DNA from: an uncultured Amphritea sp.
GTDB taxonomy: Bacteria > Pseudomonadota > Gammaproteobacteria > Pseudomonadales > Balneatricaceae
Direction: 5' to 3'
Assembly (NCBI RefSeq): GCF_937127095.1
Contig: NZ_CAKZLP010000060.1
Span: 1-64,000 of the forward strand
Length of the DNA stretch: 64,000 nucleotides
The notes beneath the pieces are model-generated. The model was given only the letters and a program-made list of their open reading frames with translations. It had not been told where the DNA came from and did no database searches. This document shows positions 1 through 64,000 of this stretch, piece after piece. The position numbers and the translations under genes are program-made. Position 1 is the first letter of the stretch. Each line of letters starts with the position of its first letter.

Positions 1-24
1 GGTTTACTGCTTCCTTTTCGGGAT

Positions 25-624
25 TTAAGACAAAACAACGAAGTTAGACCGCATTTGGTAACTTAATCGCAGGTTCCCTAGGCACTCGTTTTGTGATTGT
101 GCGACAGCATATTGACCAAACCATAACTCTCCGTCATCACTTATATACACAGAAGATACGAGCATGTGATCACTCACTTCAGGCTGATCGCCAGGAATGC
201 CTAACTCGAGCACCTCTATCCGTTCTGGTTCAGAGCCTGTCTCATCAGCAACCAGGGTCGCCTTAGACATTGCAGTACCGAAATCTAGGCAAACACGTAT
301 CTTGGTTTCTTCGATAGGATATTTCAAGACATCGAGCTTAACAGATGGATGTGAAGTAATTTCGTTAGGATGCTCTTTCACTACGTCAGCCAGCGATTCT
401 TCGAATTTCGTTTCCTCGGCAGAACTCGTTTTGCTAGTCTCTTCTATATCAGGCTCAGGTATTATAAAAGCAACTTCTGAGCTATCGAGAGATATGATCG
501 CTAGTTGCAGAGAGGACAACTCCTTAGACGTTAACAAGCCAGGTAAAGTGTATCGTCCACGATCATCCTCAACGATGCGCTCTAGCAGATTGCTAATAAT
601 GACCTTTGCTTCCACTGCTTTCAT
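25..624 (-). CDS. Hsp70/actin-fold ATPase-like protein, N-terminal part only (frame broken or truncated)
   Basis: Residues 1-105 are a variable N-terminal region I do not recognise. From about residue 108 the motif DFGTAMSKATL matches the phosphate-1 loop that opens the actin/Hsp70 ATPase fold. A further stretch ends in WFGQYAVAQS, as in divergent Hsp70-like proteins. Family members run for hundreds more residues, but this frame stops at 25-27. Another minus-strand frame reads NPEKEAVN and stays open to the window edge, so a frameshift or decay near 30-45 is possible. The start is supported by GGAGAAG upstream of ATG. It lies 12 bp after the preceding gene and probably belongs to the BREX transcript. 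ATPase fold: moderately sure; function: inferred only. Confidence 0.6.
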   Translation of the reverse strand: MKAVEAKVIISNLLERIVEDDRGRYTLPGLLTSKELSSLQLAIISLDSSEVAFIIPEPDIEETSKTSSAEETKFEESLADVVKEHPNEITSHPSVKLDVLKYPIEETKIRVCLDFGTAMSKATLVADETGSEPERIEVLELGIPGDQPEVSDHMLVSSVYISDDGELWFGQYAVAQSQNECLGNLRLSYQMRSNFVVLS

Positions 625-636
625 GACTACTTCTCC

Positions 637-2082
637 TTAGTCTTTAATCGGCTCAACCCACGCTTTCACGAGTGTTTTGATCCGCCCTGAAAAGTCTTTT
701 TGAACCCCTTCTCGAACCACCTTGACCATACGAACACCAGATTGATGTCCACCAAGCATGTCATGTTCCATAGCGTTATATTCGATCCGAGCCCCCTTTA
801 TATCAGTGAGCTGAAGTTTGCGCATGCGCGCAAGTTGTTTGGCTATACGGTCAATATTGACGTACCCGTTGGCAGCGCTCTTTACAGACGCGGCTAGCAC
901 TGGCTCAGAAATACCCAGAATAGGTACTACAGCACTATTGAGCTTTGCCATTGGGGCTTGAGCTCCGGATACTTCGATCATCAAGGAGCCTATTTGCTGG
1001 TCGACAGAAACATCGACCTTATGTTCTGGAGATCCCTCTTCCCTTTTCTTCTTCCCGCCTGATGCCCACCAATCACGTATGCCAGGATCGATGTCTTGTG
1101 CCAGCTCAAGTCGCTTTTTGAGAGGTAGACTAATGTTGCTTCTACTGCCATAAACCTCAGACAAAAGTGAGAGAAAGGCATCGTCGGTCTTATTTTGTCG
1201 AGCTAGTACAAGAACCGTTTCAAGGAGGCACTCTCGCAGGCCAACAACCTGAGCCGAGCGCCGAATATAAGTATCCCAAATGGAGCGCCCTAGAACACGT
1301 TTGAGTACGCTTAGAACAGAGTAAGATTCAGACAACAACGCGAATGAAAAACGAAGCTGAATTACTCTCAGAAGTAGCTCTAAAACGGCATCGGCGATGT
1401 CACCGAACACTTGATCTTCGATACTATCGCGCGTTAGCTGTAGCGTGGAAACCAGCTCAGCAAGTTGAGGGCCTGGTGATGCTCCGCATTCTCCTTTCCA
1501 TTCGTTACAAACTTCAACGAGGGATATCAGAATACGTCGGACACGTTTTGCACGAGATTCAGGGTTCTCAATCAATGAGAGTGACTTGACATACAGAGCC
1601 AGAGAAGAGAAGAAATGCGATAGTGTTCCGCTTTCTCTCAGTGCCGCCTTCAAAAGCTCCTTTCGTGCTTTCTCAGCCGTATCAGTATTGATTGCCTCAA
1701 AAAAGCAGTATTCTGTTACCCAGTTCGCTGACATATTACTGATAGTAAGTGCAGCATAATAGCGTTCATCGCCATCAGCCAAAACATCTAAAGAAACCGG
1801 TGATTTATCACGAAATAACTGTTGTGCACCATTTAAAACGGTTTCAGAGCGTTTGCGGGCCACGTTTGCAAGACGTCCCAACATTGCCAAAGCCAACAAC
1901 CTATCAGCATCTGAAACCAAAGCTGAGCGTTCCAGAATAGAATCGACAAGGACTTTAAGTTTATCTCCATCAATTGCGGCATGAATACTTCGCTCTGCCA
2001 TCAGCTTTGTTAGCCTGTTATTGAGCTGTTTAATATCCTGTGCCGAAACCAATGACTCTAACAACTCACTTTCTGAATTCAT
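637..2082 (-). CDS. BREX-linked helical protein with GrpE-like C-terminus
   Basis: A 481-residue, mostly helical, soluble protein with no signal peptide or membrane segment. Residues 1-340 are leucine-rich helices of no family I recognise. The last 60 residues (GARIEYNAMEHDM, then GVRMVKVVREGV and GRIKTLVKAWVEP) follow the order of the GrpE beta-rich head, where an HE-type segment leads into a V-x-V-x-x-x-G-Y...GR strand pair. GrpE is the nucleotide exchange factor of Hsp70, and the next gene encodes an Hsp70-like ATPase, which supports this reading. The start has a very strong ribosome site (GGGAGGGG). The gene begins 67 bp after brxL on the same strand. The GrpE likeness was judged by eye. 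Confidence 0.5.
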   Translation of the reverse strand: MNSESELLESLVSAQDIKQLNNRLTKLMAERSIHAAIDGDKLKVLVDSILERSALVSDADRLLALAMLGRLANVARKRSETVLNGAQQLFRDKSPVSLDVLADGDERYYAALTISNMSANWVTEYCFFEAINTDTAEKARKELLKAALRESGTLSHFFSSLALYVKSLSLIENPESRAKRVRRILISLVEVCNEWKGECGASPGPQLAELVSTLQLTRDSIEDQVFGDIADAVLELLLRVIQLRFSFALLSESYSVLSVLKRVLGRSIWDTYIRRSAQVVGLRECLLETVLVLARQNKTDDAFLSLLSEVYGSRSNISLPLKKRLELAQDIDPGIRDWWASGGKKKREEGSPEHKVDVSVDQQIGSLMIEVSGAQAPMAKLNSAVVPILGISEPVLAASVKSAANGYVNIDRIAKQLARMRKLQLTDIKGARIEYNAMEHDMLGGHQSGVRMVKVVREGVQKDFSGRIKTLVKAWVEPIKD

Positions 2083-2149
2083 TTCCCCTCCCTGATCCGT
2101 GCTTTTATCGATGAAAATGTCGATACGGACTCTTTGCGAGCTATTTCCT

Positions 2150-4228
2150 TTACGTTTTGAAAATATCTACTTTAGTTTCCAAACACTTTCGTAGTGATAA
2201 ATCATTAACCCCTACGCTAAACCAAGTATCAGGCTTTTGAAAGAAGTCTAATCCACGGCCAATTTTCACTGTCCATCCATTATCGATACGAATTTCCCGA
2301 TCATGTAAGTTTTCGTTCACCTTGATATCCAATTCAACATCCAGTTCCAACAGGCTTTGCTTAACGTCTTGAAGGCGTTCGGCCATTTCCTGTACGTTTG
2401 TCTGATCGTCGTAACTGGTAATCAGCTGGATTTTCTTCACCGTAGGCTGTTTTAAGATCGTCTCACAGAAGCGAATGAAATTTTGTACCTGGTGGGTTGC
2501 ACGAATATAGGGATCTTCAATCACAACTGACTTCGCACCTGCAAGGTACGGCACAATGATGGACTCATAACTGTAACCAGTGGAATCATAGGTGATCGTG
2601 TAGTGCTGCTCTTTAAGCTCGGGAAGTACTGGTTCAAAAGCCACAGAAGTATCTTGAGCTGCTACTGGCTGTTCAGGTGCTACTTGAGTCGAGGGGGCCG
2701 CTTCAGGCTTATGGCTTTCACCTTCGTCAAGCGTCGTTGAACTAACACCGGGTTTATTCGGATTAAGTGTGGCCTCTGCTCCAATGCTTTCAGGGCAACT
2801 AACTACGACTTCCTTACCTGCAGTATTAAAGAACGATAATCCAATATTTATGAACTCATCATCGGGTTTACGCTTGTTCATTTGTTCTTTAACGCGGCGG
2901 CGACCTTCTATTGCATACACTACATATTCTTCAAATTCCTCATCCGAGCATTGTCCATGAGGGTGAAGCATTTTTAGAAAAGCAGCCACAGTCTTTTTGA
3001 TGCCCTTCTCGTCTCGACCTTCAACACATCCACCCAATTTAATGCGCTTATTTGCTTCCTCGTAGCGATTGGTATGTTTTAATTGGTAGTGAAAAGCTTC
3101 AGCTAAGTAATCTGTTATAAACCCGTAGTTATCCGTTAGAAATTCAGAGCTGTTTTTTGGCATTTCCCAGCCCGGCATGTACATACAGAAGCGATCCATA
3201 ACAGCTAAATCAAACTCCTTAGGTAACGGCTGAAACAAATCGTACTCGGTGGAATTAACCACCTGTTTCACACCCAGATCGAGATTACCGATGAAAGCCA
3301 TACTGGCATCGGCAATAACTTCAGCACCACGGGAAAAACGTCCATTAGCCATAAAGTCTTTCATGATCTGAATGGTATCCGGGTCTTTTACACGCATATT
3401 GCCAACTTCATCAAAGGCGATGGTATCCCAGTACCCTACTAGGCCTACTTTTCTCCTGGCATTGTTGTAAAACAAAGATGCGCTGCTGGTCTGACCGCCG
3501 GAAATCAACGTGGAGTAAGGGGAGAATTCACTGTAAAAATAAGACTTACCCGTCCCCCTGGGCCCTAACTCTATAAAGTTGTAATTTGCCTCTACTAGGG
3601 ATGCCAGTCGCGCTAAGAAATGAAACTTAACCCGCTTAGTAAGTTTGGTTGGCTCCAGGCCAACAGAACGCATAACGATATCCAGCCATTCATTACGGCT
3701 GTAACTCGCCCGCTTTTCACAATATGCGTCATAGTCAAAACGACTTAACTGAATGGGTCGAAGATCTTCTATGTAGAAAGCATAGTCGTCTTCTTCAATC
3801 TCATTATGACAAAGAGTCACTTCCGCCCAAATACCGCCTTCCAGCAGGCGGTCATTGTTTTTATAGAATTTTTCACCAATGGCAATACGTTGTGAGTTGA
3901 AGTTCTCTAGGCTTGCCCAATGACGCTTCTCCTTCTCTACATAGCGCACATGTACTTTATCGATAAACTTATGGCGACCTTTGGTGGCTACTTTTGATTG
4001 AGCAGCATTGGCTTCATCAGGCCGCACATAGTTGTCGTTAAGAGTTTCTAGAACGGCACTTAAGCCTTCCTGAATTTCATCTTCGTCATCGCTGGCACAA
4101 AAACGCGCTAACAAAAACTCCAGCACAAAGGTCGGTACGTTAGTGCCCTTTTTGATACGGTGTAAGAGATCCTTTCTTACCGCCTTACCTTCAAAATGTT
4201 CGAGTAACTTTTCGTCTAGTGCGTCCAT
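2150..4228 (-). CDS. brxL: BREX system Lon-like AAA+ protein BrxL
   Basis: BrxL is the AAA+ core protein that marks type I BREX phage-defence systems; known BrxL forms DNA-binding ring assemblies. In these 692 residues a Walker A site (GPRGTGKS) is at about 230, a Walker B-like IAFDEVGNM at about 270, and an arginine-rich AAA+ lid follows. A low-complexity linker (about 500-565) leads to a C-terminal domain. The length fits the family. The ATG lies 3 bp after the pglZ stop and lacks a clear Shine-Dalgarno site, so translational coupling to pglZ is likely. All ATPase motifs look intact. Confidence 0.92.
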   Translation of the reverse strand: MDALDEKLLEHFEGKAVRKDLLHRIKKGTNVPTFVLEFLLARFCASDDEDEIQEGLSAVLETLNDNYVRPDEANAAQSKVATKGRHKFIDKVHVRYVEKEKRHWASLENFNSQRIAIGEKFYKNNDRLLEGGIWAEVTLCHNEIEEDDYAFYIEDLRPIQLSRFDYDAYCEKRASYSRNEWLDIVMRSVGLEPTKLTKRVKFHFLARLASLVEANYNFIELGPRGTGKSYFYSEFSPYSTLISGGQTSSASLFYNNARRKVGLVGYWDTIAFDEVGNMRVKDPDTIQIMKDFMANGRFSRGAEVIADASMAFIGNLDLGVKQVVNSTEYDLFQPLPKEFDLAVMDRFCMYMPGWEMPKNSSEFLTDNYGFITDYLAEAFHYQLKHTNRYEEANKRIKLGGCVEGRDEKGIKKTVAAFLKMLHPHGQCSDEEFEEYVVYAIEGRRRVKEQMNKRKPDDEFINIGLSFFNTAGKEVVVSCPESIGAEATLNPNKPGVSSTTLDEGESHKPEAAPSTQVAPEQPVAAQDTSVAFEPVLPELKEQHYTITYDSTGYSYESIIVPYLAGAKSVVIEDPYIRATHQVQNFIRFCETILKQPTVKKIQLITSYDDQTNVQEMAERLQDVKQSLLELDVELDIKVNENLHDREIRIDNGWTVKIGRGLDFFQKPDTWFSVGVNDLSLRKCLETKVDIFKT

Positions 4229-4231
4229 AAG

Positions 4232-6733
4232 CTACATATCCAAATAATTTGTTTTGAGTTTAATGTGCGTAAATTCGGCCAACGTGTTTGGATTAAGTGC
4301 TTTGATCGTAAACACACCCTCGAAATCATCATCCATAATGATAGTAATTTTCTGGCTATCACCACACTGCAAGCTCACTGTACGAGTTGCAGCATTAACT
4401 ACACCACCAATCTTCGCTTCTCCAATGACATCACCGGCGTCACTGTGTGCTTCTAGTAAGATCTCAGGTTGAGCAAACATATCATCACTGGTGACAGACA
4501 GCTCAACCACGGGCCGGCGGGACGTGATAACTTTAGCGCCATTTTTGTAACTCAAAGACACAACGGCTTGCTGCGCGACTTTGGTCTGCCCTTTCAATTT
4601 CACTTCCATCACCGGCACCACGCATTCTTGCAAGGATGCGCCACCGTGAAAATAGAGTTTACCTTTGCTGTAAGCCGCCATGGTGCTGGGGCCTGCCAGA
4701 TGACTGTAATCTCCTTTGATGCCCGCTTTACTAGCAGGTATTACAAAATGATGATGGTCAGCATTACCACTACCGAGCGCGATACGCTCATGGGTGAGGT
4801 ACCAATCTCCGGCAGGTTTAGGGCAGACATCCCCCTCTGTTGCTTGGCGGTTCATAAAGAAGCCATGGTCAGTAGCGATGACTACGTGATTAAAGCCCTG
4901 GCTTTGCAACATGCTGATCGCCACACGTAGGTTCTTTAATTCTCGTAGAATGACACTGGGGGCTGTTTTAGGCGTATTTTCAAATTGGGTATCAATCTCA
5001 ACACTACGCAACACGGCCAGTTCTACTGACTTTTTAAACTTGTGGTTATTATCGATAAAGTCATCGGCACGCATTTGAGCAAAACGGCTACCAAAGCGCT
5101 TTTCAAAAACACCCATACGTTGTGGTACCGTGCTTACCGGTATTTCACCTAACATAGGCGCCATGCCAGCATCGCCCTTTTTAATAGACAACTCTTTACC
5201 TGCACCAGGTAACAGACTGGCCATACCGATTAAGGTAATACTCGGCAAACAAGCATAAGCCGGTTTTAAGGTAATTTCGAATTCATCCTTGAGTTGTTTT
5301 TCCAGCTCCAGGCCCAGTTCAAAACGTAAAGCGTCTACCATTAAATAGGCTACACGCTGTCCACTGGTTTGCAGCTTGGGGGCAACTATCTCATCGAAAA
5401 CATCTGCATTGTATAACCGCCCTTGAGGTGGCCAACCGGTATCGGCCAACTGTTTGGTAAAGAGAATTTGTACTTTCTCTGCAAGCTTACGGTATTCGTG
5501 GCGGGCCTTATCGATCACAGGTGTTAGTAAACCCTGGGCATCCCAATAGTCGGTGACCGCCTGTTCAAACTCGCGCTGCAATCGATCAGCTTCGCGCAAG
5601 CTGGTGAGGTAATAATCCAGCAACGCCGCTTGGCTGCCACTGTGCTCTGGCAGCTCACGCAATAAGTCGCTACAAGATTCAATTAAGCTTTTAGCCGCCG
5701 CCACCAAATCCCACTGGGTTTCATTCTCACCGCGATTACTCCATATAGAGGCTTTACGCTGAGATAGAATATCGTTCAAACTATTCAGATCATTGGATTC
5801 AATGGCTTTGATCGCCACTTGCAAGAAGGTACGCTCTTCAAAGGGAAAGGTATCCCTAGCTCCTAAATCGTCAACAGATTGGCAAATCTGCTCTAGGTTT
5901 AAATCCCGCTCAATCTGTTCGGCATAGTGAATATAATCTTCCTGTTTACGCAGATCTTGGCGAAGGCCATCACACAAAATTTCGATAATAGGTTTAGCGG
6001 CAGAATGGGCTTTGGGCACACCCGCCAAACTCTCGGGTAATTCGCCGGGCAGATCAAACACAAATTCACTGAACAGGACAAAACGCCACAACTCTTCGCT
6101 GATGCTTTTCCATTTCTTACCACGAGTAGTGAGCGTTAAACCCAACACCTGATCGAACAGCTGCTTAGCTTCAGCCGCCCAGGCTTCATTGCTATGCAAT
6201 TCAGCTTTTTGCTTCTCATCGGGCACCATCAATGCGCTGACAATTTCCGGGGAAGATTCAACTTTAAGTAATGCACGCAGGGTAGGCCACTGCAAACCAC
6301 CACCAATACCATTAATCACAGCAAAGCTTGGATTTGAGTCTTGTTCGAATGCCTTTCTCACTTCAGTTTGATGATCCGGCTTGGCTTTTAAACAAAGGTT
6401 TAAATAGCTATCGCCATCACCATTTGGGAAGCCCTCACCGCAGGCACTGTAAACACTGAAAGGGTCTTTCTGTTTATCTTCGTCTGTAACAGGCATACCA
6501 GTCGGTACGTAAATCAGTAACTTTTGACCTCCCTGGCCAAAACTAGCCAGGGTTTGCAATGCTTGCTCACGGCTTTCGATACTAGATTCTGATGTATCAA
6601 CTATAGTTAAGGCCGCTGACGCCATCGATAAACAGATATCGCGATAGCAATGTCCAGCGTCGTAAACCACTAATACACGTTGATCCAGTCGCTTTTCGAA
6701 TACTTGAGTTGAAAGGTATTTTTCAATATCCAT
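4232..6733 (-). CDS. pglZ: BREX-1 system phosphatase PglZ type A
   Basis: PglZ is the alkaline-phosphatase-superfamily protein shared by all BREX systems. In this 833-residue copy the metal-binding core is visible as YLMVDALRFELG (about 465) and VVIATDHGFFMN (about 625), with an HHHF segment near 670. The N-terminal third contains the P-loop-free nucleotide-binding-like region typical of type A. The beta-rich C-terminus (about 740-833) is also usual. It lies 9 bp after pglX and 3 bp before brxL, within one transcript. It acts with PglX and BrxC in host methylation and phage exclusion; its exact biochemical role in BREX is unsettled. Confidence 0.93.
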   Translation of the reverse strand: MDIEKYLSTQVFEKRLDQRVLVVYDAGHCYRDICLSMASAALTIVDTSESSIESREQALQTLASFGQGGQKLLIYVPTGMPVTDEDKQKDPFSVYSACGEGFPNGDGDSYLNLCLKAKPDHQTEVRKAFEQDSNPSFAVINGIGGGLQWPTLRALLKVESSPEIVSALMVPDEKQKAELHSNEAWAAEAKQLFDQVLGLTLTTRGKKWKSISEELWRFVLFSEFVFDLPGELPESLAGVPKAHSAAKPIIEILCDGLRQDLRKQEDYIHYAEQIERDLNLEQICQSVDDLGARDTFPFEERTFLQVAIKAIESNDLNSLNDILSQRKASIWSNRGENETQWDLVAAAKSLIESCSDLLRELPEHSGSQAALLDYYLTSLREADRLQREFEQAVTDYWDAQGLLTPVIDKARHEYRKLAEKVQILFTKQLADTGWPPQGRLYNADVFDEIVAPKLQTSGQRVAYLMVDALRFELGLELEKQLKDEFEITLKPAYACLPSITLIGMASLLPGAGKELSIKKGDAGMAPMLGEIPVSTVPQRMGVFEKRFGSRFAQMRADDFIDNNHKFKKSVELAVLRSVEIDTQFENTPKTAPSVILRELKNLRVAISMLQSQGFNHVVIATDHGFFMNRQATEGDVCPKPAGDWYLTHERIALGSGNADHHHFVIPASKAGIKGDYSHLAGPSTMAAYSKGKLYFHGGASLQECVVPVMEVKLKGQTKVAQQAVVSLSYKNGAKVITSRRPVVELSVTSDDMFAQPEILLEAHSDAGDVIGEAKIGGVVNAATRTVSLQCGDSQKITIIMDDDFEGVFTIKALNPNTLAEFTHIKLKTNYLDM

Positions 6734-6742
6734 GTTAGCGAC

Positions 6743-9700
6743 TTATCCTTGTGCGATCTTATTTTTGATATAGGCATCAAGTTCAGCCTCAGTCATTTCT
6801 TTAGGTTGCCACTTTAGCTTAGTGCCTTTTCCTCTTGCTCCGGACACCTCGATCTCTTCCCAAAGATCATCTTCTACTCCATGAGAAATAGCCATACTCC
6901 GATCCTCAAAACAACGCTCAAGCACTCGATTAGGCCAAAAATTGAACGCCATTTTAGACCAATCATATTTACCGTCTTCAAGATCTTTCCACACAGCATG
7001 CAAGTTATCTTTCCATGCAGTAAGTTGAAAGTGCTTAAACAAAGGAGCAGCACACAACAGCACGCCATCGTCAAAATTTGGTTTATAAACACCCGCCAAT
7101 AATTCCAAGCCATCTTTGAAATCTTTTAGCTCCACCTCAAGGGCAATTAAATCAGAAAGCCTTCTCTCTTCTTCCCCTCCCTTACTTTCCATCTTCCTTA
7201 AAAGATTTACTTCTTTTACAACACTTTCAATCTTTGGTTCCAGTAAGTTATTAATGCAAAAATAAAGCGTTTGAGAATTAATGCGCGGATAATACACCCA
7301 TAAAGTGTAGCTACTGGACTTTGTACTTAATGGCCAATATATAGGTGCAGATCTTTTGCTCAGGCTGTATTTTTTTAGATGATATGCAAAAAATCCATTT
7401 GGTTTCTGAATGAAAGACTGAACATTTGATATGCCTGCCCGCTCAAACTCCTCCGACGGATCATTTTTGCAGTATTTAGATGCTTCGCACATAACAAGAT
7501 CTGACAAGTCTTTGCTTACACCAAATCCCATCTCAATAACTGAAGCCCCTTCATCCACACTTATTAGGTTTACTGGGACATCAGGGCAGTCCAACAAGTC
7601 GATGATCGATTCAGATATATCAGCCCAACGACCAAATACTTTACCAACAAAATAAGATAAAAAATCATATTGGTTGGGCCTATATTTCATTAAAGTCGAC
7701 CTGATTGCGCCCTCGAACCTCTCCTTCCATTTGCTCAGCCCAGCATCAGGAAATGAATAAATACTTAGAGAAATTCTGTCAATATCTTTATAGCCCGATA
7801 TCAAGCTCTCTATCGCAAGATCGAACTGACATTGATATTCCTCCAATTGCTTATCAAAGGACTCATTACTTCTGATAATACCTACAAAATACCGCGATGT
7901 TTCTGAAGCAGAAAAACAATTCCTAACAACACTGACTAACTTCTTAGATATTTCAGATAATTCATCCCCCATAAACTTGGGAATTATTGGCAAAGGCGTA
8001 GGTGAAATCACGCCGGCTTGATACAGGGATGCGCTATCCATCCTGCCAAGCCTAGTTGAAATTATTTCATTGACCACAGAAGAATTAAGCAACGCTAATA
8101 TAGAAAACAGGTCAAGATCATCACTTACGTATATTCCCATTCCAGCTACACCGGGGATTGTATTGCGAGGCATAATACCTGGCGAGAACCGGCTGGTTCT
8201 ATACGAAAATGTATACCCTTCCTTCATGTAGTAAGTCGAATTCCTAGTTACTGAAGATTTATGTGATGAAACCTCATGTCCTTTATTCGCCCAAAACACT
8301 TTCAAATGAACATCTGAACAAAAAGGGCTATTATCACCCCCCTTAGAATACGGAACCCAGCTAGGTTTTGAGTCCACTTCAAACCAAGTTCGAACAAACC
8401 TAAAGTCATCACCAGACTGTAAACCGACTTTAACATTAATCCCGCTTTCACTTAGGGAGGGGTTATTGTTTATCGCTTTAAATAATTTACGGTGCAGCCA
8501 ATATGAGAATGGGAAAGCATTTAGAGATAAAAAGCTTCTGGCATCAAGAAGATAGACATCCTCGCTCTTCCGAGTACCATCAAAGCCAACAAGCGAATTA
8601 ATATTTTTTGAAAACAGCGAGTCTTCGATGTTATCGCTATTCTCAAGTACATACATACTCGTTTCAACCATAGCGTCATCAAGTACTCCAGCCCCCAGCT
8701 CCACCCAACTAGAAACTGAGGCATTATTCAAAATATACTCTCGCCAATTCTTAGTAGTTACCCCAAAAAAAATCGCTCTCGATGAAATACATCCGAGTCG
8801 CCCACCCTCAAACTGCATCGAGAGGCATCGCTCAACAAATGACGAGCTAATCTCGTGCCCTCCAGATGTAAATTCACTATCAGCAATGACCTTGTGACGC
8901 TCAGAAAACTCACCAAATGGTGGATTCATCAACACCACGTCATATTTCTTCCTACACAGATCAATAAAAGCAAATCCCTTTGCAGCATCGGCAGCAAACA
9001 AACGTTTTTGACCTAAACCAGACCCTGTAGCGGCTTCTGCGTAAAGCTCAAGTTGCGAAAGTATTAATTGCTCCGCTTCTCCCCAGAAATTTTCGCTAAC
9101 ATCACCAAAGTTGTAATAACGCTTACCTTCACGCACTTCCCATTTATTACCACTAAACAAGCCACCTTGAACTTCCAGTACTTTTTCGTCTTTTTGAGAT
9201 TTGGCATCATCGATAGCCACTTGAATTTCTTCTTCTATCTTTAAAAGTGTTCCTGCCTCACCTGCCAGTTGCATTTTATCGAAGATTTCTTCTACTAACT
9301 GCCCTAAGACTCGTGGCTGAATTTGGCTTGTGAATTCTTTTAGAAGTTGCGTTTCACCCGGCATAGGCTCGGCACAGACAATGTTAGAGCGTTGAATTTT
9401 CGGTCGTTGGTTAGGTTTAATCGCATTATCAGACCATGACTTTTGTGCACGAAGCCAAAGGGAAAGGCCTGCAATTTGCGCTGCACGGGGATCGATATCC
9501 ACACCATGGATATTGTGCTCGATGATTAAGCGAGGAACATCAGCTAAATAATTCTCTTTTGATGAGTAGGCCTCGTGAAGTGCATCCTTTGGTACAGCGC
9601 CCTCTTCAATAAAGAATATTCCTCTACCTTTTTCCGCTTCAATATCCCAAGCTTCTGTGTAAATCTGCTCGAAGAGGTCGAATGCATAAAGGCCAAAATG

Positions 9701-10705
9701 CATTGAACCACAGGCCGGATCGAGCATTCTAATATCACGGGGATCTTTGATTGGACGATGCTCTATATAAACCGTTTGTTGAAGTAACTCTGCCTGGCTA
9801 AGCTCGGCTGTATCTTGCTCATCCTGCTTTGGTGCTTGTTCGCCGACCTTGAGAAACATCTCATTGGGGCGTCGCACAAGGTACTGGCAGCTATCTACCA
9901 ATGCCGTATTGCCCTGAGTCATTTCATACCAGATTCTCCCTAAGGTATTATCGGTAAGAAATTCCACAACGTATCGGGGGGTAAAGAATTGGTTACGAAC
10001 AGCAAGCTCACGACTATTACGTGGCGCTTGCGATTCGTCGCGCATTTTTTTGCGTTCTTCTTTAGAATTAAAGTATTGATAAATCCAGCCAACTGTCTCA
10101 TCTTCAGCCCAAAGCATTTCAAGTTCGGCGTGATTAATCAGACCCAGCAACTCCAACAGTACGGTTTCACGGGGGAATAAACGACCTTGATTAGAATAAC
10201 GATCAAACAATACCGCTAAATCTAAACTCAGCTCATCAAACACACTAAACAGATAGTACTGGTAAGCTTTACCAGTTTCTCCCAGGCTGCTGCCAGCAAT
10301 ACGCTGATATAGCTGAAAACCTTTTGATTGATAGCCCTGGCTAATAGACTCCATCAAAAATTGACGGGCTTCTGCCATACGCAGTGCCGCTAAGCGATTA
10401 AGTACGGTAAAGGCCTGCTCGCGCACAACACGATCGAGTGCTGCTATAACTAGTTTTTTATTTCTGTGCGGCTCGGTTTCATGGCTAGCCGCCAGATAGT
10501 GCCCTAATGTATCGCGTAATAAAGTAGCGGTCTGTTGTTCACTGGGGCTTAGCGCCGGTAAAGCACTAAGTTCTGCGATAGCACCCGTGACTGGATCTAA
10601 CCCATAGGTGTTTTGCAACTGCTGGATGAACTCTTCACTCAGTAATTTACGAGCGTCACCAACAAATTTTTGTAAGCGATTTCGGGTTACTTGATCAAAT
10701 GCCAT
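6743..10705 (-). CDS. pglX: BREX-1 system adenine-specific DNA methyltransferase PglX
   Basis: PglX methylates the N6 of adenine in a short non-palindromic site and so marks host DNA as self. In 1320 residues, the AdoMet-binding motif I is DPACGSMHFG (about 330) and catalytic motif IV is NPPFGEF (about 595). The region 620-1150 is the target-recognition part and is clearly more AT-rich than the ends of the gene, as expected for a domain that is often exchanged. The protein is slightly longer than typical PglX. An eight-A run lies inside the gene near 8765. The recognition site cannot be predicted from sequence alone. Confidence 0.93.
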   Translation of the reverse strand: MAFDQVTRNRLQKFVGDARKLLSEEFIQQLQNTYGLDPVTGAIAELSALPALSPSEQQTATLLRDTLGHYLAASHETEPHRNKKLVIAALDRVVREQAFTVLNRLAALRMAEARQFLMESISQGYQSKGFQLYQRIAGSSLGETGKAYQYYLFSVFDELSLDLAVLFDRYSNQGRLFPRETVLLELLGLINHAELEMLWAEDETVGWIYQYFNSKEERKKMRDESQAPRNSRELAVRNQFFTPRYVVEFLTDNTLGRIWYEMTQGNTALVDSCQYLVRRPNEMFLKVGEQAPKQDEQDTAELSQAELLQQTVYIEHRPIKDPRDIRMLDPACGSMHFGLYAFDLFEQIYTEAWDIEAEKGRGIFFIEEGAVPKDALHEAYSSKENYLADVPRLIIEHNIHGVDIDPRAAQIAGLSLWLRAQKSWSDNAIKPNQRPKIQRSNIVCAEPMPGETQLLKEFTSQIQPRVLGQLVEEIFDKMQLAGEAGTLLKIEEEIQVAIDDAKSQKDEKVLEVQGGLFSGNKWEVREGKRYYNFGDVSENFWGEAEQLILSQLELYAEAATGSGLGQKRLFAADAAKGFAFIDLCRKKYDVVLMNPPFGEFSERHKVIADSEFTSGGHEISSSFVERCLSMQFEGGRLGCISSRAIFFGVTTKNWREYILNNASVSSWVELGAGVLDDAMVETSMYVLENSDNIEDSLFSKNINSLVGFDGTRKSEDVYLLDARSFLSLNAFPFSYWLHRKLFKAINNNPSLSESGINVKVGLQSGDDFRFVRTWFEVDSKPSWVPYSKGGDNSPFCSDVHLKVFWANKGHEVSSHKSSVTRNSTYYMKEGYTFSYRTSRFSPGIMPRNTIPGVAGMGIYVSDDLDLFSILALLNSSVVNEIISTRLGRMDSASLYQAGVISPTPLPIIPKFMGDELSEISKKLVSVVRNCFSASETSRYFVGIIRSNESFDKQLEEYQCQFDLAIESLISGYKDIDRISLSIYSFPDAGLSKWKERFEGAIRSTLMKYRPNQYDFLSYFVGKVFGRWADISESIIDLLDCPDVPVNLISVDEGASVIEMGFGVSKDLSDLVMCEASKYCKNDPSEEFERAGISNVQSFIQKPNGFFAYHLKKYSLSKRSAPIYWPLSTKSSSYTLWVYYPRINSQTLYFCINNLLEPKIESVVKEVNLLRKMESKGGEEERRLSDLIALEVELKDFKDGLELLAGVYKPNFDDGVLLCAAPLFKHFQLTAWKDNLHAVWKDLEDGKYDWSKMAFNFWPNRVLERCFEDRSMAISHGVEDDLWEEIEVSGARGKGTKLKWQPKEMTEAELDAYIKNKIAQG

Positions 10706-10718
10706 TTTTTTCCCAGCC

Positions 10719-13700
10719 CTATTCGTTACTATCAGAAAATTCGAAGATGATATCTATTTCATGAAATCCTTCTAATTTCTGCTTCACTTCTTGCAATTGA
10801 TCTATCACAGAATCAATAGCGTCTTTGGATTTAAGGCTTTTCGGCACCGGAATTTTTTGACTGTAAACTTTCGGTTTAAAGATCCCTTTTTCTTTTTCCT
10901 TCTTTTCTTTTTCAGCAATTTCTTGTTCACGTTGCAGGCGACGATTTTCAGCCGTCTGCTTTACTGATTGCTGCAATTGGCGTAGAGAGGTAGTAATTTC
11001 ATAATCTCTGTTCAGTAAGGTCTTAATACCGCTCAAGCTTTGTTCGACTTCACCGCTAAATTTCTCCAACTGGCCTAACAAGCTATTACGCTCATCAGCT
11101 GTTAACTCTTCCCAACCGGGGCTTCGGGGCAGTTCTTCTTGTTTATTTTTTAAGTTCTGTTCAACATCTTGATTCATCTTGCTAGCCGCATCGGCCACAC
11201 GCGCTTTGATGTTACCCAGCATGGTGGAAAGATCAGCTTGATATTTATGAAAATCTTCCTGTTGTAAGCGCTGCTGTAGCTGCTCAAGATCACCTGCCAA
11301 CTCAGACTTCAATTCACCGGGGACGCCTGAATTTGGCAGGCCTTTTATGCCCTTACACTTGGAATCCAGCTCTAATAAGGTGGACTCCAACCCATAATCC
11401 AAACTAATTTTAACTTCAGCCGCCCATTTTAGATTGCTGTATAAGGGTGATTCTTCAGCCCCCATACGCTGAGTGGCATCAGAACAATCATTAAACAACA
11501 CATCTCTAAGCACTTGTTGCAACTCTTCAACTCGGCTTTGACCTGGCGCATTAAGGCGATTGAGTTTTTCGCCTAGTGAGCCAAACTGTTGCTGAAATAC
11601 CGGAAAGTTTTTCTGCGCGGCTTTGCTGATTTCTTCCTCAAGAGGGATGATCATATTCCCATCGGCAATGACCTCACCCAAGCGCTCAGCAGCCAAGGCA
11701 CACATTTCATTGGACGGCCTATCGTCACGCAGCGATATCCCCACATTGGCAAAGGATTTGTTAGTCTTGAAGGCATCAATTGCTTGCTGACCCACACTGG
11801 TTAACTCGCGCCCTGCGATTTTCAATTTAATCTCGCCAGCGCTGAGCATAGCCGCCAACATATAGCGGGTAGTATCTATAGCCCAGCCAAACTTGGGGCG
11901 ACTAAAATCTTCACAGATTTTTTTGCCATCGACCGTGCCATAGCGGTCTATGTAGTCACGGATGCTGATCAAGCCTTTATTGTTTTCATCAATAGTGAAG
12001 CTACCACTCGCGTCTTTAACGACTAGACCTAATGGATCCGTTTCACTGGTTGCACCACTCAAACCAGCCTTTAAAAACTTTTCAGCCAAGACTGTTTGAG
12101 CACGATACGGAGCTTCGTTGTAACGCTCGTAGACGCGATCAGACACTGTTTTAAGATGCTTTTTACTTGATTCCAATAGATCTTGCGCAAAGGTATCCAC
12201 GGCGGTATTAGTGCCACGAAATACAAAAGAGCCTGATTGCAATGAGCGCTTGAGGATGCGTTGCAACTCGGGCACAAGCTTACCCTGTGCGCGGTCAACT
12301 TCCGCATTACAGTATTCTTTCACTTCTTTGTCGGCATCGTTGCGGTGGCGGCGAGCAATTTCTTCGCAACGATAAATATTGGCCAGCAGCTCATCAACCT
12401 CTGGGGATTTTCTCCCTAATAAATAAATGGTGTTTTGATTGGCCTTTTCACGAGAGTCCGTAACCAGTGCTGCCATGTTATTGTCGTATTCACTGGGATG
12501 AACAAAATCTATAAGCGTTTGTACGGGATTTCTCTCTCCTGCTAGCCCACTGGGTAGGCCATTAGGGTTTTGCAGCTTAAGGCCTGTCTCTACGCTTAAG
12601 GAGCCTTCAACTTGAACTTTAGGCAGAGGTGATAAACACCCTCTTAATGTTTCGCTAAGAATTTTACGCAACTCGATAGTTTTGAGGCCTATCTCATTAC
12701 GCGCACGTTGTATCTCTGTAAGTTTTTCGCTAATAAAACCCAGATAGCCATCTTGCTCACTAAATGGAATATTAGCTTCATTGATTAATTGATCGACCGC
12801 CGTATTGAAAGTAGCTTCATCTTGCGTTTGGGTAATGCTAGCTTGCATCAGCGCCATGGTGTTTTGACGTGTGACTGGTAGATTGGTAAGTATCTCCAGA
12901 ACAGCAACAGTTTTGGCAATGTTGATGTGTATTTCACTATCATAGAAATTGGAGCTTTGTACTTTACCTACGGCTTGATGCTTTGTGGGAAAAGCACGCT
13001 TAAGATCTTTTTCAAGTGCATCGTAAAGTGTGACGGTATTCACCAACATGCCAACATTTTCATTGGCTATAGGCTGCCCATTCGCACCTTCTATCAAAAC
13101 ATCTTGAATAACCTTAATCGCAGAACGAAGACCGATACCGCCAGTGGATTTTGCAAGCTGTCCTAATAGGGTTAAAAGTACCTCAAAATGCGCTGGTAAG
13201 AATGGGTAAAGATTGATGAAGCTAGTTTTATCAAAGTCAGCTTCATAGACTCTTGCATCTTCCAACTTGGTGGCGTGTCGCAAGCCCTGACCGTGTTGAT
13301 CGAATAACTGCCCTAGCTGATCTTCACCACTGTGTGATTTTCCCAGTAATCGCCGGTAACAGATCTCTTTAATATCACTGGATTCAAGATTTATTTGAAT
13401 GGGGAAACGGTCTTTAAGTTTATAAAGTTGCGCTGAGTTTAGTGCTGCTCTTTCATTATCTTCAGTTAATGTTTGCTGTGCTGTACCAATCAACCATACT
13501 TTTCCATCACCAATGTTTTTCAGGTTTTTGGCTAAGCCGTCCAGGTTTAAAATGAGGTTATCGCGAGACCCTACATATTGGCCCACTTCATCAACAACAA
13601 AGATGATGTGCTCTTTACCTGAGTGCTGCCGTGCGATATCAATCATCTCAGCCACGCGATCATTTTCGAAGCGTATTATTTCGCTTGATTCAGTGGAAAA

Positions 13701-14381
13701 TGCGGTATCTGTTCTGAATAACTGTGGATACATCTCGTGCGCAATGGCAGGAATCAAACCATCCACAACTAGCTCATCATTTTGTAAAGCTTTCCATTCT
13801 TCGCCTTCAGTGTAGCTTTTGAATAACTCCAAAAATTCGTCGTATCGCCCTTCTTTTTGCAACTTACGCTCAAAGGCTGCCACCTTGAGATTGCGCGAGT
13901 AACCCGCCCATTGCAGTACTTTGTAGTAAAGCACGGTAGCCACATCTTCCATGGTGGCACCGGCAACCTGCTCTGATGCAAGATCTAACATTACTACCGC
14001 GGCAGGGAATCGCTTAGATACTGTAGTGAGCAGTGATTTCGTTTGAGATTTGGTTAGACGATCTTTAAGATGATCTATAAAGGGGCGGCCATCAACTTCA
14101 ACGGAATCATCAAATGCCAAGCCCAGATATTTGGTAAAGGAGCTTTTACCTGAGCCATAGAATCCCGACACCCAGACACCGACCTCATTCTCGCCACCCT
14201 GCTCCATAGCTAATTGCATTTTTGAGAGCAGATCAAAAAAGTGCTCTTCGATGCTATCAGTAGCCACATATTCGGTAATTTCCGATTTGAGACGTTTCTC
14301 AGCATCAGCACCGTAGGTGATCACTTTTTCGATTGCGCGATCAATGCCTTTCGATGGATCGAAGAGTTGTTTAATTTGCAT
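10719..14381 (-). CDS. brxC: BREX system P-loop ATPase BrxC
   Basis: BrxC (PglY-like) is the large ATPase of BREX. The 1220-residue protein has a Walker A motif GFYGSGKSSFTK at about 68-80 and a Walker B-like IIFVVDEVGQY at about 270. Long coiled-coil regions follow (about 650-1180), ending with a lysine/glutamate-rich helix. The length is normal for the family. It begins 30 bp after brxB and ends 13 bp before pglX. It is required for defence in characterised type I systems, but its detailed action is not settled. Confidence 0.92.
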   Translation of the reverse strand: MQIKQLFDPSKGIDRAIEKVITYGADAEKRLKSEITEYVATDSIEEHFFDLLSKMQLAMEQGGENEVGVWVSGFYGSGKSSFTKYLGLAFDDSVEVDGRPFIDHLKDRLTKSQTKSLLTTVSKRFPAAVVMLDLASEQVAGATMEDVATVLYYKVLQWAGYSRNLKVAAFERKLQKEGRYDEFLELFKSYTEGEEWKALQNDELVVDGLIPAIAHEMYPQLFRTDTAFSTESSEIIRFENDRVAEMIDIARQHSGKEHIIFVVDEVGQYVGSRDNLILNLDGLAKNLKNIGDGKVWLIGTAQQTLTEDNERAALNSAQLYKLKDRFPIQINLESSDIKEICYRRLLGKSHSGEDQLGQLFDQHGQGLRHATKLEDARVYEADFDKTSFINLYPFLPAHFEVLLTLLGQLAKSTGGIGLRSAIKVIQDVLIEGANGQPIANENVGMLVNTVTLYDALEKDLKRAFPTKHQAVGKVQSSNFYDSEIHINIAKTVAVLEILTNLPVTRQNTMALMQASITQTQDEATFNTAVDQLINEANIPFSEQDGYLGFISEKLTEIQRARNEIGLKTIELRKILSETLRGCLSPLPKVQVEGSLSVETGLKLQNPNGLPSGLAGERNPVQTLIDFVHPSEYDNNMAALVTDSREKANQNTIYLLGRKSPEVDELLANIYRCEEIARRHRNDADKEVKEYCNAEVDRAQGKLVPELQRILKRSLQSGSFVFRGTNTAVDTFAQDLLESSKKHLKTVSDRVYERYNEAPYRAQTVLAEKFLKAGLSGATSETDPLGLVVKDASGSFTIDENNKGLISIRDYIDRYGTVDGKKICEDFSRPKFGWAIDTTRYMLAAMLSAGEIKLKIAGRELTSVGQQAIDAFKTNKSFANVGISLRDDRPSNEMCALAAERLGEVIADGNMIIPLEEEISKAAQKNFPVFQQQFGSLGEKLNRLNAPGQSRVEELQQVLRDVLFNDCSDATQRMGAEESPLYSNLKWAAEVKISLDYGLESTLLELDSKCKGIKGLPNSGVPGELKSELAGDLEQLQQRLQQEDFHKYQADLSTMLGNIKARVADAASKMNQDVEQNLKNKQEELPRSPGWEELTADERNSLLGQLEKFSGEVEQSLSGIKTLLNRDYEITTSLRQLQQSVKQTAENRRLQREQEIAEKEKKEKEKGIFKPKVYSQKIPVPKSLKSKDAIDSVIDQLQEVKQKLEGFHEIDIIFEFSDSNE

Positions 14382-14411
14382 AGCTATTCCTTGTTATGTT
14401 CTTCCACTGGT

Positions 14412-14996
14412 TCAACCACCAACATGCATGGACCGGTAGTTGCCATCTTCTGGGTAAAAGCCCAGGAACTTTAAGCGGGTTTGCCCTGTGCGTACGCCGG
14501 GATACAAAAATACGGTTGGCACGCTAAAGCGGCCCTGCAGTTGACTCTCTACTGAGCCAATTCTCATATATGGATGCAGTGCTTCTAAGTCGGTGACTAG
14601 TAGCAATGCTTTTTCGTCACCTTCTAATTCATTGAGCTTTTGCTCTAATCGAATTTGCAGGCCTTTCTCTTTATCATTGAGTGTATTGGCCAGGGAGTTA
14701 TTAGTTTTTGTCCATTCCTGAGGTGCAGCGGCATCTTGTTTGAGCCATATATTACGACGAAAGGCAGGCACCGATTGGAGGATATCATTCACATGCTCAG
14801 CAATGGAAAATGTGTGTACATTCCAACCCTGCTTTTGCAGCATCTGAATCCATGCTTTGGTTTGACGTTTTACCTCGATGATCTGCTTCGGTGAAAACAC
14901 CAAATAGTAGATAGGCTCAAAACTAGCGTGCTGAAACTCTCTACCCTGCTTGATGCGGGTAACGAGCTCATCAAAGTCCTGTTTCAATGATGACAT
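14412..14996 (-). CDS. brxB: BREX protein BrxB (DUF1788)
   Basis: A 194-residue cytosolic protein of the DUF1788 family. Family hallmarks are an N-terminal helical segment, the strand FEPIYYLVFSPKQ (about 24-36), and a C-terminal half ending in VPTVFLYPGVRTGQT and a short FYPEDGNYRSMHV tail. BrxB is a small core component whose molecular role is not well defined. The ATG overlaps the end of brxA by 26 bp, so the two are translationally linked. Confidence 0.9.
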   Translation of the reverse strand: MSSLKQDFDELVTRIKQGREFQHASFEPIYYLVFSPKQIIEVKRQTKAWIQMLQKQGWNVHTFSIAEHVNDILQSVPAFRRNIWLKQDAAAPQEWTKTNNSLANTLNDKEKGLQIRLEQKLNELEGDEKALLLVTDLEALHPYMRIGSVESQLQGRFSVPTVFLYPGVRTGQTRLKFLGFYPEDGNYRSMHVGG

Positions 14997-15765
14997 CTAC
15001 GACCTCTTCCATGGTTTTATACGCCCAGCTAATAGAGACAACATCAGCGGCAGTCTGAATGATCCAGAATTTATGAACACTCAGACGCTTAAGTTCATCG
15101 CGAACGTCTTCTGACTCTAGGCCAAAGAGTTGCCAGTCTGGGTGATTAATTAGGTTGTTATCAGCTATGCCCTGTAGGTGGAGGTCATAGGCAAGAATAA
15201 TGGTGGCGCAGGGATCTATGCGGATCGGCGTTATTTGGCGCGACATTCGAGTTAATGGCTGCAACAATTGGTAGTCAACACAGACGCTCAACAAGTAGGA
15301 CGACAAACGCTTGATGGTTGTTTCTGACCAGAGCTTTTTAGTTTTACCGTCATAGGTGGCGCGTTGTACGAACTCTGTTGAGTCTTCGCCGCTAATTTCT
15401 GTATAACCCGATGCGTAGCGTTCCCAGTACAGCTGGGTAACGAAATCTCGCAAGATAAGGTTTGCCCTAGAGGTATAGATAAAAAATAATTGATTTAAGG
15501 CTCTAGTAGAGATTCGATGGTTAAGTGTCTGAAGCCACTTAACAGGCTGGTGGGCAGAATTTAAATATCGCGGGCCAAAGCACTCCGCCACTATATTGCG
15601 AAGGCGACGAGCAGTAACATTGGGAAATTCACCCGAATCTAGGGCAGCATTAAACAAGTCTTGGGTACCCATGTCTAATTGCCACAGACCTAACAGTGTT
15701 TGGGTTTCTTCAATAAGTCCTAAACCTGCTTGTAGCTGTGTTGTGTAATATACCTGTTCCGTCAC
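14971..15765 (-). CDS. brxA: BREX protein BrxA (DUF1819)
   Basis: BrxA is a small DNA-binding core protein of BREX with a fold like the NusB-type RNA-binding proteins. The 264 residues show the family signature near the N-terminus (LIEETQTLLGLWQLDM, then NVTARRLRNIVAECFGPRYL) and an aromatic middle region. The start is GTG at 15765; it overlaps the brxE stop by four bases (GTGA), which fixes the start choice and shows coupling. It is somewhat longer than the shortest BrxA proteins but has no extra recognisable domain. Confidence 0.9.
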   Translation of the reverse strand: MTEQVYYTTQLQAGLGLIEETQTLLGLWQLDMGTQDLFNAALDSGEFPNVTARRLRNIVAECFGPRYLNSAHQPVKWLQTLNHRISTRALNQLFFIYTSRANLILRDFVTQLYWERYASGYTEISGEDSTEFVQRATYDGKTKKLWSETTIKRLSSYLLSVCVDYQLLQPLTRMSRQITPIRIDPCATIILAYDLHLQGIADNNLINHPDWQLFGLESEDVRDELKRLSVHKFWIIQTAADVVSISWAYKTMEEVVDVIIETGL

Positions 15766-16256
15766 GCCTGACCTCGGTAATAAGGATAAACTGCCTGCTT
15801 ATTTGTAAAGCCACTTAAATACGCTGCAGCCATGTGCCTCATCACTGATTGGTTGATCTCACCCTGATCAAGTAATAATGGTCCTATACCCTGCATTGTA
15901 TCTCCACAAGCAAGCTCTTGTAGGAGTATATAGGCATCATCTTCTGACCCTATACTCTCTATAATGGTTGCATCTTTTATCAGCGACTGACTAATATCGT
16001 GCTCAACATTTTCAGGCAGCCGAAATAGATGAAAGACATCCCCGACACCAATATGCTCATCATGAGTAACTTGTGCCGCCGCACTCGCTCCGCTAACTCG
16101 CGCTAAAACGGACGTTTTGGGGAATACGGGATTGAGAAACGCCTCACCTGAACGAGACAAAAAAGTGCTTAGCCACCAGCTGTGCCGGCCCTTTTCACCT
16201 AGAAACGCTACACATGTACGTAGTCTAACAAGGTTGTTAGTTAAATCCGGTGTCAT
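15762..16256 (-). CDS. brxE: BrxE family protein
   Basis: A 164-residue protein of the BrxE family, recognised from LRLRTCVAFLGEKG near the N-terminus, then WWLSTFLSRSGEAFLNPVFP and HDEHIGVGDVFHLFRLP. BrxE was named from type 6 BREX, where it precedes brxA, and its function is unknown. Here it is the first gene of an operon that ends with brxL, the type I marker. The start has a good ribosome site (AAGGA, 6-nt spacing). No WYL-type BrxR regulator precedes it. Family assignment rests on motif memory. Confidence 0.75.
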   Translation of the reverse strand: MTPDLTNNLVRLRTCVAFLGEKGRHSWWLSTFLSRSGEAFLNPVFPKTSVLARVSGASAAAQVTHDEHIGVGDVFHLFRLPENVEHDISQSLIKDATIIESIGSEDDAYILLQELACGDTMQGIGPLLLDQGEINQSVMRHMAAAYLSGFTNKQAVYPYYRGQA

Positions 16257-16321
16257 ATATTGTCCTTAATTGCGGTGCAGCACCCTGATTATTCTACAGA
16301 TTACCCAAGCATTACACTCGA

Positions 16322-16355
16322 CAGCATCATCTATCAGATGTTGCTGGCCTGACAA
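16322..16355 (-). promoter_or_regulatory. Candidate BREX promoter with inverted-repeat operator
   Basis: Upstream of brxE on the minus strand lie TTGTCA (16355-16350) and TAGATG (16333-16328), spaced 16 bp, a plausible sigma-70 promoter. An 11-bp inverted repeat with one mismatch and a 3-bp spacer (16322-16346, arms CAGCATCATCT and AGATGTTGCTG) overlaps the -10 and the spacer, where a repressor would sit. BrxR-type regulators of other BREX systems bind such repeats. The 380-bp gap between brxE and the integrase shows nothing else clear. Confidence 0.4.
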
Positions 16356-16637
16356 ATCGCGTCATCAATGATTAATTACTTTCTATCTTAGGAAAAAAAC
16401 TATTCCCAAGACAACTCAGTCACTTCCGATTGAAATTTAATAAGTTACTGAAATAGTACAATAATGCGCAAGAACATCCCACGCTAGATCAACGCTATAA
16501 AGGAAAAATACTTACAATGGGAACTAATCCCCCCAAGTAACCGTTAAATTTGATCCGCTATAGCTCGATACAGGCCTTAACTGCAGCTTCCACTAGATAG
16601 GGTAGCTAGATTATCTCAAGCTACTAGGGAGGGACAA

Positions 16638-17834
16638 CTACCCTGCCTTTGCCCTTAACTCATCAAGATAGTCCGCCCAGCGCTGCATCATCTTCGTCCG
16701 TTGCGGCAAGTGAGCTGTACGATTGTAAGCACGGCCTAGTGGATCTTTTACTGCATGGGCGAGCTGGTGCTCTATCAACTCCACTCGCTCTTCTAAGACC
16801 TCATCAAGCAGGGTACGGGCCATTGCCCTAAAGCCATGGCCCGTCATTTCTTCTTTACTGATCCCCATATTCCGGAAAGCTGACAATATGGCATTATCAC
16901 TCATAGGACGACGAGGACTTCTTGCTGAAGGGAAAACATACCCATCCCAATGACCGGTCAAAAGCTTTTGCTCTTCCAAAATTTCAATCGCTTGACGACT
17001 GAGTGGAACTATATGGTCTACCCCCATTTTCATTTTCACTGCGGGTATACGCCACACTGCTTTTTCTAAGTCTATCTCTTGCCATTCAGCGTGCCGCAAC
17101 TCTTTGGGTCGAACAAAGACTAAAGGAGCAAGCTGTAGCGCTGCACGCACCGTTGACGTTCCTTCATAGCTGTGTAGCATATTTAAAAACTTACCTACCT
17201 TGTCAGGCTCGATAATTGCGGAAAAATGCTGTGTCTTATGCGTCGCCAATGCTCCTTTCAAATCTGGAGTGATATCTCGTTGCGCTCGCCCTGTCGCAAC
17301 GGCATAACGAAACACCTGGCCCGTGACCTGTTTTATCCTGTGTGCACTTTCCGTCGCTCCACGATTTTCTACACGACGCAGTACAGCCAACAATTGTGGA
17401 GGGGTAATATCATCCAGGGGCAGGGTCCCTATATAGGGCAGAAGATCTCGCTGAATAGCACGTAAAACCTTATCGGTATAGCTAGGCGACCAATTGGCAG
17501 CTTGTTGCTTATGCCACTCTAGCGCAATGTTCTCAAAGTTATTCAGCTGCGCTTCTGTCTGAGCAGCCTTCTTAGCCTTTTTCGCTTGAGAAGGATCTAT
17601 GCCCTGCTCTAACTGGTCTTTCGCCAAATCAGTCGCTTTACGAGCTTCCTTGAGTGTAATTCTCGGGTACATGCCTATCGATAGGCGCTTCTCTTTACCG
17701 GCAAAGCGGTATTTGAGTCTCCAGCATTTTGAACCAGCAGGCGTTACTTCCAGATACAATCCTTTGCCATCACTCAGCCGGTATGCCTTCTCTCTAGACG
17801 TCGCTTGTTTTATTTGCATATCAGTCAATGACAT
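16638..17834 (-). CDS. P4-type tyrosine integrase
   Basis: A site-specific recombinase that inserts islands at tRNA 3' ends. The N-terminal DUF4102-type arm-binding domain opens with MSLTDMQIKQA and includes GKGLYLEV and LSIGMYPRITLKEAR. The SAM-like core-binding domain is at about 100-180. In the catalytic domain all key residues are visible: Arg in FVRPKELR, HGFRAMART (His-x-x-Arg), His in EHQLAHA and Tyr in GRAYNRT. I prefer the ATG at 17834 (GGAGG just upstream) over the track start at 17903, since family members begin with MSLTD. It lies about 190 bp from the tRNA-Ala 3' end and points away from it, as usual for an attL-proximal integrase. Confidence 0.92.
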   Translation of the reverse strand: MSLTDMQIKQATSREKAYRLSDGKGLYLEVTPAGSKCWRLKYRFAGKEKRLSIGMYPRITLKEARKATDLAKDQLEQGIDPSQAKKAKKAAQTEAQLNNFENIALEWHKQQAANWSPSYTDKVLRAIQRDLLPYIGTLPLDDITPPQLLAVLRRVENRGATESAHRIKQVTGQVFRYAVATGRAQRDITPDLKGALATHKTQHFSAIIEPDKVGKFLNMLHSYEGTSTVRAALQLAPLVFVRPKELRHAEWQEIDLEKAVWRIPAVKMKMGVDHIVPLSRQAIEILEEQKLLTGHWDGYVFPSARSPRRPMSDNAILSAFRNMGISKEEMTGHGFRAMARTLLDEVLEERVELIEHQLAHAVKDPLGRAYNRTAHLPQRTKMMQRWADYLDELRAKAG

Positions 17835-17968
17835 ACCGCCTCCATTATCGATAGTGGGGGCATTTTTCATGAGCATCGAGTAATTTTGAGAAAATGCCCC
17901 CATTAATGCCCCCTAAATACCCCGGATGTGGGGGCACTCTATGGGACTACTCTGGACACAGTATAAAC

Positions 17969-17992
17969 GAAAAAGCCCGCAATATGCGGGCT
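17969..17992 (-). terminator. Intrinsic terminator downstream of tRNA-Ala
   Basis: A 7-bp GC-rich stem (AGCCCGC / GCGGGCT) with a 5-nt loop is followed on the minus strand by TTTTT. It sits 36 bp past the tRNA 3' end and separates tRNA transcription from the integrase gene. Confidence 0.8.
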
Positions 17993-18027
17993 TCTAGGAC
18001 AATTTGGGACTTTCTGGAATAGGATTT

Positions 18028-18103
18028 TGGTGGAGCCTAGCGGGATCGAACCGCTGACCTGTTCGCTGCCAGCGAACCGCTCTCCCAGCTGAGCTAAGGC
18101 CCC
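18028..18103 (-). tRNA. tRNA-Ala (anticodon GGC), integration site of the island
   Basis: A 76-nt cloverleaf on the minus strand. The acceptor stem GGGGCCT/AGGCTCC is closed with one wobble; D-arm GCTCAGCTGGGAGAGC; anticodon stem GTTCG/CGAAC with loop CTGGCAG giving anticodon GGC; T-arm with GGTTCGATCC. The 3' CCA is encoded (18028-18030). The integrase gene starts beyond its 3' end, so the 3' part of this tRNA is the likely att core. Confidence 0.95.
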
Positions 18104-18329
18104 AAAACCAAGTGGCGGCTATATTAATGGCGACGCTATCGGGTGTCAAGCAATGACGTTGACTATTTTTCGGGTCAAATTTTGTTGATTATTAAGCGGT
18201 TATTTAAGCCTGCATTATATTGTTAAAAAGGATTCATCTCAGGTTTCGGTGGAACAGAGAATACCCCGTGGTTTTAATAGAACACCGCGTGCAGATAGAT
18301 AGTGTTTGAGCCGGTAATGCTAACGCTTT

Positions 18330-18463
18330 CTGTAGGAAGTGCGCAGGCATGCCCTTTGGGTACCTCGTGCCGAGGTCAATCGCGACGAGGTACCCAGAGG
18401 GCATGCTAGCGTCACTCCTACAGGAGATACTGATTTATCGCGACGGGTGCGTCGCTCCCACAG
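18330..18463. repeat. REP-like palindromic element pair
   Basis: A long imperfect palindrome (18330-18423) has inner arms of 22 bp with one mismatch (GCATGCCCTTTGGGTACCTC...) and outer arms CTGTAGGA.../...TCCTACAG. A shorter relative follows (18437-18463: GCGAC-GGGTGC-GTCGC flanked by TCCCACAGG). Such CTGTAGGAGC/CTGTGGGAGCGAC palindromes are typical REP-like intergenic repeats of gammaproteobacteria. Together they fill most of the 435-bp gap between tRNA-Ala and gltX. Confidence 0.7.
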
Positions 18464-18491
18464 GGGAATGAGGAGGTTAGACTTTTACTAT

Positions 18492-18518
18492 TAAAAAAGC
18501 CCTGCGAGGCAGGGCTTT
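18492..18518 (-). terminator. Terminator of gltX
   Basis: A 9-bp stem (AAGCCCTGC / GCAGGGCTT) with a GAG loop lies 20 bp past the gltX stop, with six T on the minus strand and four T on the plus strand, so it may work in both directions. Confidence 0.85.
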
Positions 18519-18538
18519 TCGTGTACAGAGGAGCCTGA

Positions 18539-20032
18539 TCAGTTCAGGGTTTCAGCCAGCGCGCGGTACTCTTTTTCCCAGACTTTTGCTTCTTTCTTAG
18601 ACGGGCCACCGACGACGCCCTGTGCATGACGTACCCGGGCACGGCTCATGTCCGCACCGAGGATCTGCATGGAATCCACTACCGAGACACTGGCACTGGT
18701 GCCGGCGATAGCGACAAACAGCGGAAACAGGAAGTCGCGAACTTTATAGCCCATCGCGTCACCCAGCGCTTTACACTGGGCAAACAGGTGGTCTTTATTC
18801 CAGTTCTGCTCAGTGTCCAGCATCCAGGATGCAAACTGCAGGATGCGGCGGATATCGTCTTTCTGCAGGCTCTTGTGGGTAAAGCTCTCTTCAGTGATCG
18901 GCAGCATACCGGAGAGCAGAAAACCCGCCACGGGCGCCACATCGGAGAACTTCTCCACCCGCTGTTTGATCAGCGGAATAATCTGCATCAGATATTCCGG
19001 GTTCAGCGCCCACTGCTGGAACGCCGCAGCAAACTGCTCATCAGTCAGCTCTTCACGAATCCACAGACCGTTCAGCCAGCTGAGTTTTTCCTGATCGAAA
19101 ATAGGGCCGCCCAGGGAGACACGGTTGATATCGAAGTTTTCGATCATCTCTTCAATCGAGAACTTCTCACGCTCATCGGGCATCGACCAGCCCATGCGCG
19201 CCAGATAGTTGATCAGTGCTTCGGCCATATAGCCCATGCGCTGATAGTAGATGATGCTGGTCGGGTTCTTACGCTTGGACAGTTTTGACTTGTCCGGGTT
19301 ACGCAGCAGCGGCATATGACACAGCTTAGGCATCTCCCAGCCGAAATAGCTGTAGAGCAACTGATGCTTAGGCGCAGAGTTGATCCACTCTTCACCGCGC
19401 AGTACGTGGGTGATCTCCATCAGGTGATCGTCGACCACGTTAGCCAGGTGGTAAGTCGGCATGCCATCGGATTTCATCAGAATCTGGCAATCAACCTGGG
19501 CCCAGTCCACTTCGATAGATCCACGCAGCATGTCGTCAAAGACGCAGACGCCCTCTTCCGGCACTTTCATGCGCACAACATAGGGTTCACCCGCCGCTTC
19601 ACGCTTCGCCACTTCATCAGCTGGCAGTGCCAGATCGCTCTCTTTCAGCGCGCTTTGCAGGCCCTGTTCACGACGCTGATTACGCAGCTGATCCAGCTCC
19701 TCTGCGGTACGGTAGCATTTAAAGGCACTACCGTTGTCCAGCAGAATCTGGGTGTACTTCGCATAGATCTCGCCCCGTTCGCTTTGACGGTAAGGGCCAT
19801 GAGGACCCGGCTTGTCCGGGCCTTCCGCCCATTCCACCCCCAGCCAGCGCAATGAATCCAGAATCATCTGTTCAGATTCAGCGGTGCTGCGGGTCTGATC
19901 GGTATCTTCAATACGCAGGATAAACTCGCCACCGTGCTGACGGGCGAAAGCCATATTGAACAGGGCGATGTAGGCGGTGCCTACGTGCGGATCACCGGTT
20001 GGAGACGGTGCGATACGGGTACGTACGGTCAT
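18539..20032 (-). CDS. gltX: Glutamate--tRNA ligase
   Basis: Charges tRNA-Glu with glutamate in the cytosol. The 497-residue class I synthetase begins [20 protein letters not shown], which contains the HIGH-box equivalent. The KMSKS-type loop reads [10 protein letters not shown] (about 255). The C-terminal anticodon-binding domain runs from about 330. Length and order match the bacterial family. It is a single transcription unit ended by the 18492 terminator and forms the conserved backbone next to the tRNA-bounded island. A housekeeping gene with no oddities. Confidence 0.97.
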
Positions 20033-20219
20033 CAGAAAATATGCATCCAGACTGATTAAAAGGAAGTTACAACGGAATTGCTGCGCATTATACCTGCTCG
20101 ACTGGTATGCGCCTACCGTAATCAGTGTTCTCGGTTATCGATGTAAACAGCCCGGCAAGCAGCCTTCTGTTTTGTGCCATCAGAGCGCAGAGCAGCGCAC
20201 TGCCCCCCAAAAGCAGCAC

Positions 20220-20239
20220 CGTTAAAGTGCACTTTAACG
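20220..20239. promoter_or_regulatory. Perfect 20-bp palindrome upstream of the nitrate transporter operon
   Basis: CGTTAAAGTGCACTTTAACG is a perfect palindrome about 70 bp upstream of the sigma-54 promoter candidate of the nitrate transporter genes. It has no T-run and so is more likely a protein-binding site than a terminator. It is not a standard NtrC site (GCAC-N5-GGTGC); the protein that binds it is unknown. Confidence 0.45.
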
Positions 20240-20305
20240 ATCCAGATTGAGATTATTTTAAACCGTTAAATTTTAACCCACTGTTTTATATAATCTTTAT
20301 AAACA

Positions 20306-20322
20306 GCGGCATGTTATCTGCT
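20306..20322 (+). promoter_or_regulatory. Sigma-54 promoter candidate of the nitrate transporter operon
   Basis: GCGGCATGTTATCTGCT has the invariant GG (20308-20309) and GC (20320-20321) separated by 10 bp, and GGCAT and TGCT agree with the -24/-12 consensus. Transcription would begin near 20333, giving a leader of about 135 nt. A sigma-70-like TATAAT also occurs at 20289-20294 without a good -35 box. Confidence 0.55.
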
Positions 20323-20385
20323 TTAAGGTTGGCAACAAAAACAATTTTCAGGAATCGGCTGTTGCCGGTTTCACACATGACAACG

Positions 20386-20436
20386 ACGTCTGCTCTTACC
20401 GATAGTTTTATCGGCAGGGGCAGGCGTTTTTTTTTT
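20386..20436 (+). terminator. Leader terminator (attenuator) before the nitrate transporter genes
   Basis: A 19-bp stem (three G-U pairs, one A-C mismatch) with a 4-nt loop is followed directly by ten T, and ends 31 bp before the nrtA ATG. It lies inside the presumed transcript, so it must be overcome for expression. In known nas operons this is done by ANTAR-domain antiterminators (NasR, or NasT released from NasS by nitrate). An upstream GGCAACA...TGTTGCC stem (20331-20366) may be part of the antitermination structure. Confidence 0.8.
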
Positions 20437-20467
20437 GAGCTTTTTACGCAAATCCAGGAGCCACACT

Positions 20468-21877
20468 ATGACTCACACACTGCTTTCTAACATGATAAAG
20501 CGCCGCACACTGCTGCAAAACGTGGTTAAAACCTTGGGGGCGGTTGCGGTCGGCAGCCTGCTGACGCTGAGTTCTGCCCAGGCAACCGTGGGCGAACCGG
20601 AAAAAGAGGAGCTGAAGTTCGGCTTTATTAAACTGACCGATATGGCCCCCCTCGCCATCGCCTATGAAAAAGGTTACTTCGAGGATGAAGGCCTCTATGT
20701 GCAGCTGGAAGCTCAGGCAAACTGGAAAGTGCTGCTGGACCGGGTGATTGATGGTCAGCTGGATGGCGCACACATGCTGGCAGGCCAGCCGCTGGGGGCA
20801 ACCATCGGTTTCGGTACTCAGGCACATATCATTACCGCGTTCAGTATGGACCTGAACGGCAACGCCATTACTGTTTCTAACGACATCTGGGAACAGATGA
20901 AACCCTATGTGGATAAAGATGCCGATGGCAAGCCGGTGCATCCAATCAAAGCGGACGCGCTGAAGCCGGTGGTTGACGCTTATAAAGCCCAGGGCAAGCC
21001 TTTCAAAATGGGCATGGTGTTTCCGGTATCCACCCATAACTACGAGCTGCGTTACTGGCTGGCCGCCGGTGGTATCCACCCCGGTTATTATGCGCCAATG
21101 CGCGGCGATACGGCCGGACAGATCGATGCGGATGCTCTGCTCTCTGTGACGCCGCCACCGCAGATGCCCTCCACCATGGAAGCCGGAACTATTTTCGGCT
21201 ATTGCGTTGGCGAGCCCTGGAACCAGCAGGCGGTGTTTAAAGGCATCGGTGTACCGGTCATCACCGATTATGAGATCTGGAAAGACAACCCTGAGAAAGT
21301 GTTTGGCGTATCCAAAGCCTGGGCTGACCAGTATCCCAACACCCACATCCGCGTGGTTAAAGCGATGATCCGCGCAGCCAAATGGCTGGATGACAACAAC
21401 AACGGCAACCGCCCTGAAGCGGTCGACATTCTCTCCCGTCCGGAATATGTCGGTGCGGATTACGATGTTATCGCCAACTCCATGACCGGTACCTTTGAAT
21501 ATGAGAAGGGTGATAAGCGCGAAGTCCCTGACTTCAACGTCTTCTTCCGTCACAACGCCACCTACCCTTACTACTCAGACGCTATCTGGTATCTGACCCA
21601 GATGCGCCGCTGGGGCCAGATCGCTGAGCCCAAGTCTGATGAGTGGTTTATGGAAACCGCGAAAAAGGTTTACCGTCCGGACATCTATGCGATAGCGGCC
21701 CAGGAACTGATTGCTGAGGGTAAGCTGAAGGCCAGTGAGTTCCCTGATTTTGCCACTGAAACCGGCTTCAAGACACCGCAGACCGGGTTTATTGATGGCG
21801 TGACCTACGACGGCCATCAGCCGAATGATTACCTGACTAAATTTAAGATCGGCCTGAAACCTGATAGTAAAATTTAA
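20468..21877 (+). CDS. nrtA: Nitrate ABC transporter, substrate-binding protein (NrtA/NasF)
   Basis: Periplasmic receptor that delivers nitrate (or nitrite) to the NrtB/NrtC transporter. After an N-terminal export signal with a twin-arginine-like KRRTLLQ and a hydrophobic stretch ending SAQA, the mature protein shows the CmpA/NrtA fold: [21 protein letters not shown], then [15 protein letters not shown] and [14 protein letters not shown]. The ATG at 20468, preceded by CCAGGAG, is preferred over the TTG of the ORF track, which falls in the terminator tract. It is the first gene of a three-gene transport operon, expressed behind a leader terminator. Confidence 0.93.
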
Positions 21878-21949
21878 AGTACGGCGCGGGCATTCCTGCA
21901 TACGCTGAGTGCCCGTCTACAGCATCAACGCCCCCGAAAGAAAACCAAA

Positions 21950-21969
21950 GGGTCGCGGGTGAGCGACCC
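21950..21969 (+). other. Intercistronic hairpin between nrtA and nrtB
   Basis: A 7-bp stem (GGGTCGC / GCGACCC, 6-nt loop) lies just before the nrtB ribosome site. A second possible stem (CGGGCA...TGCCCG) lies at about 21888-21916. There is no T-run, so these are more likely RNA-stability or spacing structures that favour the abundant binding protein than terminators. Confidence 0.45.
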
Positions 21970-21983
21970 GTTGGAGAGTAATT

Positions 21984-22967
21984 ATGAGTAGCATCGCACT
22001 GAAACTGTTAAAGCCATTAGGCTTACCCGATAAGCTGAATCTGGCGTCCCTGATCAAAGCGCTGGTCGTGCCTATGAGCGGTATTCTGATCTTCCTGTTT
22101 ATCTGGAATGTCGGTGCCCGGAATATCCATACCTCACTGGGGGAGTTTCCTGGCCCCACACAGGTATATGAGCAGGGCCTTAACCTGCTGGATGAACATA
22201 ACAGAGAGCGTCAGAAAGAGGCAGACTTCTACCAGCGCCAGGATGATCGCAATGCTAAAAAGCTGGAGAAAAACCCCGAGGCAGAGATCAAAATTCGTGG
22301 ATATACCGGCAAAGCGACCTTTATCGATCAGATCGGCACCAGCCTGATCACGGTGTTAGCGGGCTTTTTTGCAGCATCACTGATCGCTATCCCGGCGGGC
22401 ATTGTGATAGGCCTGAATAAAACTCTCTACAGTGCTTTTAACCCGGTGATTCAACTGTTCAAACCAGTGTCCCCACTGGCCTGGTTACCCCTGGTGACGA
22501 TGGTGGTCAGTGCCGTATATGTCAGTGATGATCCGATGTTTGCGAAATCCTTTATTACCTCACTGATCACCGTTTCGCTGTGCTGCCTCTGGCCCACTCT
22601 GCTGAACACTGCTGTCGGTGTCTCTACCATCAGCGCCGACCTCAACAATGTCAGTAAGGTGCTGCGGCTGTCGTGGTTAACCCATGTGATCAAGATTGTT
22701 ATCCCCTCCGCTATCCCGATGATTTTCACCGGTCTGCGGCTGTCACTGGGGATCGCCTGGATGGTGCTGATCGCCGCCGAGATGCTGGCGCAAAACCCGG
22801 GGCTGGGTAAGTTTGTCTGGGATGAGTTCCAGAACGGCAGTTCCAACTCACTGGGACGTATTATGGTGGCGGTGCTGGTGATCGGCCTGATCGGTTTTAT
22901 GCTCGACCGCATCATGCTGATGCTGCAAAAGAAAGTCTCCTGGGATAAGACCCAGGAATTACGTTAA
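21984..22967 (+). CDS. nrtB: Nitrate ABC transporter, permease (NrtB/NasE)
   Basis: Inner-membrane permease of the nitrate importer, 327 residues. One N-terminal membrane segment (about 25-45) is followed by a long charged periplasmic stretch (about 60-105). Five or so membrane segments follow in the BPD_transp_1 domain, including the coupling loop region around NTAVGVSTISADLNNVSKVLRLS. The ATG has GGAGAG upstream. It lies 107 bp after nrtA, separated by hairpins, and 18 bp before the ATPase gene. Length agrees with proteobacterial NasE-type permeases. Confidence 0.92.
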   Translation: MSSIALKLLKPLGLPDKLNLASLIKALVVPMSGILIFLFIWNVGARNIHTSLGEFPGPTQVYEQGLNLLDEHNRERQKEADFYQRQDDRNAKKLEKNPEAEIKIRGYTGKATFIDQIGTSLITVLAGFFAASLIAIPAGIVIGLNKTLYSAFNPVIQLFKPVSPLAWLPLVTMVVSAVYVSDDPMFAKSFITSLITVSLCCLWPTLLNTAVGVSTISADLNNVSKVLRLSWLTHVIKIVIPSAIPMIFTGLRLSLGIAWMVLIAAEMLAQNPGLGKFVWDEFQNGSSNSLGRIMVAVLVIGLIGFMLDRIMLMLQKKVSWDKTQELR

Positions 22968-22985
22968 CCGGTAAGGAGAAAGATC

Positions 22986-23885
22986 ATGGCAACTAAAACA
23001 CATCTGGAGCTTACCGGTGTCGATATCGATTTTCCGACGCCCAGCGGCCCGTTCAAGGCACTGAGCAATGTTAACCTGAAGATCGAACGGGGCGAGTTTG
23101 TCTCCCTGATCGGTCATTCCGGTTGTGGTAAATCCACCGTACTGAATATCGTTGCCGGTTTGTATCAGGCCACCCAGGGCGGCGTGCTGTTAGATGGCAA
23201 AGAGGTGAATGAGCCCGGTCCGGAACGGGCCGTGGTGTTTCAGAACCACTCCCTGCTACCCTGGCTGACCGCGTATGAGAACGTTGAACTGGCGGTAAAG
23301 CAGGTCTTTAAAAACAGCAAATCCAAAGCGGAGATGAAGGAGTGGATCGAGCACAACCTGCATCTGGTGCATATGGATCATGCGATGCATAAACGCCCGG
23401 ATGAGATCTCCGGCGGGATGAAACAGCGGGTGGGTATCGCCCGGGCGCTGGCGATGGAACCCACCGTGATGCTGATGGATGAACCGTTCGGCGCGCTGGA
23501 CGCCCTCACCCGTGCGCACCTGCAGGACTCGCTGATGGAGATTCAGGCCGACCTGAATAACACCGTGATTATGATCACCCACGATGTTGACGAGGCAGTA
23601 TTGTTATCTGATCGCATCGTGATGATGACCAACGGCCCGGCGGCCACGGTGGGTGAGATACTTGAGGTGAAACTGGAACGCCCACGACATCGTCTGGCGC
23701 TGGCGGATGATCCTGAATATAACCACTATCGCGCTGCGGTTTTGAGCTTCCTCTATGAGAAACAGAGAAAGCCGGTTGAAGGCAATGCAGCTCCGGTGGC
23801 AACGGACACGAAGCAGAACTCAGTTGCAGCGACCGCAGAGGAAACCGCGGCAAAGACGGTGCTTGCGGATGAACAGGCCGCCTGA
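22986..23885 (+). CDS. nasD: Nitrate ABC transporter, ATP-binding protein (NrtD/NasD)
   Basis: Cytoplasmic ATPase that powers nitrate import. Walker A GHSGCGKST (about 43), Q-loop VFQNHSLLPW (about 87), signature SGGMKQRVGIARALA (about 140) and Walker B MLMDEPFGALDALT (about 161), with the switch His in ITHDVDEA. It carries a low-complexity alanine-rich tail (about 265-299) and no regulatory NrtA-like domain, so it is the NrtD/NasD rather than the cyanobacterial NrtC type. Ends the transport operon, before a strong terminator. Confidence 0.93.
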   Translation: MATKTHLELTGVDIDFPTPSGPFKALSNVNLKIERGEFVSLIGHSGCGKSTVLNIVAGLYQATQGGVLLDGKEVNEPGPERAVVFQNHSLLPWLTAYENVELAVKQVFKNSKSKAEMKEWIEHNLHLVHMDHAMHKRPDEISGGMKQRVGIARALAMEPTVMLMDEPFGALDALTRAHLQDSLMEIQADLNNTVIMITHDVDEAVLLSDRIVMMTNGPAATVGEILEVKLERPRHRLALADDPEYNHYRAAVLSFLYEKQRKPVEGNAAPVATDTKQNSVAATAEETAAKTVLADEQAA

Positions 23886-23910
23886 CTAAAACGCTTTGAT
23901 GATCAATTTC

Positions 23911-23937
23911 AGCCCGGCAACTGCCGGGCTTTTTTTC
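23911..23937 (+). terminator. Terminator of the nitrate transporter operon
   Basis: The stem AGCCCGGC / GCCGGGCT with loop AACT is followed by seven T, 25 bp past the transporter ATPase stop codon. Confidence 0.9.
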
Positions 23938-23962
23938 GACTGGCTGTTTACTGCACTTATCT

Positions 23963-23990
23963 CGTTCCCACGCTCCTGCGTGGGAATGCA
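23963..23990. repeat. REP-like hairpin (TTCCCACGC...GCGTGGGAA)
   Basis: A 9-bp perfect stem with a TCCT loop inside CGTTCCCACGCTCCTGCGTG, a motif I know as a frequent intergenic repeat in gammaproteobacteria. It lies between the transport and reductase operons. Only one copy was seen in the window. Confidence 0.55.
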
Positions 23991-24124
23991 TACGCCCCCT
24001 GAAGTTACCTTTCTGTGCACACAAAGCAACAATCGCCCCAACACAGTGCAATAAACCGGGGGGATTTGATTAGAAAAACAACTTAAATAAATTAACATAT
24101 TGATTTATATATGATTTTAAATTT

Positions 24125-24142
24125 CAGGCACACTCCCTGCTA
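24125..24142 (+). promoter_or_regulatory. Sigma-54 promoter candidate of the nitrate/nitrite reductase operon
   Basis: CAGGCACACTCCCTGCTA contains GG (24127-24128) and GC (24139-24140) 10 bp apart, with GGCAC and TGCT as in the -24/-12 consensus. Start of transcription would be near 24152. The transcript would begin with a 9-bp hairpin (GAGAGCCTA...TAGGCTTCTC, 24149-24170). Confidence 0.6.
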
Positions 24143-24186
24143 TATACAGAGAGCCTATCTTAGGCTTCTCATATTTTTTGGACAAT

Positions 24187-24243
24187 GGTGTTCATCCTCC
24201 AGTACTTCGCACTCGTACTGGTCGGTGAATGCCATTTTTTTTT
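24187..24243 (+). terminator. Leader terminator (attenuator) before the nitrate/nitrite reductase genes
   Basis: A 19-bp interrupted stem (17 pairs including three G-U, one 2-bp internal mismatch) with a 9-nt loop is followed after one base by nine T, only 11 bp before the start codon. It mirrors the leader terminator at 20386, which argues for shared antitermination control of both halves of the nitrate pathway. Confidence 0.75.
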
Positions 24244-24254
24244 GGATTTTTTTT

Positions 24255-25628
24255 ATGCCCAAAGCAGATCTTATCATTATCGGTAACGGCATGGCCTGCG
24301 GTCGGTTGCTGGACGAGATTCTGAAGCGTGATGCGGATCGCTTCCGCATCACCGTCTTCGGCGCCGAAGGCTACGCCAACTACAACCGCATTATGTTATC
24401 TCCGGTACTTGCCGGTGAGATCACCGCAGAACAGATTGTCACGCACTCAGAGCAGTGGTATCGGGATAATCAGATTACCCTGCACAGTGACGATCCGGTG
24501 ATTGAGATTGATGCAGAAAACCGGACGCTGACCTGTCAGAGCGGCCGCCTGTTCAGCTATGACGCACTGGTATTAGCCACCGGCTCTGAGCCGATCATTC
24601 CTCCGGCGGCCCGCAACTGTGATCTGGACGGCATCCTCAGTTTCCGTAATCTGGCAGATATTGACCGGATTATGCAGAAAGTCAGTCAGATTCGTCATGC
24701 AACGGTGGTCGGTGGCGGATTACTCGGTCTTGAAGCCGCCTGGGGACTGCGTCAACAGGGGCTGGAAGTCACCGTCATTCATCGTGGCGGCTGGTTGCTA
24801 AACCGGCAGCTAGACCCGGCAGCTGGAGAGTTGTTAAAGCAGTCACTGGAATCACGGGGTATCCGCTTCCACCTCAATGCTGAAATCCACCAGTTTGATA
24901 CTAACCCGACAATATCTTCTGATGAGAGCTCTGCCCTGCGGTCCGCAGGCTCAAAAAGCAAAGCATCTCCACCCCCTAAAACCCTGCAGAAAATCACCCT
25001 CAGCGACGGCACGGTGATCAACACCGGGCTCGCCGTGATCGCCATCGGTATCTCCCCCAACCACCAGCTGGCAAAGATCAGCGGACTCGATTGCGACAGA
25101 GGGATTCTGGTTAATGACCGGATGCAGAGTTCTCATCAGAATATATATGCCCTGGGCGAATGCACCCAGTTTGGCAACCATACCTTTGGCCTGGTCGCCC
25201 CCCTGTGGGATCAGGCTGCGGTACTGGCTGACCAGCTGTGTCTGACAAACGATAGCCGCTTCAGTGTCCAGCCCTGCGCCACCAAACTGAAGGTGTCCGG
25301 CATCGACCTGTTTTCTGCTGGCGAGTTTCTTGACTCCCCTGAGACTGAATCGGTGGTCTGTCAGGACAGCAGCAGCGGTGTTTACCGCAAACTTATTTTC
25401 CGCAACCAGGTACTCACCGGTGCTGTGCTTTATGGCGCAGTTAACGACGGTAACTGGTATTTCGAACTGATTCAGCAGTCGCAGCAAATACAACATCTGA
25501 GCCCGGACCTTATTTTTGGCCGACGCTATTGCGACGCTGAATTAATCACCCCATTCACCCCTGCCGGTGTCGAAGAGATCCAGACTTCAGCACCTGAATT
25601 ACGTCTGGCAACAGGAGCAACCCTATGA
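24255..25628 (+). CDS. FAD/NAD-dependent reductase, electron-transfer subunit of assimilatory nitrate reductase (NasC-like)
   Basis: Probably passes electrons from NADH to the nitrate reductase. Rossmann FAD site IIIGNGMACGRLLDEI at the N-terminus; second dinucleotide site VVGGGLLGLEAAWGLR at about 150; FAD-ribityl contact NIYALGECTQF at about 300. The fold is that of the NirB N-terminal half and of Klebsiella NasC, but without a BFD-type 2Fe-2S domain. The ATG at 24255 is chosen because the longer track ORF runs back through the leader terminator. The stop overlaps nirB by four bases (ATGA). It could instead feed NirB. Confidence 0.8.
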   Translation: MPKADLIIIGNGMACGRLLDEILKRDADRFRITVFGAEGYANYNRIMLSPVLAGEITAEQIVTHSEQWYRDNQITLHSDDPVIEIDAENRTLTCQSGRLFSYDALVLATGSEPIIPPAARNCDLDGILSFRNLADIDRIMQKVSQIRHATVVGGGLLGLEAAWGLRQQGLEVTVIHRGGWLLNRQLDPAAGELLKQSLESRGIRFHLNAEIHQFDTNPTISSDESSALRSAGSKSKASPPPKTLQKITLSDGTVINTGLAVIAIGISPNHQLAKISGLDCDRGILVNDRMQSSHQNIYALGECTQFGNHTFGLVAPLWDQAAVLADQLCLTNDSRFSVQPCATKLKVSGIDLFSAGEFLDSPETESVVCQDSSSGVYRKLIFRNQVLTGAVLYGAVNDGNWYFELIQQSQQIQHLSPDLIFGRRYCDAELITPFTPAGVEEIQTSAPELRLATGATL

Positions 25629-28171
25629 GCAAAACAAAACTGGTTATCGCCGGAAACGGCATGGTTGGCCATCAGTTTCTTCAAAGCCTGGCAGACAGCG
25701 GCCGCTTACATGATTTCGACGTCACCGTCTTTTGCGAAGAAACCCGGCTGGCCTATGACCGGGTGCATCTGAGCGCTTACTTCTCCGGTGCAACCGCAGA
25801 AGATCTGGCGATGGGGAATGCTGACACCTACCGTAACTGGGGACTGACTGTACTCACCGGTGAAACCGTCACCGGGATCGACAGAGAATATAAATCGGTA
25901 ACCACCGATAAAGGCCGCGAACTGAGCTACGACAAGTTGGTGCTGGCAACCGGGTCCTATCCGTTTGTGCCTCCGGTTCCCGGTCATGACCGCCCGCAGT
26001 GCCTGGTGTATCGAACCATTGATGATCTCGATGCCATCGCCGCCGCCGCAAAAAACTCTAAAATCGGCACCGTGGTTGGGGGTGGTTTGCTGGGTCTGGA
26101 AGCGGCTAAAGCGCTAACCGATCTGGGACTGGAAACCCATGTGGTGGAGTTTGCTCCACGTTTGATGGCCGTGCAGCTGGATAACGGTGGCGGCGCGATG
26201 CTACGGCAGAAGATCGAAGCACTGGGTGTGAAAGTGCATACAGAGAAAAATACTCAGCTGATCGATGCTGGTGAGCAGTGTTTCCACAAGATGAACTTTG
26301 CCGATGGTGAAGTGCTGGAAACCGACCTGATTCTGTTCTCTGCCGGCATCCGCCCCCGTGACGAACTGGCGCGTCAGAATGGTCTGGAGGTCGGTGAGCG
26401 TGGCGGTATTGTGATCAACAACGTCTGCCAGACCTCTGACCCGTCTATCTACGCCATTGGTGAGTGCGCCCTGTGGAACAAGCAGATCTTCGGCCTGGTC
26501 GCACCCGGCAATCAGATGGCGAAAGTGGCGCTGTCTCATCTGCTGGATGGCAGCGATAGTTTCACCGGCGCCGATATGAGCACCAAACTGAAACTGATGG
26601 GGGTTGATGTCGCCAGCATCGGCGATGCCCACGGCAATACGCCGGGATCACGCAACTACACCTTTGTCGATGAGCGTGCCGAAGTTTACAAAAAACTGGT
26701 GGTGTCAGAGGATGGCAAAATTCTGCTGGGCGCTATTCTGGTGGGCGAAGCTGAACAGTACGGCACCCTGCTGCAATATATGCTCAACGGTATTCACCTG
26801 CCGGAATACCCGGACACCCTGATTCTGCCCAACCGGGGCGACGACAAACAAACCGGCCTGGGGGTTGCCGCACTGCCAGAAACCGCGCAGATCTGTTCCT
26901 GCCATGATGTCAGCAAAGCCGATGTCCGCATGGCGCTGGATAGTGGCTGTTGCACTCTGGCCGATGTCAAAGGCGCCACCAAAGCGGCCACCGGCTGTGG
27001 CGGTTGCTCTGCCCTGCTAACCGATCTGGTGAATCACGAACTGGAAGAGATGGGTGTCGAAGTTAACCGCGACCTGTGCGAACACTTCCCCTATACCCGT
27101 CAGGACCTCTATAACATCATCCGCATCGAAGAGATCCACAGCTTTGATGAACTGCTGGAAAAACATGGCCGTGGTCACGGTTGTGAAATCTGCCGTCCAG
27201 CGGCGGGTAGTATTCTGGCCTCCTGCTGGAACGATTATATCCTGACGGAAAACAACGTCAGCCTGCAGGACACCAACGACACCTTTATGGCGAATATGCA
27301 GAAGGATGGCACCTATTCGGTGGTGCCCCGGGTGGCGGGCGGCGAAATCACCGCCGATAAGCTGATCGTGCTGGGTCAGGTAGCGAAGAAATATAACCTC
27401 TATAGCAAGATTACCGGCGGCCAGCGGGTCGACCTGTTTGGTGCCCGGCTGGAGCAACTACCGGATATCTGGCAAGAGCTGATCGACGCTGGCTTTGAAA
27501 CCGGGCACGCCTACGGTAAATCGCTGCGTACTGTTAAATCCTGCGTTGGCAGTACCTGGTGCCGCTTTGGTGTGGATGACAGTGCCGGTCTGGCGATCGA
27601 TCTGGAGAACCGTTACAAAGGTCTGCGCGCACCGCACAAAATCAAATTTGCGGTGTCCGGCTGCACCCGTGAATGTGCTGAAGCACAGAGTAAGGATATC
27701 GGCGTGATCGCCACCGAAAAAGGCTGGAACCTCTACGTCTGCGGTAACGGCGGCATGAAGCCCCGCCACGGTGACCTGTTTGCCACCGACCTCGACCGGG
27801 ACACACTGATCCGTTACATCGACCGCATCCTGATGTTCTACATCAAAACCGCCGACCGTCTGCAGCGCACCTCCGTGTGGATGGAAAACATGGAGGGTGG
27901 TCTGGACTACCTTCGCCAGGTAATTATCAGTGACACGCTGAACCTAGCCGAAGAGCTGGAGCAGCAGATGGATCATGTTGTCGATACTTATCAGTGCGAG
28001 TGGAAAACCACCCTGGAAGATCCGCAAGCACTGAAGCGGTTCCGCCATTTCGTTAACTCCGACGCCCCTGACAGCAACATTGTATTCGTCGAAGAACGCC
28101 AACAGATCCGCCCGGCGACCCCCCAGGAAAAAGCTGAAATCCAGGCTGAACCGATCAAACTGGTCAGCTGA
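25625..28171 (+). CDS. nirB: Nitrite reductase (NADH) large subunit
   Basis: Reduces nitrite to ammonium in the cytosol. Order of domains in 848 residues: FAD site (IAGNGMVGHQFLQSL), NAD site (VVGGGLLGLEAAKAL, about 145), BFD-type 2Fe-2S domain (CSCHDVSKADV...TGCGGC, about 420-460), ferredoxin-like half domains, and the siroheme/4Fe-4S site (CVGSTWCRFG and SGCTRECAEAQ, about 640 and 680). Length matches family NirB. Starts inside the preceding stop codon and is 15 bp from nirD. All cofactor-binding cysteines look present. Confidence 0.96.
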   Translation: MSKTKLVIAGNGMVGHQFLQSLADSGRLHDFDVTVFCEETRLAYDRVHLSAYFSGATAEDLAMGNADTYRNWGLTVLTGETVTGIDREYKSVTTDKGRELSYDKLVLATGSYPFVPPVPGHDRPQCLVYRTIDDLDAIAAAAKNSKIGTVVGGGLLGLEAAKALTDLGLETHVVEFAPRLMAVQLDNGGGAMLRQKIEALGVKVHTEKNTQLIDAGEQCFHKMNFADGEVLETDLILFSAGIRPRDELARQNGLEVGERGGIVINNVCQTSDPSIYAIGECALWNKQIFGLVAPGNQMAKVALSHLLDGSDSFTGADMSTKLKLMGVDVASIGDAHGNTPGSRNYTFVDERAEVYKKLVVSEDGKILLGAILVGEAEQYGTLLQYMLNGIHLPEYPDTLILPNRGDDKQTGLGVAALPETAQICSCHDVSKADVRMALDSGCCTLADVKGATKAATGCGGCSALLTDLVNHELEEMGVEVNRDLCEHFPYTRQDLYNIIRIEEIHSFDELLEKHGRGHGCEICRPAAGSILASCWNDYILTENNVSLQDTNDTFMANMQKDGTYSVVPRVAGGEITADKLIVLGQVAKKYNLYSKITGGQRVDLFGARLEQLPDIWQELIDAGFETGHAYGKSLRTVKSCVGSTWCRFGVDDSAGLAIDLENRYKGLRAPHKIKFAVSGCTRECAEAQSKDIGVIATEKGWNLYVCGNGGMKPRHGDLFATDLDRDTLIRYIDRILMFYIKTADRLQRTSVWMENMEGGLDYLRQVIISDTLNLAEELEQQMDHVVDTYQCEWKTTLEDPQALKRFRHFVNSDAPDSNIVFVEERQQIRPATPQEKAEIQAEPIKLVS

Positions 28172-28186
28172 AACGAGGACGATAAG

Positions 28187-28522
28187 ATGACTACACACGC
28201 CCACTGGACTGCCGTATGCAGCCAAAACAAACTGGTGCCCGATTCAGGTATCTGTGCCCTGATAGATGATCAACAGGTTGCCCTGTTCTATGTCAAAAAA
28301 GAGCAGGCCGTGTTTGCCATTGCCAACCATGACCCGTTCAGCCAGGCGAATGTGCTGTCACGGGGCCTGATCGGCTCTAAAGGGGATAACCTGTTTGTCG
28401 CCTCACCGGTTTATAAACAGCATTTCTGTCTTAAAACCGGTCGCTGTCTGGATGATGAAACCACCCAGATTCAAACCTGGCCTGCCCGGATTGAGAATGG
28501 GCTGGTCGAAGTCTTTTTCTAA
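28187..28522 (+). CDS. nirD: Nitrite reductase (NADH) small subunit
   Basis: A 111-residue Rieske-fold partner of NirB. It has the beta-sandwich pattern of NirD (ALIDDQQVALFYVKKEQAVF, then NHDPFSQANVLSRGLIG and PVYKQHFCLKTGRC) but lacks the paired Cys-x-His motifs, as usual for NirD, so it carries no cluster. Its ATG follows an ACGAGGA ribosome site 15 bp after nirB. Confidence 0.93.
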   Translation: MTTHAHWTAVCSQNKLVPDSGICALIDDQQVALFYVKKEQAVFAIANHDPFSQANVLSRGLIGSKGDNLFVASPVYKQHFCLKTGRCLDDETTQIQTWPARIENGLVEVFF

Positions 28523-28563
28523 AGCTCTTTTTTTCAAACAACGTCACCCAGGAAATCGTATCA

Positions 28564-31236
28564 ATGACCACGGCAATCAGCCCGGAAACCTGCGAGGTAA
28601 AAACCACCTGCCCTTACTGTGGAGTGGGCTGTGGTGTTAATGCCAGGGTCAGTGATAACCGGCTGATTGCAGTCAGCGGCGACAAGCACCATCCGGCCAA
28701 CCTCGGCCGTCTCTGCGTCAAAGGCTCAGCCCTGCATGAGACCACAGACCTGCAGGGAAGATTGCTGCAACCACAGATTAAGGGACAACCCGCGTCATGG
28801 GAACAGGCAATCAATAAAGTCGCCCAGTGGTTTAAGGAGATCATCGCAGAACATGGCCCCGACTCAGTAGCGTTGTACCTTTCAGGCCAGATTCTCACCG
28901 AAGATTATTACGTCGCTAATAAGCTGATGAAGGGCTTTATCGGCTCGGCTAATGTCGATACCAATTCCCGCCTCTGTATGTCCTCCGCAGTGGCGGCCCA
29001 CAAGCGGGCATTCGGTGCCGACCTGGTGCCCGGTTGCTATGAAGACCTGGAGCTGACCGATCTGTTGCTACTGGTCGGCTCGAATACTGCCTGGGCACAT
29101 CCGGTGGTCTATCAACGGATTGTGGCGGCCAAAAAAGCCCGTCCAGAGATGAAGATTGTGGTGATCGACCCTCGTCAGACCGCCACCTGCGATATTGCCG
29201 ATCTGCATCTGTCACTCAAACCCGGCAGCGACGGTTATCTGTTTACCGGCCTGCTGAGTTATCTGGCGGACAACAGTGCCCTGGATGCCTCCTTTATCAA
29301 CAACCACACTGAAGGCTTTGACAACGCCCTGCTGGCGGCGAATCAGCTGACCGGCAGTGTGGCAGAATCCGCCCAACTATGTGGTCTGAATAAGACCGAT
29401 CTGGGTCAGTTATATGACTGGTTTAGCCGCACTGAAAAAGTCGTCACCCTGTTCTCTCAGGGGATCAATCAGTCCTCCTCCGGCGTCGATAAGGGCAATG
29501 CGATCATCAACTGTCATCTGGCCAGCGGCAAGATAGGCAAACCGGGTGCAGCGCCCTTCTCCATTACCGGGCAGCCGAATGCGATGGGTGGCCGGGAGGT
29601 CGGCGGGCTGGCCAATCAGCTGGCGGCACACATGGATTTCAGTGATCCCGCCAATATCGAACTGGTTGAGAGCTTCTGGGAAGCACCGCAGATCGCCCGT
29701 AAAGAGGGCCTGAAAGCGGTGGATATGTTTCAGGCTGTCCATGATGGGCACATCAAAGCGATCTGGATTATCGGCACCAATCCGGTGGTCAGTATGCCGG
29801 ACGCCGATTTCGTCCGCGAGGCGCTGCAACGCTGCGAGTTAGTGGTGGTGTCCGATTGCATGGAGAAAACCGATACCACCGCCTGCGCCGATGTACTGCT
29901 GCCCGCCACCGGTTGGGCAGAGAAAGATGGCACTGTAACCAATTCCGAACGGGTGATATCCCGGCAGCGGGGCTTTCTTAAACCCGCTGGCAACAGCCGC
30001 CACGACTGGCAGATTATCACAGCAGTCGCCAGAGCGATGGGCTTTGAAGCAGGCTTTCGCTTCAGTTCACCCGGGGAGATCTTTGCCGAACATGCTGCAT
30101 TATCCGGCTTTCACAACAACGGCAAACGCTGCTTTGATATCTCGGGCCTGTCAGCACTTTCAGAACGCGAGTATGACCAGCTGAAACCGGTCAGATGGCC
30201 CTGTGTTAAAGGTGAAAAACACAATCCCGTCAGATTATTCAGTGATGGAGAGTTCAACACCCCCTCCGGCCGGGCGCGGATGTTGCCGATCATGCCGGCA
30301 GCACCGCTGAATCAGACCTCACCAGCGTACCCTCTGATTCTCAATACCGGTCGTATCCGTGACCAGTGGCACACCATGACTCGCACGGGCAAAGCCAGTC
30401 GACTGCTGAATCATATCGACCAGCCCTTCGTCGAGTTATCAGCGGATGACGCAGAGACATACGGAATCATTGAGAATGATCTGGTCGAGGTCGCCAGCAC
30501 ACAGGGGCGCTGTGTGGTTCGCTCAAAGATAGCCAAAGGACAATCAGCGGGCTCACTGTTTATGCCGATCCACTGGAACGCGCAGTTTGCCTCTCAGGCA
30601 CGGGTAGACAGTTTGTTTGCCTCGATAAAAGACCCTATCTCCGGTCAGCCAGAAGCTAAGCACTGCCCGGTCACTCTCCGTAAACTGAATACGGCTTGGC
30701 AGGGGGTGCTGATCAGCGATAAAGCGCTGACTGAGCTACCCTGTGAATATTGGTGCAAAGTGCCGCTGGAAAAGGGATTTCGATATGAACTCGCGGGCTT
30801 AACCCTGCCGCAAAACTGGCCCTCATGGCTGGAGAGTCAGCTTGAGATTGGCACTGACCGGATAGAACTGAACTCATCAAATAACTACCGTCTGGCCTGC
30901 TTTAACGCGCAACAGCCACAACTGCTGTTTTTCGCCTCCAGCGACAGGGTATCAACACAAGCACTGCCAAACAGCGCCTGGCTGAGTAAGCAGTTTACTC
31001 AGATCACCGGCACAGCGGCTCAACGGATGTCACTGCTGGCCGGAAAGCCAGTGGATAGCAGTGATGACGCTGGCGCTATCATCTGCAGCTGTTTTGAAGT
31101 GGGGGAAGACACCATTCGCCGGGCGATCAGTCAGGGAGCCAACTCCACCGAGCAGTTGGCAACGCAGCTGAAATGTGGCAGTAATTGCGGCTCTTGTCTG
31201 CCGGAGATCAGAGCGCTGCTCAGCTGGTTTCGTTAA
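28564..31236 (+). CDS. nasA: Assimilatory nitrate reductase, catalytic subunit
   Basis: Molybdopterin enzyme reducing nitrate to nitrite in the cytosol. The N-terminal 4Fe-4S site CPYCGVGCGVN (about 17-27), bis-MGD-binding core (SSAVAAHKRAFGAD, GTNPVVSMPDADFV, GWAEKDGTVTNSERV) and C-terminal molydopterin dinucleotide domain (about 590-720) are all visible. The last 60 residues are a BFD-type 2Fe-2S domain (CSCFEVGEDTIRRAI...CGSNCGSC), as in Klebsiella NasA. 890 residues, full length. No export signal. Its stop overlaps the convergent dgkA stop by four bases. Confidence 0.96.
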   Translation: MTTAISPETCEVKTTCPYCGVGCGVNARVSDNRLIAVSGDKHHPANLGRLCVKGSALHETTDLQGRLLQPQIKGQPASWEQAINKVAQWFKEIIAEHGPDSVALYLSGQILTEDYYVANKLMKGFIGSANVDTNSRLCMSSAVAAHKRAFGADLVPGCYEDLELTDLLLLVGSNTAWAHPVVYQRIVAAKKARPEMKIVVIDPRQTATCDIADLHLSLKPGSDGYLFTGLLSYLADNSALDASFINNHTEGFDNALLAANQLTGSVAESAQLCGLNKTDLGQLYDWFSRTEKVVTLFSQGINQSSSGVDKGNAIINCHLASGKIGKPGAAPFSITGQPNAMGGREVGGLANQLAAHMDFSDPANIELVESFWEAPQIARKEGLKAVDMFQAVHDGHIKAIWIIGTNPVVSMPDADFVREALQRCELVVVSDCMEKTDTTACADVLLPATGWAEKDGTVTNSERVISRQRGFLKPAGNSRHDWQIITAVARAMGFEAGFRFSSPGEIFAEHAALSGFHNNGKRCFDISGLSALSEREYDQLKPVRWPCVKGEKHNPVRLFSDGEFNTPSGRARMLPIMPAAPLNQTSPAYPLILNTGRIRDQWHTMTRTGKASRLLNHIDQPFVELSADDAETYGIIENDLVEVASTQGRCVVRSKIAKGQSAGSLFMPIHWNAQFASQARVDSLFASIKDPISGQPEAKHCPVTLRKLNTAWQGVLISDKALTELPCEYWCKVPLEKGFRYELAGLTLPQNWPSWLESQLEIGTDRIELNSSNNYRLACFNAQQPQLLFFASSDRVSTQALPNSAWLSKQFTQITGTAAQRMSLLAGKPVDSSDDAGAIICSCFEVGEDTIRRAISQGANSTEQLATQLKCGSNCGSCLPEIRALLSWFR

Positions 31237-31628
31237 AACAGCGCTTTGACGACATCCAGATAACCATTATCCCAGGCGACACCGGCCCACACCACCCAGG
31301 TCATATTGAGCATCATAAACACCGCAGCAGACCCCATATCTTTGGCCCGCCCCGCCAGTTCGTGGTATTCCGGCCCCCAGCGATCCACCACCGCCTCTAT
31401 CGCTGAGTTAACAATCTCAAACGCCAGCACCAGAAAACAGCAGGACAACAACAGTGCCAGCTGAATACCGGACTGAGCCAGCCAGAAAGCCGCGGGCAGC
31501 ATAACCACAAGCGCACAGACCTCATAGCGAAAAGCAGGCTCTTCCTGCCAGGCCGCTTTAATCCCCTGCATGGAATATTTCGTGGCAAAATAGAAACGTT
31601 TAACACCGGTACGCTTAATCTGATGCAT
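31233..31628 (-). CDS. dgkA: Diacylglycerol kinase
   Basis: Small inner-membrane enzyme that phosphorylates diacylglycerol for phospholipid recycling. 131 residues with an amphipathic N-terminal helix and three membrane helices. Family motifs: EEPAFRYEV (about 29), the active-site segment FEIVNSAIEAVVDRWG (about 70-84) and AKDMGSAAV (about 94). Convergent with nasA, with a 4-bp overlap of stop codons and no terminator between them. Confidence 0.95.
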   Translation of the reverse strand: MHQIKRTGVKRFYFATKYSMQGIKAAWQEEPAFRYEVCALVVMLPAAFWLAQSGIQLALLLSCCFLVLAFEIVNSAIEAVVDRWGPEYHELAGRAKDMGSAAVFMMLNMTWVVWAGVAWDNGYLDVVKALF

Positions 31629-31714
31629 CTGAATAGCAACTTTTAGTTTGCGAAGTCGGCATTAAAACATGAAAATAATGACACTACTATGGTCAGCGGG
31701 ACACTGTAACAAAG

Positions 31715-32401
31715 ATGCAAAAAACCACTGAATATCTGCGCCACCACCACGGTGGTGATGGCGATAAAGCCGCCGAAAAAACCGTTCAAAGCTACGCTAA
31801 AAATCATGATGCGGATTTTCGGCAGTTCTGGGACCGTCATTGCGCCGCGCATCTGTCTGATCAGGCATCAGTGATCGATCTCGGCTGCGGCACCGGCCTG
31901 TGGCTCAACGAACTGGCACAAACCTATCCACAGGCAAAACTGACCGGTTTTGAGCTGGCCCCCTACATGCTGAAGCGGATGGACAATCTGGCAACCAATG
32001 TAGAGATCATCAGTGATGACCTGAACAACCCTACAACCGAGTTGGCGGATAACTCGGTGGATATCGTTCTGGCGAATCTGTTAATACATGAACTGCACCA
32101 GCCGGTTACGCTGTTCTGTAAACTGCGCCGCTGGCTGAAACCCGGTGGCGTTTTCATCCTCTGCGATATGGTGCGCCAACCTTTGGCGGATTATCTGCAA
32201 CATCAATATGCCGATATCGACCTGGCGAGCCAGACACCCGACTACGACGTATTAGTGAACGCCTTTCAGCATTTTCAGGAGCATAATCGTTACCATCCGG
32301 ACGATCTCATACAGTTGCTGCAGCAGTGTGGATTTAAAATCGCCGCCGCCGATACCTTTAAAAATGGCCGTGCGGTCAGAATTGCTGCAATATCAGTTTA
32401 A
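31715..32401 (+). CDS. Class I SAM-dependent methyltransferase
   Basis: A 228-residue Rossmann-fold methyltransferase. Motif I is VIDLGCGTGLWLNEL (about 48-62), followed by the acidic strand end GFELAPYMLKRM and the motif IV/V region VDIVLANLLIHEL and WLKPGGVFILCDM. The N-terminus is histidine-rich (LRHHHGGDGDKA). Best fit is the Methyltransf_11/25 group; substrate unknown. The ATG lacks a clear Shine-Dalgarno site; 31757 (MAIKPPK frame excluded) offers no better start. Transcribed alone. Confidence 0.85.
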   Translation: MQKTTEYLRHHHGGDGDKAAEKTVQSYAKNHDADFRQFWDRHCAAHLSDQASVIDLGCGTGLWLNELAQTYPQAKLTGFELAPYMLKRMDNLATNVEIISDDLNNPTTELADNSVDIVLANLLIHELHQPVTLFCKLRRWLKPGGVFILCDMVRQPLADYLQHQYADIDLASQTPDYDVLVNAFQHFQEHNRYHPDDLIQLLQQCGFKIAAADTFKNGRAVRIAAISV

Positions 32402-32464
32402 AAACAAATGGTTTGAGTGCTATAGTTAGCGTCTGCGCAACCCGATCAGAGACTATTTTCAGCG

Positions 32465-32548
32465 CTGATTCAAGAGCTGGCTCAATTACTGACTTAAGAG
32501 CTGACTTAAGAACTGACTTAAGAACTGAATTAAGAACTGACCTTAAAA
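32465..32548. repeat. Seven tandem 12-bp repeats (CTGACTTAAGAA type)
   Basis: Seven consecutive 12-bp units; the central ones are near-identical (CTGACTTAAGAG, CTGACTTAAGAA twice, CTGAATTAAGAA) and the edge units degenerate. It lies about 125 bp upstream of the small coiled-coil gene, and two 12-bp units with the related core AACTGACCTT follow that gene. Confidence 0.85.
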
Positions 32549-32673
32549 ACTAGCAACAATAAACACCTCTCTGACAAGCTGTTGCGCAGTCTACCAAGGA
32601 TGTATTTTTGATCTGCAACCACTGCAGAAGCGTATGGAATAGATCGTTTCTCTCAGGAAAGTTAAAATATCCG

Positions 32674-32889
32674 ATGCTTAGTAATGAAGTAGATGAACAG
32701 CTGAGTCATCTCAGTCTGGAACAATTAAATAATCTGCTGGAAAAAGTTAAACTGAAAACCGCAGAAAAAAAGCAGGCCATCAAAGCTGCCAGTAAAGCGC
32801 CTCCCCGTACCCATAACGACATTCAGAAACTTGCTGAACTGCAGGGCCTCGATCTGAGTGGTCTGATGCGGGAAATATCAAGACGTTAA
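32674..32889 (+). CDS. Small coiled-coil protein of unknown function (H-NS-like size and composition)
   Basis: About 71 residues when started at the ATG at 32674. Residues 1-35 form an amphipathic helix with leucine heptads (LSHLSLEQLNNLLEKVKLKT), then a lysine-rich segment, then a short C-terminal helical part (NDIQKLAELQGLDLSGLMR). The layout recalls H-NS/MvaT-type oligomerisation segments, but no H-NS DNA-binding motif is visible, so I do not assign it. A longer ORF starting at 32608 carries CNHC near its start and cannot be excluded. Flanked by related 12-bp repeats on both sides. Confidence 0.6.
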   Translation: MLSNEVDEQLSHLSLEQLNNLLEKVKLKTAEKKQAIKAASKAPPRTHNDIQKLAELQGLDLSGLMREISRR

Positions 32890-32901
32890 CCGCCAACCAG
32901 G

Positions 32902-32925
32902 CCTTGTAACTGACCTTGTAACTGA
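32902..32925. repeat. Two tandem 12-bp repeats (CCTTGTAACTGA)
   Basis: Two exact copies directly downstream of the small coiled-coil gene, sharing the AACTGACCTT core with the upstream seven-unit array. Confidence 0.7.
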
Positions 32926-33002
32926 CCGCTGATAAAAATACTGCTCTACATAACTAATTTCTCAGTATGGTCTTGATGATAAACACGATAGACCATCAAA
33001 CA

Positions 33003-33039
33003 ACGACTTGATTTAATTAGACTCATTAAATCAAGTCGT
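33003..33039. promoter_or_regulatory. Perfect 15-bp inverted repeat upstream of the monooxygenase gene
   Basis: The arms ACGACTTGATTTAAT and ATTAAATCAAGTCGT are exact complements with a 7-bp spacer. No T-run follows on either strand, so an operator is more likely than a terminator. The rest of this 424-bp gap (32890-33313) holds a weaker inverted repeat (ATGGTCT...AGACCAT, 32967-32996), GC-rich REP-like debris near 33070-33160 and no clear sigma-70 promoter. Confidence 0.5.
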
Positions 33040-33313
33040 AAAATCGTAGCGACTCAAAAGCACAATACTGGCCGTCCGGACAGGGCATACCTGTGCCCGG
33101 AATAAATGATTGATGCCCTGCTCTGATCGCGGCCTCGCCGCTCGCTCGAGCGGCCCTGTTGATAGTCATCACTCAAGCGTCCCCATTTTTAGGGGACAAG
33201 CTCACTGAACTTATCCACGTAAACTCTCCATCATCAACAATTGATGAATGCCAACACCCGACATACAAAAACAATACTGGCCAGCGAATACGCCGAGCTA
33301 AGAGGATTATGTG

Positions 33314-35242
33314 ATGCAGTATCATCTCAATGGGTTTAAACCCGGCAACTACCAAATTGCAGACTCAGCCCGGCAACCCGCCGCTGCGCCACCGATTGTA
33401 AATATGCCCAAAGAAGTGGACGTTTTAATTGTCGGCTGTGGGCCTGCAGGCCTGGCGTTGGCAAGACAGCTATCAGAGTTCACAGACATTACAACCTGTA
33501 TCGTTGAGCAGAAACCCGGGCCGCTTCTATTTGGCCAGGCTGATGGTATCTCCTGTCGCACAATGGAGATTATGGAAGCCTTTAACAGCAGCGAACTGCT
33601 GGTTAAAGAGACCTATCAACTACACCAGAATGCATTCTGGGAGCCGGATGCCCAACACCCCGAGAACATTAAGCGTACCCACAAAGTGCGCGATGCACGA
33701 CTGGGTCTCTCCGAATTTACTCATGGGGTTGTTAATCAGGCACGGCTACACGATATCTTGCTCGAAGGCATGGCGAACTCGGTAACGCACCTTATTCCAC
33801 ATTATAACCGTCGGCTGCTTGAGCTGGAGGTTGATAAAAGTCTCACCCAGAATTTGAGTGCACACCCCATCAAGGCCACCTTTGAACGCAACGATGCAAC
33901 GCAATCATCCAGCGTCGAGACCATTAAAGCACGCTATGTTGTCGGTTGTGATGGTGCACGCAGTGCAGTGCGTAAAAACCTGGGAATTGAACTACAGGGC
34001 GACTCAGCTAACAAAGCCTGGGGCGTGATGGATGTTCTGCTGGTCACGGACTTCCCGGACATCCGGGTGAAGAGCTTTATCCAGTCCAGAGACAACGGCG
34101 CGGTAATGATCGTCCCCCGCGAGGGTGGCTACCTGGTCCGCCTCTATGTCGAGCTTGATCTGCTGGACAAGGGTCATAGAGCGTCCGAGCTTAATCTGAC
34201 TGTCGACAATATTATCGCCAAGGCGAAACTGATCCTGAACCCTTATCAACTGGAGGTTAAGGAAGTTGCCTGGTGGTCAATCTACGAAGTGGGTCAGCGT
34301 GTTGCTGAGAGTTTCGACGACACCCCGGCGGGTAACCCACAAGGCCTGATTCCGCGTGCGTTTGTGGCCGGAGATGCCTGCCATACACACAGCCCCAAAG
34401 GGGGTTGGGGGTTGAATACGTCGTTGCCTGACACCTTTAACCTGGGCTGGAAACTGGCCGCTGTGTTGCAGGGCAAGTCTGATCCACGGTTGCTGCAAAC
34501 CTATGAAGCAGAGCGTCGCAAAGTCGCCTTTATGCTGATCAATGCCGACCGTGAAATGTCAGCCCTGGTCGCCACGCGCCCAACGGCAAACAAGGATTCA
34601 CAGCCGGTCAAAAAGAGCACGGCAGATATTGAGCAATTCGTTGCCCGCCAGAATGGATTTATTGCCGGGACATCGATTAGCTACGATCAATCCTATCTCT
34701 GTACCGGTCACGAAAACCAGCACCTGGCAACCGGCTTTCATATTGGTGAACGCTTCCATTCAGCCGTTGCGGTTCGGGTGGCGGATGGCTGCCCGGTGCA
34801 CCTGGGCCACCTGAATAAAGCTGATGGCCGCTGGCGTCTCTTTATCTTTGGCAATCAGCAATCTCCTCTGGAGGCAACCTCCGACTCAGGCAGATTGGTC
34901 GACTTCCTGGCAAACGCTGAAACCTCACCGGTGCAGAAATATACGCCTGCAGGTTCGGACATCGACTCGGTGATTGATGTTTATGCAGTATTCCAGCAGC
35001 AAGATCTGTCAATCGAATCGATGCCTGAATTCCTCTGGCCTGCCAAGGGCAGGTATGGTTTGAGAGATTACGAAAAGATATTCCGCACTGACCAGGGTAT
35101 GGATATTTTTGAGCAGCGGGGTATCGATCGTGCCAGCGGTTGTATGGTGGTGCTGCGACCCGATCAGCATATTGCCACTATCGTCCCGCTGAATGCTCAT
35201 GATCAACTGAGTGCGTTCTTTAATGGTTTTATGATTTCATAA
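33314..35242 (+). CDS. FAD-binding aromatic monooxygenase (phenol 2-/3-hydroxybenzoate 4-monooxygenase family)
   Basis: Probably hydroxylates a phenolic ring using NAD(P)H and oxygen. The N-terminal FAD site is VDVLIVGCGPAGLALARQL (about 35-53). VVGCDGARSAVRKNLGIEL (about 215) is the DG motif, and FVAGDACHTHSPKGGWGLN (about 352) the GD motif. The C-terminal thioredoxin-like dimerisation domain spans about 460-642. Length matches MobA-type 3-hydroxybenzoate 4-hydroxylases and phenol 2-monooxygenases; substrate uncertain. I take ATG 33314 (AGAGG upstream) over the adjoining GTG 33311. A LuxR-type regulator lies next downstream. Confidence 0.85.
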   Translation: MQYHLNGFKPGNYQIADSARQPAAAPPIVNMPKEVDVLIVGCGPAGLALARQLSEFTDITTCIVEQKPGPLLFGQADGISCRTMEIMEAFNSSELLVKETYQLHQNAFWEPDAQHPENIKRTHKVRDARLGLSEFTHGVVNQARLHDILLEGMANSVTHLIPHYNRRLLELEVDKSLTQNLSAHPIKATFERNDATQSSSVETIKARYVVGCDGARSAVRKNLGIELQGDSANKAWGVMDVLLVTDFPDIRVKSFIQSRDNGAVMIVPREGGYLVRLYVELDLLDKGHRASELNLTVDNIIAKAKLILNPYQLEVKEVAWWSIYEVGQRVAESFDDTPAGNPQGLIPRAFVAGDACHTHSPKGGWGLNTSLPDTFNLGWKLAAVLQGKSDPRLLQTYEAERRKVAFMLINADREMSALVATRPTANKDSQPVKKSTADIEQFVARQNGFIAGTSISYDQSYLCTGHENQHLATGFHIGERFHSAVAVRVADGCPVHLGHLNKADGRWRLFIFGNQQSPLEATSDSGRLVDFLANAETSPVQKYTPAGSDIDSVIDVYAVFQQQDLSIESMPEFLWPAKGRYGLRDYEKIFRTDQGMDIFEQRGIDRASGCMVVLRPDQHIATIVPLNAHDQLSAFFNGFMIS

Positions 35243-35396
35243 GGTGACGACTAAAGCGCCTCTCAAGCAATCATTTCGGAGGCGCCAACCCACTCACGAA
35301 GAGACACTGTAATCAAAAGGTTGATCAAGCCCTGCTGCGTGAGTTAATTCAGCTGTAGCACTATACTTGGCTTTATTTCAGCTATCAGAGGTCAAC

Positions 35397-36149
35397 ATGC
35401 ACAGCTCTCGAGATATTTGGCCAGATATAGCTGTGCAGGTTGCCGGCTGCATAGACCGGCTCGGCAGCGGTGAGTTTTATCCCCGCTTCTTTCAAATGAT
35501 GAAAACCCTCGCCCAGATCGATCAGTATATGGTGTTCGAATTCTCCCCCAATGGGGATTACGCGACCTGTCGACTGGCGCATAATGTCGAGCATCCGGAT
35601 CTGGGACTCCAGCTGGCTTCCCTCTACCTGGATGGCGCCTATCTGGATGACCCGATGTTAAAAGAGCTGAAGCAGTCCGTCCTCTCTCAAACGGACGCAG
35701 CACCCTACCGCTTGTTGGCGAAACGGCAACTGCCTCCCGTTTATCGCCGACGTTTTTTTAACGTCCCCAACTTCGATACCAAGTTCTCATTAGTCGTACT
35801 GGACCGAACAAGCCAGCATATCTTTTATGTCAACTTTTACAGCAAGAAAGAGGATGGCTTTGCTGAAGGTCAGCTTGACTCGCTAAAACAAATATCCTCA
35901 CTGATAGGGTCGTTACTGTTAAAACATTTTCGTGATGAGCGTAAACAGCGCGGCATGATTAAATCCCTGCTCGCCTCGGGCCTTTCGGAGCGGGAAGCTC
36001 AGATCTGCAATATGATCCTGCAGGGCCATACCGCGAAATCAATTGGCAACGAGCTTGAACTGTCAGAATCAACCGTCATCACCTACAAAAAAAGAGCGTT
36101 CAAAAAGCTAAAGATCAATCGAAAATCCGACCTGGTCCGGTTTGTGTAA
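35397..36149 (+). CDS. LuxR-family transcriptional regulator
   Basis: About 250 residues. The C-terminal 60 residues are a GerE/LuxR helix-turn-helix: LSEREAQICNMILQGHTAKSI then LELSESTVITYKKRAFKKL. The N-terminal part has an alpha/beta pattern compatible with a small-molecule-sensing domain but lacks the conserved autoinducer-binding residues as far as I can tell. ATG 35397 has AGAGG six bases upstream; the track's TTG start is less likely. Its position right after the aromatic monooxygenase suggests it may control that gene, which is inference. Confidence 0.85.
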   Translation: MHSSRDIWPDIAVQVAGCIDRLGSGEFYPRFFQMMKTLAQIDQYMVFEFSPNGDYATCRLAHNVEHPDLGLQLASLYLDGAYLDDPMLKELKQSVLSQTDAAPYRLLAKRQLPPVYRRRFFNVPNFDTKFSLVVLDRTSQHIFYVNFYSKKEDGFAEGQLDSLKQISSLIGSLLLKHFRDERKQRGMIKSLLASGLSEREAQICNMILQGHTAKSIGNELELSESTVITYKKRAFKKLKINRKSDLVRFV

Positions 36150-36391
36150 TGAGAGCCGGACAATATCTTGCTTCCGGTGTGACAATACCATGATGTAATC
36201 ATAGTTTAGTCTGAACTAATGTAGCTGAGACGCCAGATTTATCAATAGAAAACCTGAAACAGATCATTGAAGTTCTTACAAAATAATAATATCACCAAGA
36301 ACTATTGACGATCCGGCCTACCCCGATTTTTCGGGATAAGCCAGCAGGAATTTTGACGTTAAGGTTTTCCTAAAAAATAGTACTTAATAAA

Positions 36392-36952
36392 TTAGCTTAG
36401 ATGACTTTGAATACATGCATAAACCTGCGCAAGAGCCTCCTCTTCAGTCAACCCACTCAAATCTAGCTCCGTATCAATACGTTGCCGTAACTCAACTAAC
36501 ACCCGTTGACGAAAAATAGGATTCAATGTTTCCAAATCTTCATCGCTTGCCCCCCTCTTAATCAGGCGACTCTGGCGCTCCTGTTCGTCCAACGTCAGTA
36601 AAATAGTTAAATCAGGTTTTATAGATTTAGATAAGGACGCATCCAGGTCCATAGCTATACCTCGCGCTACGGCATAAGCAATTGTCGAAGCACTATAGCG
36701 GTCCATTACTACGTTTTCTCCGACTTGCCGAAAACTTGAAGCCTTTTCTCCTTCAGCTTGCACGGTAGCAGCATAGAAAAGCGCTCGTGCTATTTGGGAT
36801 TGGCCCAACCCCTTGATGATTTTCTCTCGAATAAGCTGAAGCTCTGATCCAGGAGTGCTCATAAAGTTATAGTCATAATGATGGGCTAGCATCTTTGCCA
36901 GAGTTGTTTTGCCGACACCATCTAGTGCTTCAAGCACGATAAAAAATGCCAT
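36392..36952 (-). CDS. dTMP-kinase-like nucleotide kinase
   Basis: About 186 residues. The P-loop GVGKTTLAK is at the N-terminus (after VLEALD), DRYSAST matches the DRY motif of thymidylate kinases, and RLIKRG may be part of the LID. I start it at MAFFIVLEALDG (36952), which still overlaps the radical SAM gene by 23 bp; the track start adds eight residues. It is shorter and more divergent than housekeeping Tmk proteins, and the setting is accessory, so it may phosphorylate another nucleotide. Last gene of a three-gene minus-strand unit. Confidence 0.75.
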   Translation of the reverse strand: MAFFIVLEALDGVGKTTLAKMLAHHYDYNFMSTPGSELQLIREKIIKGLGQSQIARALFYAATVQAEGEKASSFRQVGENVVMDRYSASTIAYAVARGIAMDLDASLSKSIKPDLTILLTLDEQERQSRLIKRGASDEDLETLNPIFRQRVLVELRQRIDTELDLSGLTEEEALAQVYACIQSHLS

Positions 36953-38228
36953 AATTCGATCCCTCCGGCTCATCAATAATACAACGTATGTTCGAAGCGT
37001 CTGCCAATGCTTTCATTTGTAGATACTCAGCGTGATTAAAGCTATTACTGGCGATGACATGTGGAATAGTTTCGTCTGTGGACTCCACTAACCCGAAACA
37101 TTCTCTCTGTTTATCGAGCTCTGTTCCTCGCAAAATCATGAGAGGCCATGCGCGAATTTCTGGCACACCCTGACTCCGGCACCAGGCCAAAGAGCGCCCA
37201 AAGCTCTCGACAGTTTGTTCAGGTAACCCGTATATCAATGAAATTTCGAATGGGATGTTACGTGCTTTGAGTTTGTGAATAACTTTCTCGGCTATATCAA
37301 GTCGATTTGGCCTACCTATTAGCTTCCCCTCCTCTTGAATTGCAGTTTGTAAGCCAAACTCCAGCACAACTTCCAGTCCTTCAAGAGCATCCAGAAACTC
37401 ATCTTTTACAGATTCAAACCGGCATTGGAGAGCAAGCTGAGCTGTCAACCCGACATCTCGAAATTGATTAAGAAGTTCAACGGTTCTAGGAGTGTCCAGA
37501 TGAAAAATAGGATCCAAAATAGATATTCGTTTAACACCCGATTTAGCAAATAAATTCACTTCGTTCTGGATCCGAATAATATCTAATTGCTGCTCTTTAG
37601 TTTTAAAACGGCTTCCCGACTCTCTGTGTTGACAGAAGGAGCAACGGAATGGACATCCTCGCATTGTTTCCCAGCGTATGCTCTTCCCTGGGATCAGAAT
37701 TCCTGTTAGCCACGGTGATGGTAAATCATTTAACGAATGCTCCGCTTTTTCGCCAAGGTCTTTTGTTCCAGAAAAATGAATACCTGCACTCGAGTGTATG
37801 CTTTCTGTCGCTAAGGAGACCATCGCTTTTTCGCCATGACCTCGAACAAATATATCGGCATAAGGGTAGTTTAGTTCCAACTGCCCTACCTCCATGTAGG
37901 AAATTTGTGGTCCTCCCAATACCTGGGTTGCGTTAGTTACTGTCCGTACAGACTTCGTCAGTTGTTGTGTCTGCTGTTCATTCCAGATAAAAGCACCGAT
38001 ACCAACCAAGCATTCATGACCTAAAGACTCCAATTCATTGATGGTTTCTAATACTCGCCGTTCCAGCGATAAATAGTCAAAATCAGGACTGTTAACCGCA
38101 TCTTCAATGACTTGATACGGAATTTCTGCTGCTTTCAAAGATGCAGCAATTGATGCGATTCCAAGACTAGAACGCCCGTCCTGTGGACGTTCCCAATCTA
38201 ATGAAACAAGAACAATATGTTTTTTCAT
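36930..38228 (-). CDS. B12-binding-type radical SAM protein
   Basis: 432 residues. The N-terminal part (about 1-150) has the Rossmann-like pattern of the cobalamin-binding domain (VLVSLDWERPQDGRSSLGI, later VLGGPQISY) but no DxHxxG, as in many of these enzymes. The radical SAM core begins with MRGCPFRCSFCQH (about 195), giving the CxxxCxxC cluster site. GLQTAIQ and IYGLPEQT follow the usual core order. Chemistry unknown. It overlaps the kinase gene and lies 9 bp after the zinc-ribbon gene, so the three are likely made together. Confidence 0.85.
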   Translation of the reverse strand: MKKHIVLVSLDWERPQDGRSSLGIASIAASLKAAEIPYQVIEDAVNSPDFDYLSLERRVLETINELESLGHECLVGIGAFIWNEQQTQQLTKSVRTVTNATQVLGGPQISYMEVGQLELNYPYADIFVRGHGEKAMVSLATESIHSSAGIHFSGTKDLGEKAEHSLNDLPSPWLTGILIPGKSIRWETMRGCPFRCSFCQHRESGSRFKTKEQQLDIIRIQNEVNLFAKSGVKRISILDPIFHLDTPRTVELLNQFRDVGLTAQLALQCRFESVKDEFLDALEGLEVVLEFGLQTAIQEEGKLIGRPNRLDIAEKVIHKLKARNIPFEISLIYGLPEQTVESFGRSLAWCRSQGVPEIRAWPLMILRGTELDKQRECFGLVESTDETIPHVIASNSFNHAEYLQMKALADASNIRCIIDEPEGSNYGIFYRA

Positions 38229-38237
38229 GATCGCACC

Positions 38238-38594
38238 TCACCACGCATCTGCTTTGGTTAGATGCCAACCATAGTTATGGCAGCATTCGTAGACGCTTAA
38301 CCGCGCACCACGCTCGTCATAGATACAATTAGCGCGTTTAATCGCCGCTTTATAGGAAAGATACAATTGCTTAGGCCGCCCATTACGATCTTTACAAGAA
38401 TTACAGGTTTGACTAGGTGTATGCCGACTTTCAGGACATAAATGCCAGTGACCACAATCCTCACATGTATATGGAACCATAGAGTTTTGGTAGGTATTCA
38501 GTGCATAATCAGCAGCATGCACTGCTTCACTCTGAGTGAAGTAGGTTTTTAATGGATCACCAGTACGTTTGCTGGTGCAGTTATTGTAAGTCAT
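38238..38594 (-). CDS. Unknown protein with two zinc-ribbon-like repeats
   Basis: 118 residues, cysteine-rich. Residues 16-52 and 75-116 look like diverged copies of one unit: an aromatic start (KTYFTQSEA / QLYLSYKAA), a helix, then Y-x-C-x-x-C-G-x-W-H-L (YTCEDCGHWHL / YECCHNYGWHL). The second copy has lost the regular Cys spacing. A CNSC motif sits between them. This suggests zinc binding and perhaps a nucleic-acid or protein contact; I know no named family. First gene of the radical SAM/kinase unit, divergent from 38698. Confidence 0.65.
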   Translation of the reverse strand: MTYNNCTSKRTGDPLKTYFTQSEAVHAADYALNTYQNSMVPYTCEDCGHWHLCPESRHTPSQTCNSCKDRNGRPKQLYLSYKAAIKRANCIYDERGARLSVYECCHNYGWHLTKADAW

Positions 38595-38697
38595 TGCGTT
38601 ATCTCCAAAGATTCAATCAATCTGTTTTGTGAAGTACAGATTGATATTGCAACACCCTTTGGGGACATCGTGGGACAGCAGAACAGGGACAAGTTTT

Positions 38698-39138
38698 ATG
38701 TCTGAAGTTAGTAATGATTGCTTAACAATCACCTGTCCATCTTGCGATGGGGAAACTCGTATTCGTGCTATTGGAAATAATGCTGGCATCTGCAAAAGCT
38801 GCCAGACGAACTTATATGGCCGCAAATTCAAGCAAGTCAAACAACTATCGCAGGGCTTGATTGCTTTAGGTTGTCTTCTTGGTGGTGCCGGTATCAATGA
38901 GGTAATGACAGAAACTAGATTACCTGCGTTAGCGGAATACCGTTTGATGGATCTCTGTGTTAATGGTGATAGCAGGGTTTTGAAAAAGTCTATATATTCC
39001 AACAAACAGGAAATATGCAGCTGCATTGTCACAAAGGCAGTTGAAGATATAGATCTTACCTGGAAGGTTGTTTCCGCAGAACGATATACAAAATGGCTAT
39101 TTGATTCGATGAAAGAGGCAGCCCCTCAATGTCGATAA
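38698..39138 (+). CDS. Unknown zinc-ribbon protein
   Basis: 147 residues from ATG 38698 (GGGAC upstream). The track start at 38629 would add 23 residues and overlap the divergent promoter region. Residues 11-37 form a four-cysteine zinc ribbon (CPSC...CKSC), then a basic stretch and a short hydrophobic segment (GLIALGCLLGGAGI) that could touch or cross a membrane. The rest has no match I recognise. It overlaps the next gene by 10 bp. Confidence 0.55.
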   Translation: MSEVSNDCLTITCPSCDGETRIRAIGNNAGICKSCQTNLYGRKFKQVKQLSQGLIALGCLLGGAGINEVMTETRLPALAEYRLMDLCVNGDSRVLKKSIYSNKQEICSCIVTKAVEDIDLTWKVVSAERYTKWLFDSMKEAAPQCR

Positions 39139-39485
39139 TTTCCAAAGAATCAGAGCGCGCTTCACCCGATGATATGAATGAACTTAGATCAGCACTGAAA
39201 CATGCTGGTATCGATATCAGATCCTTTTGTGAATATTTAGCTGAGAGACTTGCCGAAGTTGGCCATGAAGAGGAGTCGATAGGAGAAAAATATCGAGGTT
39301 GGTTCAAGTCTGGACGATTTCCTGAAAAACAATTGTTAAAACAAATGTGGGAGCTTTTGTCTGAGCATGATGACTTCATAAAGTCTCAACAGGTTAAGCC
39401 TAATTATGTAAGAGGTATCATTGACAGTGAATTGGAACATGCATTAACCGAGCTTTCTAAAAATATTACTACTCAGTTAAAGTAG
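39129..39485 (+). CDS. Small helical protein of unknown function
   Basis: 118 residues, charged and largely helical, without cysteine motifs, signal peptide or membrane segments. It begins inside the end of the preceding gene (10-bp overlap), so the two are translationally coupled. Composition is AT-rich like the rest of 36200-39500. No function can be proposed from sequence. Confidence 0.55.
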   Translation: MSIISKESERASPDDMNELRSALKHAGIDIRSFCEYLAERLAEVGHEEESIGEKYRGWFKSGRFPEKQLLKQMWELLSEHDDFIKSQQVKPNYVRGIIDSELEHALTELSKNITTQLK

Positions 39486-39748
39486 TCTTTTCTGAGGTTG
39501 GATATTCTCCAGACGACTGATCTTCTTGTTTATCAAAATATGCCTGCGACCCGCCCAAGCCTCACACCTAAACCCCATGCTCAGCAAGCCGTCGTTTATC
39601 GAATGTTTTGCTTTCCTGATATATAATCCGCCCTTTCCGCAGATTAAGAATCTGAGTTTTATATGCATGAGATTCTTCCACTGCGGCATGGGGTGTCAAT
39701 AGTCAGCACTTAGTGCTCCACGAGCCAGTGCTCCATAAAAAAATGGCG

Positions 39749-39772
39749 CATTTAATGGAGCATTTAATGGAG
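39749..39772. repeat. Two tandem 12-bp repeats at the dusA start
   Basis: CATTTAATGGAG occurs twice exactly, with a degenerate third unit before it. Each unit offers an ATG preceded by GGAG, so the repeat multiplies possible dusA starts (protein MEHLMEH...). Confidence 0.75.
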
Positions 39773-40840
39773 CACTGCATCCCCCCAAACACCCTAAAAC
39801 AACCCAATCAGACCAAAAACAAGCCATTGAAAACACCAGCCAAAACAAGCCACAGCCCAGCAACCCCGGGGATTAAGCCGGATAGACGCTTTACCGTTGC
39901 GCCCATGATGGAGTGGACGGACCGGCATTGCCGTTATTTCCACCGGATTATCAGCCAGAACGCGGTGCTTTATACCGAGATGGTGACCACCGGCGCGCTG
40001 ATTCATGGCGACCGGGAGCGGTTTTTGCAGTACAGCCAGCCGGAGCACCCACTGGCACTGCAACTCGGTGGCAGTAATCCCGACGACCTGACTACCTGCA
40101 GCCAGATGGCCGAAGAGTTTGGCTATGATGAGGTTAACCTCAATGTGGGTTGCCCCAGCGACCGGGTACAGAACAATATGATCGGGGCCTGCCTGATGGC
40201 CCACCCTGCTCTGGTTGCTGAGTGCCTGGAAAAAATGCAGTCAGCCGTGAGCATTCCGGTGACGGTGAAACACCGGCTGGGCATTGATGATATGGACAGC
40301 TATGAAGAACTTCATCATTTCGTCTCAATTGTCCGGGAATCCGGCTGTAAGACCTTTATAATCCATGCCAGAAAAGCGATACTTCAGGGGTTAAGTCCGA
40401 AAGAAAACCGGGATATACCACCGTTGAACTATGACTGGGTCTACCAGATAAAACAGGCGTTTCCCGATCTGGAAGTGCTGATAAACGGTGGCATCAAAAC
40501 ACTGGATGAAAGCAAAGCACATCTGCAACATGTTGATGGTGTCATGATCGGCCGGGAAGCCTACCACAACCCCTATATGATGGCTGAAGTAGACAAACTC
40601 TATAACCCGGACGCGGCAGTGAAAACCCGCTTAGAGATTATTGAACAGATGTACCCCTACATTGAGGAGCAACTGAGTCAGGGTTGCTATCTGGGCCATA
40701 TTACCCGCCATCTGCTGGGCCTGTTTCACGGCCAGCCTGGCGGACGTCAGTTCCGCCGTTATCTGAGCGAAAATGCTCACAAGGCCGGTGCTGATGTCGA
40801 CGTTTTGAAACACGCGGTTGCTAAAGTAGCTGCGTTCTAA
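39767..40840 (+). CDS. dusA: tRNA-dihydrouridine(20/20a) synthase DusA
   Basis: FMN enzyme that reduces uridines in the tRNA D-loop. The core begins [19 protein letters not shown] and holds the DusA signature [13 protein letters not shown] (catalytic Cys), [19 protein letters not shown] and [12 protein letters not shown] non-conserved 45-residue tail precedes the core. I choose ATG 39767 (GGAG six bases upstream); 39743 and 39755 lie in the same frame, and the track's GTG 39713 is least likely. A TATAAT-like box at 39622 may belong to its promoter. Confidence 0.92.
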
Positions 40841-40866
40841 AAGATTATGGAATAAGGAATATAACA

Positions 40867-41823
40867 ATGGAAAGCCAGCTGGATCAGCTTAAAAAGATGA
40901 CCACCATTGTTGCCGACACCGGCGACATTAATGCGATCCGCGATCTGAAACCGGTGGATGCAACCACCAACCCCTCCCTGCTGCTGAAAGCCAGTCAGGA
41001 CCCGGCATACCGCCCCTATCTGGAACAGGCCAAAGCCTGGGCGCTGAGCCAGGGTGGCAGCGATGCCGAACAGCTGGCCAACATGACCGACAAGCTCGCG
41101 GTGCTGGCTGGCTGCGAAATACTCTCGCTGATTCCGGGTCGTATCTCCACCGAGGTGGATGCACGCCTGTCGTTTGATACCCAGGCAACGATCATTAAAG
41201 CGAAAAAACTGATCGGTCTGTATAACGAAGCGGGTATCGCTAATGAGCGAGTGCTGATCAAGATCGCCTCCACCTGGGAGGGGATCGAAGCGGCCCGCCA
41301 GCTGGAAAAAGAGGGTATCAACTGCAACCTGACACTGCTGTTTGGTTTCGCTCAGGCGGTGGCCTGTGCCGATGCCGGAGTGTTTTTGATCTCGCCTTTT
41401 GTCGGCCGAATTCTTGACTGGCATAAAGCCAACAGCCCTGAAGGCACTGATCTCAGTGGCCCGAAAGATCCCGGCGTACTCTCCGTCAGCCGGATCTACA
41501 ACTACTACAAGCAGCACGGTTATAACACCGTGGTCATGGGTGCCAGCTTCCGTAACAGCGAAGAGATTCGTCAGCTGGCGGGCTGTGACCGTCTGACGAT
41601 CAGCCCCGGGCTGATCGAAGAACTGGCAGAAACCAAGCTACCTCTGGATCAGAAACTGTTTGCCAGTGATCCGCTATGTAATGAAGCGAAAGTTGAAAAC
41701 AGCGAACAGGCGTTCCGCTGGGCGATGAATGAGGATGCGATGGCCACCGAGAAACTGGCTGAGGGTATTCGCAATTTCGCCGCCGACCAGGTGAAGCTGG
41801 AGCAGTTGCTGAGCCAGCTATAA
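40867..41823 (+). CDS. tal: Transaldolase
   Basis: Pentose phosphate pathway enzyme that transfers a dihydroxyacetone unit between sugar phosphates. 318 residues, TalB type: [13 protein letters not shown] (about 29), the Schiff-base lysine region [13 protein letters not shown] (about 130) and [10 protein letters not shown] (about 225). AAGGA precedes the ATG. Lies 26 bp after dusA on the same strand and ends at a shared bidirectional terminator. Confidence 0.96.
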
Positions 41824-41842
41824 CCTGGCCGCTATAAAACGA

Positions 41843-41869
41843 AAAAACGCATCCGATGGATGCGTTTTT
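41843..41869. terminator. Bidirectional terminator between tal and the semialdehyde dehydrogenase gene
   Basis: A 12-bp stem (AAAAACGCATCC / GGATGCGTTTTT) with a GAT loop serves both convergent genes, with T-runs on either strand. Confidence 0.9.
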
Positions 41870-41886
41870 GTTCACCGGCTTGCGTC

Positions 41887-43344
41887 TTACAACCCGCCCA
41901 CCAGGGTGTATTTGATCTCCAGGTAGTCATCCATGCCGTACTTAGAACCTTCCCGGCCGGTACCCGACTCTTTGACACCACCGAACGGTGCCACCTCGGT
42001 TGACAGAATGCCATCGTTAACAGCGACCATGCCGTACTCCAGCGCTTCAGACACGCGGAAGACACGGGCATAATCGCGGGTAAAGAAGTACGCCGCCAGA
42101 CCAAACTCAGTGTCATTAGCGATCTGCACCGCTTCCTCTTCAGTGTCAAAACGAAACAGCGGCGCTACCGGGCCAAAGATCTCTTCATGGGCCAGACGCA
42201 TATCCTGGGTGATATCGGCAACAATGGTCGGTTCGAAGAAGTTGCCACCCAGTGCGTGGGGTTTGCCTCCGGCAATAATGCGCGCGCCTTTCGCCACCGC
42301 ATCATCAACCATCGCGGTCACTTTATCCAACGCAGCCCGATTGATCAGCGGCCCCTGCTGGAACTCACCTTGCGAACAGTTGCCCACCTGCAGCTTAGCC
42401 ACCTCTGCCGCATAGCGCTGAGCGAACTCTTCATAGATACCACTCTGAATCAGCAGACGGTTAGCGCACACACAGGTCTGACCGGAATTACGATATTTAG
42501 AGGCGATTGCGGCGGGAATCGCTTTATCCAGATCCGCATCGTCAAAGATGATCAGCGGTGCATTACCACCCAGTTCCATCGAGGTTTTCTTCACCGTGTC
42601 GGCACACTGACGCATCAGCTGTTTGCCTACCGGTGTGGAACCGGTAAAGGACAGTTTGCGCACCACTGAGCTATCGGTGAGGGTTTTGCCCACTTCGATT
42701 GGACGCTTAGTCGTTACAACGTTGATGACGCCTGCTGGAATACCAGCGCGGTCTGCCAGCTCCATCAACGCCAGCGCCGATAGCGGCGTATCTTCAGCGG
42801 GCTTGATAATCATGGTGCAGCCCACCGCCAGTGCCGGCGCACATTTACGGGTGATCATCGCATTGGGGAAGTTCCAGGGGGTGATCGCTGCCGTTACGCC
42901 AATCGGCTCTTTGGTGACGATAATGCGCTTGTCCGCTGCATGGGACGGGATAACATCACCGTAGGCCCGTTTGCCCTCTTCCGCATACCATTCGATAAAC
43001 GATGCGCCATACAATACTTCACCGGCGGATTCTGCAATCGGTTTGCCCTGTTCAGCGGTCATCAGAATAGCCAGATCGTCTTTGTTGGCAACGATCAGTT
43101 CAAACCACTTACGTAACAGCACTGAACGCTCTTTAGCGGTTTTCTTTTTCCAGCTTTTAAAGGCGATGTCAGCGGCCACGATGGCGGCTTCGGTTTCTTC
43201 CGCTCCCAGGTCTGGCACGGTGGCGATCTGCTCACCGGTGGCTGGATTCAGTACCACATTGGTTTCGCCGTTCAGTGCATCGATCCACTGACCGTTTACG
43301 TAGGCTTGTTGCTTTAACAATGAAGGGTCTTTAAGGGTAATCAT
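41887..43344 (-). CDS. gabD: NAD(P)-dependent succinate/glutarate-semialdehyde dehydrogenase
   Basis: 485 residues, aldehyde dehydrogenase fold. Catalytic glutamate in MELGGNAPLIIF (about 255) and cysteine in NSGQTCVCANRL (about 288); NAD site around TPWNFPNAMI and FTGSTPVGKQL. GabD and DavD cannot be told apart by eye. The neighbouring CoA-transferase and glutaryl-CoA dehydrogenase favour glutarate semialdehyde in lysine breakdown. ATG 43344, with GGAG six bases upstream, replaces the track start at 43365. It lies 113 bp from the CoA-transferase gene, so it may have its own promoter. Confidence 0.88.
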   Translation of the reverse strand: MITLKDPSLLKQQAYVNGQWIDALNGETNVVLNPATGEQIATVPDLGAEETEAAIVAADIAFKSWKKKTAKERSVLLRKWFELIVANKDDLAILMTAEQGKPIAESAGEVLYGASFIEWYAEEGKRAYGDVIPSHAADKRIIVTKEPIGVTAAITPWNFPNAMITRKCAPALAVGCTMIIKPAEDTPLSALALMELADRAGIPAGVINVVTTKRPIEVGKTLTDSSVVRKLSFTGSTPVGKQLMRQCADTVKKTSMELGGNAPLIIFDDADLDKAIPAAIASKYRNSGQTCVCANRLLIQSGIYEEFAQRYAAEVAKLQVGNCSQGEFQQGPLINRAALDKVTAMVDDAVAKGARIIAGGKPHALGGNFFEPTIVADITQDMRLAHEEIFGPVAPLFRFDTEEEAVQIANDTEFGLAAYFFTRDYARVFRVSEALEYGMVAVNDGILSTEVAPFGGVKESGTGREGSKYGMDDYLEIKYTLVGGL

Positions 43345-43457
43345 ATGTGACTCCAAAAACAGCAATGCCGCCCGATAGTGATATCCGGGCGAGCATCAGA
43401 ATACAGAACTATACAATTTAACTATAAACAAGCATCTTAACGGTCATTCACTGAGTA

Positions 43458-44666
43458 TCAAGCGACAACCTTTTGTGCTTTTAATTGTGCGATCTCTTGT
43501 TCAGACAACCCCAGTCCGGCCAACACCTTATCGGTATGCTGTCCCAGTGTGGGTGGAGCCGCGTTGTACTCTATCGGGGTGTGCGAAAATTTCACCGGAC
43601 TGGCAACACCCGGCACACTTCCACAGTCTGGATGAGGCAGATCAACCTGCATCTGCCGATGTTTCACCTGCGGATCAGCAAACACTTTATCCAGCGTATT
43701 GATCGGCCCGCACGGCACACCGTGTAGCCCCAGATTTTCCAGCCACCAGTCACTGCTATGACTGCGCATCATCTCAGCCACCAGCGGCGTCAGCTCGGCA
43801 CGATTTTCAACCCGCAGCGAGTTGGTGGTAAAAGCCGGGTTATCCGCCAGCTCCGGCGCACCTGCCAGCGTACAGAATTTGGCAAACTGACCGTCATTGC
43901 CCACCGCCAGAATGATGTGACCATCAGCTGTCGGAAACGCCTCATAGGGGACGATATTCGGATGGGCATTCCCCAGACGTACCGGCGGCTTGCCACCCAC
44001 CAGGTAGTTCATCGCCTGATTCGCCAGCGTCGCCACCTGTACATCCAGCAGTGCCATATCGATATGCTGGCCGATACCGCTCTCGTTCCGATGCAGCAAA
44101 GCAGCCTGAATAGCATTACAGGCATATAAGCCTGTCATCACATCCACCAGGGCGACGCCGACCTTCATTGGCTGACCATCGGGATCTCCGGTGACGCTCA
44201 TCAGACCGCCCATCGCCTGGATCATAAAGTCATAACCGGCCCGTTGCGCATAGGGACCGTCCTGACCAAAACCGGTGACAGAGCAGTAGATCAGCCCGGG
44301 ATTAACCGTTTTCAGGCTGGCATAGTCGAGACCATATTTTTTCAGGCCACCGACTTTATAATTCTCAATAACAACATCGACCTCAGCCGCCAGACGCTTA
44401 ATCAGCGCCTGCCCCTCAGGGCTTGTCATATCAATCGCAATCGAGTGTTTGCCCCGATTCGCCGCATGAAAATACGCTGCGTCCGTGGGGTTACCATCCT
44501 GGTCCTTCACAAACGGAGGCCCCCAGCCACGGGTATCATCACCGCAGCCAGGACGCTCCACCTTAATCACTTCGGCTCCGAAATCTGCCAGCATCTGGCC
44601 GGCCCAGGGGCCTGCCAGAATACGACTGAGATCGAGTACTTTGATATGACTCAGCGCGCCAGCCAT
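43458..44666 (-). CDS. CaiB/BaiF (family III) CoA-transferase, probably glutarate CoA-transferase
   Basis: Moves CoA between carboxylic acids. 402 residues with the family III start LSHIKVLDLSRILAGPWAGQML, AEVIKVERPG, RGKHSIAIDM and VIENYKVGGLKKYGLDY. Its ATG overlaps the gcdH stop by one base (TGATG), so the two are coupled. With GcdH next door, activation of glutarate to glutaryl-CoA is the likely job, comparable to human SUGCT. Substrate is inferred from context. Confidence 0.88.
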   Translation of the reverse strand: MAGALSHIKVLDLSRILAGPWAGQMLADFGAEVIKVERPGCGDDTRGWGPPFVKDQDGNPTDAAYFHAANRGKHSIAIDMTSPEGQALIKRLAAEVDVVIENYKVGGLKKYGLDYASLKTVNPGLIYCSVTGFGQDGPYAQRAGYDFMIQAMGGLMSVTGDPDGQPMKVGVALVDVMTGLYACNAIQAALLHRNESGIGQHIDMALLDVQVATLANQAMNYLVGGKPPVRLGNAHPNIVPYEAFPTADGHIILAVGNDGQFAKFCTLAGAPELADNPAFTTNSLRVENRAELTPLVAEMMRSHSSDWWLENLGLHGVPCGPINTLDKVFADPQVKHRQMQVDLPHPDCGSVPGVASPVKFSHTPIEYNAAPPTLGQHTDKVLAGLGLSEQEIAQLKAQKVVA

Positions 44667-45853
44667 CAGAAGAACGCCTGAATGCCTGTCATCGCACGAC
44701 CCAGAATCAGGGCGTGAATATCATGCGTACCTTCGTAGGTATTCACCGCTTCAAGGTTCATCACATGACGAATCACGCCAAACTCATCGGAGATGCCGTT
44801 ACCGCCGTGCATATCCCGGGCAACCCGGGCGATATCCAGAGACTTACCACAGTTGTTGCGCTTCATCAGCGAGATCAGTTCAACCGGGCAACGATTGTCA
44901 TCCATCAGACGGCCCATCTGCAGACAGCCCTGTAGACCCAGAGAGATCTCAGTTTGCATGTCAGCCAGTTTCTTCTGCACCAGCTGGTTTGCAGCCAATG
45001 GACGCTGGAACTGAATCCGGTCAAGGGTGTACTGACGGGCAGCGGTCCAGCAGAACTCAGCCGCACCCAGTGCTCCCCAGGCGATACCGTAACGGGCTTT
45101 GTTCAGACAGCCAAACGGACCGGCCAGTCCTTCAACATTCGGCAGCAGGTTTTCGTCAGGCACAAACACATCCGCCATAACGATCTCACCAGTCACAGAG
45201 GCGCGCAGAGAGAACTTACCCTCAATCTTAGGCGCACTCAGTCCCGGCATACCTTTTTCCAGAACAAAACCGCGAACCACGCCGTCCAGCTTCGCCCAGA
45301 CGACAAACACATCGGCAACCGGCGAGTTGGTAATCCACATCTTCGCGCCTTTGAGGATGTAACCACCATCCACTTTGGTTGCGCGGGTTTTCATGTTATT
45401 TGGATCAGAACCCACATCCGGCTCGGTCAGACCAAAACAGCCGATCCACTCACCTGATGCAAGTTTAGGCAGATATTTCATGCGCTGTTCTTCACTACCG
45501 TAAGCGTAGATCGGGTGCATCACCAGTGAAGACTGCACCGACATAGCCGAACGATAACCACTGTCGACCCGCTCAACTTCACGGGCAACCAGGCCGTAAC
45601 ATACATAGTTAACTTCTGAACCACCGTACTGCTCTGGTAGCGTAGATCCCAGTAAGCCAAGTTCACCCAGCTCCTGCATAATTTCGGTGTGGAAAATCTC
45701 GTTACGGTTTGCTTCAGTCACCCGCGGTAACAACTGACCCTGACAGTAATCACGAGCGGCATCACGTACCATGCGCTCCTCTTCGGTCAGTTGAGTTTCC
45801 AGGGAGAACGGATCTTCCCAGTTAAATGCAGGCTTTGTAGAAGATTTGCTCAT
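44666..45853 (-). CDS. gcdH: Glutaryl-CoA dehydrogenase
   Basis: Oxidative decarboxylation of glutaryl-CoA to crotonyl-CoA, using FAD. 395 residues from [10 protein letters not shown] (AGAGG upstream); the track adds 12 residues. Acyl-CoA dehydrogenase motifs: [12 protein letters not shown] (about 145), [17 protein letters not shown] and [19 protein letters not shown]. The catalytic glutamate lies in [20 protein letters not shown]. Family resemblance is to GcdH rather than short-chain enzymes. Confidence 0.93.
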
Positions 45854-45936
45854 GGAACACGCCTCTTGCTTCTCGTTGTGTGCAGCCACCGCTTATGACA
45901 GCGATTTCCAGCAGCTTTCATTGGAATAGTGGCAGC

Positions 45937-45965
45937 ATAATGTTCATTATTTTTTACAAAATCAA
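45937..45965 (-). promoter_or_regulatory. Sigma-70 promoter candidate of gcdH
   Basis: On the minus strand TTGATT (45965-45960) and CATTAT (45942-45937) are spaced 17 bp, about 85 bp before the gcdH ATG. A CACTATAGTG palindrome just upstream (45977-45986) could be an operator. The rest of the gap to 46289 shows nothing definite. Confidence 0.45.
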
Positions 45966-46289
45966 GTAGCGTAAACCACTATAGTGATATCGATTTTGTC
46001 CTTATAACGATATTAACGCTCACTGTTATCACAGGTATATGCCCCAACCGGGGGAGGTCTGAAAATCGAACTCAATCATGCCTATCTGCCATTCAGTATA
46101 GCGGCTGTGAAAGGCGAACAGGTACGATACGCTGTGTCCGACACTGCCTGGGCTTATGTTTAAAATACCGATCGCTGTCACTACGCCGCGAGAAACCATA
46201 GCTAACAAAGCATCTGACTAAATGACAGCATAGATCTGTTATGAGCAGATCTGCTAGGATGAACCTATTGAGGCCATTGAGAGTAACCT

Positions 46290-46709
46290 GTGCATCAGAC
46301 ACTGATCCGAGCGTTTTACCTGATAGGCGGCTTTATTTTCGTTCTGTTAGGCATCATAGGGGTATTACTGCCACTGGTCCCGACCACCCCTTTTCTACTG
46401 CTTGCGGCATTCTGTTTTTCCCGCAGCTCGGAACGTCTGCACCAGTATCTGCTCAACCAGCGCTGGTTTGGTCACTATATTCGTGACTGGGAAGAGCACG
46501 GCGTGATACCACTCAGAGCTAAACTGTTCGCTACCAGTATGATGCCGGTGATGATCAGTTACCCACTACTGTTCCTCAGCTTTCACCCCGGTTTAAAAGC
46601 GCTGGCTGGCGCCACCGTTGTCTTTGCCCTCTGGTATGTGTGGAGCAAACCATCAGAACGACCGATGACAACGGAGAAAAAAACGGATACTCCGCGGAAT
46701 ACCTCTTAA
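46290..46709 (+). CDS. ybaN: DUF454 (YbaN) family inner-membrane protein
   Basis: 139 residues with membrane helices at about 8-45 and 78-115. Family hallmarks: GIIGVLLPLVPTTPFLLLAAFCFSRS split over the first helices, then LLNQRWFGHYIRDWEEHGVIP. The C-terminal tail is hydrophilic. Function unknown. ATG follows TTGAGAGTAACCTGTG, a weak ribosome site; no operon partners. Confidence 0.88.
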   Translation: MHQTLIRAFYLIGGFIFVLLGIIGVLLPLVPTTPFLLLAAFCFSRSSERLHQYLLNQRWFGHYIRDWEEHGVIPLRAKLFATSMMPVMISYPLLFLSFHPGLKALAGATVVFALWYVWSKPSERPMTTEKKTDTPRNTS

Positions 46710-46953
46710 CCAGTATCGTTACAATGACGCTCAATACAGTCATTGATAAAACAGTTGTCTCTAAAGCGATTGCTGACAACACTATTGGTTATAAAACTGC
46801 TGGTTATAAAACACACTGTATTAATTATATTCAATAATTTGTGATTTTATATCAATTTACCTCATATTAAATCAACCCCATACTCCTCTCCATTGTCAGG
46901 GCAACACATGTCATGACAGATATATCTAAAGACCGAACTATCAACAGGAGAAG

Positions 46954-49236
46954 ATGGTGAAAACACATATTCCGGGCTTTCCCCGTATTGGCGCGCAGCG
47001 TGAACTGAAATTTGCGCTGGAAGACTACTGGCATGGAAAATCAACCCGCAGCCAGCTGGTTGAAGTGGCTAAGACGTTGCGAATGCAAAACTGGAATATA
47101 CAGGCCGACAGCGGTATGGACTTCGTCACCGTCAATGACTTCTCCCTGTATGATCAGATACTGGATCACTCCGTACTGCTGGGGGTGGTGCCTCAGCGTT
47201 TCAGGGATGGCAGTTGCGACAGTTTTGATAACTACTTCCGCATGGCCCGAGGGCGCGCACCCTCCGGTAGTGCAACCCGTGCCTGCGAAATGACCAAATG
47301 GTTTGATACCAACTACCACTACCTGGTACCGGAGCTATCCGCCAATCAGCAATTTATTCTCAATCCGGAAAAACTCCTGGCAGAGATTGCCGAGGCGCAG
47401 CAACTGGGGCATCGGGTTAAGCCGGTCATCCCTGGCCCGATAACCTATCTGTGGCAGGCAAAATGCGCTGACCAGGCGTTTGACAAACTAACGCTGCTGC
47501 CTGCCCTGCTGGACAGCTATAAAGGCCTGCTGCGGTTGCTGGCCCGCAAGAACATTGACTGGGTGCAGATCGATGAACCCGCGTTGGTGCTGGAACTGTC
47601 CCCTAAATGGCAGGAAGCCTATCGCGAGGCGTACCAGACACTGAGCACCTGCGATACCGGTCTGAAACTGCTGCTGACCACTTACTTTGGCGCACTGGAG
47701 GACAACTTTGACCTGACGGCTTATCTACCGGTAGATGGCTTCCATCTGGATGCGGTGCGTGGCGGTGATGAATTTATTCGTTTCAGCGAGCGGCTGCGTT
47801 CTGATCAGGTACTCTCGGTGGGAGCCATCGATGGCCGTAATATCTGGAAAGCCGATATTACCGCGCTGGCCGAGCGCCTGGCACCGGTAGCCGCGCGCTT
47901 AGGGGAAAACCTCTGGCTCTCCAGCAGCTGTTCACTACTGCATGTGCCGGTGGATCTGGAACAGGAAACCGGTTTTGATACTGAACTGCGCAGCTGGCTG
48001 GCCTTCGCACGGCAGAAGCTGAATGAGATCAGCCTGCTGCAACGGACTTTACAGGGCGAGCACTCCGATCAGTTAGCGGAAAATCTACGGGATGTCACCG
48101 TGCGCACGAAATCCCAGCGGGTTCATCGTATCGAGGTGAAGCGCCGGGTTAACGGACTGAGACCGCAGGATGGTGAACGAGGTCTGCCCTATGCTGAGCG
48201 GGCTATCAAACAGCAGCATAAACTGCAGCTGCCCGCGTTTCCGACCACCACTATCGGCTCGTTCCCACAGACGGCGGATATCCGTTCGGTCCGGGCCCGT
48301 TTCCGCCGGGGCGAACTGGATGAGATCGCCTATACCGCCATTATGCAAGCGGAAATTAAGGACTGTATCGAACGGCAGGAGCGCTATGGCCTGGATATGC
48401 TGGTGCACGGTGAACCGGAACGTAACGACATGGTGGAATACTTTGGCGAACAGCTGGAAGGCTATACCACCAGTCAACTGGGCTGGGTGCAGTCTTATGG
48501 TTCCCGTTGTGTTAAACCGCCGATTATCTACGGCGACATTCTGCGCAAAGCAGCGATGACCGTCAGTTGGAGCCGTTATGCACAGTCGCTGAGCAACAAG
48601 CCGGTTAAAGGGATGCTCACCGGTCCGGTGACCATGTTGCAATGGGCATTTGTGCGCGATGATCAGCCCCGTTCGGAAACCTGTCTGCAGATCGCCCTGG
48701 CGCTGCGGGATGAGGTGGTCGATCTGGAACAAGCGGGCATCGCTGCGATTCAGATCGATGAACCGGCGATTCGTGAAGGCCTGCCGCTGAAGCAGTCTGA
48801 GTGGGATTTCTATCTGCAATGGGCGGTCTATGCGTTCCGCGTGTCTGCCAGCGGGGTACAGCCGCAAACCCAGATCCACACCCATATGTGCTATGCCGAG
48901 TTCAATGACATTATTCAGGCCATTGCCGATATGGATGCCGATGTCATCACCATCGAGACCAGTCGCTCTAATATGGAACTACTGGAGGTGTTTACGGAGT
49001 TTAACTATCCCAACGAGATCGGTCCGGGTGTCTATGATATTCATAGTCCGAATACCCCCACCGTGGAGCAGATTCAGTCACTGATTGAAAAAGCCGCCAC
49101 CCTAATTCCGGCGGAACGGCTCTGGATCAACCCGGACTGTGGTTTGAAAACCCGAGGTTGGGAAGAGGTTGCCACCAGCCTGATCAACATGGTCGCGGCA
49201 GCTAAAATCCTGCGGGAACAACGACTGGCGGCATAG
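46954..49236 (+). CDS. metE: Cobalamin-independent methionine synthase
   Basis: Transfers a methyl group from 5-methyltetrahydropteroyltriglutamate to homocysteine. 760 residues, two-barrel MetE: N-terminal domain starts with [22 protein letters not shown]-terminal domain has [14 protein letters not shown] (about 432), zinc ligands in [13 protein letters not shown] (His/Cys, about 645) and the final Cys in [22 protein letters not shown] precedes the ATG. No B12 riboswitch or clear MetR site was found in the 244-bp upstream gap, which has a 15-bp tandem duplication near 46788. Confidence 0.97.
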
Positions 49237-49267
49237 TCAGGTCCCGCAAGCAACAACCTCAACACAA

Positions 49268-49294
49268 GGCTGGGAAGCGATTCCCGGCTTTTTT
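49268..49294 (+). terminator. Terminator of metE
   Basis: The stem GGCTGGGAA / TTCCCGGCT (two G-U pairs) with loop GCGA is followed by five T, 32 bp past the metE stop. Confidence 0.85.
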
Positions 49295-49384
49295 GTTTCA
49301 CATCCCTTTTCTGTTTCACATCAGCGCAATCATCTGATATTAATCTGCTAACAGCCTGCAAACGCGGTGTTAAAGGAGAACAAC

Positions 49385-49954
49385 ATGGGTCAGCAATTCT
49401 CAGAACTATCGGATAAACATAGTGAGTTTATCGCTGCACAGAAAATCTACTTTGTCGCAACCGCGGCAGCAACCGGACATGTGAACCTGTCCCCCAAAGG
49501 CGGAGATTCCCTGCGGGTGATCAACTCAACCACCCTTGCCTGGTTAAATCTGACCGGCAGTGGCAATGAATCTGCAGCTCATGTGCTGCAGAACTCGAGA
49601 ATGACCCTGATGTTCTGTGATTTTGCAGGTGCACCGCTGATTCTCAGAACTTACGGCGACGCCCGGGTGTTACATCAGACTGATCCTGAATGGCAGCAAT
49701 ACTGCGAGCTGTTTCCCACTACAGTTGCCGCCCGACAGATATTCGTACTGGATATCAGCCTGGTCCAGTCATCCTGCGGCATGTCAGTGCCCTTTTTTGC
49801 TTACCAGGGCGACCGTGATGCGTTAGCTAACTGGGCGGAGAAAAAGGGCAAAAGCGGGATCGAGGCTTACTGGTATAACCGCAATCAGCAGAGTATTGAT
49901 GGTTTCGACACCGGGATTGTCGAGCGCTCCGGGATCAGCGCACCTGAAGAATAG
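49385..49954 (+). CDS. Pyridoxamine 5'-phosphate oxidase-fold flavoprotein
   Basis: About 189 residues from ATG 49385 (AAAGGAG upstream; the track's earlier start is less likely). Split-barrel flavin fold: QKIYFVATAAATGHVNLSPK near the N-terminus, then a middle segment ending ILRTYGDARVLH. Homologues act on FMN or F420 substrates or haem; no specific role can be given. Single gene between metE and the DUF4336 gene. Confidence 0.82.
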   Translation: MGQQFSELSDKHSEFIAAQKIYFVATAAATGHVNLSPKGGDSLRVINSTTLAWLNLTGSGNESAAHVLQNSRMTLMFCDFAGAPLILRTYGDARVLHQTDPEWQQYCELFPTTVAARQIFVLDISLVQSSCGMSVPFFAYQGDRDALANWAEKKGKSGIEAYWYNRNQQSIDGFDTGIVERSGISAPEE

Positions 49955-50014
49955 GGGTGCTCTCGAGGGCGTTTCTCAAGGGCTTGTGTCCGGAGCTTAT
50001 GTCAGGAGCGAAAT

Positions 50015-50707
50015 GTGATTAAAGTCGGTAATAACATTTGGATTTTTGAAGGTGCGGCCGTGCCGTTTTTTACGCTGCCCTACAGCACGCGGATGACTGT
50101 GGTCAGGCTCGCCGATGATGAGCTATGGATACACAGTCCAATCGCCTTGACAGATGAGCTGATCCGTCAGATTGACCAGTTGGGAACTGTTAAATATCTG
50201 ATTTCACCCAACCCGCTGCACCACCTGTTTATCCAGGCCTGGCAAGATCGCTATCCCGAGGCACTCACCTTTGGCACAAAAGCCCTGCAGCAAAAACGCC
50301 CGGAGATCTGTTTTGAAGGAATTTTCACCCCACATTTTAATGCCCCCTGGGCAGAAGATATCGCACAACTGTTGTTCACCGGCTCCCCTGCTATGGAAGA
50401 GTGTGTGTTTTTTCATAAACCTTCGGCAACACTGATTGTCACCGATCTGATCGAAAACTTTGCCCCCGAGTCATTCACCCCACTGAAACGCTGGGTGGCC
50501 TCTGCCGCAGGCATTTTAGCCCCCAACGGCAAGATGCCCCTGGACTGGCGACTGAGCTTTATGTTCAGCAAAACGAAAGCGAAACAACATCTGCAAAACA
50601 TCTTAAGCTGGCACCCCAAAAAAATCGTTATGGCCCACGGACAGATAATCAACAGCGACGCAGAACACTTTTTAAAACGTTCTTTTAACTGGCTGAATAT
50701 CGACTGA
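50015..50707 (+). CDS. DUF4336 domain protein (metallo-beta-lactamase-like fold)
   Basis: 230 residues spanning a full DUF4336 domain: NIWIFEGAAVPFFTLPYSTRM at the start, then LISPNPLHHLFIQAW and the C-terminal KKIVMAHGQIINSDA. The HLF and AHG histidines recall metallo-beta-lactamases, but the HxHxDH motif is missing. The start is GTG with AGGAG seven bases upstream, since the ATG two bases earlier is followed at once by TGA. Function unknown. Confidence 0.82.
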   Translation: MIKVGNNIWIFEGAAVPFFTLPYSTRMTVVRLADDELWIHSPIALTDELIRQIDQLGTVKYLISPNPLHHLFIQAWQDRYPEALTFGTKALQQKRPEICFEGIFTPHFNAPWAEDIAQLLFTGSPAMEECVFFHKPSATLIVTDLIENFAPESFTPLKRWVASAAGILAPNGKMPLDWRLSFMFSKTKAKQHLQNILSWHPKKIVMAHGQIINSDAEHFLKRSFNWLNID

Positions 50708-50758
50708 GACTCATTGCGCTCGCTTGTCACGCCCTGATTTTATCCGGAGATTAACCCC

Positions 50759-51100
50759 TTGCCACACTGTATAGTTGAATATTCAGACACACTCAGATCC
50801 CGGCTTTGCCCATCGACGCTGATGCAAACCGTTTATGAAGGCGCGCTTAAATCGGGGCTGTTTGAAGGGCCTGATATTAAAACCCGGGCACTGGCCTACG
50901 AAGATTTCCTCACCGGAGCAGAGCCCAGACCGTTCATCCACGTAACAATACGTATGTTAAGCGGCAGAACAGATGCGCAAAAACAGCATTTATCTTCTAC
51001 AGTATTAAAGGGGTTAGCAGGTCTGAATCTAACTGGAATATCGTTAACAGTGGAAGTGGACGACATTCACAGAAATAGTTATGCCAAATTGCTTGTCTGA
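50759..51100 (+). CDS. 5-carboxymethyl-2-hydroxymuconate isomerase-like protein
   Basis: 113 residues of the tautomerase superfamily (HpaF/CHMI type). The proline after the start residue (MPHCIVEYSD) is the expected catalytic Pro1, which also fixes the start at the TTG 50759, preceded by CCGGAGA. Later parts (ALAYEDFLTGAEPRPFIHVTI) fit CHMI. No other homoprotocatechuate genes lie nearby, so the substrate is uncertain. Confidence 0.85.
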   Translation: MPHCIVEYSDTLRSRLCPSTLMQTVYEGALKSGLFEGPDIKTRALAYEDFLTGAEPRPFIHVTIRMLSGRTDAQKQHLSSTVLKGLAGLNLTGISLTVEVDDIHRNSYAKLLV

Positions 51101-51140
51101 CGTTAGTAGCGCCAGACTTTGCTTACCCTGAGAGGTCTGT

Positions 51141-51791
51141 ATGTTAGCAGGTCATATTGGTGCAGCGCTGGCCATCAGCCATCTGGATCGGCGCGTTAAT
51201 TTAGGTGTACTGGTCGCGGCATCACTGCTGCTCGACCTGTTGCTCTGGAGCTTTATTCTGTTTGGCTGGGAATCGGTCATGGTTCCTGATAATTATGCCG
51301 AACAGCATCAACTGAAATTCAATTTCGCCTATTCTCATAGCCTGTCTGCTGCGGTTATCTGGTCAGCAATGGCGGGGGCCGCCTCGTTTCTGTGGTATGC
51401 CGAACATAAAGGCTTAGGCTTTCGTGCCGTCTTTATGGTTTCGGTAGCAGTATTATCCCACTGGCTTCTGGATTTTACCGTGCATAATCCCAACATCCCG
51501 TTATTGGGTGAGGCCTCTTTCAAAGTCGGCCTGGGGCTCTGGGATAACATGCCGCTTGCGCTTTTATTCGAGGGAGGCATACTCGTCAGCGGACTTTTCC
51601 TGTTCCTTTTCGCTGCCAATATCTCAGCCCTTAAAATGAGCGCTATCACCATTATCTGCTTGCTGGTACTTGCGACCACGGTAGTTAGCATGACGATTGC
51701 CCCGGCGCCCCCGTCAACGGTCACATTAGCGGAAAGTTCGCTGGTGATAATCCTGGTTACCTGTCTGCTGACCGGGTGGCTGGCGAAGTAA
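51141..51791 (+). CDS. Inner-membrane protein, YdjM/DUF457-like
   Basis: 216 residues with about six membrane helices. The pattern HIGAAL near the start, DLLLW at about 32, YSHSL at about 67 and SHWLLDF at about 112 places His and Asp residues at helix ends as in the YdjM-type membrane-bound metal-dependent hydrolase family. No enzymatic activity can be assigned. ATG preceded by GAGAGGTCTGT. A 12-bp tandem array follows the gene. Confidence 0.7.
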   Translation: MLAGHIGAALAISHLDRRVNLGVLVAASLLLDLLLWSFILFGWESVMVPDNYAEQHQLKFNFAYSHSLSAAVIWSAMAGAASFLWYAEHKGLGFRAVFMVSVAVLSHWLLDFTVHNPNIPLLGEASFKVGLGLWDNMPLALLFEGGILVSGLFLFLFAANISALKMSAITIICLLVLATTVVSMTIAPAPPSTVTLAESSLVIILVTCLLTGWLAK

Positions 51792-51847
51792 GCTATGGAA
51801 GTAAAGCTATAAAACCACGTGTTATCAGACGCTCGGTGCTTTTTATT

Positions 51848-51907
51848 ATAAGCACTTACATAAGCACTTACATAAGCACTTACATAAGCACTTATATAAG
51901 CACTGTT
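51848..51907. repeat. Five tandem 12-bp repeats (ATAAGCACTTAC type)
   Basis: Five units of 12 bp, three of them exact, plus two weaker units to about 51931. They sit between the convergent ydjM-like and diguanylate cyclase genes. The unit contains the small palindrome-like AAGCACTT. Confidence 0.85.
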
Positions 51908-51937
51908 ATCAACACTTTTATCGACACCAGGTCAGTA

Positions 51938-54139
51938 CTAAGTTGCCAGGTCTCTCTCGCCCTGTAACCCCTGATTGGTCTTCAATTCAGCGGAATAAAA
52001 GCACAGTGTTTCAGCGTTCTTTTTAGCAGCATACATAGCGATATCCGCTGCAGCGATCAGCTCAACCCGGTTAGCGCCATCCTGTGGAAAGAAGGCTACG
52101 CCGATGCTATTTGATAGCTCTATTTGTGTCCCCGCTAACTCAAACGGATCGATCAGTGACGCGGTCAGTTTTTTTACAATAGCCGTTACATCATCGTCAC
52201 TGGGACTGCCTGGCAATAACAGCGTAAACTCATCGCCACCTAATCGGGCCAGGGTGTCACTGTCGCGCAGCACCCTGCTAAATCGCTGACTGACCGCCTT
52301 TAGCAGCTGATCACCGACCTCATGACCTAAACTATCATTGACCGCTTTAAAACCATTCAGATCCATATACAACAGTGCCGCAGTGGAGCTGTTGCGCCGA
52401 CACAGCGCTAACGCATGCTCAACCCGGTCAAGAAATAAACGTCGATTAGGCAGCCCGGTCAGTGCATCATGAAAAGCAAAATGCTCCAGCTCTGCGTTGG
52501 CCTGTTTCAGCTCATCGGTACGCAGGCTCACCAGTCGGCTCAAACGTTCATGATAACCAAAGGATGACAGTACAATCAGCACTGAGAGAGAGCCAAACAA
52601 CACTTCAGCAAGTAGAAAATTCAGACTATCGCCAACCTGAAGTGCGGTCACCTCACTGGTACTGAGATGCAGATTAAAGGTCCACTGGTGATTTGCGAAA
52701 CCCATGTCGAACTGATGGTTCAACCCCACCCCGGCAGCAATATCTTTCATGATAGCTGCGTTGCCAAACACTCTGTCTGCCGGGTTATCATTTTCGTATA
52801 CATAGAGATCGATATAATCCAGCCGTTGACGGATCTGTGTATTGTTAAGAATTTCAGACACCAGAAAGACGCCGACAACAAAGCCTTTCAGAGACTCAAG
52901 CCCTCCGAGTGAGCTACCCCCCGGATCAACCTGCTGAACCACCGGAGAGAAAATCAGAAACCCCTGCTTATCATTTTTAGCCTGTACCAGCTCAATAATA
53001 TCGGTCGCGGTATCTTCCCGGGTCACCCTGGCCTGCAACAAGCTTTGCTTCCGGGATTCATCGGAAAAAACATTGAAACCTAATGCCGGATTATTGTTTC
53101 GGAACGGTTGAATATACTCAACTACCACCAGCGGGTCCGTTGGCAACAGAGGTTCACCTTTAATCTTAAATGCCGGATCGACCTCCAGCTGTGCATGCTT
53201 TTCAAACGCAGCCACGCTGTCCTGGTCGATTACAATATTCCAGGTGATCGCTAGAAAACCGGGAAACTCATCAAGATAAGGCTGGCTATACTCGGCAAAT
53301 ACCTGCTGATCTATCTCGTCGGCCTGCGCCAGCCGACTGCCCAAACGATTCAGGGCATTGATATAGCTACTCATATGCTCTTTCAGGGTATTTTCAAGCG
53401 CTTCTGAGGTGAGTTCAAAATTATTTTCTGTCTTCGCCACAACAGCATCTTCAATATATTGCTGCATCATCTGAAATACGGTGATCAGGGTAAACAGAGG
53501 GATTGATAGCGACTTCAGCTGGCGAAACCAGATAGTTTTAGTAGGCTGACGGATAAACATCGCCAACAACAGTGGCGTGACCAGAATGACACCGAGAAAA
53601 TCACCGATCCACCAGACCAGCACGTTATTCAAGTAAACCTGAGTAGACTCCGTACTTTGACCAAAGCTCAATGCAGCATTACCCACCACGGCGCTGATCA
53701 GGCAGGAGATCAGGGCGATGCCGATAAACCCCACCACCTGAGCGTATGAAGGCGCATCGAGTATGTTGATTCGCCGACGTCGCAAAATCCGTTCATTGGC
53801 CCACGCCTGAGTCATCGACCCCAGAGCGATAACCCCTGAGGTGAGAACAACCTGCAGCCCCAGTTCACCATGATGCCAGAAATAGTTGACTGAATTAAAC
53901 AGCAGAGAGCCTAGCAGAATGACAGGCAGGAAACGTTTGCCATAGATCAGACACCCCGCCAGCGCCACACCCGCAGAGGGCCACAAAGAAACGATCTGTG
54001 CCTGTGGGCTAAAGTTGGAAAAAAAGAATGCTAATCCAACATAGAGTAAGATAAGAATAAGATAAGTATTTCGGCCTACCGAAGAGCGCTGAACGTTCAA
54101 AATGCTGACGATGCTCCATATAGCTTGGAAACGAGCCAT
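51938..54139 (-). CDS. Membrane diguanylate cyclase (MASE1-CHASE-GGDEF)
   Basis: 733 residues. MASE1-type multi-helix membrane sensor at about 20-245, a CHASE-type periplasmic ligand domain at about 250-480 (FLAITWNIVIDQ, PLVVVEYIQPF), a further membrane helix near 515, then GGDEF at about 560-725. The active-site loop LARLGGDEFTLLL is intact, and RDSD five residues before it is the c-di-GMP inhibitory I-site. No EAL domain. So it should make c-di-GMP in response to an external signal and be feedback-inhibited. Confidence 0.92.
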   Translation of the reverse strand: MARFQAIWSIVSILNVQRSSVGRNTYLILILLYVGLAFFFSNFSPQAQIVSLWPSAGVALAGCLIYGKRFLPVILLGSLLFNSVNYFWHHGELGLQVVLTSGVIALGSMTQAWANERILRRRRINILDAPSYAQVVGFIGIALISCLISAVVGNAALSFGQSTESTQVYLNNVLVWWIGDFLGVILVTPLLLAMFIRQPTKTIWFRQLKSLSIPLFTLITVFQMMQQYIEDAVVAKTENNFELTSEALENTLKEHMSSYINALNRLGSRLAQADEIDQQVFAEYSQPYLDEFPGFLAITWNIVIDQDSVAAFEKHAQLEVDPAFKIKGEPLLPTDPLVVVEYIQPFRNNNPALGFNVFSDESRKQSLLQARVTREDTATDIIELVQAKNDKQGFLIFSPVVQQVDPGGSSLGGLESLKGFVVGVFLVSEILNNTQIRQRLDYIDLYVYENDNPADRVFGNAAIMKDIAAGVGLNHQFDMGFANHQWTFNLHLSTSEVTALQVGDSLNFLLAEVLFGSLSVLIVLSSFGYHERLSRLVSLRTDELKQANAELEHFAFHDALTGLPNRRLFLDRVEHALALCRRNSSTAALLYMDLNGFKAVNDSLGHEVGDQLLKAVSQRFSRVLRDSDTLARLGGDEFTLLLPGSPSDDDVTAIVKKLTASLIDPFELAGTQIELSNSIGVAFFPQDGANRVELIAAADIAMYAAKKNAETLCFYSAELKTNQGLQGERDLAT

Positions 54140-54249
54140 TCTATAGCTACCCCATAGTACGTCTATGGCTCCGGAATAGCCCTCATACTATCGGATACAA
54201 GAAACCAAAATGGGTAATGTAAGTCTATAAAACTTAAATATGATACGGT

Positions 54250-54591
54250 TTAAGCGCCACCCAGTAGCCCAAGTTGGCGAATTCGGGCTTTAAACGCCTT
54301 CATCACCGGACGGGAGATCATCGTTTCAGCCAGTAACCGCTGTTCATACACCTGCAGCTTAACCGCTTCATCCTCACTGTGTCGGGCGGTTGCGATCAAC
54401 CTATGCACGTCAGGCTCCAACAGTGTGTGATGAAACGCTTGAACCCCGTCATAAAGCGCCGCCATGACGGTTTTTTCCTGCTCCGCCATCTTGCATTTAC
54501 CATCGATAATTTTCAGCATCACCGTAATAGCACAATCCACTTCAACCGGGCTGAGTTGATGCTTCGATAGCCAGTGTTCTATATCGGTCAT
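54250..54591 (-). CDS. Small helical protein next to the NifB-C-terminal-like gene
   Basis: 113 residues, all-helical by appearance, no metal motif. It starts 2 bp after the NifX/NifB-like gene, so the two form one unit. I do not recognise a family; the link to nitrogen fixation comes from the partner only. Confidence 0.6.
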   Translation of the reverse strand: MTDIEHWLSKHQLSPVEVDCAITVMLKIIDGKCKMAEQEKTVMAALYDGVQAFHHTLLEPDVHRLIATARHSEDEAVKLQVYEQRLLAETMISRPVMKAFKARIRQLGLLGGA

Positions 54592-54593
54592 GG

Positions 54594-54947
54594 TCAGCTC
54601 CAGTCAGACGTTTGTACATAGTGCAGCAGCGACGCTTCAATCGCTTCATGCCCGTAATCGCTCACAGAGTTGACTCCGATCCGCTTTAACTTCTCCTCCG
54701 GCCCGTCGCCGATCTTAACCACGAACACCGCATGACAATCTTTAATCGTTTCCAGAATCAGCTCCATCGCGGATCTGTCGCCGGTATGCCCCTGACAGTA
54801 GTGGTCTACCGCCCGCCGCTCAACAAACTCACAGTGATCTGCGGATACACGATAGATTAAAAATGCCTTGGTATGACCAAAATGCAGATTGATCGAAACA
54901 GCATCTTTGCTGGCGACGGCCATGAGTACGGGTGACGATTTCAGCAT
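54594..54947 (-). CDS. Dinitrogenase iron-molybdenum cofactor family protein (NifB C-terminal/NifX-like)
   Basis: 117 residues, essentially one NifX/NafY/NifB-C-terminal domain: LHFGHTKAFLIYRV (about 22-36, with the usual HFG), VDHYCQGHTGDRSAMELIL and AVFVVKIGDGPEEKLKRIGV. The DHYCQG segment is closest to the domain at the end of NifB, so it probably binds FeMo-co precursors such as NifB-co. Divergent from the hemerythrin operon. Its own sigma-54 match (GGCTTTAGCGCAGC, minus strand, 54994-54981) is weak. Confidence 0.82.
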   Translation of the reverse strand: MLKSSPVLMAVASKDAVSINLHFGHTKAFLIYRVSADHCEFVERRAVDHYCQGHTGDRSAMELILETIKDCHAVFVVKIGDGPEEKLKRIGVNSVSDYGHEAIEASLLHYVQTSDWS

Positions 54948-54986
54948 CGGCTCAAACCTCTGTGACTGAGTTGTTTTTCAGCTGCG

Positions 54987-55016
54987 CTAAAGCCTTTATA
55001 ACTAAAGCCTTTATAA
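54987..55016. repeat. Two tandem 15-bp repeats (CTAAAGCCTTTATAA)
   Basis: Two exact copies in the divergent promoter region between the NifB-C-terminal-like and hemerythrin genes. Confidence 0.75.
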
Positions 55017-55067
55017 AAAGCGCATGGGAAAAGAGTATTTGCAAAAGCTATACCAGCCATCCCTTTA

Positions 55068-55084
55068 TTGGCGTGCAAATTGCT
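55068..55084 (+). promoter_or_regulatory. Sigma-54 promoter of the hemerythrin operon
   Basis: TTGGCGTGCAAATTGCT matches the -24/-12 consensus very well (GG at 55070, GC at 55082, TTGCT). Transcription should start near 55095. I found no TGT-N10-ACA upstream within 200 bp, so the activator is not evident. Confidence 0.75.
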
Positions 55085-55155
55085 GAAGTTGTCTGACTAG
55101 CGATTAAAACTAACAATTCAGACGACAGACGATGTCAGGGTTAAAGGTTTACCTC

Positions 55156-55521
55156 ATGCAACATTTGAATCATGCAGAAATTGACCGTGATCATCAGCAC
55201 TTTGCTGACATCACTACCCGGTTGAAAACCTCAAATACCGACCAGTTCAAAACACTGTTTAGTGAACTTCTGAGTCATACGGAAAGCCACTTCAAACGCG
55301 AAGAGCAGTTGATAGAACAGTACCGTTACCCCGGAAAAAGCGAGCATTGCGGAGAACACAACCGCCTGCTGACTGAGTTGCGTCAGTTCAATCAACGGGT
55401 GCAGCAGGGCCGTCTGAGCCTGGCCAGAGCCTATATAAATGAACGCGTTGATGCGTGGTTACAGCAACATATTAGCAATATGGATGCCGCGCTGGTTAAA
55501 CACATAGAGAGCCATTCATGA
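55156..55521 (+). CDS. Bacteriohemerythrin
   Basis: About 121 residues. Non-haem di-iron oxygen carrier: ligands visible in DRDHQHF, HTESHFKREE (two His and Glu), HCGEHNR and WLQQHISNMD. I choose ATG 55156 (AAAGG eight bases upstream), although the track's 55132 gives a possible eight-residue extension. In diazotrophs such proteins may bind or deliver oxygen and protect nitrogenase, which suits the sigma-54 promoter here. The stop overlaps the next gene by four bases. Confidence 0.88.
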   Translation: MQHLNHAEIDRDHQHFADITTRLKTSNTDQFKTLFSELLSHTESHFKREEQLIEQYRYPGKSEHCGEHNRLLTELRQFNQRVQQGRLSLARAYINERVDAWLQQHISNMDAALVKHIESHS

Positions 55522-55784
55522 ATACCGTGCTGAACACCGAGCTTAACCGGATTATTCAACTTGAGGATGGGCTGGTCGCATTAGCATCGCTGTACCACAA
55601 CCCCATGACCGGTGACCGGATTCTGAAGCTGGAGCTGAACTACCACAACCAGATTATCGGTGCGAAAAGCTTTACCCTGCAGGGTTTCAGTTTCGAAGAA
55701 GCGGAGCTACTGGTGAAAGAGTTGCCGAAAAATCACTACATTATGCGCGAAATTGATGAGTTTCTGGCGGGTGATATGGATTAG
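55518..55784 (+). CDS. Small protein coupled to hemerythrin
   Basis: 88 residues with an alternating beta/alpha pattern (ILKLELNYHNQIIGAKSFTL, then EEAELLVKELPKNHYIM). The ATG overlaps the hemerythrin stop (ATGA). I do not recognise the family. It shares the hemerythrin's sigma-54 promoter, so it is probably made under nitrogen-fixing conditions. Confidence 0.65.
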   Translation: MNTVLNTELNRIIQLEDGLVALASLYHNPMTGDRILKLELNYHNQIIGAKSFTLQGFSFEEAELLVKELPKNHYIMREIDEFLAGDMD

Positions 55785-55788
55785 AGAT

Positions 55789-55804
55789 TGTCATAAACAT
55801 AACA
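55789..55804 (+). promoter_or_regulatory. NifA upstream activator sequence
   Basis: TGTCATAAACATAACA is an exact TGT-N10-ACA, about 130 bp upstream of the sigma-54 promoter at 55930, the normal working distance for NifA. Confidence 0.65.
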
Positions 55805-55929
55805 AACTTTAAAACGAACGGCTGCAGTGAAAACAACAAAATGTGGTGGTTTTGCGCTCCATTATGGAACAAAACCAAGTTGGAAAATTTTTCCTCATAT
55901 AAATCATAAAGTTAAACACAGAACCACCT

Positions 55930-55947
55930 TAGGTACGCTAATTGCAG
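55930..55947 (+). promoter_or_regulatory. Sigma-54 promoter of the 55998 gene
   Basis: TAGGTACGCTAATTGCAG carries GG (55932) and GC (55944) 10 bp apart, plus ACG and TTGCA as in the consensus. With the NifA site upstream it forms a standard nif control region. Start of transcription near 55957. Confidence 0.75.
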
Positions 55948-55997
55948 ATTATAGAAAAATTCTATGAATACGGTTTTATATACTCTGGAGTAAGCAA

Positions 55998-56555
55998 ATG
56001 TTACTTGATCAATATAAGCAAGATGGCCTGTTCTTTAACGTAAACTTTCTCGAATCAACGGATACACCGATGCAAGCCTATCGGGGTGAACTGATTCTGG
56101 TCGAAGGTGAGATTGGCGATGACAAAGGCCACTCCAAACCGCCCGTTGATGTTATGCGGGGTGTTTTTATACTGGCAGACGACAAGATCAGAATGATCGG
56201 CGGTGTCGTTGACTCGATGGACTCACTCCCCTCCCTGATGGAGAAATACAGTGCCGATTTTGCCAGCGATATCAGTGCACTGATCTATGTGGTCAATCTG
56301 GAAAAGCCGGTTGTGACCGAAGTTTCCGGCTTTAACCTTATCCTGATTCCGTTGGTTCAGGGTGTGCCATGGAACGAGACGATGGAAGAGCTGGCGATCG
56401 AGAAAAGCGATCTGAAAGGTCAGTCTGCAGGTAACAAGCTGATCACAGTCTACGAAGAGCTGAAAGGCTATAAACCCAAATTCCCCAGCGTGGATTTTGA
56501 AGCAGCGATGGCGATGATCACCGATGCCAAGCGCGAAGGCTGGGGTGCGGTTTAA
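55998..56555 (+). CDS. Unknown protein under nif-type control
   Basis: 185 residues, acidic, cytosolic, without Cys motifs or membrane segments. N-terminal two thirds look like an alpha/beta domain (LILVEGEIGD, VMRGVFILADDKIRMIGGVV), and the end (KFPSVDFEAAMAMITDAKREGWGAV) is helical. I know no matching family. The ATG follows GGAGTAAGCAA. The NifA site and sigma-54 promoter are the strongest in the window, so a role tied to nitrogen fixation is likely. Confidence 0.75.
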   Translation: MLLDQYKQDGLFFNVNFLESTDTPMQAYRGELILVEGEIGDDKGHSKPPVDVMRGVFILADDKIRMIGGVVDSMDSLPSLMEKYSADFASDISALIYVVNLEKPVVTEVSGFNLILIPLVQGVPWNETMEELAIEKSDLKGQSAGNKLITVYEELKGYKPKFPSVDFEAAMAMITDAKREGWGAV

Positions 56556-56782
56556 CCATCAGCACAGGGTTTTATGTTCTGATCAATTCAGCAGACGTTG
56601 CACCGCGTCAGCCCTGATCGGAACACCTTCAGTCATCAGGTGCTGCGCTAGTAGTCTGCCTGATATTTTTACCATCGCGCTGAAACAACGTATCTCAACG
56701 AGATAAAACGTTAAACAGACGATTAATCACCGCGTGTCCCATCGAATCAACTATAGTGTTCCTATACTCAGAGGAACTCATT

Positions 56783-57115
56783 ATGCTTATTACCTTTTCA
56801 TCGCCTGCCTGCGCCAACATAACGATGTTTGAAAAGACTGCACTCAACCTGCTCAGATTGATGGGTCACAGCACCCGGGTACCCGGCGCGATCCTGGCAA
56901 AGGATATCCCGGCTGCGCTAGCCCGGTTAGAAACAGCGCTGGCTAATAACAAAGAGAATCCAGAATCAAAGGGTTCAGATGCAGATGATTACGATGAAGC
57001 GCCTGTCACACTGGCTAACCAGGCTTTCCCGATGATCAGCTTCCTCAAGACGGCCGATAAAGAAGCGACTGACATCATGTGGGATATCAGTAGTAAGCAT
57101 ACTATCGGCATCTGA
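56783..57115 (+). CDS. DUF1840 family protein
   Basis: 110 residues from ATG 56783 (GAGGA upstream; the track extension is unlikely). Begins MLITFSSPACANITMFEKTA and has the conserved LLRLMGHSTRVPGAI, with a disordered acidic middle and the closing FLKTADKEATDIMWD. These are the DUF1840 features; function unknown. Single gene. Confidence 0.82.
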   Translation: MLITFSSPACANITMFEKTALNLLRLMGHSTRVPGAILAKDIPAALARLETALANNKENPESKGSDADDYDEAPVTLANQAFPMISFLKTADKEATDIMWDISSKHTIGI

Positions 57116-57244
57116 CCTTAACGCGCACCTGAGCAGAGTCTGAGTGATATTTACAACGCTGGGCTGAAGAGGGTTAGGCTACACACTATCGGCTATAACC
57201 TTTCCGTTGGCCCCCTGCCATGCCAATCCGTTGGTTAAATCCTT

Positions 57245-57253
57245 TGTTATAAT
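57245..57253 (+). promoter_or_regulatory. Extended -10 promoter candidate of the amidoligase pair
   Basis: TGTTATAAT is a perfect TGn-TATAAT. No -35 box is needed in this class, and none is seen. It lies about 120 bp before the amidoligase start. Confidence 0.45.
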
Positions 57254-57374
57254 TCTCATTGCACGATTTACTCACAATCGATGACTGATCTGATGCAGGT
57301 ATTAACCCGTAAAGATGAGTAAGCCCCTGATGAGTAGCCCCCGATTAAAAACAGGAAAACAGGAATGTTAACCT

Positions 57375-58355
57375 ATGGAGAGAACAATCACTTATAAATT
57401 ACCCCCCTGCACCACCAACGCTGAAGGGGCTGAGCGCCGGGTCGGCTTCGAACTGGAGTTCTCAGGTCTGACGCTACAGCAAACCTCAGATATCGTCAAA
57501 AAGACTCTGGGAGCAACCCTGCAATCTGCAACGGCTGCAGAACATAAGTTACATGCGCAGGGTCTTGGCGACTTCAACATAGAGCTGGACTGGAACTATC
57601 TGAAGCAAAAAGCAGCAACGGCCGGTGAAGAAAACCGCGAATTACTCGATTTGATCAGCGATGCCGCCAGCCTGCTGGTACCCATTGAGGTTGTCTGCCC
57701 CCCTATTCCCCTATCCCGACTTAGTGCCCTTGATCAGCTGGTGACAGCGCTGAGAAACGCGGGCGCAATCGGCACCGAGGAATCGATCATTGCGGCTTAC
57801 GGAGTGCATATCAATGCCGAGATACCAAGGCTGGATGCGGCGAACCTGTATGCCTATCTACGGGCATTCTCACTGCTACAGTGGTGGCTGGTCGAGGCGC
57901 ATGAGGTCAATACCAGTCGCAAAATCAGCCCCTATATCGATCTCTATCCGGAGAAATATGTCATTAAACTCATCTCGGGGCCTCCCCCGGATATGGATAC
58001 CCTATTTTCTGACTACCTGAAGCACAATGGCTCCCGTAACCGGGCACTGGATCTGCTGCCACTGCTGGCTGTGATCGACGAAAACAAAGTTCGCAGCCGG
58101 GTGGACGATCCAAAAATCAACGCCCGGCCAACGTTTCATTACCGTTTGCCCAACTGCAATATTGAACACCCGGACTGGTCTTTGGCGCTCTCCTGGAACA
58201 CCTGGTGGATCATTGAGCAGCTGGCAGCCAGCCCTGAGCTTCTGGACAAGCTGAGCCGCGCATTTCTTGAGGCCGGGCAGCCACTGTTCGGTGTCAGTCG
58301 TAAACAGTGGACAGAGTATATTGATCAATGGCTAACAGACCACGCATTGGTGTAA
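57375..58355 (+). CDS. Amidoligase family protein
   Basis: 326 residues, glutamine-synthetase/GCS-like ATP-grasping amidoligase fold. N-terminal RRVGFELEFSGLTL carries the acidic metal-binding pair, LGDFNIELDWN the next acidic strand, VPIEVVCPPIPLSRL the third, and AAYGVHINAEIP the catalytic His region. Members join amino groups to carboxylates in peptides or small molecules. It overlaps the peptidase C26 gene by 28 bp, a pairing known for this family; substrate unknown. Confidence 0.85.
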   Translation: MERTITYKLPPCTTNAEGAERRVGFELEFSGLTLQQTSDIVKKTLGATLQSATAAEHKLHAQGLGDFNIELDWNYLKQKAATAGEENRELLDLISDAASLLVPIEVVCPPIPLSRLSALDQLVTALRNAGAIGTEESIIAAYGVHINAEIPRLDAANLYAYLRAFSLLQWWLVEAHEVNTSRKISPYIDLYPEKYVIKLISGPPPDMDTLFSDYLKHNGSRNRALDLLPLLAVIDENKVRSRVDDPKINARPTFHYRLPNCNIEHPDWSLALSWNTWWIIEQLAASPELLDKLSRAFLEAGQPLFGVSRKQWTEYIDQWLTDHALV

Positions 58356-58990
58356 CCGGCACTGCCCGGTTCTGGTCCCCGGGTTGGTGGTGTGCCGCGC
58401 TCGCCCTGCGACTGGCAGGAGGCATTCCCGAGCGGATCAGCGTACGCCACCCTCCCACTGGCAAACCGCTGGATGGCCTGCTGGTCGGCGGCGGCAATGA
58501 TATCAGCCCGGAGCATTATCAGGGCGATATTGAGAAACCGGTCAAAAGCGACCCGGCGCGGGATGAGTTAGAGATCCGCTGGATCAAGACCGCGCTGGAT
58601 AACGATATTCCGCTGATGGGTATCTGCCGGGGGGCTCAACTGATCAATGTCGTTTTAGGCGGTACCCTCTACCAGGATATCCGCAACATCAGACAGCATA
58701 CCTATAACCGTCCCGGATTATTGCCAACTAAACAGGTGAAAATAGCAGCAGAATCAAAACTGGCGAGTATATTTAAAACGCAGCATCTGAGAGTTAACAG
58801 CTTGCATCACCAGGCGATAAACTCCACCGGTAAAGGGCTGAAAGTCGTGGGATATGACCTGGATAAGATCACCCAGGCGGTCGAGTCAGAGCAGCATAAA
58901 ATCATCGCGGTGCAGTGGCACCCGGAATATCTTATCTATCTGCCATCCCAGTTCGCCCTGTTTCGCTGGCTGGTTAACAACTCAAACTGA
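58328..58990 (+). CDS. Gamma-glutamyl-gamma-aminobutyrate hydrolase family protein (peptidase C26)
   Basis: 220 residues, class I glutamine amidotransferase fold. GLLVGGGNDISPEHY (about 50), nucleophile elbow MGICRGAQLINVVLGG (Cys about 100) and catalytic His-x-Glu in AVQWHPEYL (about 197) complete the Cys-His-Glu triad. It should hydrolyse gamma-glutamyl-type amides and probably reverses or trims the product of the overlapping amidoligase. Confidence 0.9.
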   Translation: MANRPRIGVTGTARFWSPGWWCAALALRLAGGIPERISVRHPPTGKPLDGLLVGGGNDISPEHYQGDIEKPVKSDPARDELEIRWIKTALDNDIPLMGICRGAQLINVVLGGTLYQDIRNIRQHTYNRPGLLPTKQVKIAAESKLASIFKTQHLRVNSLHHQAINSTGKGLKVVGYDLDKITQAVESEQHKIIAVQWHPEYLIYLPSQFALFRWLVNNSN

Positions 58991-59000
58991 GGCCAGTGTT

Positions 59001-59477
59001 CTACTCGTCCCAATCATCATCTGCCATGGTCGCGAAGCTATCGCTACTCTGCTTATGTTTCTGATTGATGATATTTTGCAGCCAGAACGCTTTCTCGCCA
59101 GCCAGTTGCGCCTGAATCGAATCAAGCAGTTCATCGACATCCGGGCCGCCTTTCACCTGCACCGGGGTGATCCCCAGCGAGATCAACTGACGGGTGGCGG
59201 AACCGCCAATCGAACCGCAGTAGACCATATCAGCACCTACCAGCCACTTCAGTTTCGGTTTGAGCTTATCCTCATTACCATCCTGAGCAGCGGATGCAAA
59301 ACTCTGGCTGGCCAGCAGGGTCGCCGAGTGGCTATTAACCGAGTAGACGAAGAATCCCTGCGCTGAGCCGAAATGCTGATCGACCATATCACCCTCCATG
59401 GAGGCAAAGGCGACAATCAGATCTTCATAGTGAGTGACAGCGTCAGCAATACTTGAATAAGAGAGACACGCAGTCAT
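59001..59477 (-). CDS. nifX: Nitrogen fixation protein NifX
   Basis: 158 residues. The central NifX domain has VAFASMEGDMVDQHFGSAQGFFVYSV, split by a short insertion, then ADMVYCGSIGGSATRQLISLGI. The tail FATMADDDWDE is the NifX type ending. NifX shuttles NifB-co and VK-cluster during FeMo-co assembly. It lies 132 bp after nifS with no own sigma-54 promoter visible, so it is probably co-transcribed with iscA-nifU-nifS. Its usual place is behind nifEN, so the location is unusual. Confidence 0.82.
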   Translation of the reverse strand: MTACLSYSSIADAVTHYEDLIVAFASMEGDMVDQHFGSAQGFFVYSVNSHSATLLASQSFASAAQDGNEDKLKPKLKWLVGADMVYCGSIGGSATRQLISLGITPVQVKGGPDVDELLDSIQAQLAGEKAFWLQNIINQKHKQSSDSFATMADDDWDE

Positions 59478-59506
59478 GATGACCTCCCGCTAAACGCAGC
59501 GCACAT

Positions 59507-59551
59507 CTTAATTAAAATGCGCTTAGTTAAAATGAGTCTGGTTAAAATGAG
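59507..59551. repeat. Three tandem 15-bp repeats (CTTAGTTAAAATGAG type)
   Basis: Three diverged 15-bp units sharing GTTAAAATG, with a partial fourth, in the nifS-nifX gap. Confidence 0.7.
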
Positions 59552-59575
59552 CTTAAGTTGAATATTGAGTTAAGC

Positions 59576-59598
59576 AGGGAGGGTTCGAACCCCTCCCT
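59576..59598. other. 8-bp hairpin with TTCGAAC loop downstream of nifS
   Basis: The perfect stem AGGGAGGG / CCCTCCCT encloses TTCGAAC, the sequence of a tRNA T-loop, and is followed by TCAACCA. No T-run. Either a processing/stability hairpin after nifS or a remnant of a tRNA 3' end. Confidence 0.4.
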
Positions 59599-59609
59599 CA
59601 ACCAAACCG

Positions 59610-60818
59610 TCAGGCATAGACAGGTGCAAACGCCTGTTCAGGGTTTTCAGCCGGACCATCACCTTCCCAGTAAGGGGAAAGCTTACGCAGCTTGGCAACG
59701 ATCTCCGGGACTTCAGCTATAACCCGCTCAACCTCTTCCATGGTGTTGTAGCGAGAGAAAGAGAAGCGCACCGTACCGTGTGCAGCGGTGTAGGGAATCC
59801 CCATCGCCCGCATTACATGGGAAGGTTCCAGAGAGCCGGAGGTACAGGCAGAGCCACTGGATGCGGCAATCCCAACCTTGTTCATCAGCAACAGAATCGC
59901 CTCACCCTCGATATACTCAAACGCGATACTGGCGGTATTGGGCAGTCGATTATCCACGTCCCCGGTCGCAAAACTGTAGGGAACAGCAGCCAGGATGCCC
60001 GCTTCCAGACGGTCCCGCATCGCTTTAACGGTGGTGTTTTCAAACGCCATATGCTGCATCGCCAGTTCACAGGCTTTGCCCAGTCCGACAATCGCTGCGG
60101 CATTTTCGGTGCCTGCACGACGTCCACGTTCCTGATGACCACCGCGCAGCAGCGGACGGAAACGGGTGCCTCGCTTAAGGTAGAGCACACCGATACCTTT
60201 CGGCGCATGCAATTTATGGCCGGACACGGAGAGCATATGAATATTGCTTTCCTGCAGATTAATCGGCAATTTACCCACCGCCTGCACCGCATCGGTATGG
60301 AACATAATACCGGCCTCATGGGCCATATCGGCCATTTTTTCGACCGGGAAGATGGTGCCACTTTCATTGTTGGCCCACATCACACTGACCACCGCAACGT
60401 TATCACTCAACAGACTGGCATACTTATCCAGATCGAGACGGCCTTTGCTGTCCACTTCCAGCTTATGTACGGTATAGCCTTCGGTCTCAAGGTATTCACA
60501 CAGAGTCAGCACCGCCGGGTGTTCAACCACCGTGGTAATGATCTCTTTACGTTCCGGTTGCGCTCTCAGTGCTGAGAGAATCGCAGTGGAATCCGATTCG
60601 GTACCACAGGAGGTGAACACGATTTCGGAATCATGCTCGGCACCCAGAAGTGTCTGCACCTGCTGGCGGGCTTTTTTCAGCGCAAAGCCGACCTTATTAC
60701 CAAAATTGTGCAAGGAAGACGGGTTGCCAAACTGCTCACAGAAAAACGGCAGCATCTCCTCCAGCACCTCGGGAGAGACCATAGTGGTGGCGTTGTTATC
60801 CAGATAGATATCATTCAT
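59610..60818 (-). CDS. nifS: Cysteine desulfurase NifS
   Basis: 402 residues. Provides sulfur for nitrogenase Fe-S clusters by PLP-dependent desulfuration of cysteine. YLDNNATTMVSPEVLEEM at the N-terminus, PLP lysine in SVSGHKLHAPKGIG (about 203) and the active Cys loop ASSGSACTSGSLEPSHV (about 325). It begins 2 bp after nifU. Full length, all catalytic residues visible; NifS rather than IscS by its operon. Confidence 0.95.
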   Translation of the reverse strand: MNDIYLDNNATTMVSPEVLEEMLPFFCEQFGNPSSLHNFGNKVGFALKKARQQVQTLLGAEHDSEIVFTSCGTESDSTAILSALRAQPERKEIITTVVEHPAVLTLCEYLETEGYTVHKLEVDSKGRLDLDKYASLLSDNVAVVSVMWANNESGTIFPVEKMADMAHEAGIMFHTDAVQAVGKLPINLQESNIHMLSVSGHKLHAPKGIGVLYLKRGTRFRPLLRGGHQERGRRAGTENAAAIVGLGKACELAMQHMAFENTTVKAMRDRLEAGILAAVPYSFATGDVDNRLPNTASIAFEYIEGEAILLLMNKVGIAASSGSACTSGSLEPSHVMRAMGIPYTAAHGTVRFSFSRYNTMEEVERVIAEVPEIVAKLRKLSPYWEGDGPAENPEQAFAPVYA

Positions 60819-60820
60819 GG

Positions 60821-61765
60821 TTAACCTCCTATACCGACCAGTTTGTCAGCCTTTTTCTCAACCTGAACCAGACGTACAAACTCACCCAGTTCCTCAATCA
60901 GTTGCTGCTGGATACCGCCCAGGGTCATCGACGCCATCTGACATCCCATGCAGGCACCGGTCAGGTTGACATAGATAGTGTTGCCATCAATGTCCATCAA
61001 CTCACAATCGCCGCCATCGGCCTGCAAGCGTGGACGCACCGCTTCAAGCACCCGCATAATGGTGCTGATGCGCTTAATATCGGTTTTCGGTGCAGCTTCA
61101 ACAGGCGCCGCCGCAGCAGGTGTTGCTGCAACAGGTGTCGCTTTGCTCTTCGCCGCAATCGCACTGCCCACGCCACCGGCAACAAACGCTTGACCGCTCT
61201 CAGCCATCACCCGGGTGAGAACGTTCTCAATCCCTTCATGACAGGCAGAACAACCGCCACCCGCTTTGGTGTAGTTAGTCACCTCTTCAACGGTGGTCAG
61301 GCTATTGGCCCGGATGGTGTCTTCGATCATCACTTCATCGATGGCAAAACACTTACAAATCAGTGCGCCCTCTTCGTGGTCATCGCTCCACACTTCACCC
61401 CGATAATCAGCAACAGCCGCCTGCAGCGCTTCACGTCCCATCACGGAACAGTGCATCTTCTCAGGTGGCAGACCATCAAGAAAATCAGCAATATCCTGGT
61501 TGGACACTTCCAGCGCCTGATCCAGTGTCATCCCTTTGATGATCTCTGTCAGTGCGGAGGAAGATGCAATGGCAGAGCCACAACCAAAGGTCTGGAAGCC
61601 GGCATCGAGAATAATCTCAGTGTCAGGATCCACTTTAAGGGTCAGCCGCAGTGCATCGCCACAGCTTAATGATCCAACTTCACCGGTCGCATTGGCATTT
61701 TCAGCTGCCCCGGCATTCTTGGGGTTGTAAAAATGTTCTTTAACTTTTTCAGAATAATCCCACAT
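60821..61765 (-). CDS. nifU: Fe-S cluster scaffold NifU
   Basis: 314 residues in the three-part NifU layout: IscU-like N-terminal domain (Cys in [26 protein letters not shown]), central BFD-type 2Fe-2S domain ([10 protein letters not shown]...[10 protein letters not shown], about 135-175) and C-terminal Nfu domain with [10 protein letters not shown] (about 270). An alanine/proline-rich linker is at 205-225. Assembles Fe-S clusters for nitrogenase with NifS. Confidence 0.95.
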
Positions 61766-61800
61766 ATCGAATTCCTCTTATCTCTGTTACCGGTCAGTTG

Positions 61801-62124
61801 TTAACCTGCGAAGGATTTACCACAGTTGCAGCTTTCTGTTGCGTTCGGGTTTTCAAACTTAAACCCGGACCCCTCAAGGCCATCCAGAAAATCAACCGTT
61901 ACACCGCTGAGCAACGCAGCACTCTCGCCATCGACAAGAATTTTTACACCGCTACACTCAATAATCTGATCCTCTTCAGAGCTCGCCTCTTCGAGTTTCA
62001 TACCGTACTTAAACCCGGAGCAACCTCCTCCGTCGACCCGGATACGCAAACCAAAAACATCTTTATCGGCCTGGTCTATAAACCGGGAAATAGCACTTAT
62101 TGCGCTCTCTGTTAGCTGAATCAT
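61801..62124 (-). CDS. iscA: nif-specific IscA-type iron-sulfur carrier
   Basis: 107 residues, HesB/IscA family: LRIRVDGGGCSGFKYGMKLE (first Cys about 37) and the C-terminal CNCGKSF pair. It is the first gene of the operon before nifU and nifS, as in Azotobacter. Driven by the sigma-54 promoter at 62164. The ATG is preceded by GATGAGGACGAGACC. Confidence 0.92.
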   Translation of the reverse strand: MIQLTESAISAISRFIDQADKDVFGLRIRVDGGGCSGFKYGMKLEEASSEEDQIIECSGVKILVDGESAALLSGVTVDFLDGLEGSGFKFENPNATESCNCGKSFAG

Positions 62125-62163
62125 GGTCTCGTCCTCATCAATCCGAGTGTTCAGTTATAAGCA

Positions 62164-62181
62164 GTGCAAGCCGAATGCCAC
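62164..62181 (-). promoter_or_regulatory. Sigma-54 promoter of iscA-nifU-nifS
   Basis: On the minus strand TGGCATTCGGCTTGCACT has GG and GC 10 bp apart, with TGGCA and TTGCA of the consensus. Transcription would begin near 62154, 30 bp before the iscA ATG. Confidence 0.75.
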
Positions 62182-62274
62182 CGAGGATAAAAAATAAAAA
62201 TCCTTGTTTTTCAAATAGTTGATCTAGATCAAAAACAGATGGGTTAGAGGACAGTATGACAATTGAGGGGGTTT

Positions 62275-62290
62275 TGTAGGAAGTACGACA
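62275..62290 (-). promoter_or_regulatory. NifA upstream activator sequence
   Basis: TGTAGGAAGTACGACA is an exact TGT-N10-ACA lying about 95 bp upstream of the sigma-54 promoter of iscA-nifU-nifS. Confidence 0.65.
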
Positions 62291-62304
62291 AAGCAAAACA
62301 GGGT

Positions 62305-62727
62305 TTAGTCACCCAACAGACACTCATAGGCTTTTTTAAACAACAGACGCTCAACCACCGGCACCTTGAGTAACTCCATCAGCGAGATGAAGCCGCCATT
62401 CGCCTTAGGTTGTGGCAGGTCGGTGGTCATTATCCGTACCAGCGCCACCGGCAAGGGCACGTCAGGTGTTTCAATCCAGGCCAGTTCCGGTGTTACCACT
62501 TCAAGTAGCGTGGCGTCGACACCGAGATATTCAGCCAGCTTCTGCAGATGCGCAGCCGGATGCGGTATCACCGTTGCGGGTGTTTCGCCAGCATCAATCA
62601 ACGCAGCCAGTGCCGGTAAACCGTTGGGCAGGCAGCCGAATGCCTGTGGCTCTGACCGGTCGATCCAGAACGACAACCGAGCACTGAGAGGATTCAGATG
62701 CACCAGAATAATTTTCAGTTCGGTCAT
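62305..62727 (-). CDS. Unknown nif-cluster protein (140 residues)
   Basis: Cytosolic, alpha/beta N-terminus (KIILVHLNPLSARLSFWIDR), middle helix-rich part, and a C-terminal segment with KVPVVERLLFKKAYECLL. In Azotobacter and Pseudomonas nif clusters, small unnamed ORFs fill this place between fdxB and iscA. I cannot name a family. It lies 47 bp after the next upstream gene on the same strand. Confidence 0.7.
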   Translation of the reverse strand: MTELKIILVHLNPLSARLSFWIDRSEPQAFGCLPNGLPALAALIDAGETPATVIPHPAAHLQKLAEYLGVDATLLEVVTPELAWIETPDVPLPVALVRIMTTDLPQPKANGGFISLMELLKVPVVERLLFKKAYECLLGD

Positions 62728-62774
62728 AAAGTCCCTGCTATATCCATATTACACACTGTTTCAGATGTACTAAC

Positions 62775-63161
62775 TCAGAGCATCGGCAGCGGCGTCACTT
62801 CCGCACGAAGGCTTTGCGGGTCAGAGCCCCACACCGACACTGACTCCGCCCAAAGCTGGTCTTTGCCAGGCCAGGGGCAGATAAGATCAATTTCCAGCAT
62901 CATCGAACCGTCACAGTTGATCACCAGCCAGCCACGCCGCTGGCTGGAGGTATCAGCCCAGCGACCATTAAGGGTCGCTGTGCCGTTCAGCGGCTCAGGC
63001 TTAGTTTCCAAGGGCTTAGTTTCAAAGCTGAACTGACTCAACGGCGGCAGAACAGCACTGTCAAAGCCCGCAGTCGTGAGAGTCTTCACCGCGGTTTCCA
63101 TAGATGAATCCAGCAGCTGACCATAGTCCACTAACAGTTGTGTTACCGTCGATTCGCTCAT
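62775..63161 (-). CDS. Unknown nif-cluster protein (128 residues)
   Basis: An N-terminal helix (LLVDYGQLLDSSMETAVKTL) precedes a beta-rich domain with three tryptophans (WLVINCDGSMMLEIDLICPW). No cofactor motif. Part of the same minus-strand run as fdxB. It contains a short duplicated stretch (FETKPLETKPEPL). Function unknown. Confidence 0.7.
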   Translation of the reverse strand: MSESTVTQLLVDYGQLLDSSMETAVKTLTTAGFDSAVLPPLSQFSFETKPLETKPEPLNGTATLNGRWADTSSQRRGWLVINCDGSMMLEIDLICPWPGKDQLWAESVSVWGSDPQSLRAEVTPLPML

Positions 63162-63211
63162 CTGTATGACCTGAACCCTAATTGCTGATCAAAACCCCTG
63201 ACCGGCATCGG

Positions 63212-63535
63212 TTACCACAGTTCTTCCGGTGCCAGCAGCGCGGTAACCGGCTCGCCGGCAATCAGGTGCTGCTCAACAATCCGGCTGACATCCTCAGGTT
63301 TAACCCGGATATACAGGTGCGATCCTGGATAGACCAGCACATTAGGGCCGCAATCACAGGGTCCCAGACAACCGGTTGCCGTCACCGCCACTTTGGTGAA
63401 CAGATTCCGTTTTGCTACCTCTTCTGAGAGCATCTGGGTAATCTGTGCAGCACCTGACGCGCCGCAACTGCCCCGGGGGTGTCCCTCGGGCCGTGTCTGG
63501 TTACAGACAAACACATGAATCTCTGGTTTTGGCAT
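63212..63535 (-). CDS. Thioredoxin-like 2Fe-2S ferredoxin
   Basis: 107 residues. The four cluster cysteines are seen as VCNQTRPEGHPRGSC near the N-terminus and TGCLGPCDCGP in the middle, the pattern of the thioredoxin-fold ferredoxins found in nif clusters. Likely an electron carrier or a redox protection protein for nitrogenase. ATG with GGAGTGGTGTC upstream. Confidence 0.85.
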   Translation of the reverse strand: MPKPEIHVFVCNQTRPEGHPRGSCGASGAAQITQMLSEEVAKRNLFTKVAVTATGCLGPCDCGPNVLVYPGSHLYIRVKPEDVSRIVEQHLIAGEPVTALLAPEELW

Positions 63536-63570
63536 GACACCACTCCTGTTTTAGTGAACCACTGACTCAA

Positions 63571-63609
63571 ACACTCTGATCAAACACTCTGATCAAACGC
63601 TCGGATCAG
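63571..63609. repeat. Three tandem 13-bp repeats (CAAACACTCTGAT type)
   Basis: Two exact units and one with two changes; the third runs into the fdxB stop codon at 63606. Confidence 0.8.
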
Positions 63610-63908
63610 GCCGCTGCAGCCTCATGACTGTGACATTTTTTAGGACACACACGCAGACATGACATGCAACCAATGCAATCATCCGCATCCGCGATGGACA
63701 TCACTTTCATCTCGTCATCATCATCCCAATCGTCATCATCATCTTCAGCCAGCGCTTCAGAACGTTCCACCAGTTCAAAGACATCCCGGGGGCATACCTT
63801 ATAACAACGGCCACAGCCAATGCAGGTTGCCTGGTTGATCTCGGTAATAAAATTGGGCGTCCATTCGCTCCCTCCCCGGGTGCGGCCCTTGATAAGATCT
63901 GCTGACAT
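63606..63908 (-). CDS. fdxB: nif-specific ferredoxin III (FdxB)
   Basis: 100 residues from MSADLIKG (ATG 63908, AGGAGAGAAGGG upstream; the track's TTG start is inside that ribosome site). Two 4Fe-4S motifs: CIGCGRCYKVCP and CIGCMSCLRVCP. Between them lies an acidic insert EDDDDDWDDDDE, longer and more acidic than I expect. It should donate electrons in nitrogenase metabolism. First gene of this run within the window; its promoter is beyond the 13-bp repeats or outside the window. Confidence 0.92.
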   Translation of the reverse strand: MSADLIKGRTRGGSEWTPNFITEINQATCIGCGRCYKVCPRDVFELVERSEALAEDDDDDWDDDDEMKVMSIADADDCIGCMSCLRVCPKKCHSHEAAAA

Positions 63909-63937
63909 CCCTTCTCTCCTCAAAATTAAAAGCGCCT

Positions 63938-63989
63938 ATTAAACGTGCTTATTAAACGTGCTTATTAAACGTGCTCATTAAATGTGCTT
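63938..63989. repeat. Four tandem 13-bp repeats (ATTAAACGTGCTT type)
   Basis: Two exact units, then two with one change each, directly upstream of fdxB. Confidence 0.8.
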
Positions 63990-64000
63990 ATTGCTGCACA

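What the first reader, a model, noticed from the sequence alone, without database searches (positions are those of the whole stretch)
25..2082. Chaperone-like pair (GrpE-like plus Hsp70-like) attached to a BREX operon
Two genes follow brxL on the same strand with strong ribosome sites and gaps of 67 and 12 bp. One ends in a GrpE-like head pattern, the other has the Hsp70/actin phosphate-1 motif. A dedicated ATPase and exchange factor would be a new accessory module for BREX, for example sensing phage proteins or remodelling the BREX complex. The motifs are seen directly; the link to defence is inference from position.
Basis: partly seen in the sequence, partly recalled or inferred. Interest (0 to 1): 0.75.

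Follow-up and report, generated by a model that had tools for sequence, protein, structure and literature searches.

The report
Broken Hsp70-like add-on beside BREX
Next to a bacterial anti-phage (BREX) operon sits a two-gene add-on, a helical-repeat protein and an Hsp70-type ATPase, already listed as a candidate defence family, found elsewhere beside other restriction systems, and cut in two here by a transposon.

Summary
The two genes after brxL are real and at the stated coordinates, but the smaller one is only a piece. The window begins at a contig end inside an IS5-like insertion; the last 17 residues of the 199-aa ORF are IS-encoded, and the rest of the gene lies on contig C17 in the continuing frame. 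Both genes match PADLOC's uncharacterised candidate family PDC-M61: M61A (481 aa) and M61B (about 580 aa when intact). M61B is an Hsp70-type nucleotide-binding domain (Foldseek top 50 all Hsp70; DnaK motifs collinear) without a substrate-binding domain, and a Val sits where DnaK has its catalytic Lys70. M61A has a helical-repeat (HEAT/ARM-like) body. The GrpE-like head is not supported: every sequence test is at chance level and the structure prediction there is unreliable. The pair is not a BREX part: of six loci examined, one follows BREX, three follow type I R-M genes directly, one lies some 4 kb from type III R-M genes, one sits alone at a prophage edge; 1 of 22 BrxL-carrying genomes of the order has it. 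Best reading: a rare, portable Hsp70/solenoid accessory of restriction systems, inactivated in this genome. The defence role is inferred from gene position only.

The parts
1..77 (-). Terminal 77 bp of an IS5-like insertion sequence; the contig ends inside it. Supplies the last 17 codons and the stop of the 199-aa ORF
   Evidence: Same 82 bp at the ends of contigs C77 (99%) and C9 (96%); terminal repeats GGAACCTGCGATTAAG / GGAAGTTGCGAATAAG on C60 and C17, CTAG on both sides; similar end beside a DDE_Tnp_1 transposase ORF in a congener
78..81 (.). CTAG target-site duplication (second copy on contig C17, bases 75-78)
   Evidence: other copies of the IS are flanked by CTAA or CTAG, so a match alone is weak evidence
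79..624 (-). 5' part of the M61B gene (native codons 1-182): N-terminal mini-domain (about residues 1-47), acidic linker, start of the Hsp70 NBD with the phosphate-1 motif at residues 111-121 (window 294-262)
   Evidence: PADLOC PDC-M61B PDLC04731 E 3e-50, profile 1-194 of 588; remainder on C17:75-1250, profile 196-587, E 1.7e-164; motif coordinates
637..2082 (-). M61A, 481 aa: helical-repeat body (residues about 1-340), linker, C-terminal helices plus small beta domain (375-478, low confidence)
   Evidence: PADLOC PDC-M61A PDLC04730 E 4e-173; AlphaFold2 model pLDDT mostly 60-95 in 1-340, below 50 after about 350
2150..4228 (-). brxL (long form with C-terminal PLD-like MIT_C domain)
   Evidence: Pfam BrxL_ATPase E 5e-119, BrxL_N, MIT_C; PADLOC BrxL
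4232..6733 (-). pglZ
   Evidence: Pfam PglZ E 3e-13, PADLOC PglZ E 0
6743..10705 (-). pglX (brxX) methyltransferase
   Evidence: NCBIfam BREX_1_MTaseX above cut-off
10719..14381 (-). brxC
   Evidence: PADLOC BrxC E 0
14412..14996 (-). brxB
   Evidence: Pfam BrxB, PADLOC BrxB
14971..15765 (-). brxA
   Evidence: Pfam BrxA, PADLOC BrxA
15762..16256 (-). brxE-family gene, first gene of the operon
   Evidence: NCBIfam BrxE_fam E 6e-37
16638..17903 (-). tyrosine integrase at the edge of the island
   Evidence: Pfam Phage_integrase with Arm-DNA-bind_3; next to tRNA-Ala 18028-18103

Best explanation
The pair is a member of the portable two-gene candidate defence family PDC-M61. M61B is an Hsp70-type nucleotide-binding domain with an N-terminal mini-domain and no substrate-binding domain; M61A is a helical-repeat (HEAT/ARM-like) partner whose small C-terminal domain may contact it. 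Proposed mechanism: M61A is the scaffold and client-binding half, and M61B the ATP-dependent clamp. With Val in place of the catalytic lysine of DnaK, M61B should hold ATP rather than hydrolyse it quickly, so it would act as a slow nucleotide switch that assembles or releases a complex on infection, tuning or backing up the neighbouring restriction system. Shown: family membership, Hsp70-type fold and motifs, helical repeats, association with restriction genes, the IS-split gene. Inferred: co-transcription, complex formation, slow hydrolysis, the defence role. In this genome the module is most likely dead because the IS5-like insertion separates phosphate-1 from phosphate-2.
For: PADLOC M61A E 4e-173 and M61B E 3e-50, with the remaining M61B sequence on C17 at E 1.7e-164. 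The intact M61B model, although of low mean confidence, gives 232 PDB matches at E<=0.001, and the 50 best listed are all Hsp70/BiP/DnaK, best E 5.8e-8. hhalign to DnaK is collinear from phosphate-1 through the GQ.A block to phosphate-2, E 7e-5, probability 63%, with V opposite DnaK K70. Invariant DFGTAMSK, D.GAGT.DF, LTGG...LP and AV..GG motifs in five intact relatives. The pair follows hsdS by 3 bp in HTCC2148, Seongchinamella and Microbulbifer, lies near type III R-M in an Alcanivoracaceae MAG, and is found at the edge of a prophage contig.
Against: No functional test exists here or in the papers searched. The M61B model has mean pLDDT 50.9 and pTM 0.37, so the fold call rests on lobe II, motifs and the profile alignment. 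The K70-to-V reading depends on an alignment of moderate probability. The sample is six loci, three of them nearly the same arrangement, and one of the six shows no restriction genes in the 13 kb seen. An IS-broken copy says the module is dispensable in this strain.
Confidence: 0.55

Rival explanations
1. GrpE plus Hsp70 chaperone pair dedicated to BREX: gene 1 is a nucleotide exchange factor, gene 2 an Hsp70, together remodelling BREX or sensing phage proteins.
For: Gene 2 family is Hsp70-type. The predicted order helix-helix-short strands at M61A 375-478 and a by-eye pattern E-Y-N-P..H-E..L...V..V...G resemble a GrpE head. HSP70 plus GrpE genes occur in other conflict systems (PMC7159879).
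Against: GrpE HMM at 0 bits, within the shuffles; profile Z 0.04; no Pfam GrpE; hhalign about 0.3% or less; pLDDT below 50 there; no GrpE among the 50 best Foldseek hits. Pair absent from 21 of 22 BrxL genomes.
Confidence: 0.12
2. Stand-alone two-gene anti-phage system that simply co-resides with BREX and R-M in defence islands, with no functional link to them.
For: Lone pair at a prophage edge; partners vary (BREX, type I, type III); defence systems cluster in islands in general (established knowledge).
Against: In three genomes the pair starts 3 bp after hsdS and is followed within about 20 bp by an AAA ATPase gene and then a further gene, a tightly packed operon.
Confidence: 0.27
3. Unrelated cargo (actin-like or chaperone genes carried by a mobile island) without any defence role.
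For: The island also carries integrase, YqaJ, RadC, DUF932 and recombination-directionality-factor-like genes, four of its genes shared with the Alcanivoracaceae locus; no activity shown.
Against: Five of six loci lie beside or near restriction genes; PADLOC lists the pair as a candidate defence family.
Confidence: 0.06

Closest known systems
PADLOC candidate PDC-M61 (PDC-M61A, PDC-M61B)
   Same: Both genes match over full length (the second in two pieces); same gene order
   Different: Here after BREX and with gene B split by an IS; no published function found (no paper held names PDC-M61)
Hsp70 / DnaK nucleotide-binding domain
   Same: Phosphate-1, phosphate-2 and adenosine motifs in order, GQ.A block, Foldseek top hits
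   Different: No substrate-binding domain, catalytic Lys70 replaced by Val, extra N-terminal mini-domain and linker, below Pfam HSP70 detection
CoCoNuT CnuD / CnuCD (PMC11090510)
   Same: Hsp70-like ATPase combined with HEAT-like repeats in restriction superoperons that can include BREX; predicted poor ATP hydrolysis
   Different: CnuD is described with NBD and SBD and accompanies McrB-like GTPases; no McrBC gene was seen beside M61; homology not tested
HSP70 + GrpE genes in GAP1-N2 conflict systems (PMC7159879)
   Same: Hsp70, including one without peptide-binding domain, next to a second gene in a conflict operon
   Different: Partner there is a recognised GrpE; no GAP1-N2 or FNIII gene noticed here
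GrpE
   Same: Only the order of predicted secondary structure at the C-terminus and a by-eye motif
   Different: No sequence similarity above chance; long helical-repeat body instead of a coiled coil

Membership tests
PADLOC PDC-M61 | Gene A matching PDC-M61A profiles | tested here: met
   E 4e-173 over 5-478 of 481 residues
PADLOC PDC-M61 | Adjacent gene B matching the PDC-M61B profile | tested here: met
   Profile 1-194 in the window and 196-587 on C17; the gene is interrupted
Hsp70 | Phosphate-1, phosphate-2 and adenosine motifs in Hsp70 order | tested here: met
   phosphate-1 in the window ORF, the others in the C17 part
Hsp70 | Hsp70-type NBD fold | tested here: met
   Foldseek 50 best listed hits all Hsp70 for an intact relative; model of low confidence
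Hsp70 | Catalytic lysine (DnaK K70) | tested here: not met
   Val (Glu in the distant L079) at the position after GQ.A in the alignments; register of moderate confidence
Hsp70 | Substrate-binding domain | tested here: not met
   About 25-30 residues after the NBD in a 579-aa protein
Hsp70 | Pfam HSP70 gathering score | tested here: not met
   No HSP70 hit for intact relatives
GrpE | Sequence match to GrpE profile | tested here: not met
GrpE | Beta-wing head fold | tested here: inconclusive
   Helices then five short strands predicted, pLDDT below 50
GrpE | Stimulates ADP release from its Hsp70 | not testable with these tools
   needs purified proteins
BREX core component | Regularly present in BREX operons | tested here: not met
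   1 of 22 BrxL-carrying genomes among 245 of the order also has M61A
BREX type I-like operon | brxA, brxB, brxC, pglX, pglZ, brxL in order | tested here: met
   plus a BrxE-family gene
CoCoNuT | McrB-like GTPase in the operon | tested here: inconclusive
   No McrB-like ORF noticed among the BREX genes or listed neighbours, by inspection and not by profile

The most novel reading that the evidence does not exclude
A hydrolysis-poor Hsp70 NBD and a helical-repeat partner form an interchangeable switch that is bolted onto mechanistically unrelated restriction systems (BREX, type I R-M, perhaps type III R-M), acting as a common infection sensor or safety catch.
Probability: 0.25. Interest if true: 0.7.

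Novelty: new member of a known kind. Interest (0 to 1): 0.4.

Why it matters
If the pair works as proposed, one chaperone-derived switch serves several different restriction systems, which would explain how unrelated DNA-based defences share a control layer; intact operons with type I R-M make this easy to test. In this strain it is a relic: the split gene shows that the BREX operon persists without the add-on.

Tried and rejected
GrpE homology: Pfam, GrpE HMM with shuffles, column-shuffled profile alignment, hhalign with 18 and 27 GrpE sequences and with 5- and 6-row M61A alignments: all at chance. Script errors on the way were corrected. PDB sequence searches with both alignments found nothing relevant. 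Foldseek with M61A gave only generic helical repeats, none at E<=0.001. No relatives of either gene in plasmids or of the close family in phages, and no DNA match to M61A in E. coli. Profile scans of 399 phylum and 369 class genomes found no further M61A; one weak alphaproteobacterial hit lies among ordinary metabolic genes with no M61-like pair and was rejected as chance. No attachment repeat for the island was found on C17 with the tRNA region. No paper held names PDC-M61.

Full report
What is there. The window is the start of contig C60 of a 91-contig genome. On the minus strand lies a complete BREX operon: brxE-family, brxA, brxB, brxC, pglX, pglZ, brxL. Two ORFs follow brxL with gaps of 67 and 12 bp and good ribosome sites. 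No terminator-like site lies between brxL and the pair; promoter-like and terminator-like sites in this region are no more frequent than in shuffles. Co-transcription is therefore plausible but not shown.

The second gene is broken. The first 77 bases of the window are the end of a repeat also found at the ends of contigs C77 and C9. Its terminal repeat matches 13 of 16 positions of the one on C17, both are flanked by CTAG, and its counterpart in a congener lies beside a DDE_Tnp_1 transposase ORF. The family call IS5-like rests on this transposase type, the 4-bp duplication and the CTAR target, and is my inference from established knowledge of IS families. The PADLOC profile PDC-M61B matches residues 1-180 here (profile 1-194) and resumes at position 196 on contig C17, with the reading frame continuing across the single CTAG. 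So the 199-aa ORF consists of 182 native codons plus 17 from the IS. Because other copies also sit at CTAA or CTAG, the matching CTAG alone would be weak; the continuity of profile and frame is the stronger argument. I did not see reads spanning the junction.

What the proteins are. Gene 1 matches PADLOC PDC-M61A over its full length; no Pfam or NCBIfam family is recognised for either gene. AlphaFold2 on a shallow five-row alignment gives a helical-repeat body for residues 1-340 with moderate to high confidence, then an unreliable C-terminus of helices and short strands. Foldseek hits are generic solenoids such as beta-catenin and karyopherins, none at E<=0.001, so HEAT/ARM-like is a description of shape, not a family. 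Gene 2's intact relatives are about 580 aa. Despite low model confidence (pLDDT 50.9), the 50 best structural hits listed are all Hsp70 proteins. Profile alignment to DnaK is collinear from phosphate-1 to phosphate-2 at E 7e-5. The position of DnaK Lys70 holds Val in the close relatives, including the window copy (FGQYAVAQS), and Glu in the distant one. There is no room for a substrate-binding domain.

GrpE. It does not survive testing: the GrpE HMM gives 0.0 bits, a score reached by 133 of the shuffled sequences (2000 made, 1795 scored), column-shuffled profile alignment gives Z 0.04, and hhalign probability stays at about 0.3% or below. My GrpE set is from Pseudomonadota only, so a very divergent GrpE head is not excluded.

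Where it occurs. Relatives are rare. One scan of 85,462 genomes found four: three in which the pair follows hsdR-hsdM-hsdS by about 3 bp, headed by a CARF-type RtcR regulator and followed by an AAA ATPase and a further gene, and one in an Alcanivoracaceae MAG where type III R-M genes end about 4.4 kb upstream. A more distant pair sits at the edge of a prophage contig with no restriction genes in view. In 245 genomes of the order, 22 carry BrxL and three carry M61A; only the window's genome has both. None of 17 congeners has M61A. The related-loci scan uses short peptide patterns and will miss divergent members, so these are lower bounds. The window's C17 flank and the Alcanivoracaceae locus share a set of mobile-element genes at 46-63% identity, consistent with travel on related islands.

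How it may work. I propose an Hsp70-type clamp held by a helical-repeat partner, acting as a slow nucleotide switch on the neighbouring restriction machinery. The CoCoNuT authors made a similar argument for their Hsp70-like, HEAT-linked proteins in restriction superoperons (PMC11090510), and a chaperone has been implicated in phage sensing by an NLR-related protein (PMC12169576, title and start of abstract only). Every functional step is inference. The main rival is an independent two-gene defence system that merely shares islands.

Verdict. A real but already catalogued candidate family, seen here in a BREX context, inactivated in this genome, with an interesting and testable architecture.

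Noticed in passing
window:36392-38228 (-): A second candidate defence pair: radical SAM/B12-binding protein (PDC-M51A, E 1.6e-163) and kinase-like protein (PDC-M51B, E 1.2e-64).
   Followed up: partly
L009 (contig C17) 1496-4278 (-): Directly beyond the broken M61B: a 631-aa protein with P-loop kinase, HAD and phosphoribosyltransferase matches and a radical SAM protein; no PADLOC match.
   Followed up: partly
window:16638-18103: Tyrosine integrase beside tRNA-Ala(ggc), suggesting that the BREX block is on an integrative island; no attachment repeat found on C17.
   Followed up: partly
L013:17998-19500, L017:2270-3757: CARF-containing RtcR/PspF-type sigma-54 regulators head the type I R-M plus M61 operons, suggesting ligand-controlled expression.
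   Followed up: no
L079:6414-9620: Distant M61A-M61B pair as cargo at the end of a prophage contig.
   Followed up: partly
window:2150-4228: BrxL carries a C-terminal PLD-like MIT_C domain (Pfam E 2e-52).
   Followed up: no
control genomes: The PDC-M61B profile also rings in 5 of 14 well-known genomes, possibly through DnaK-like proteins; not examined.
   Followed up: no
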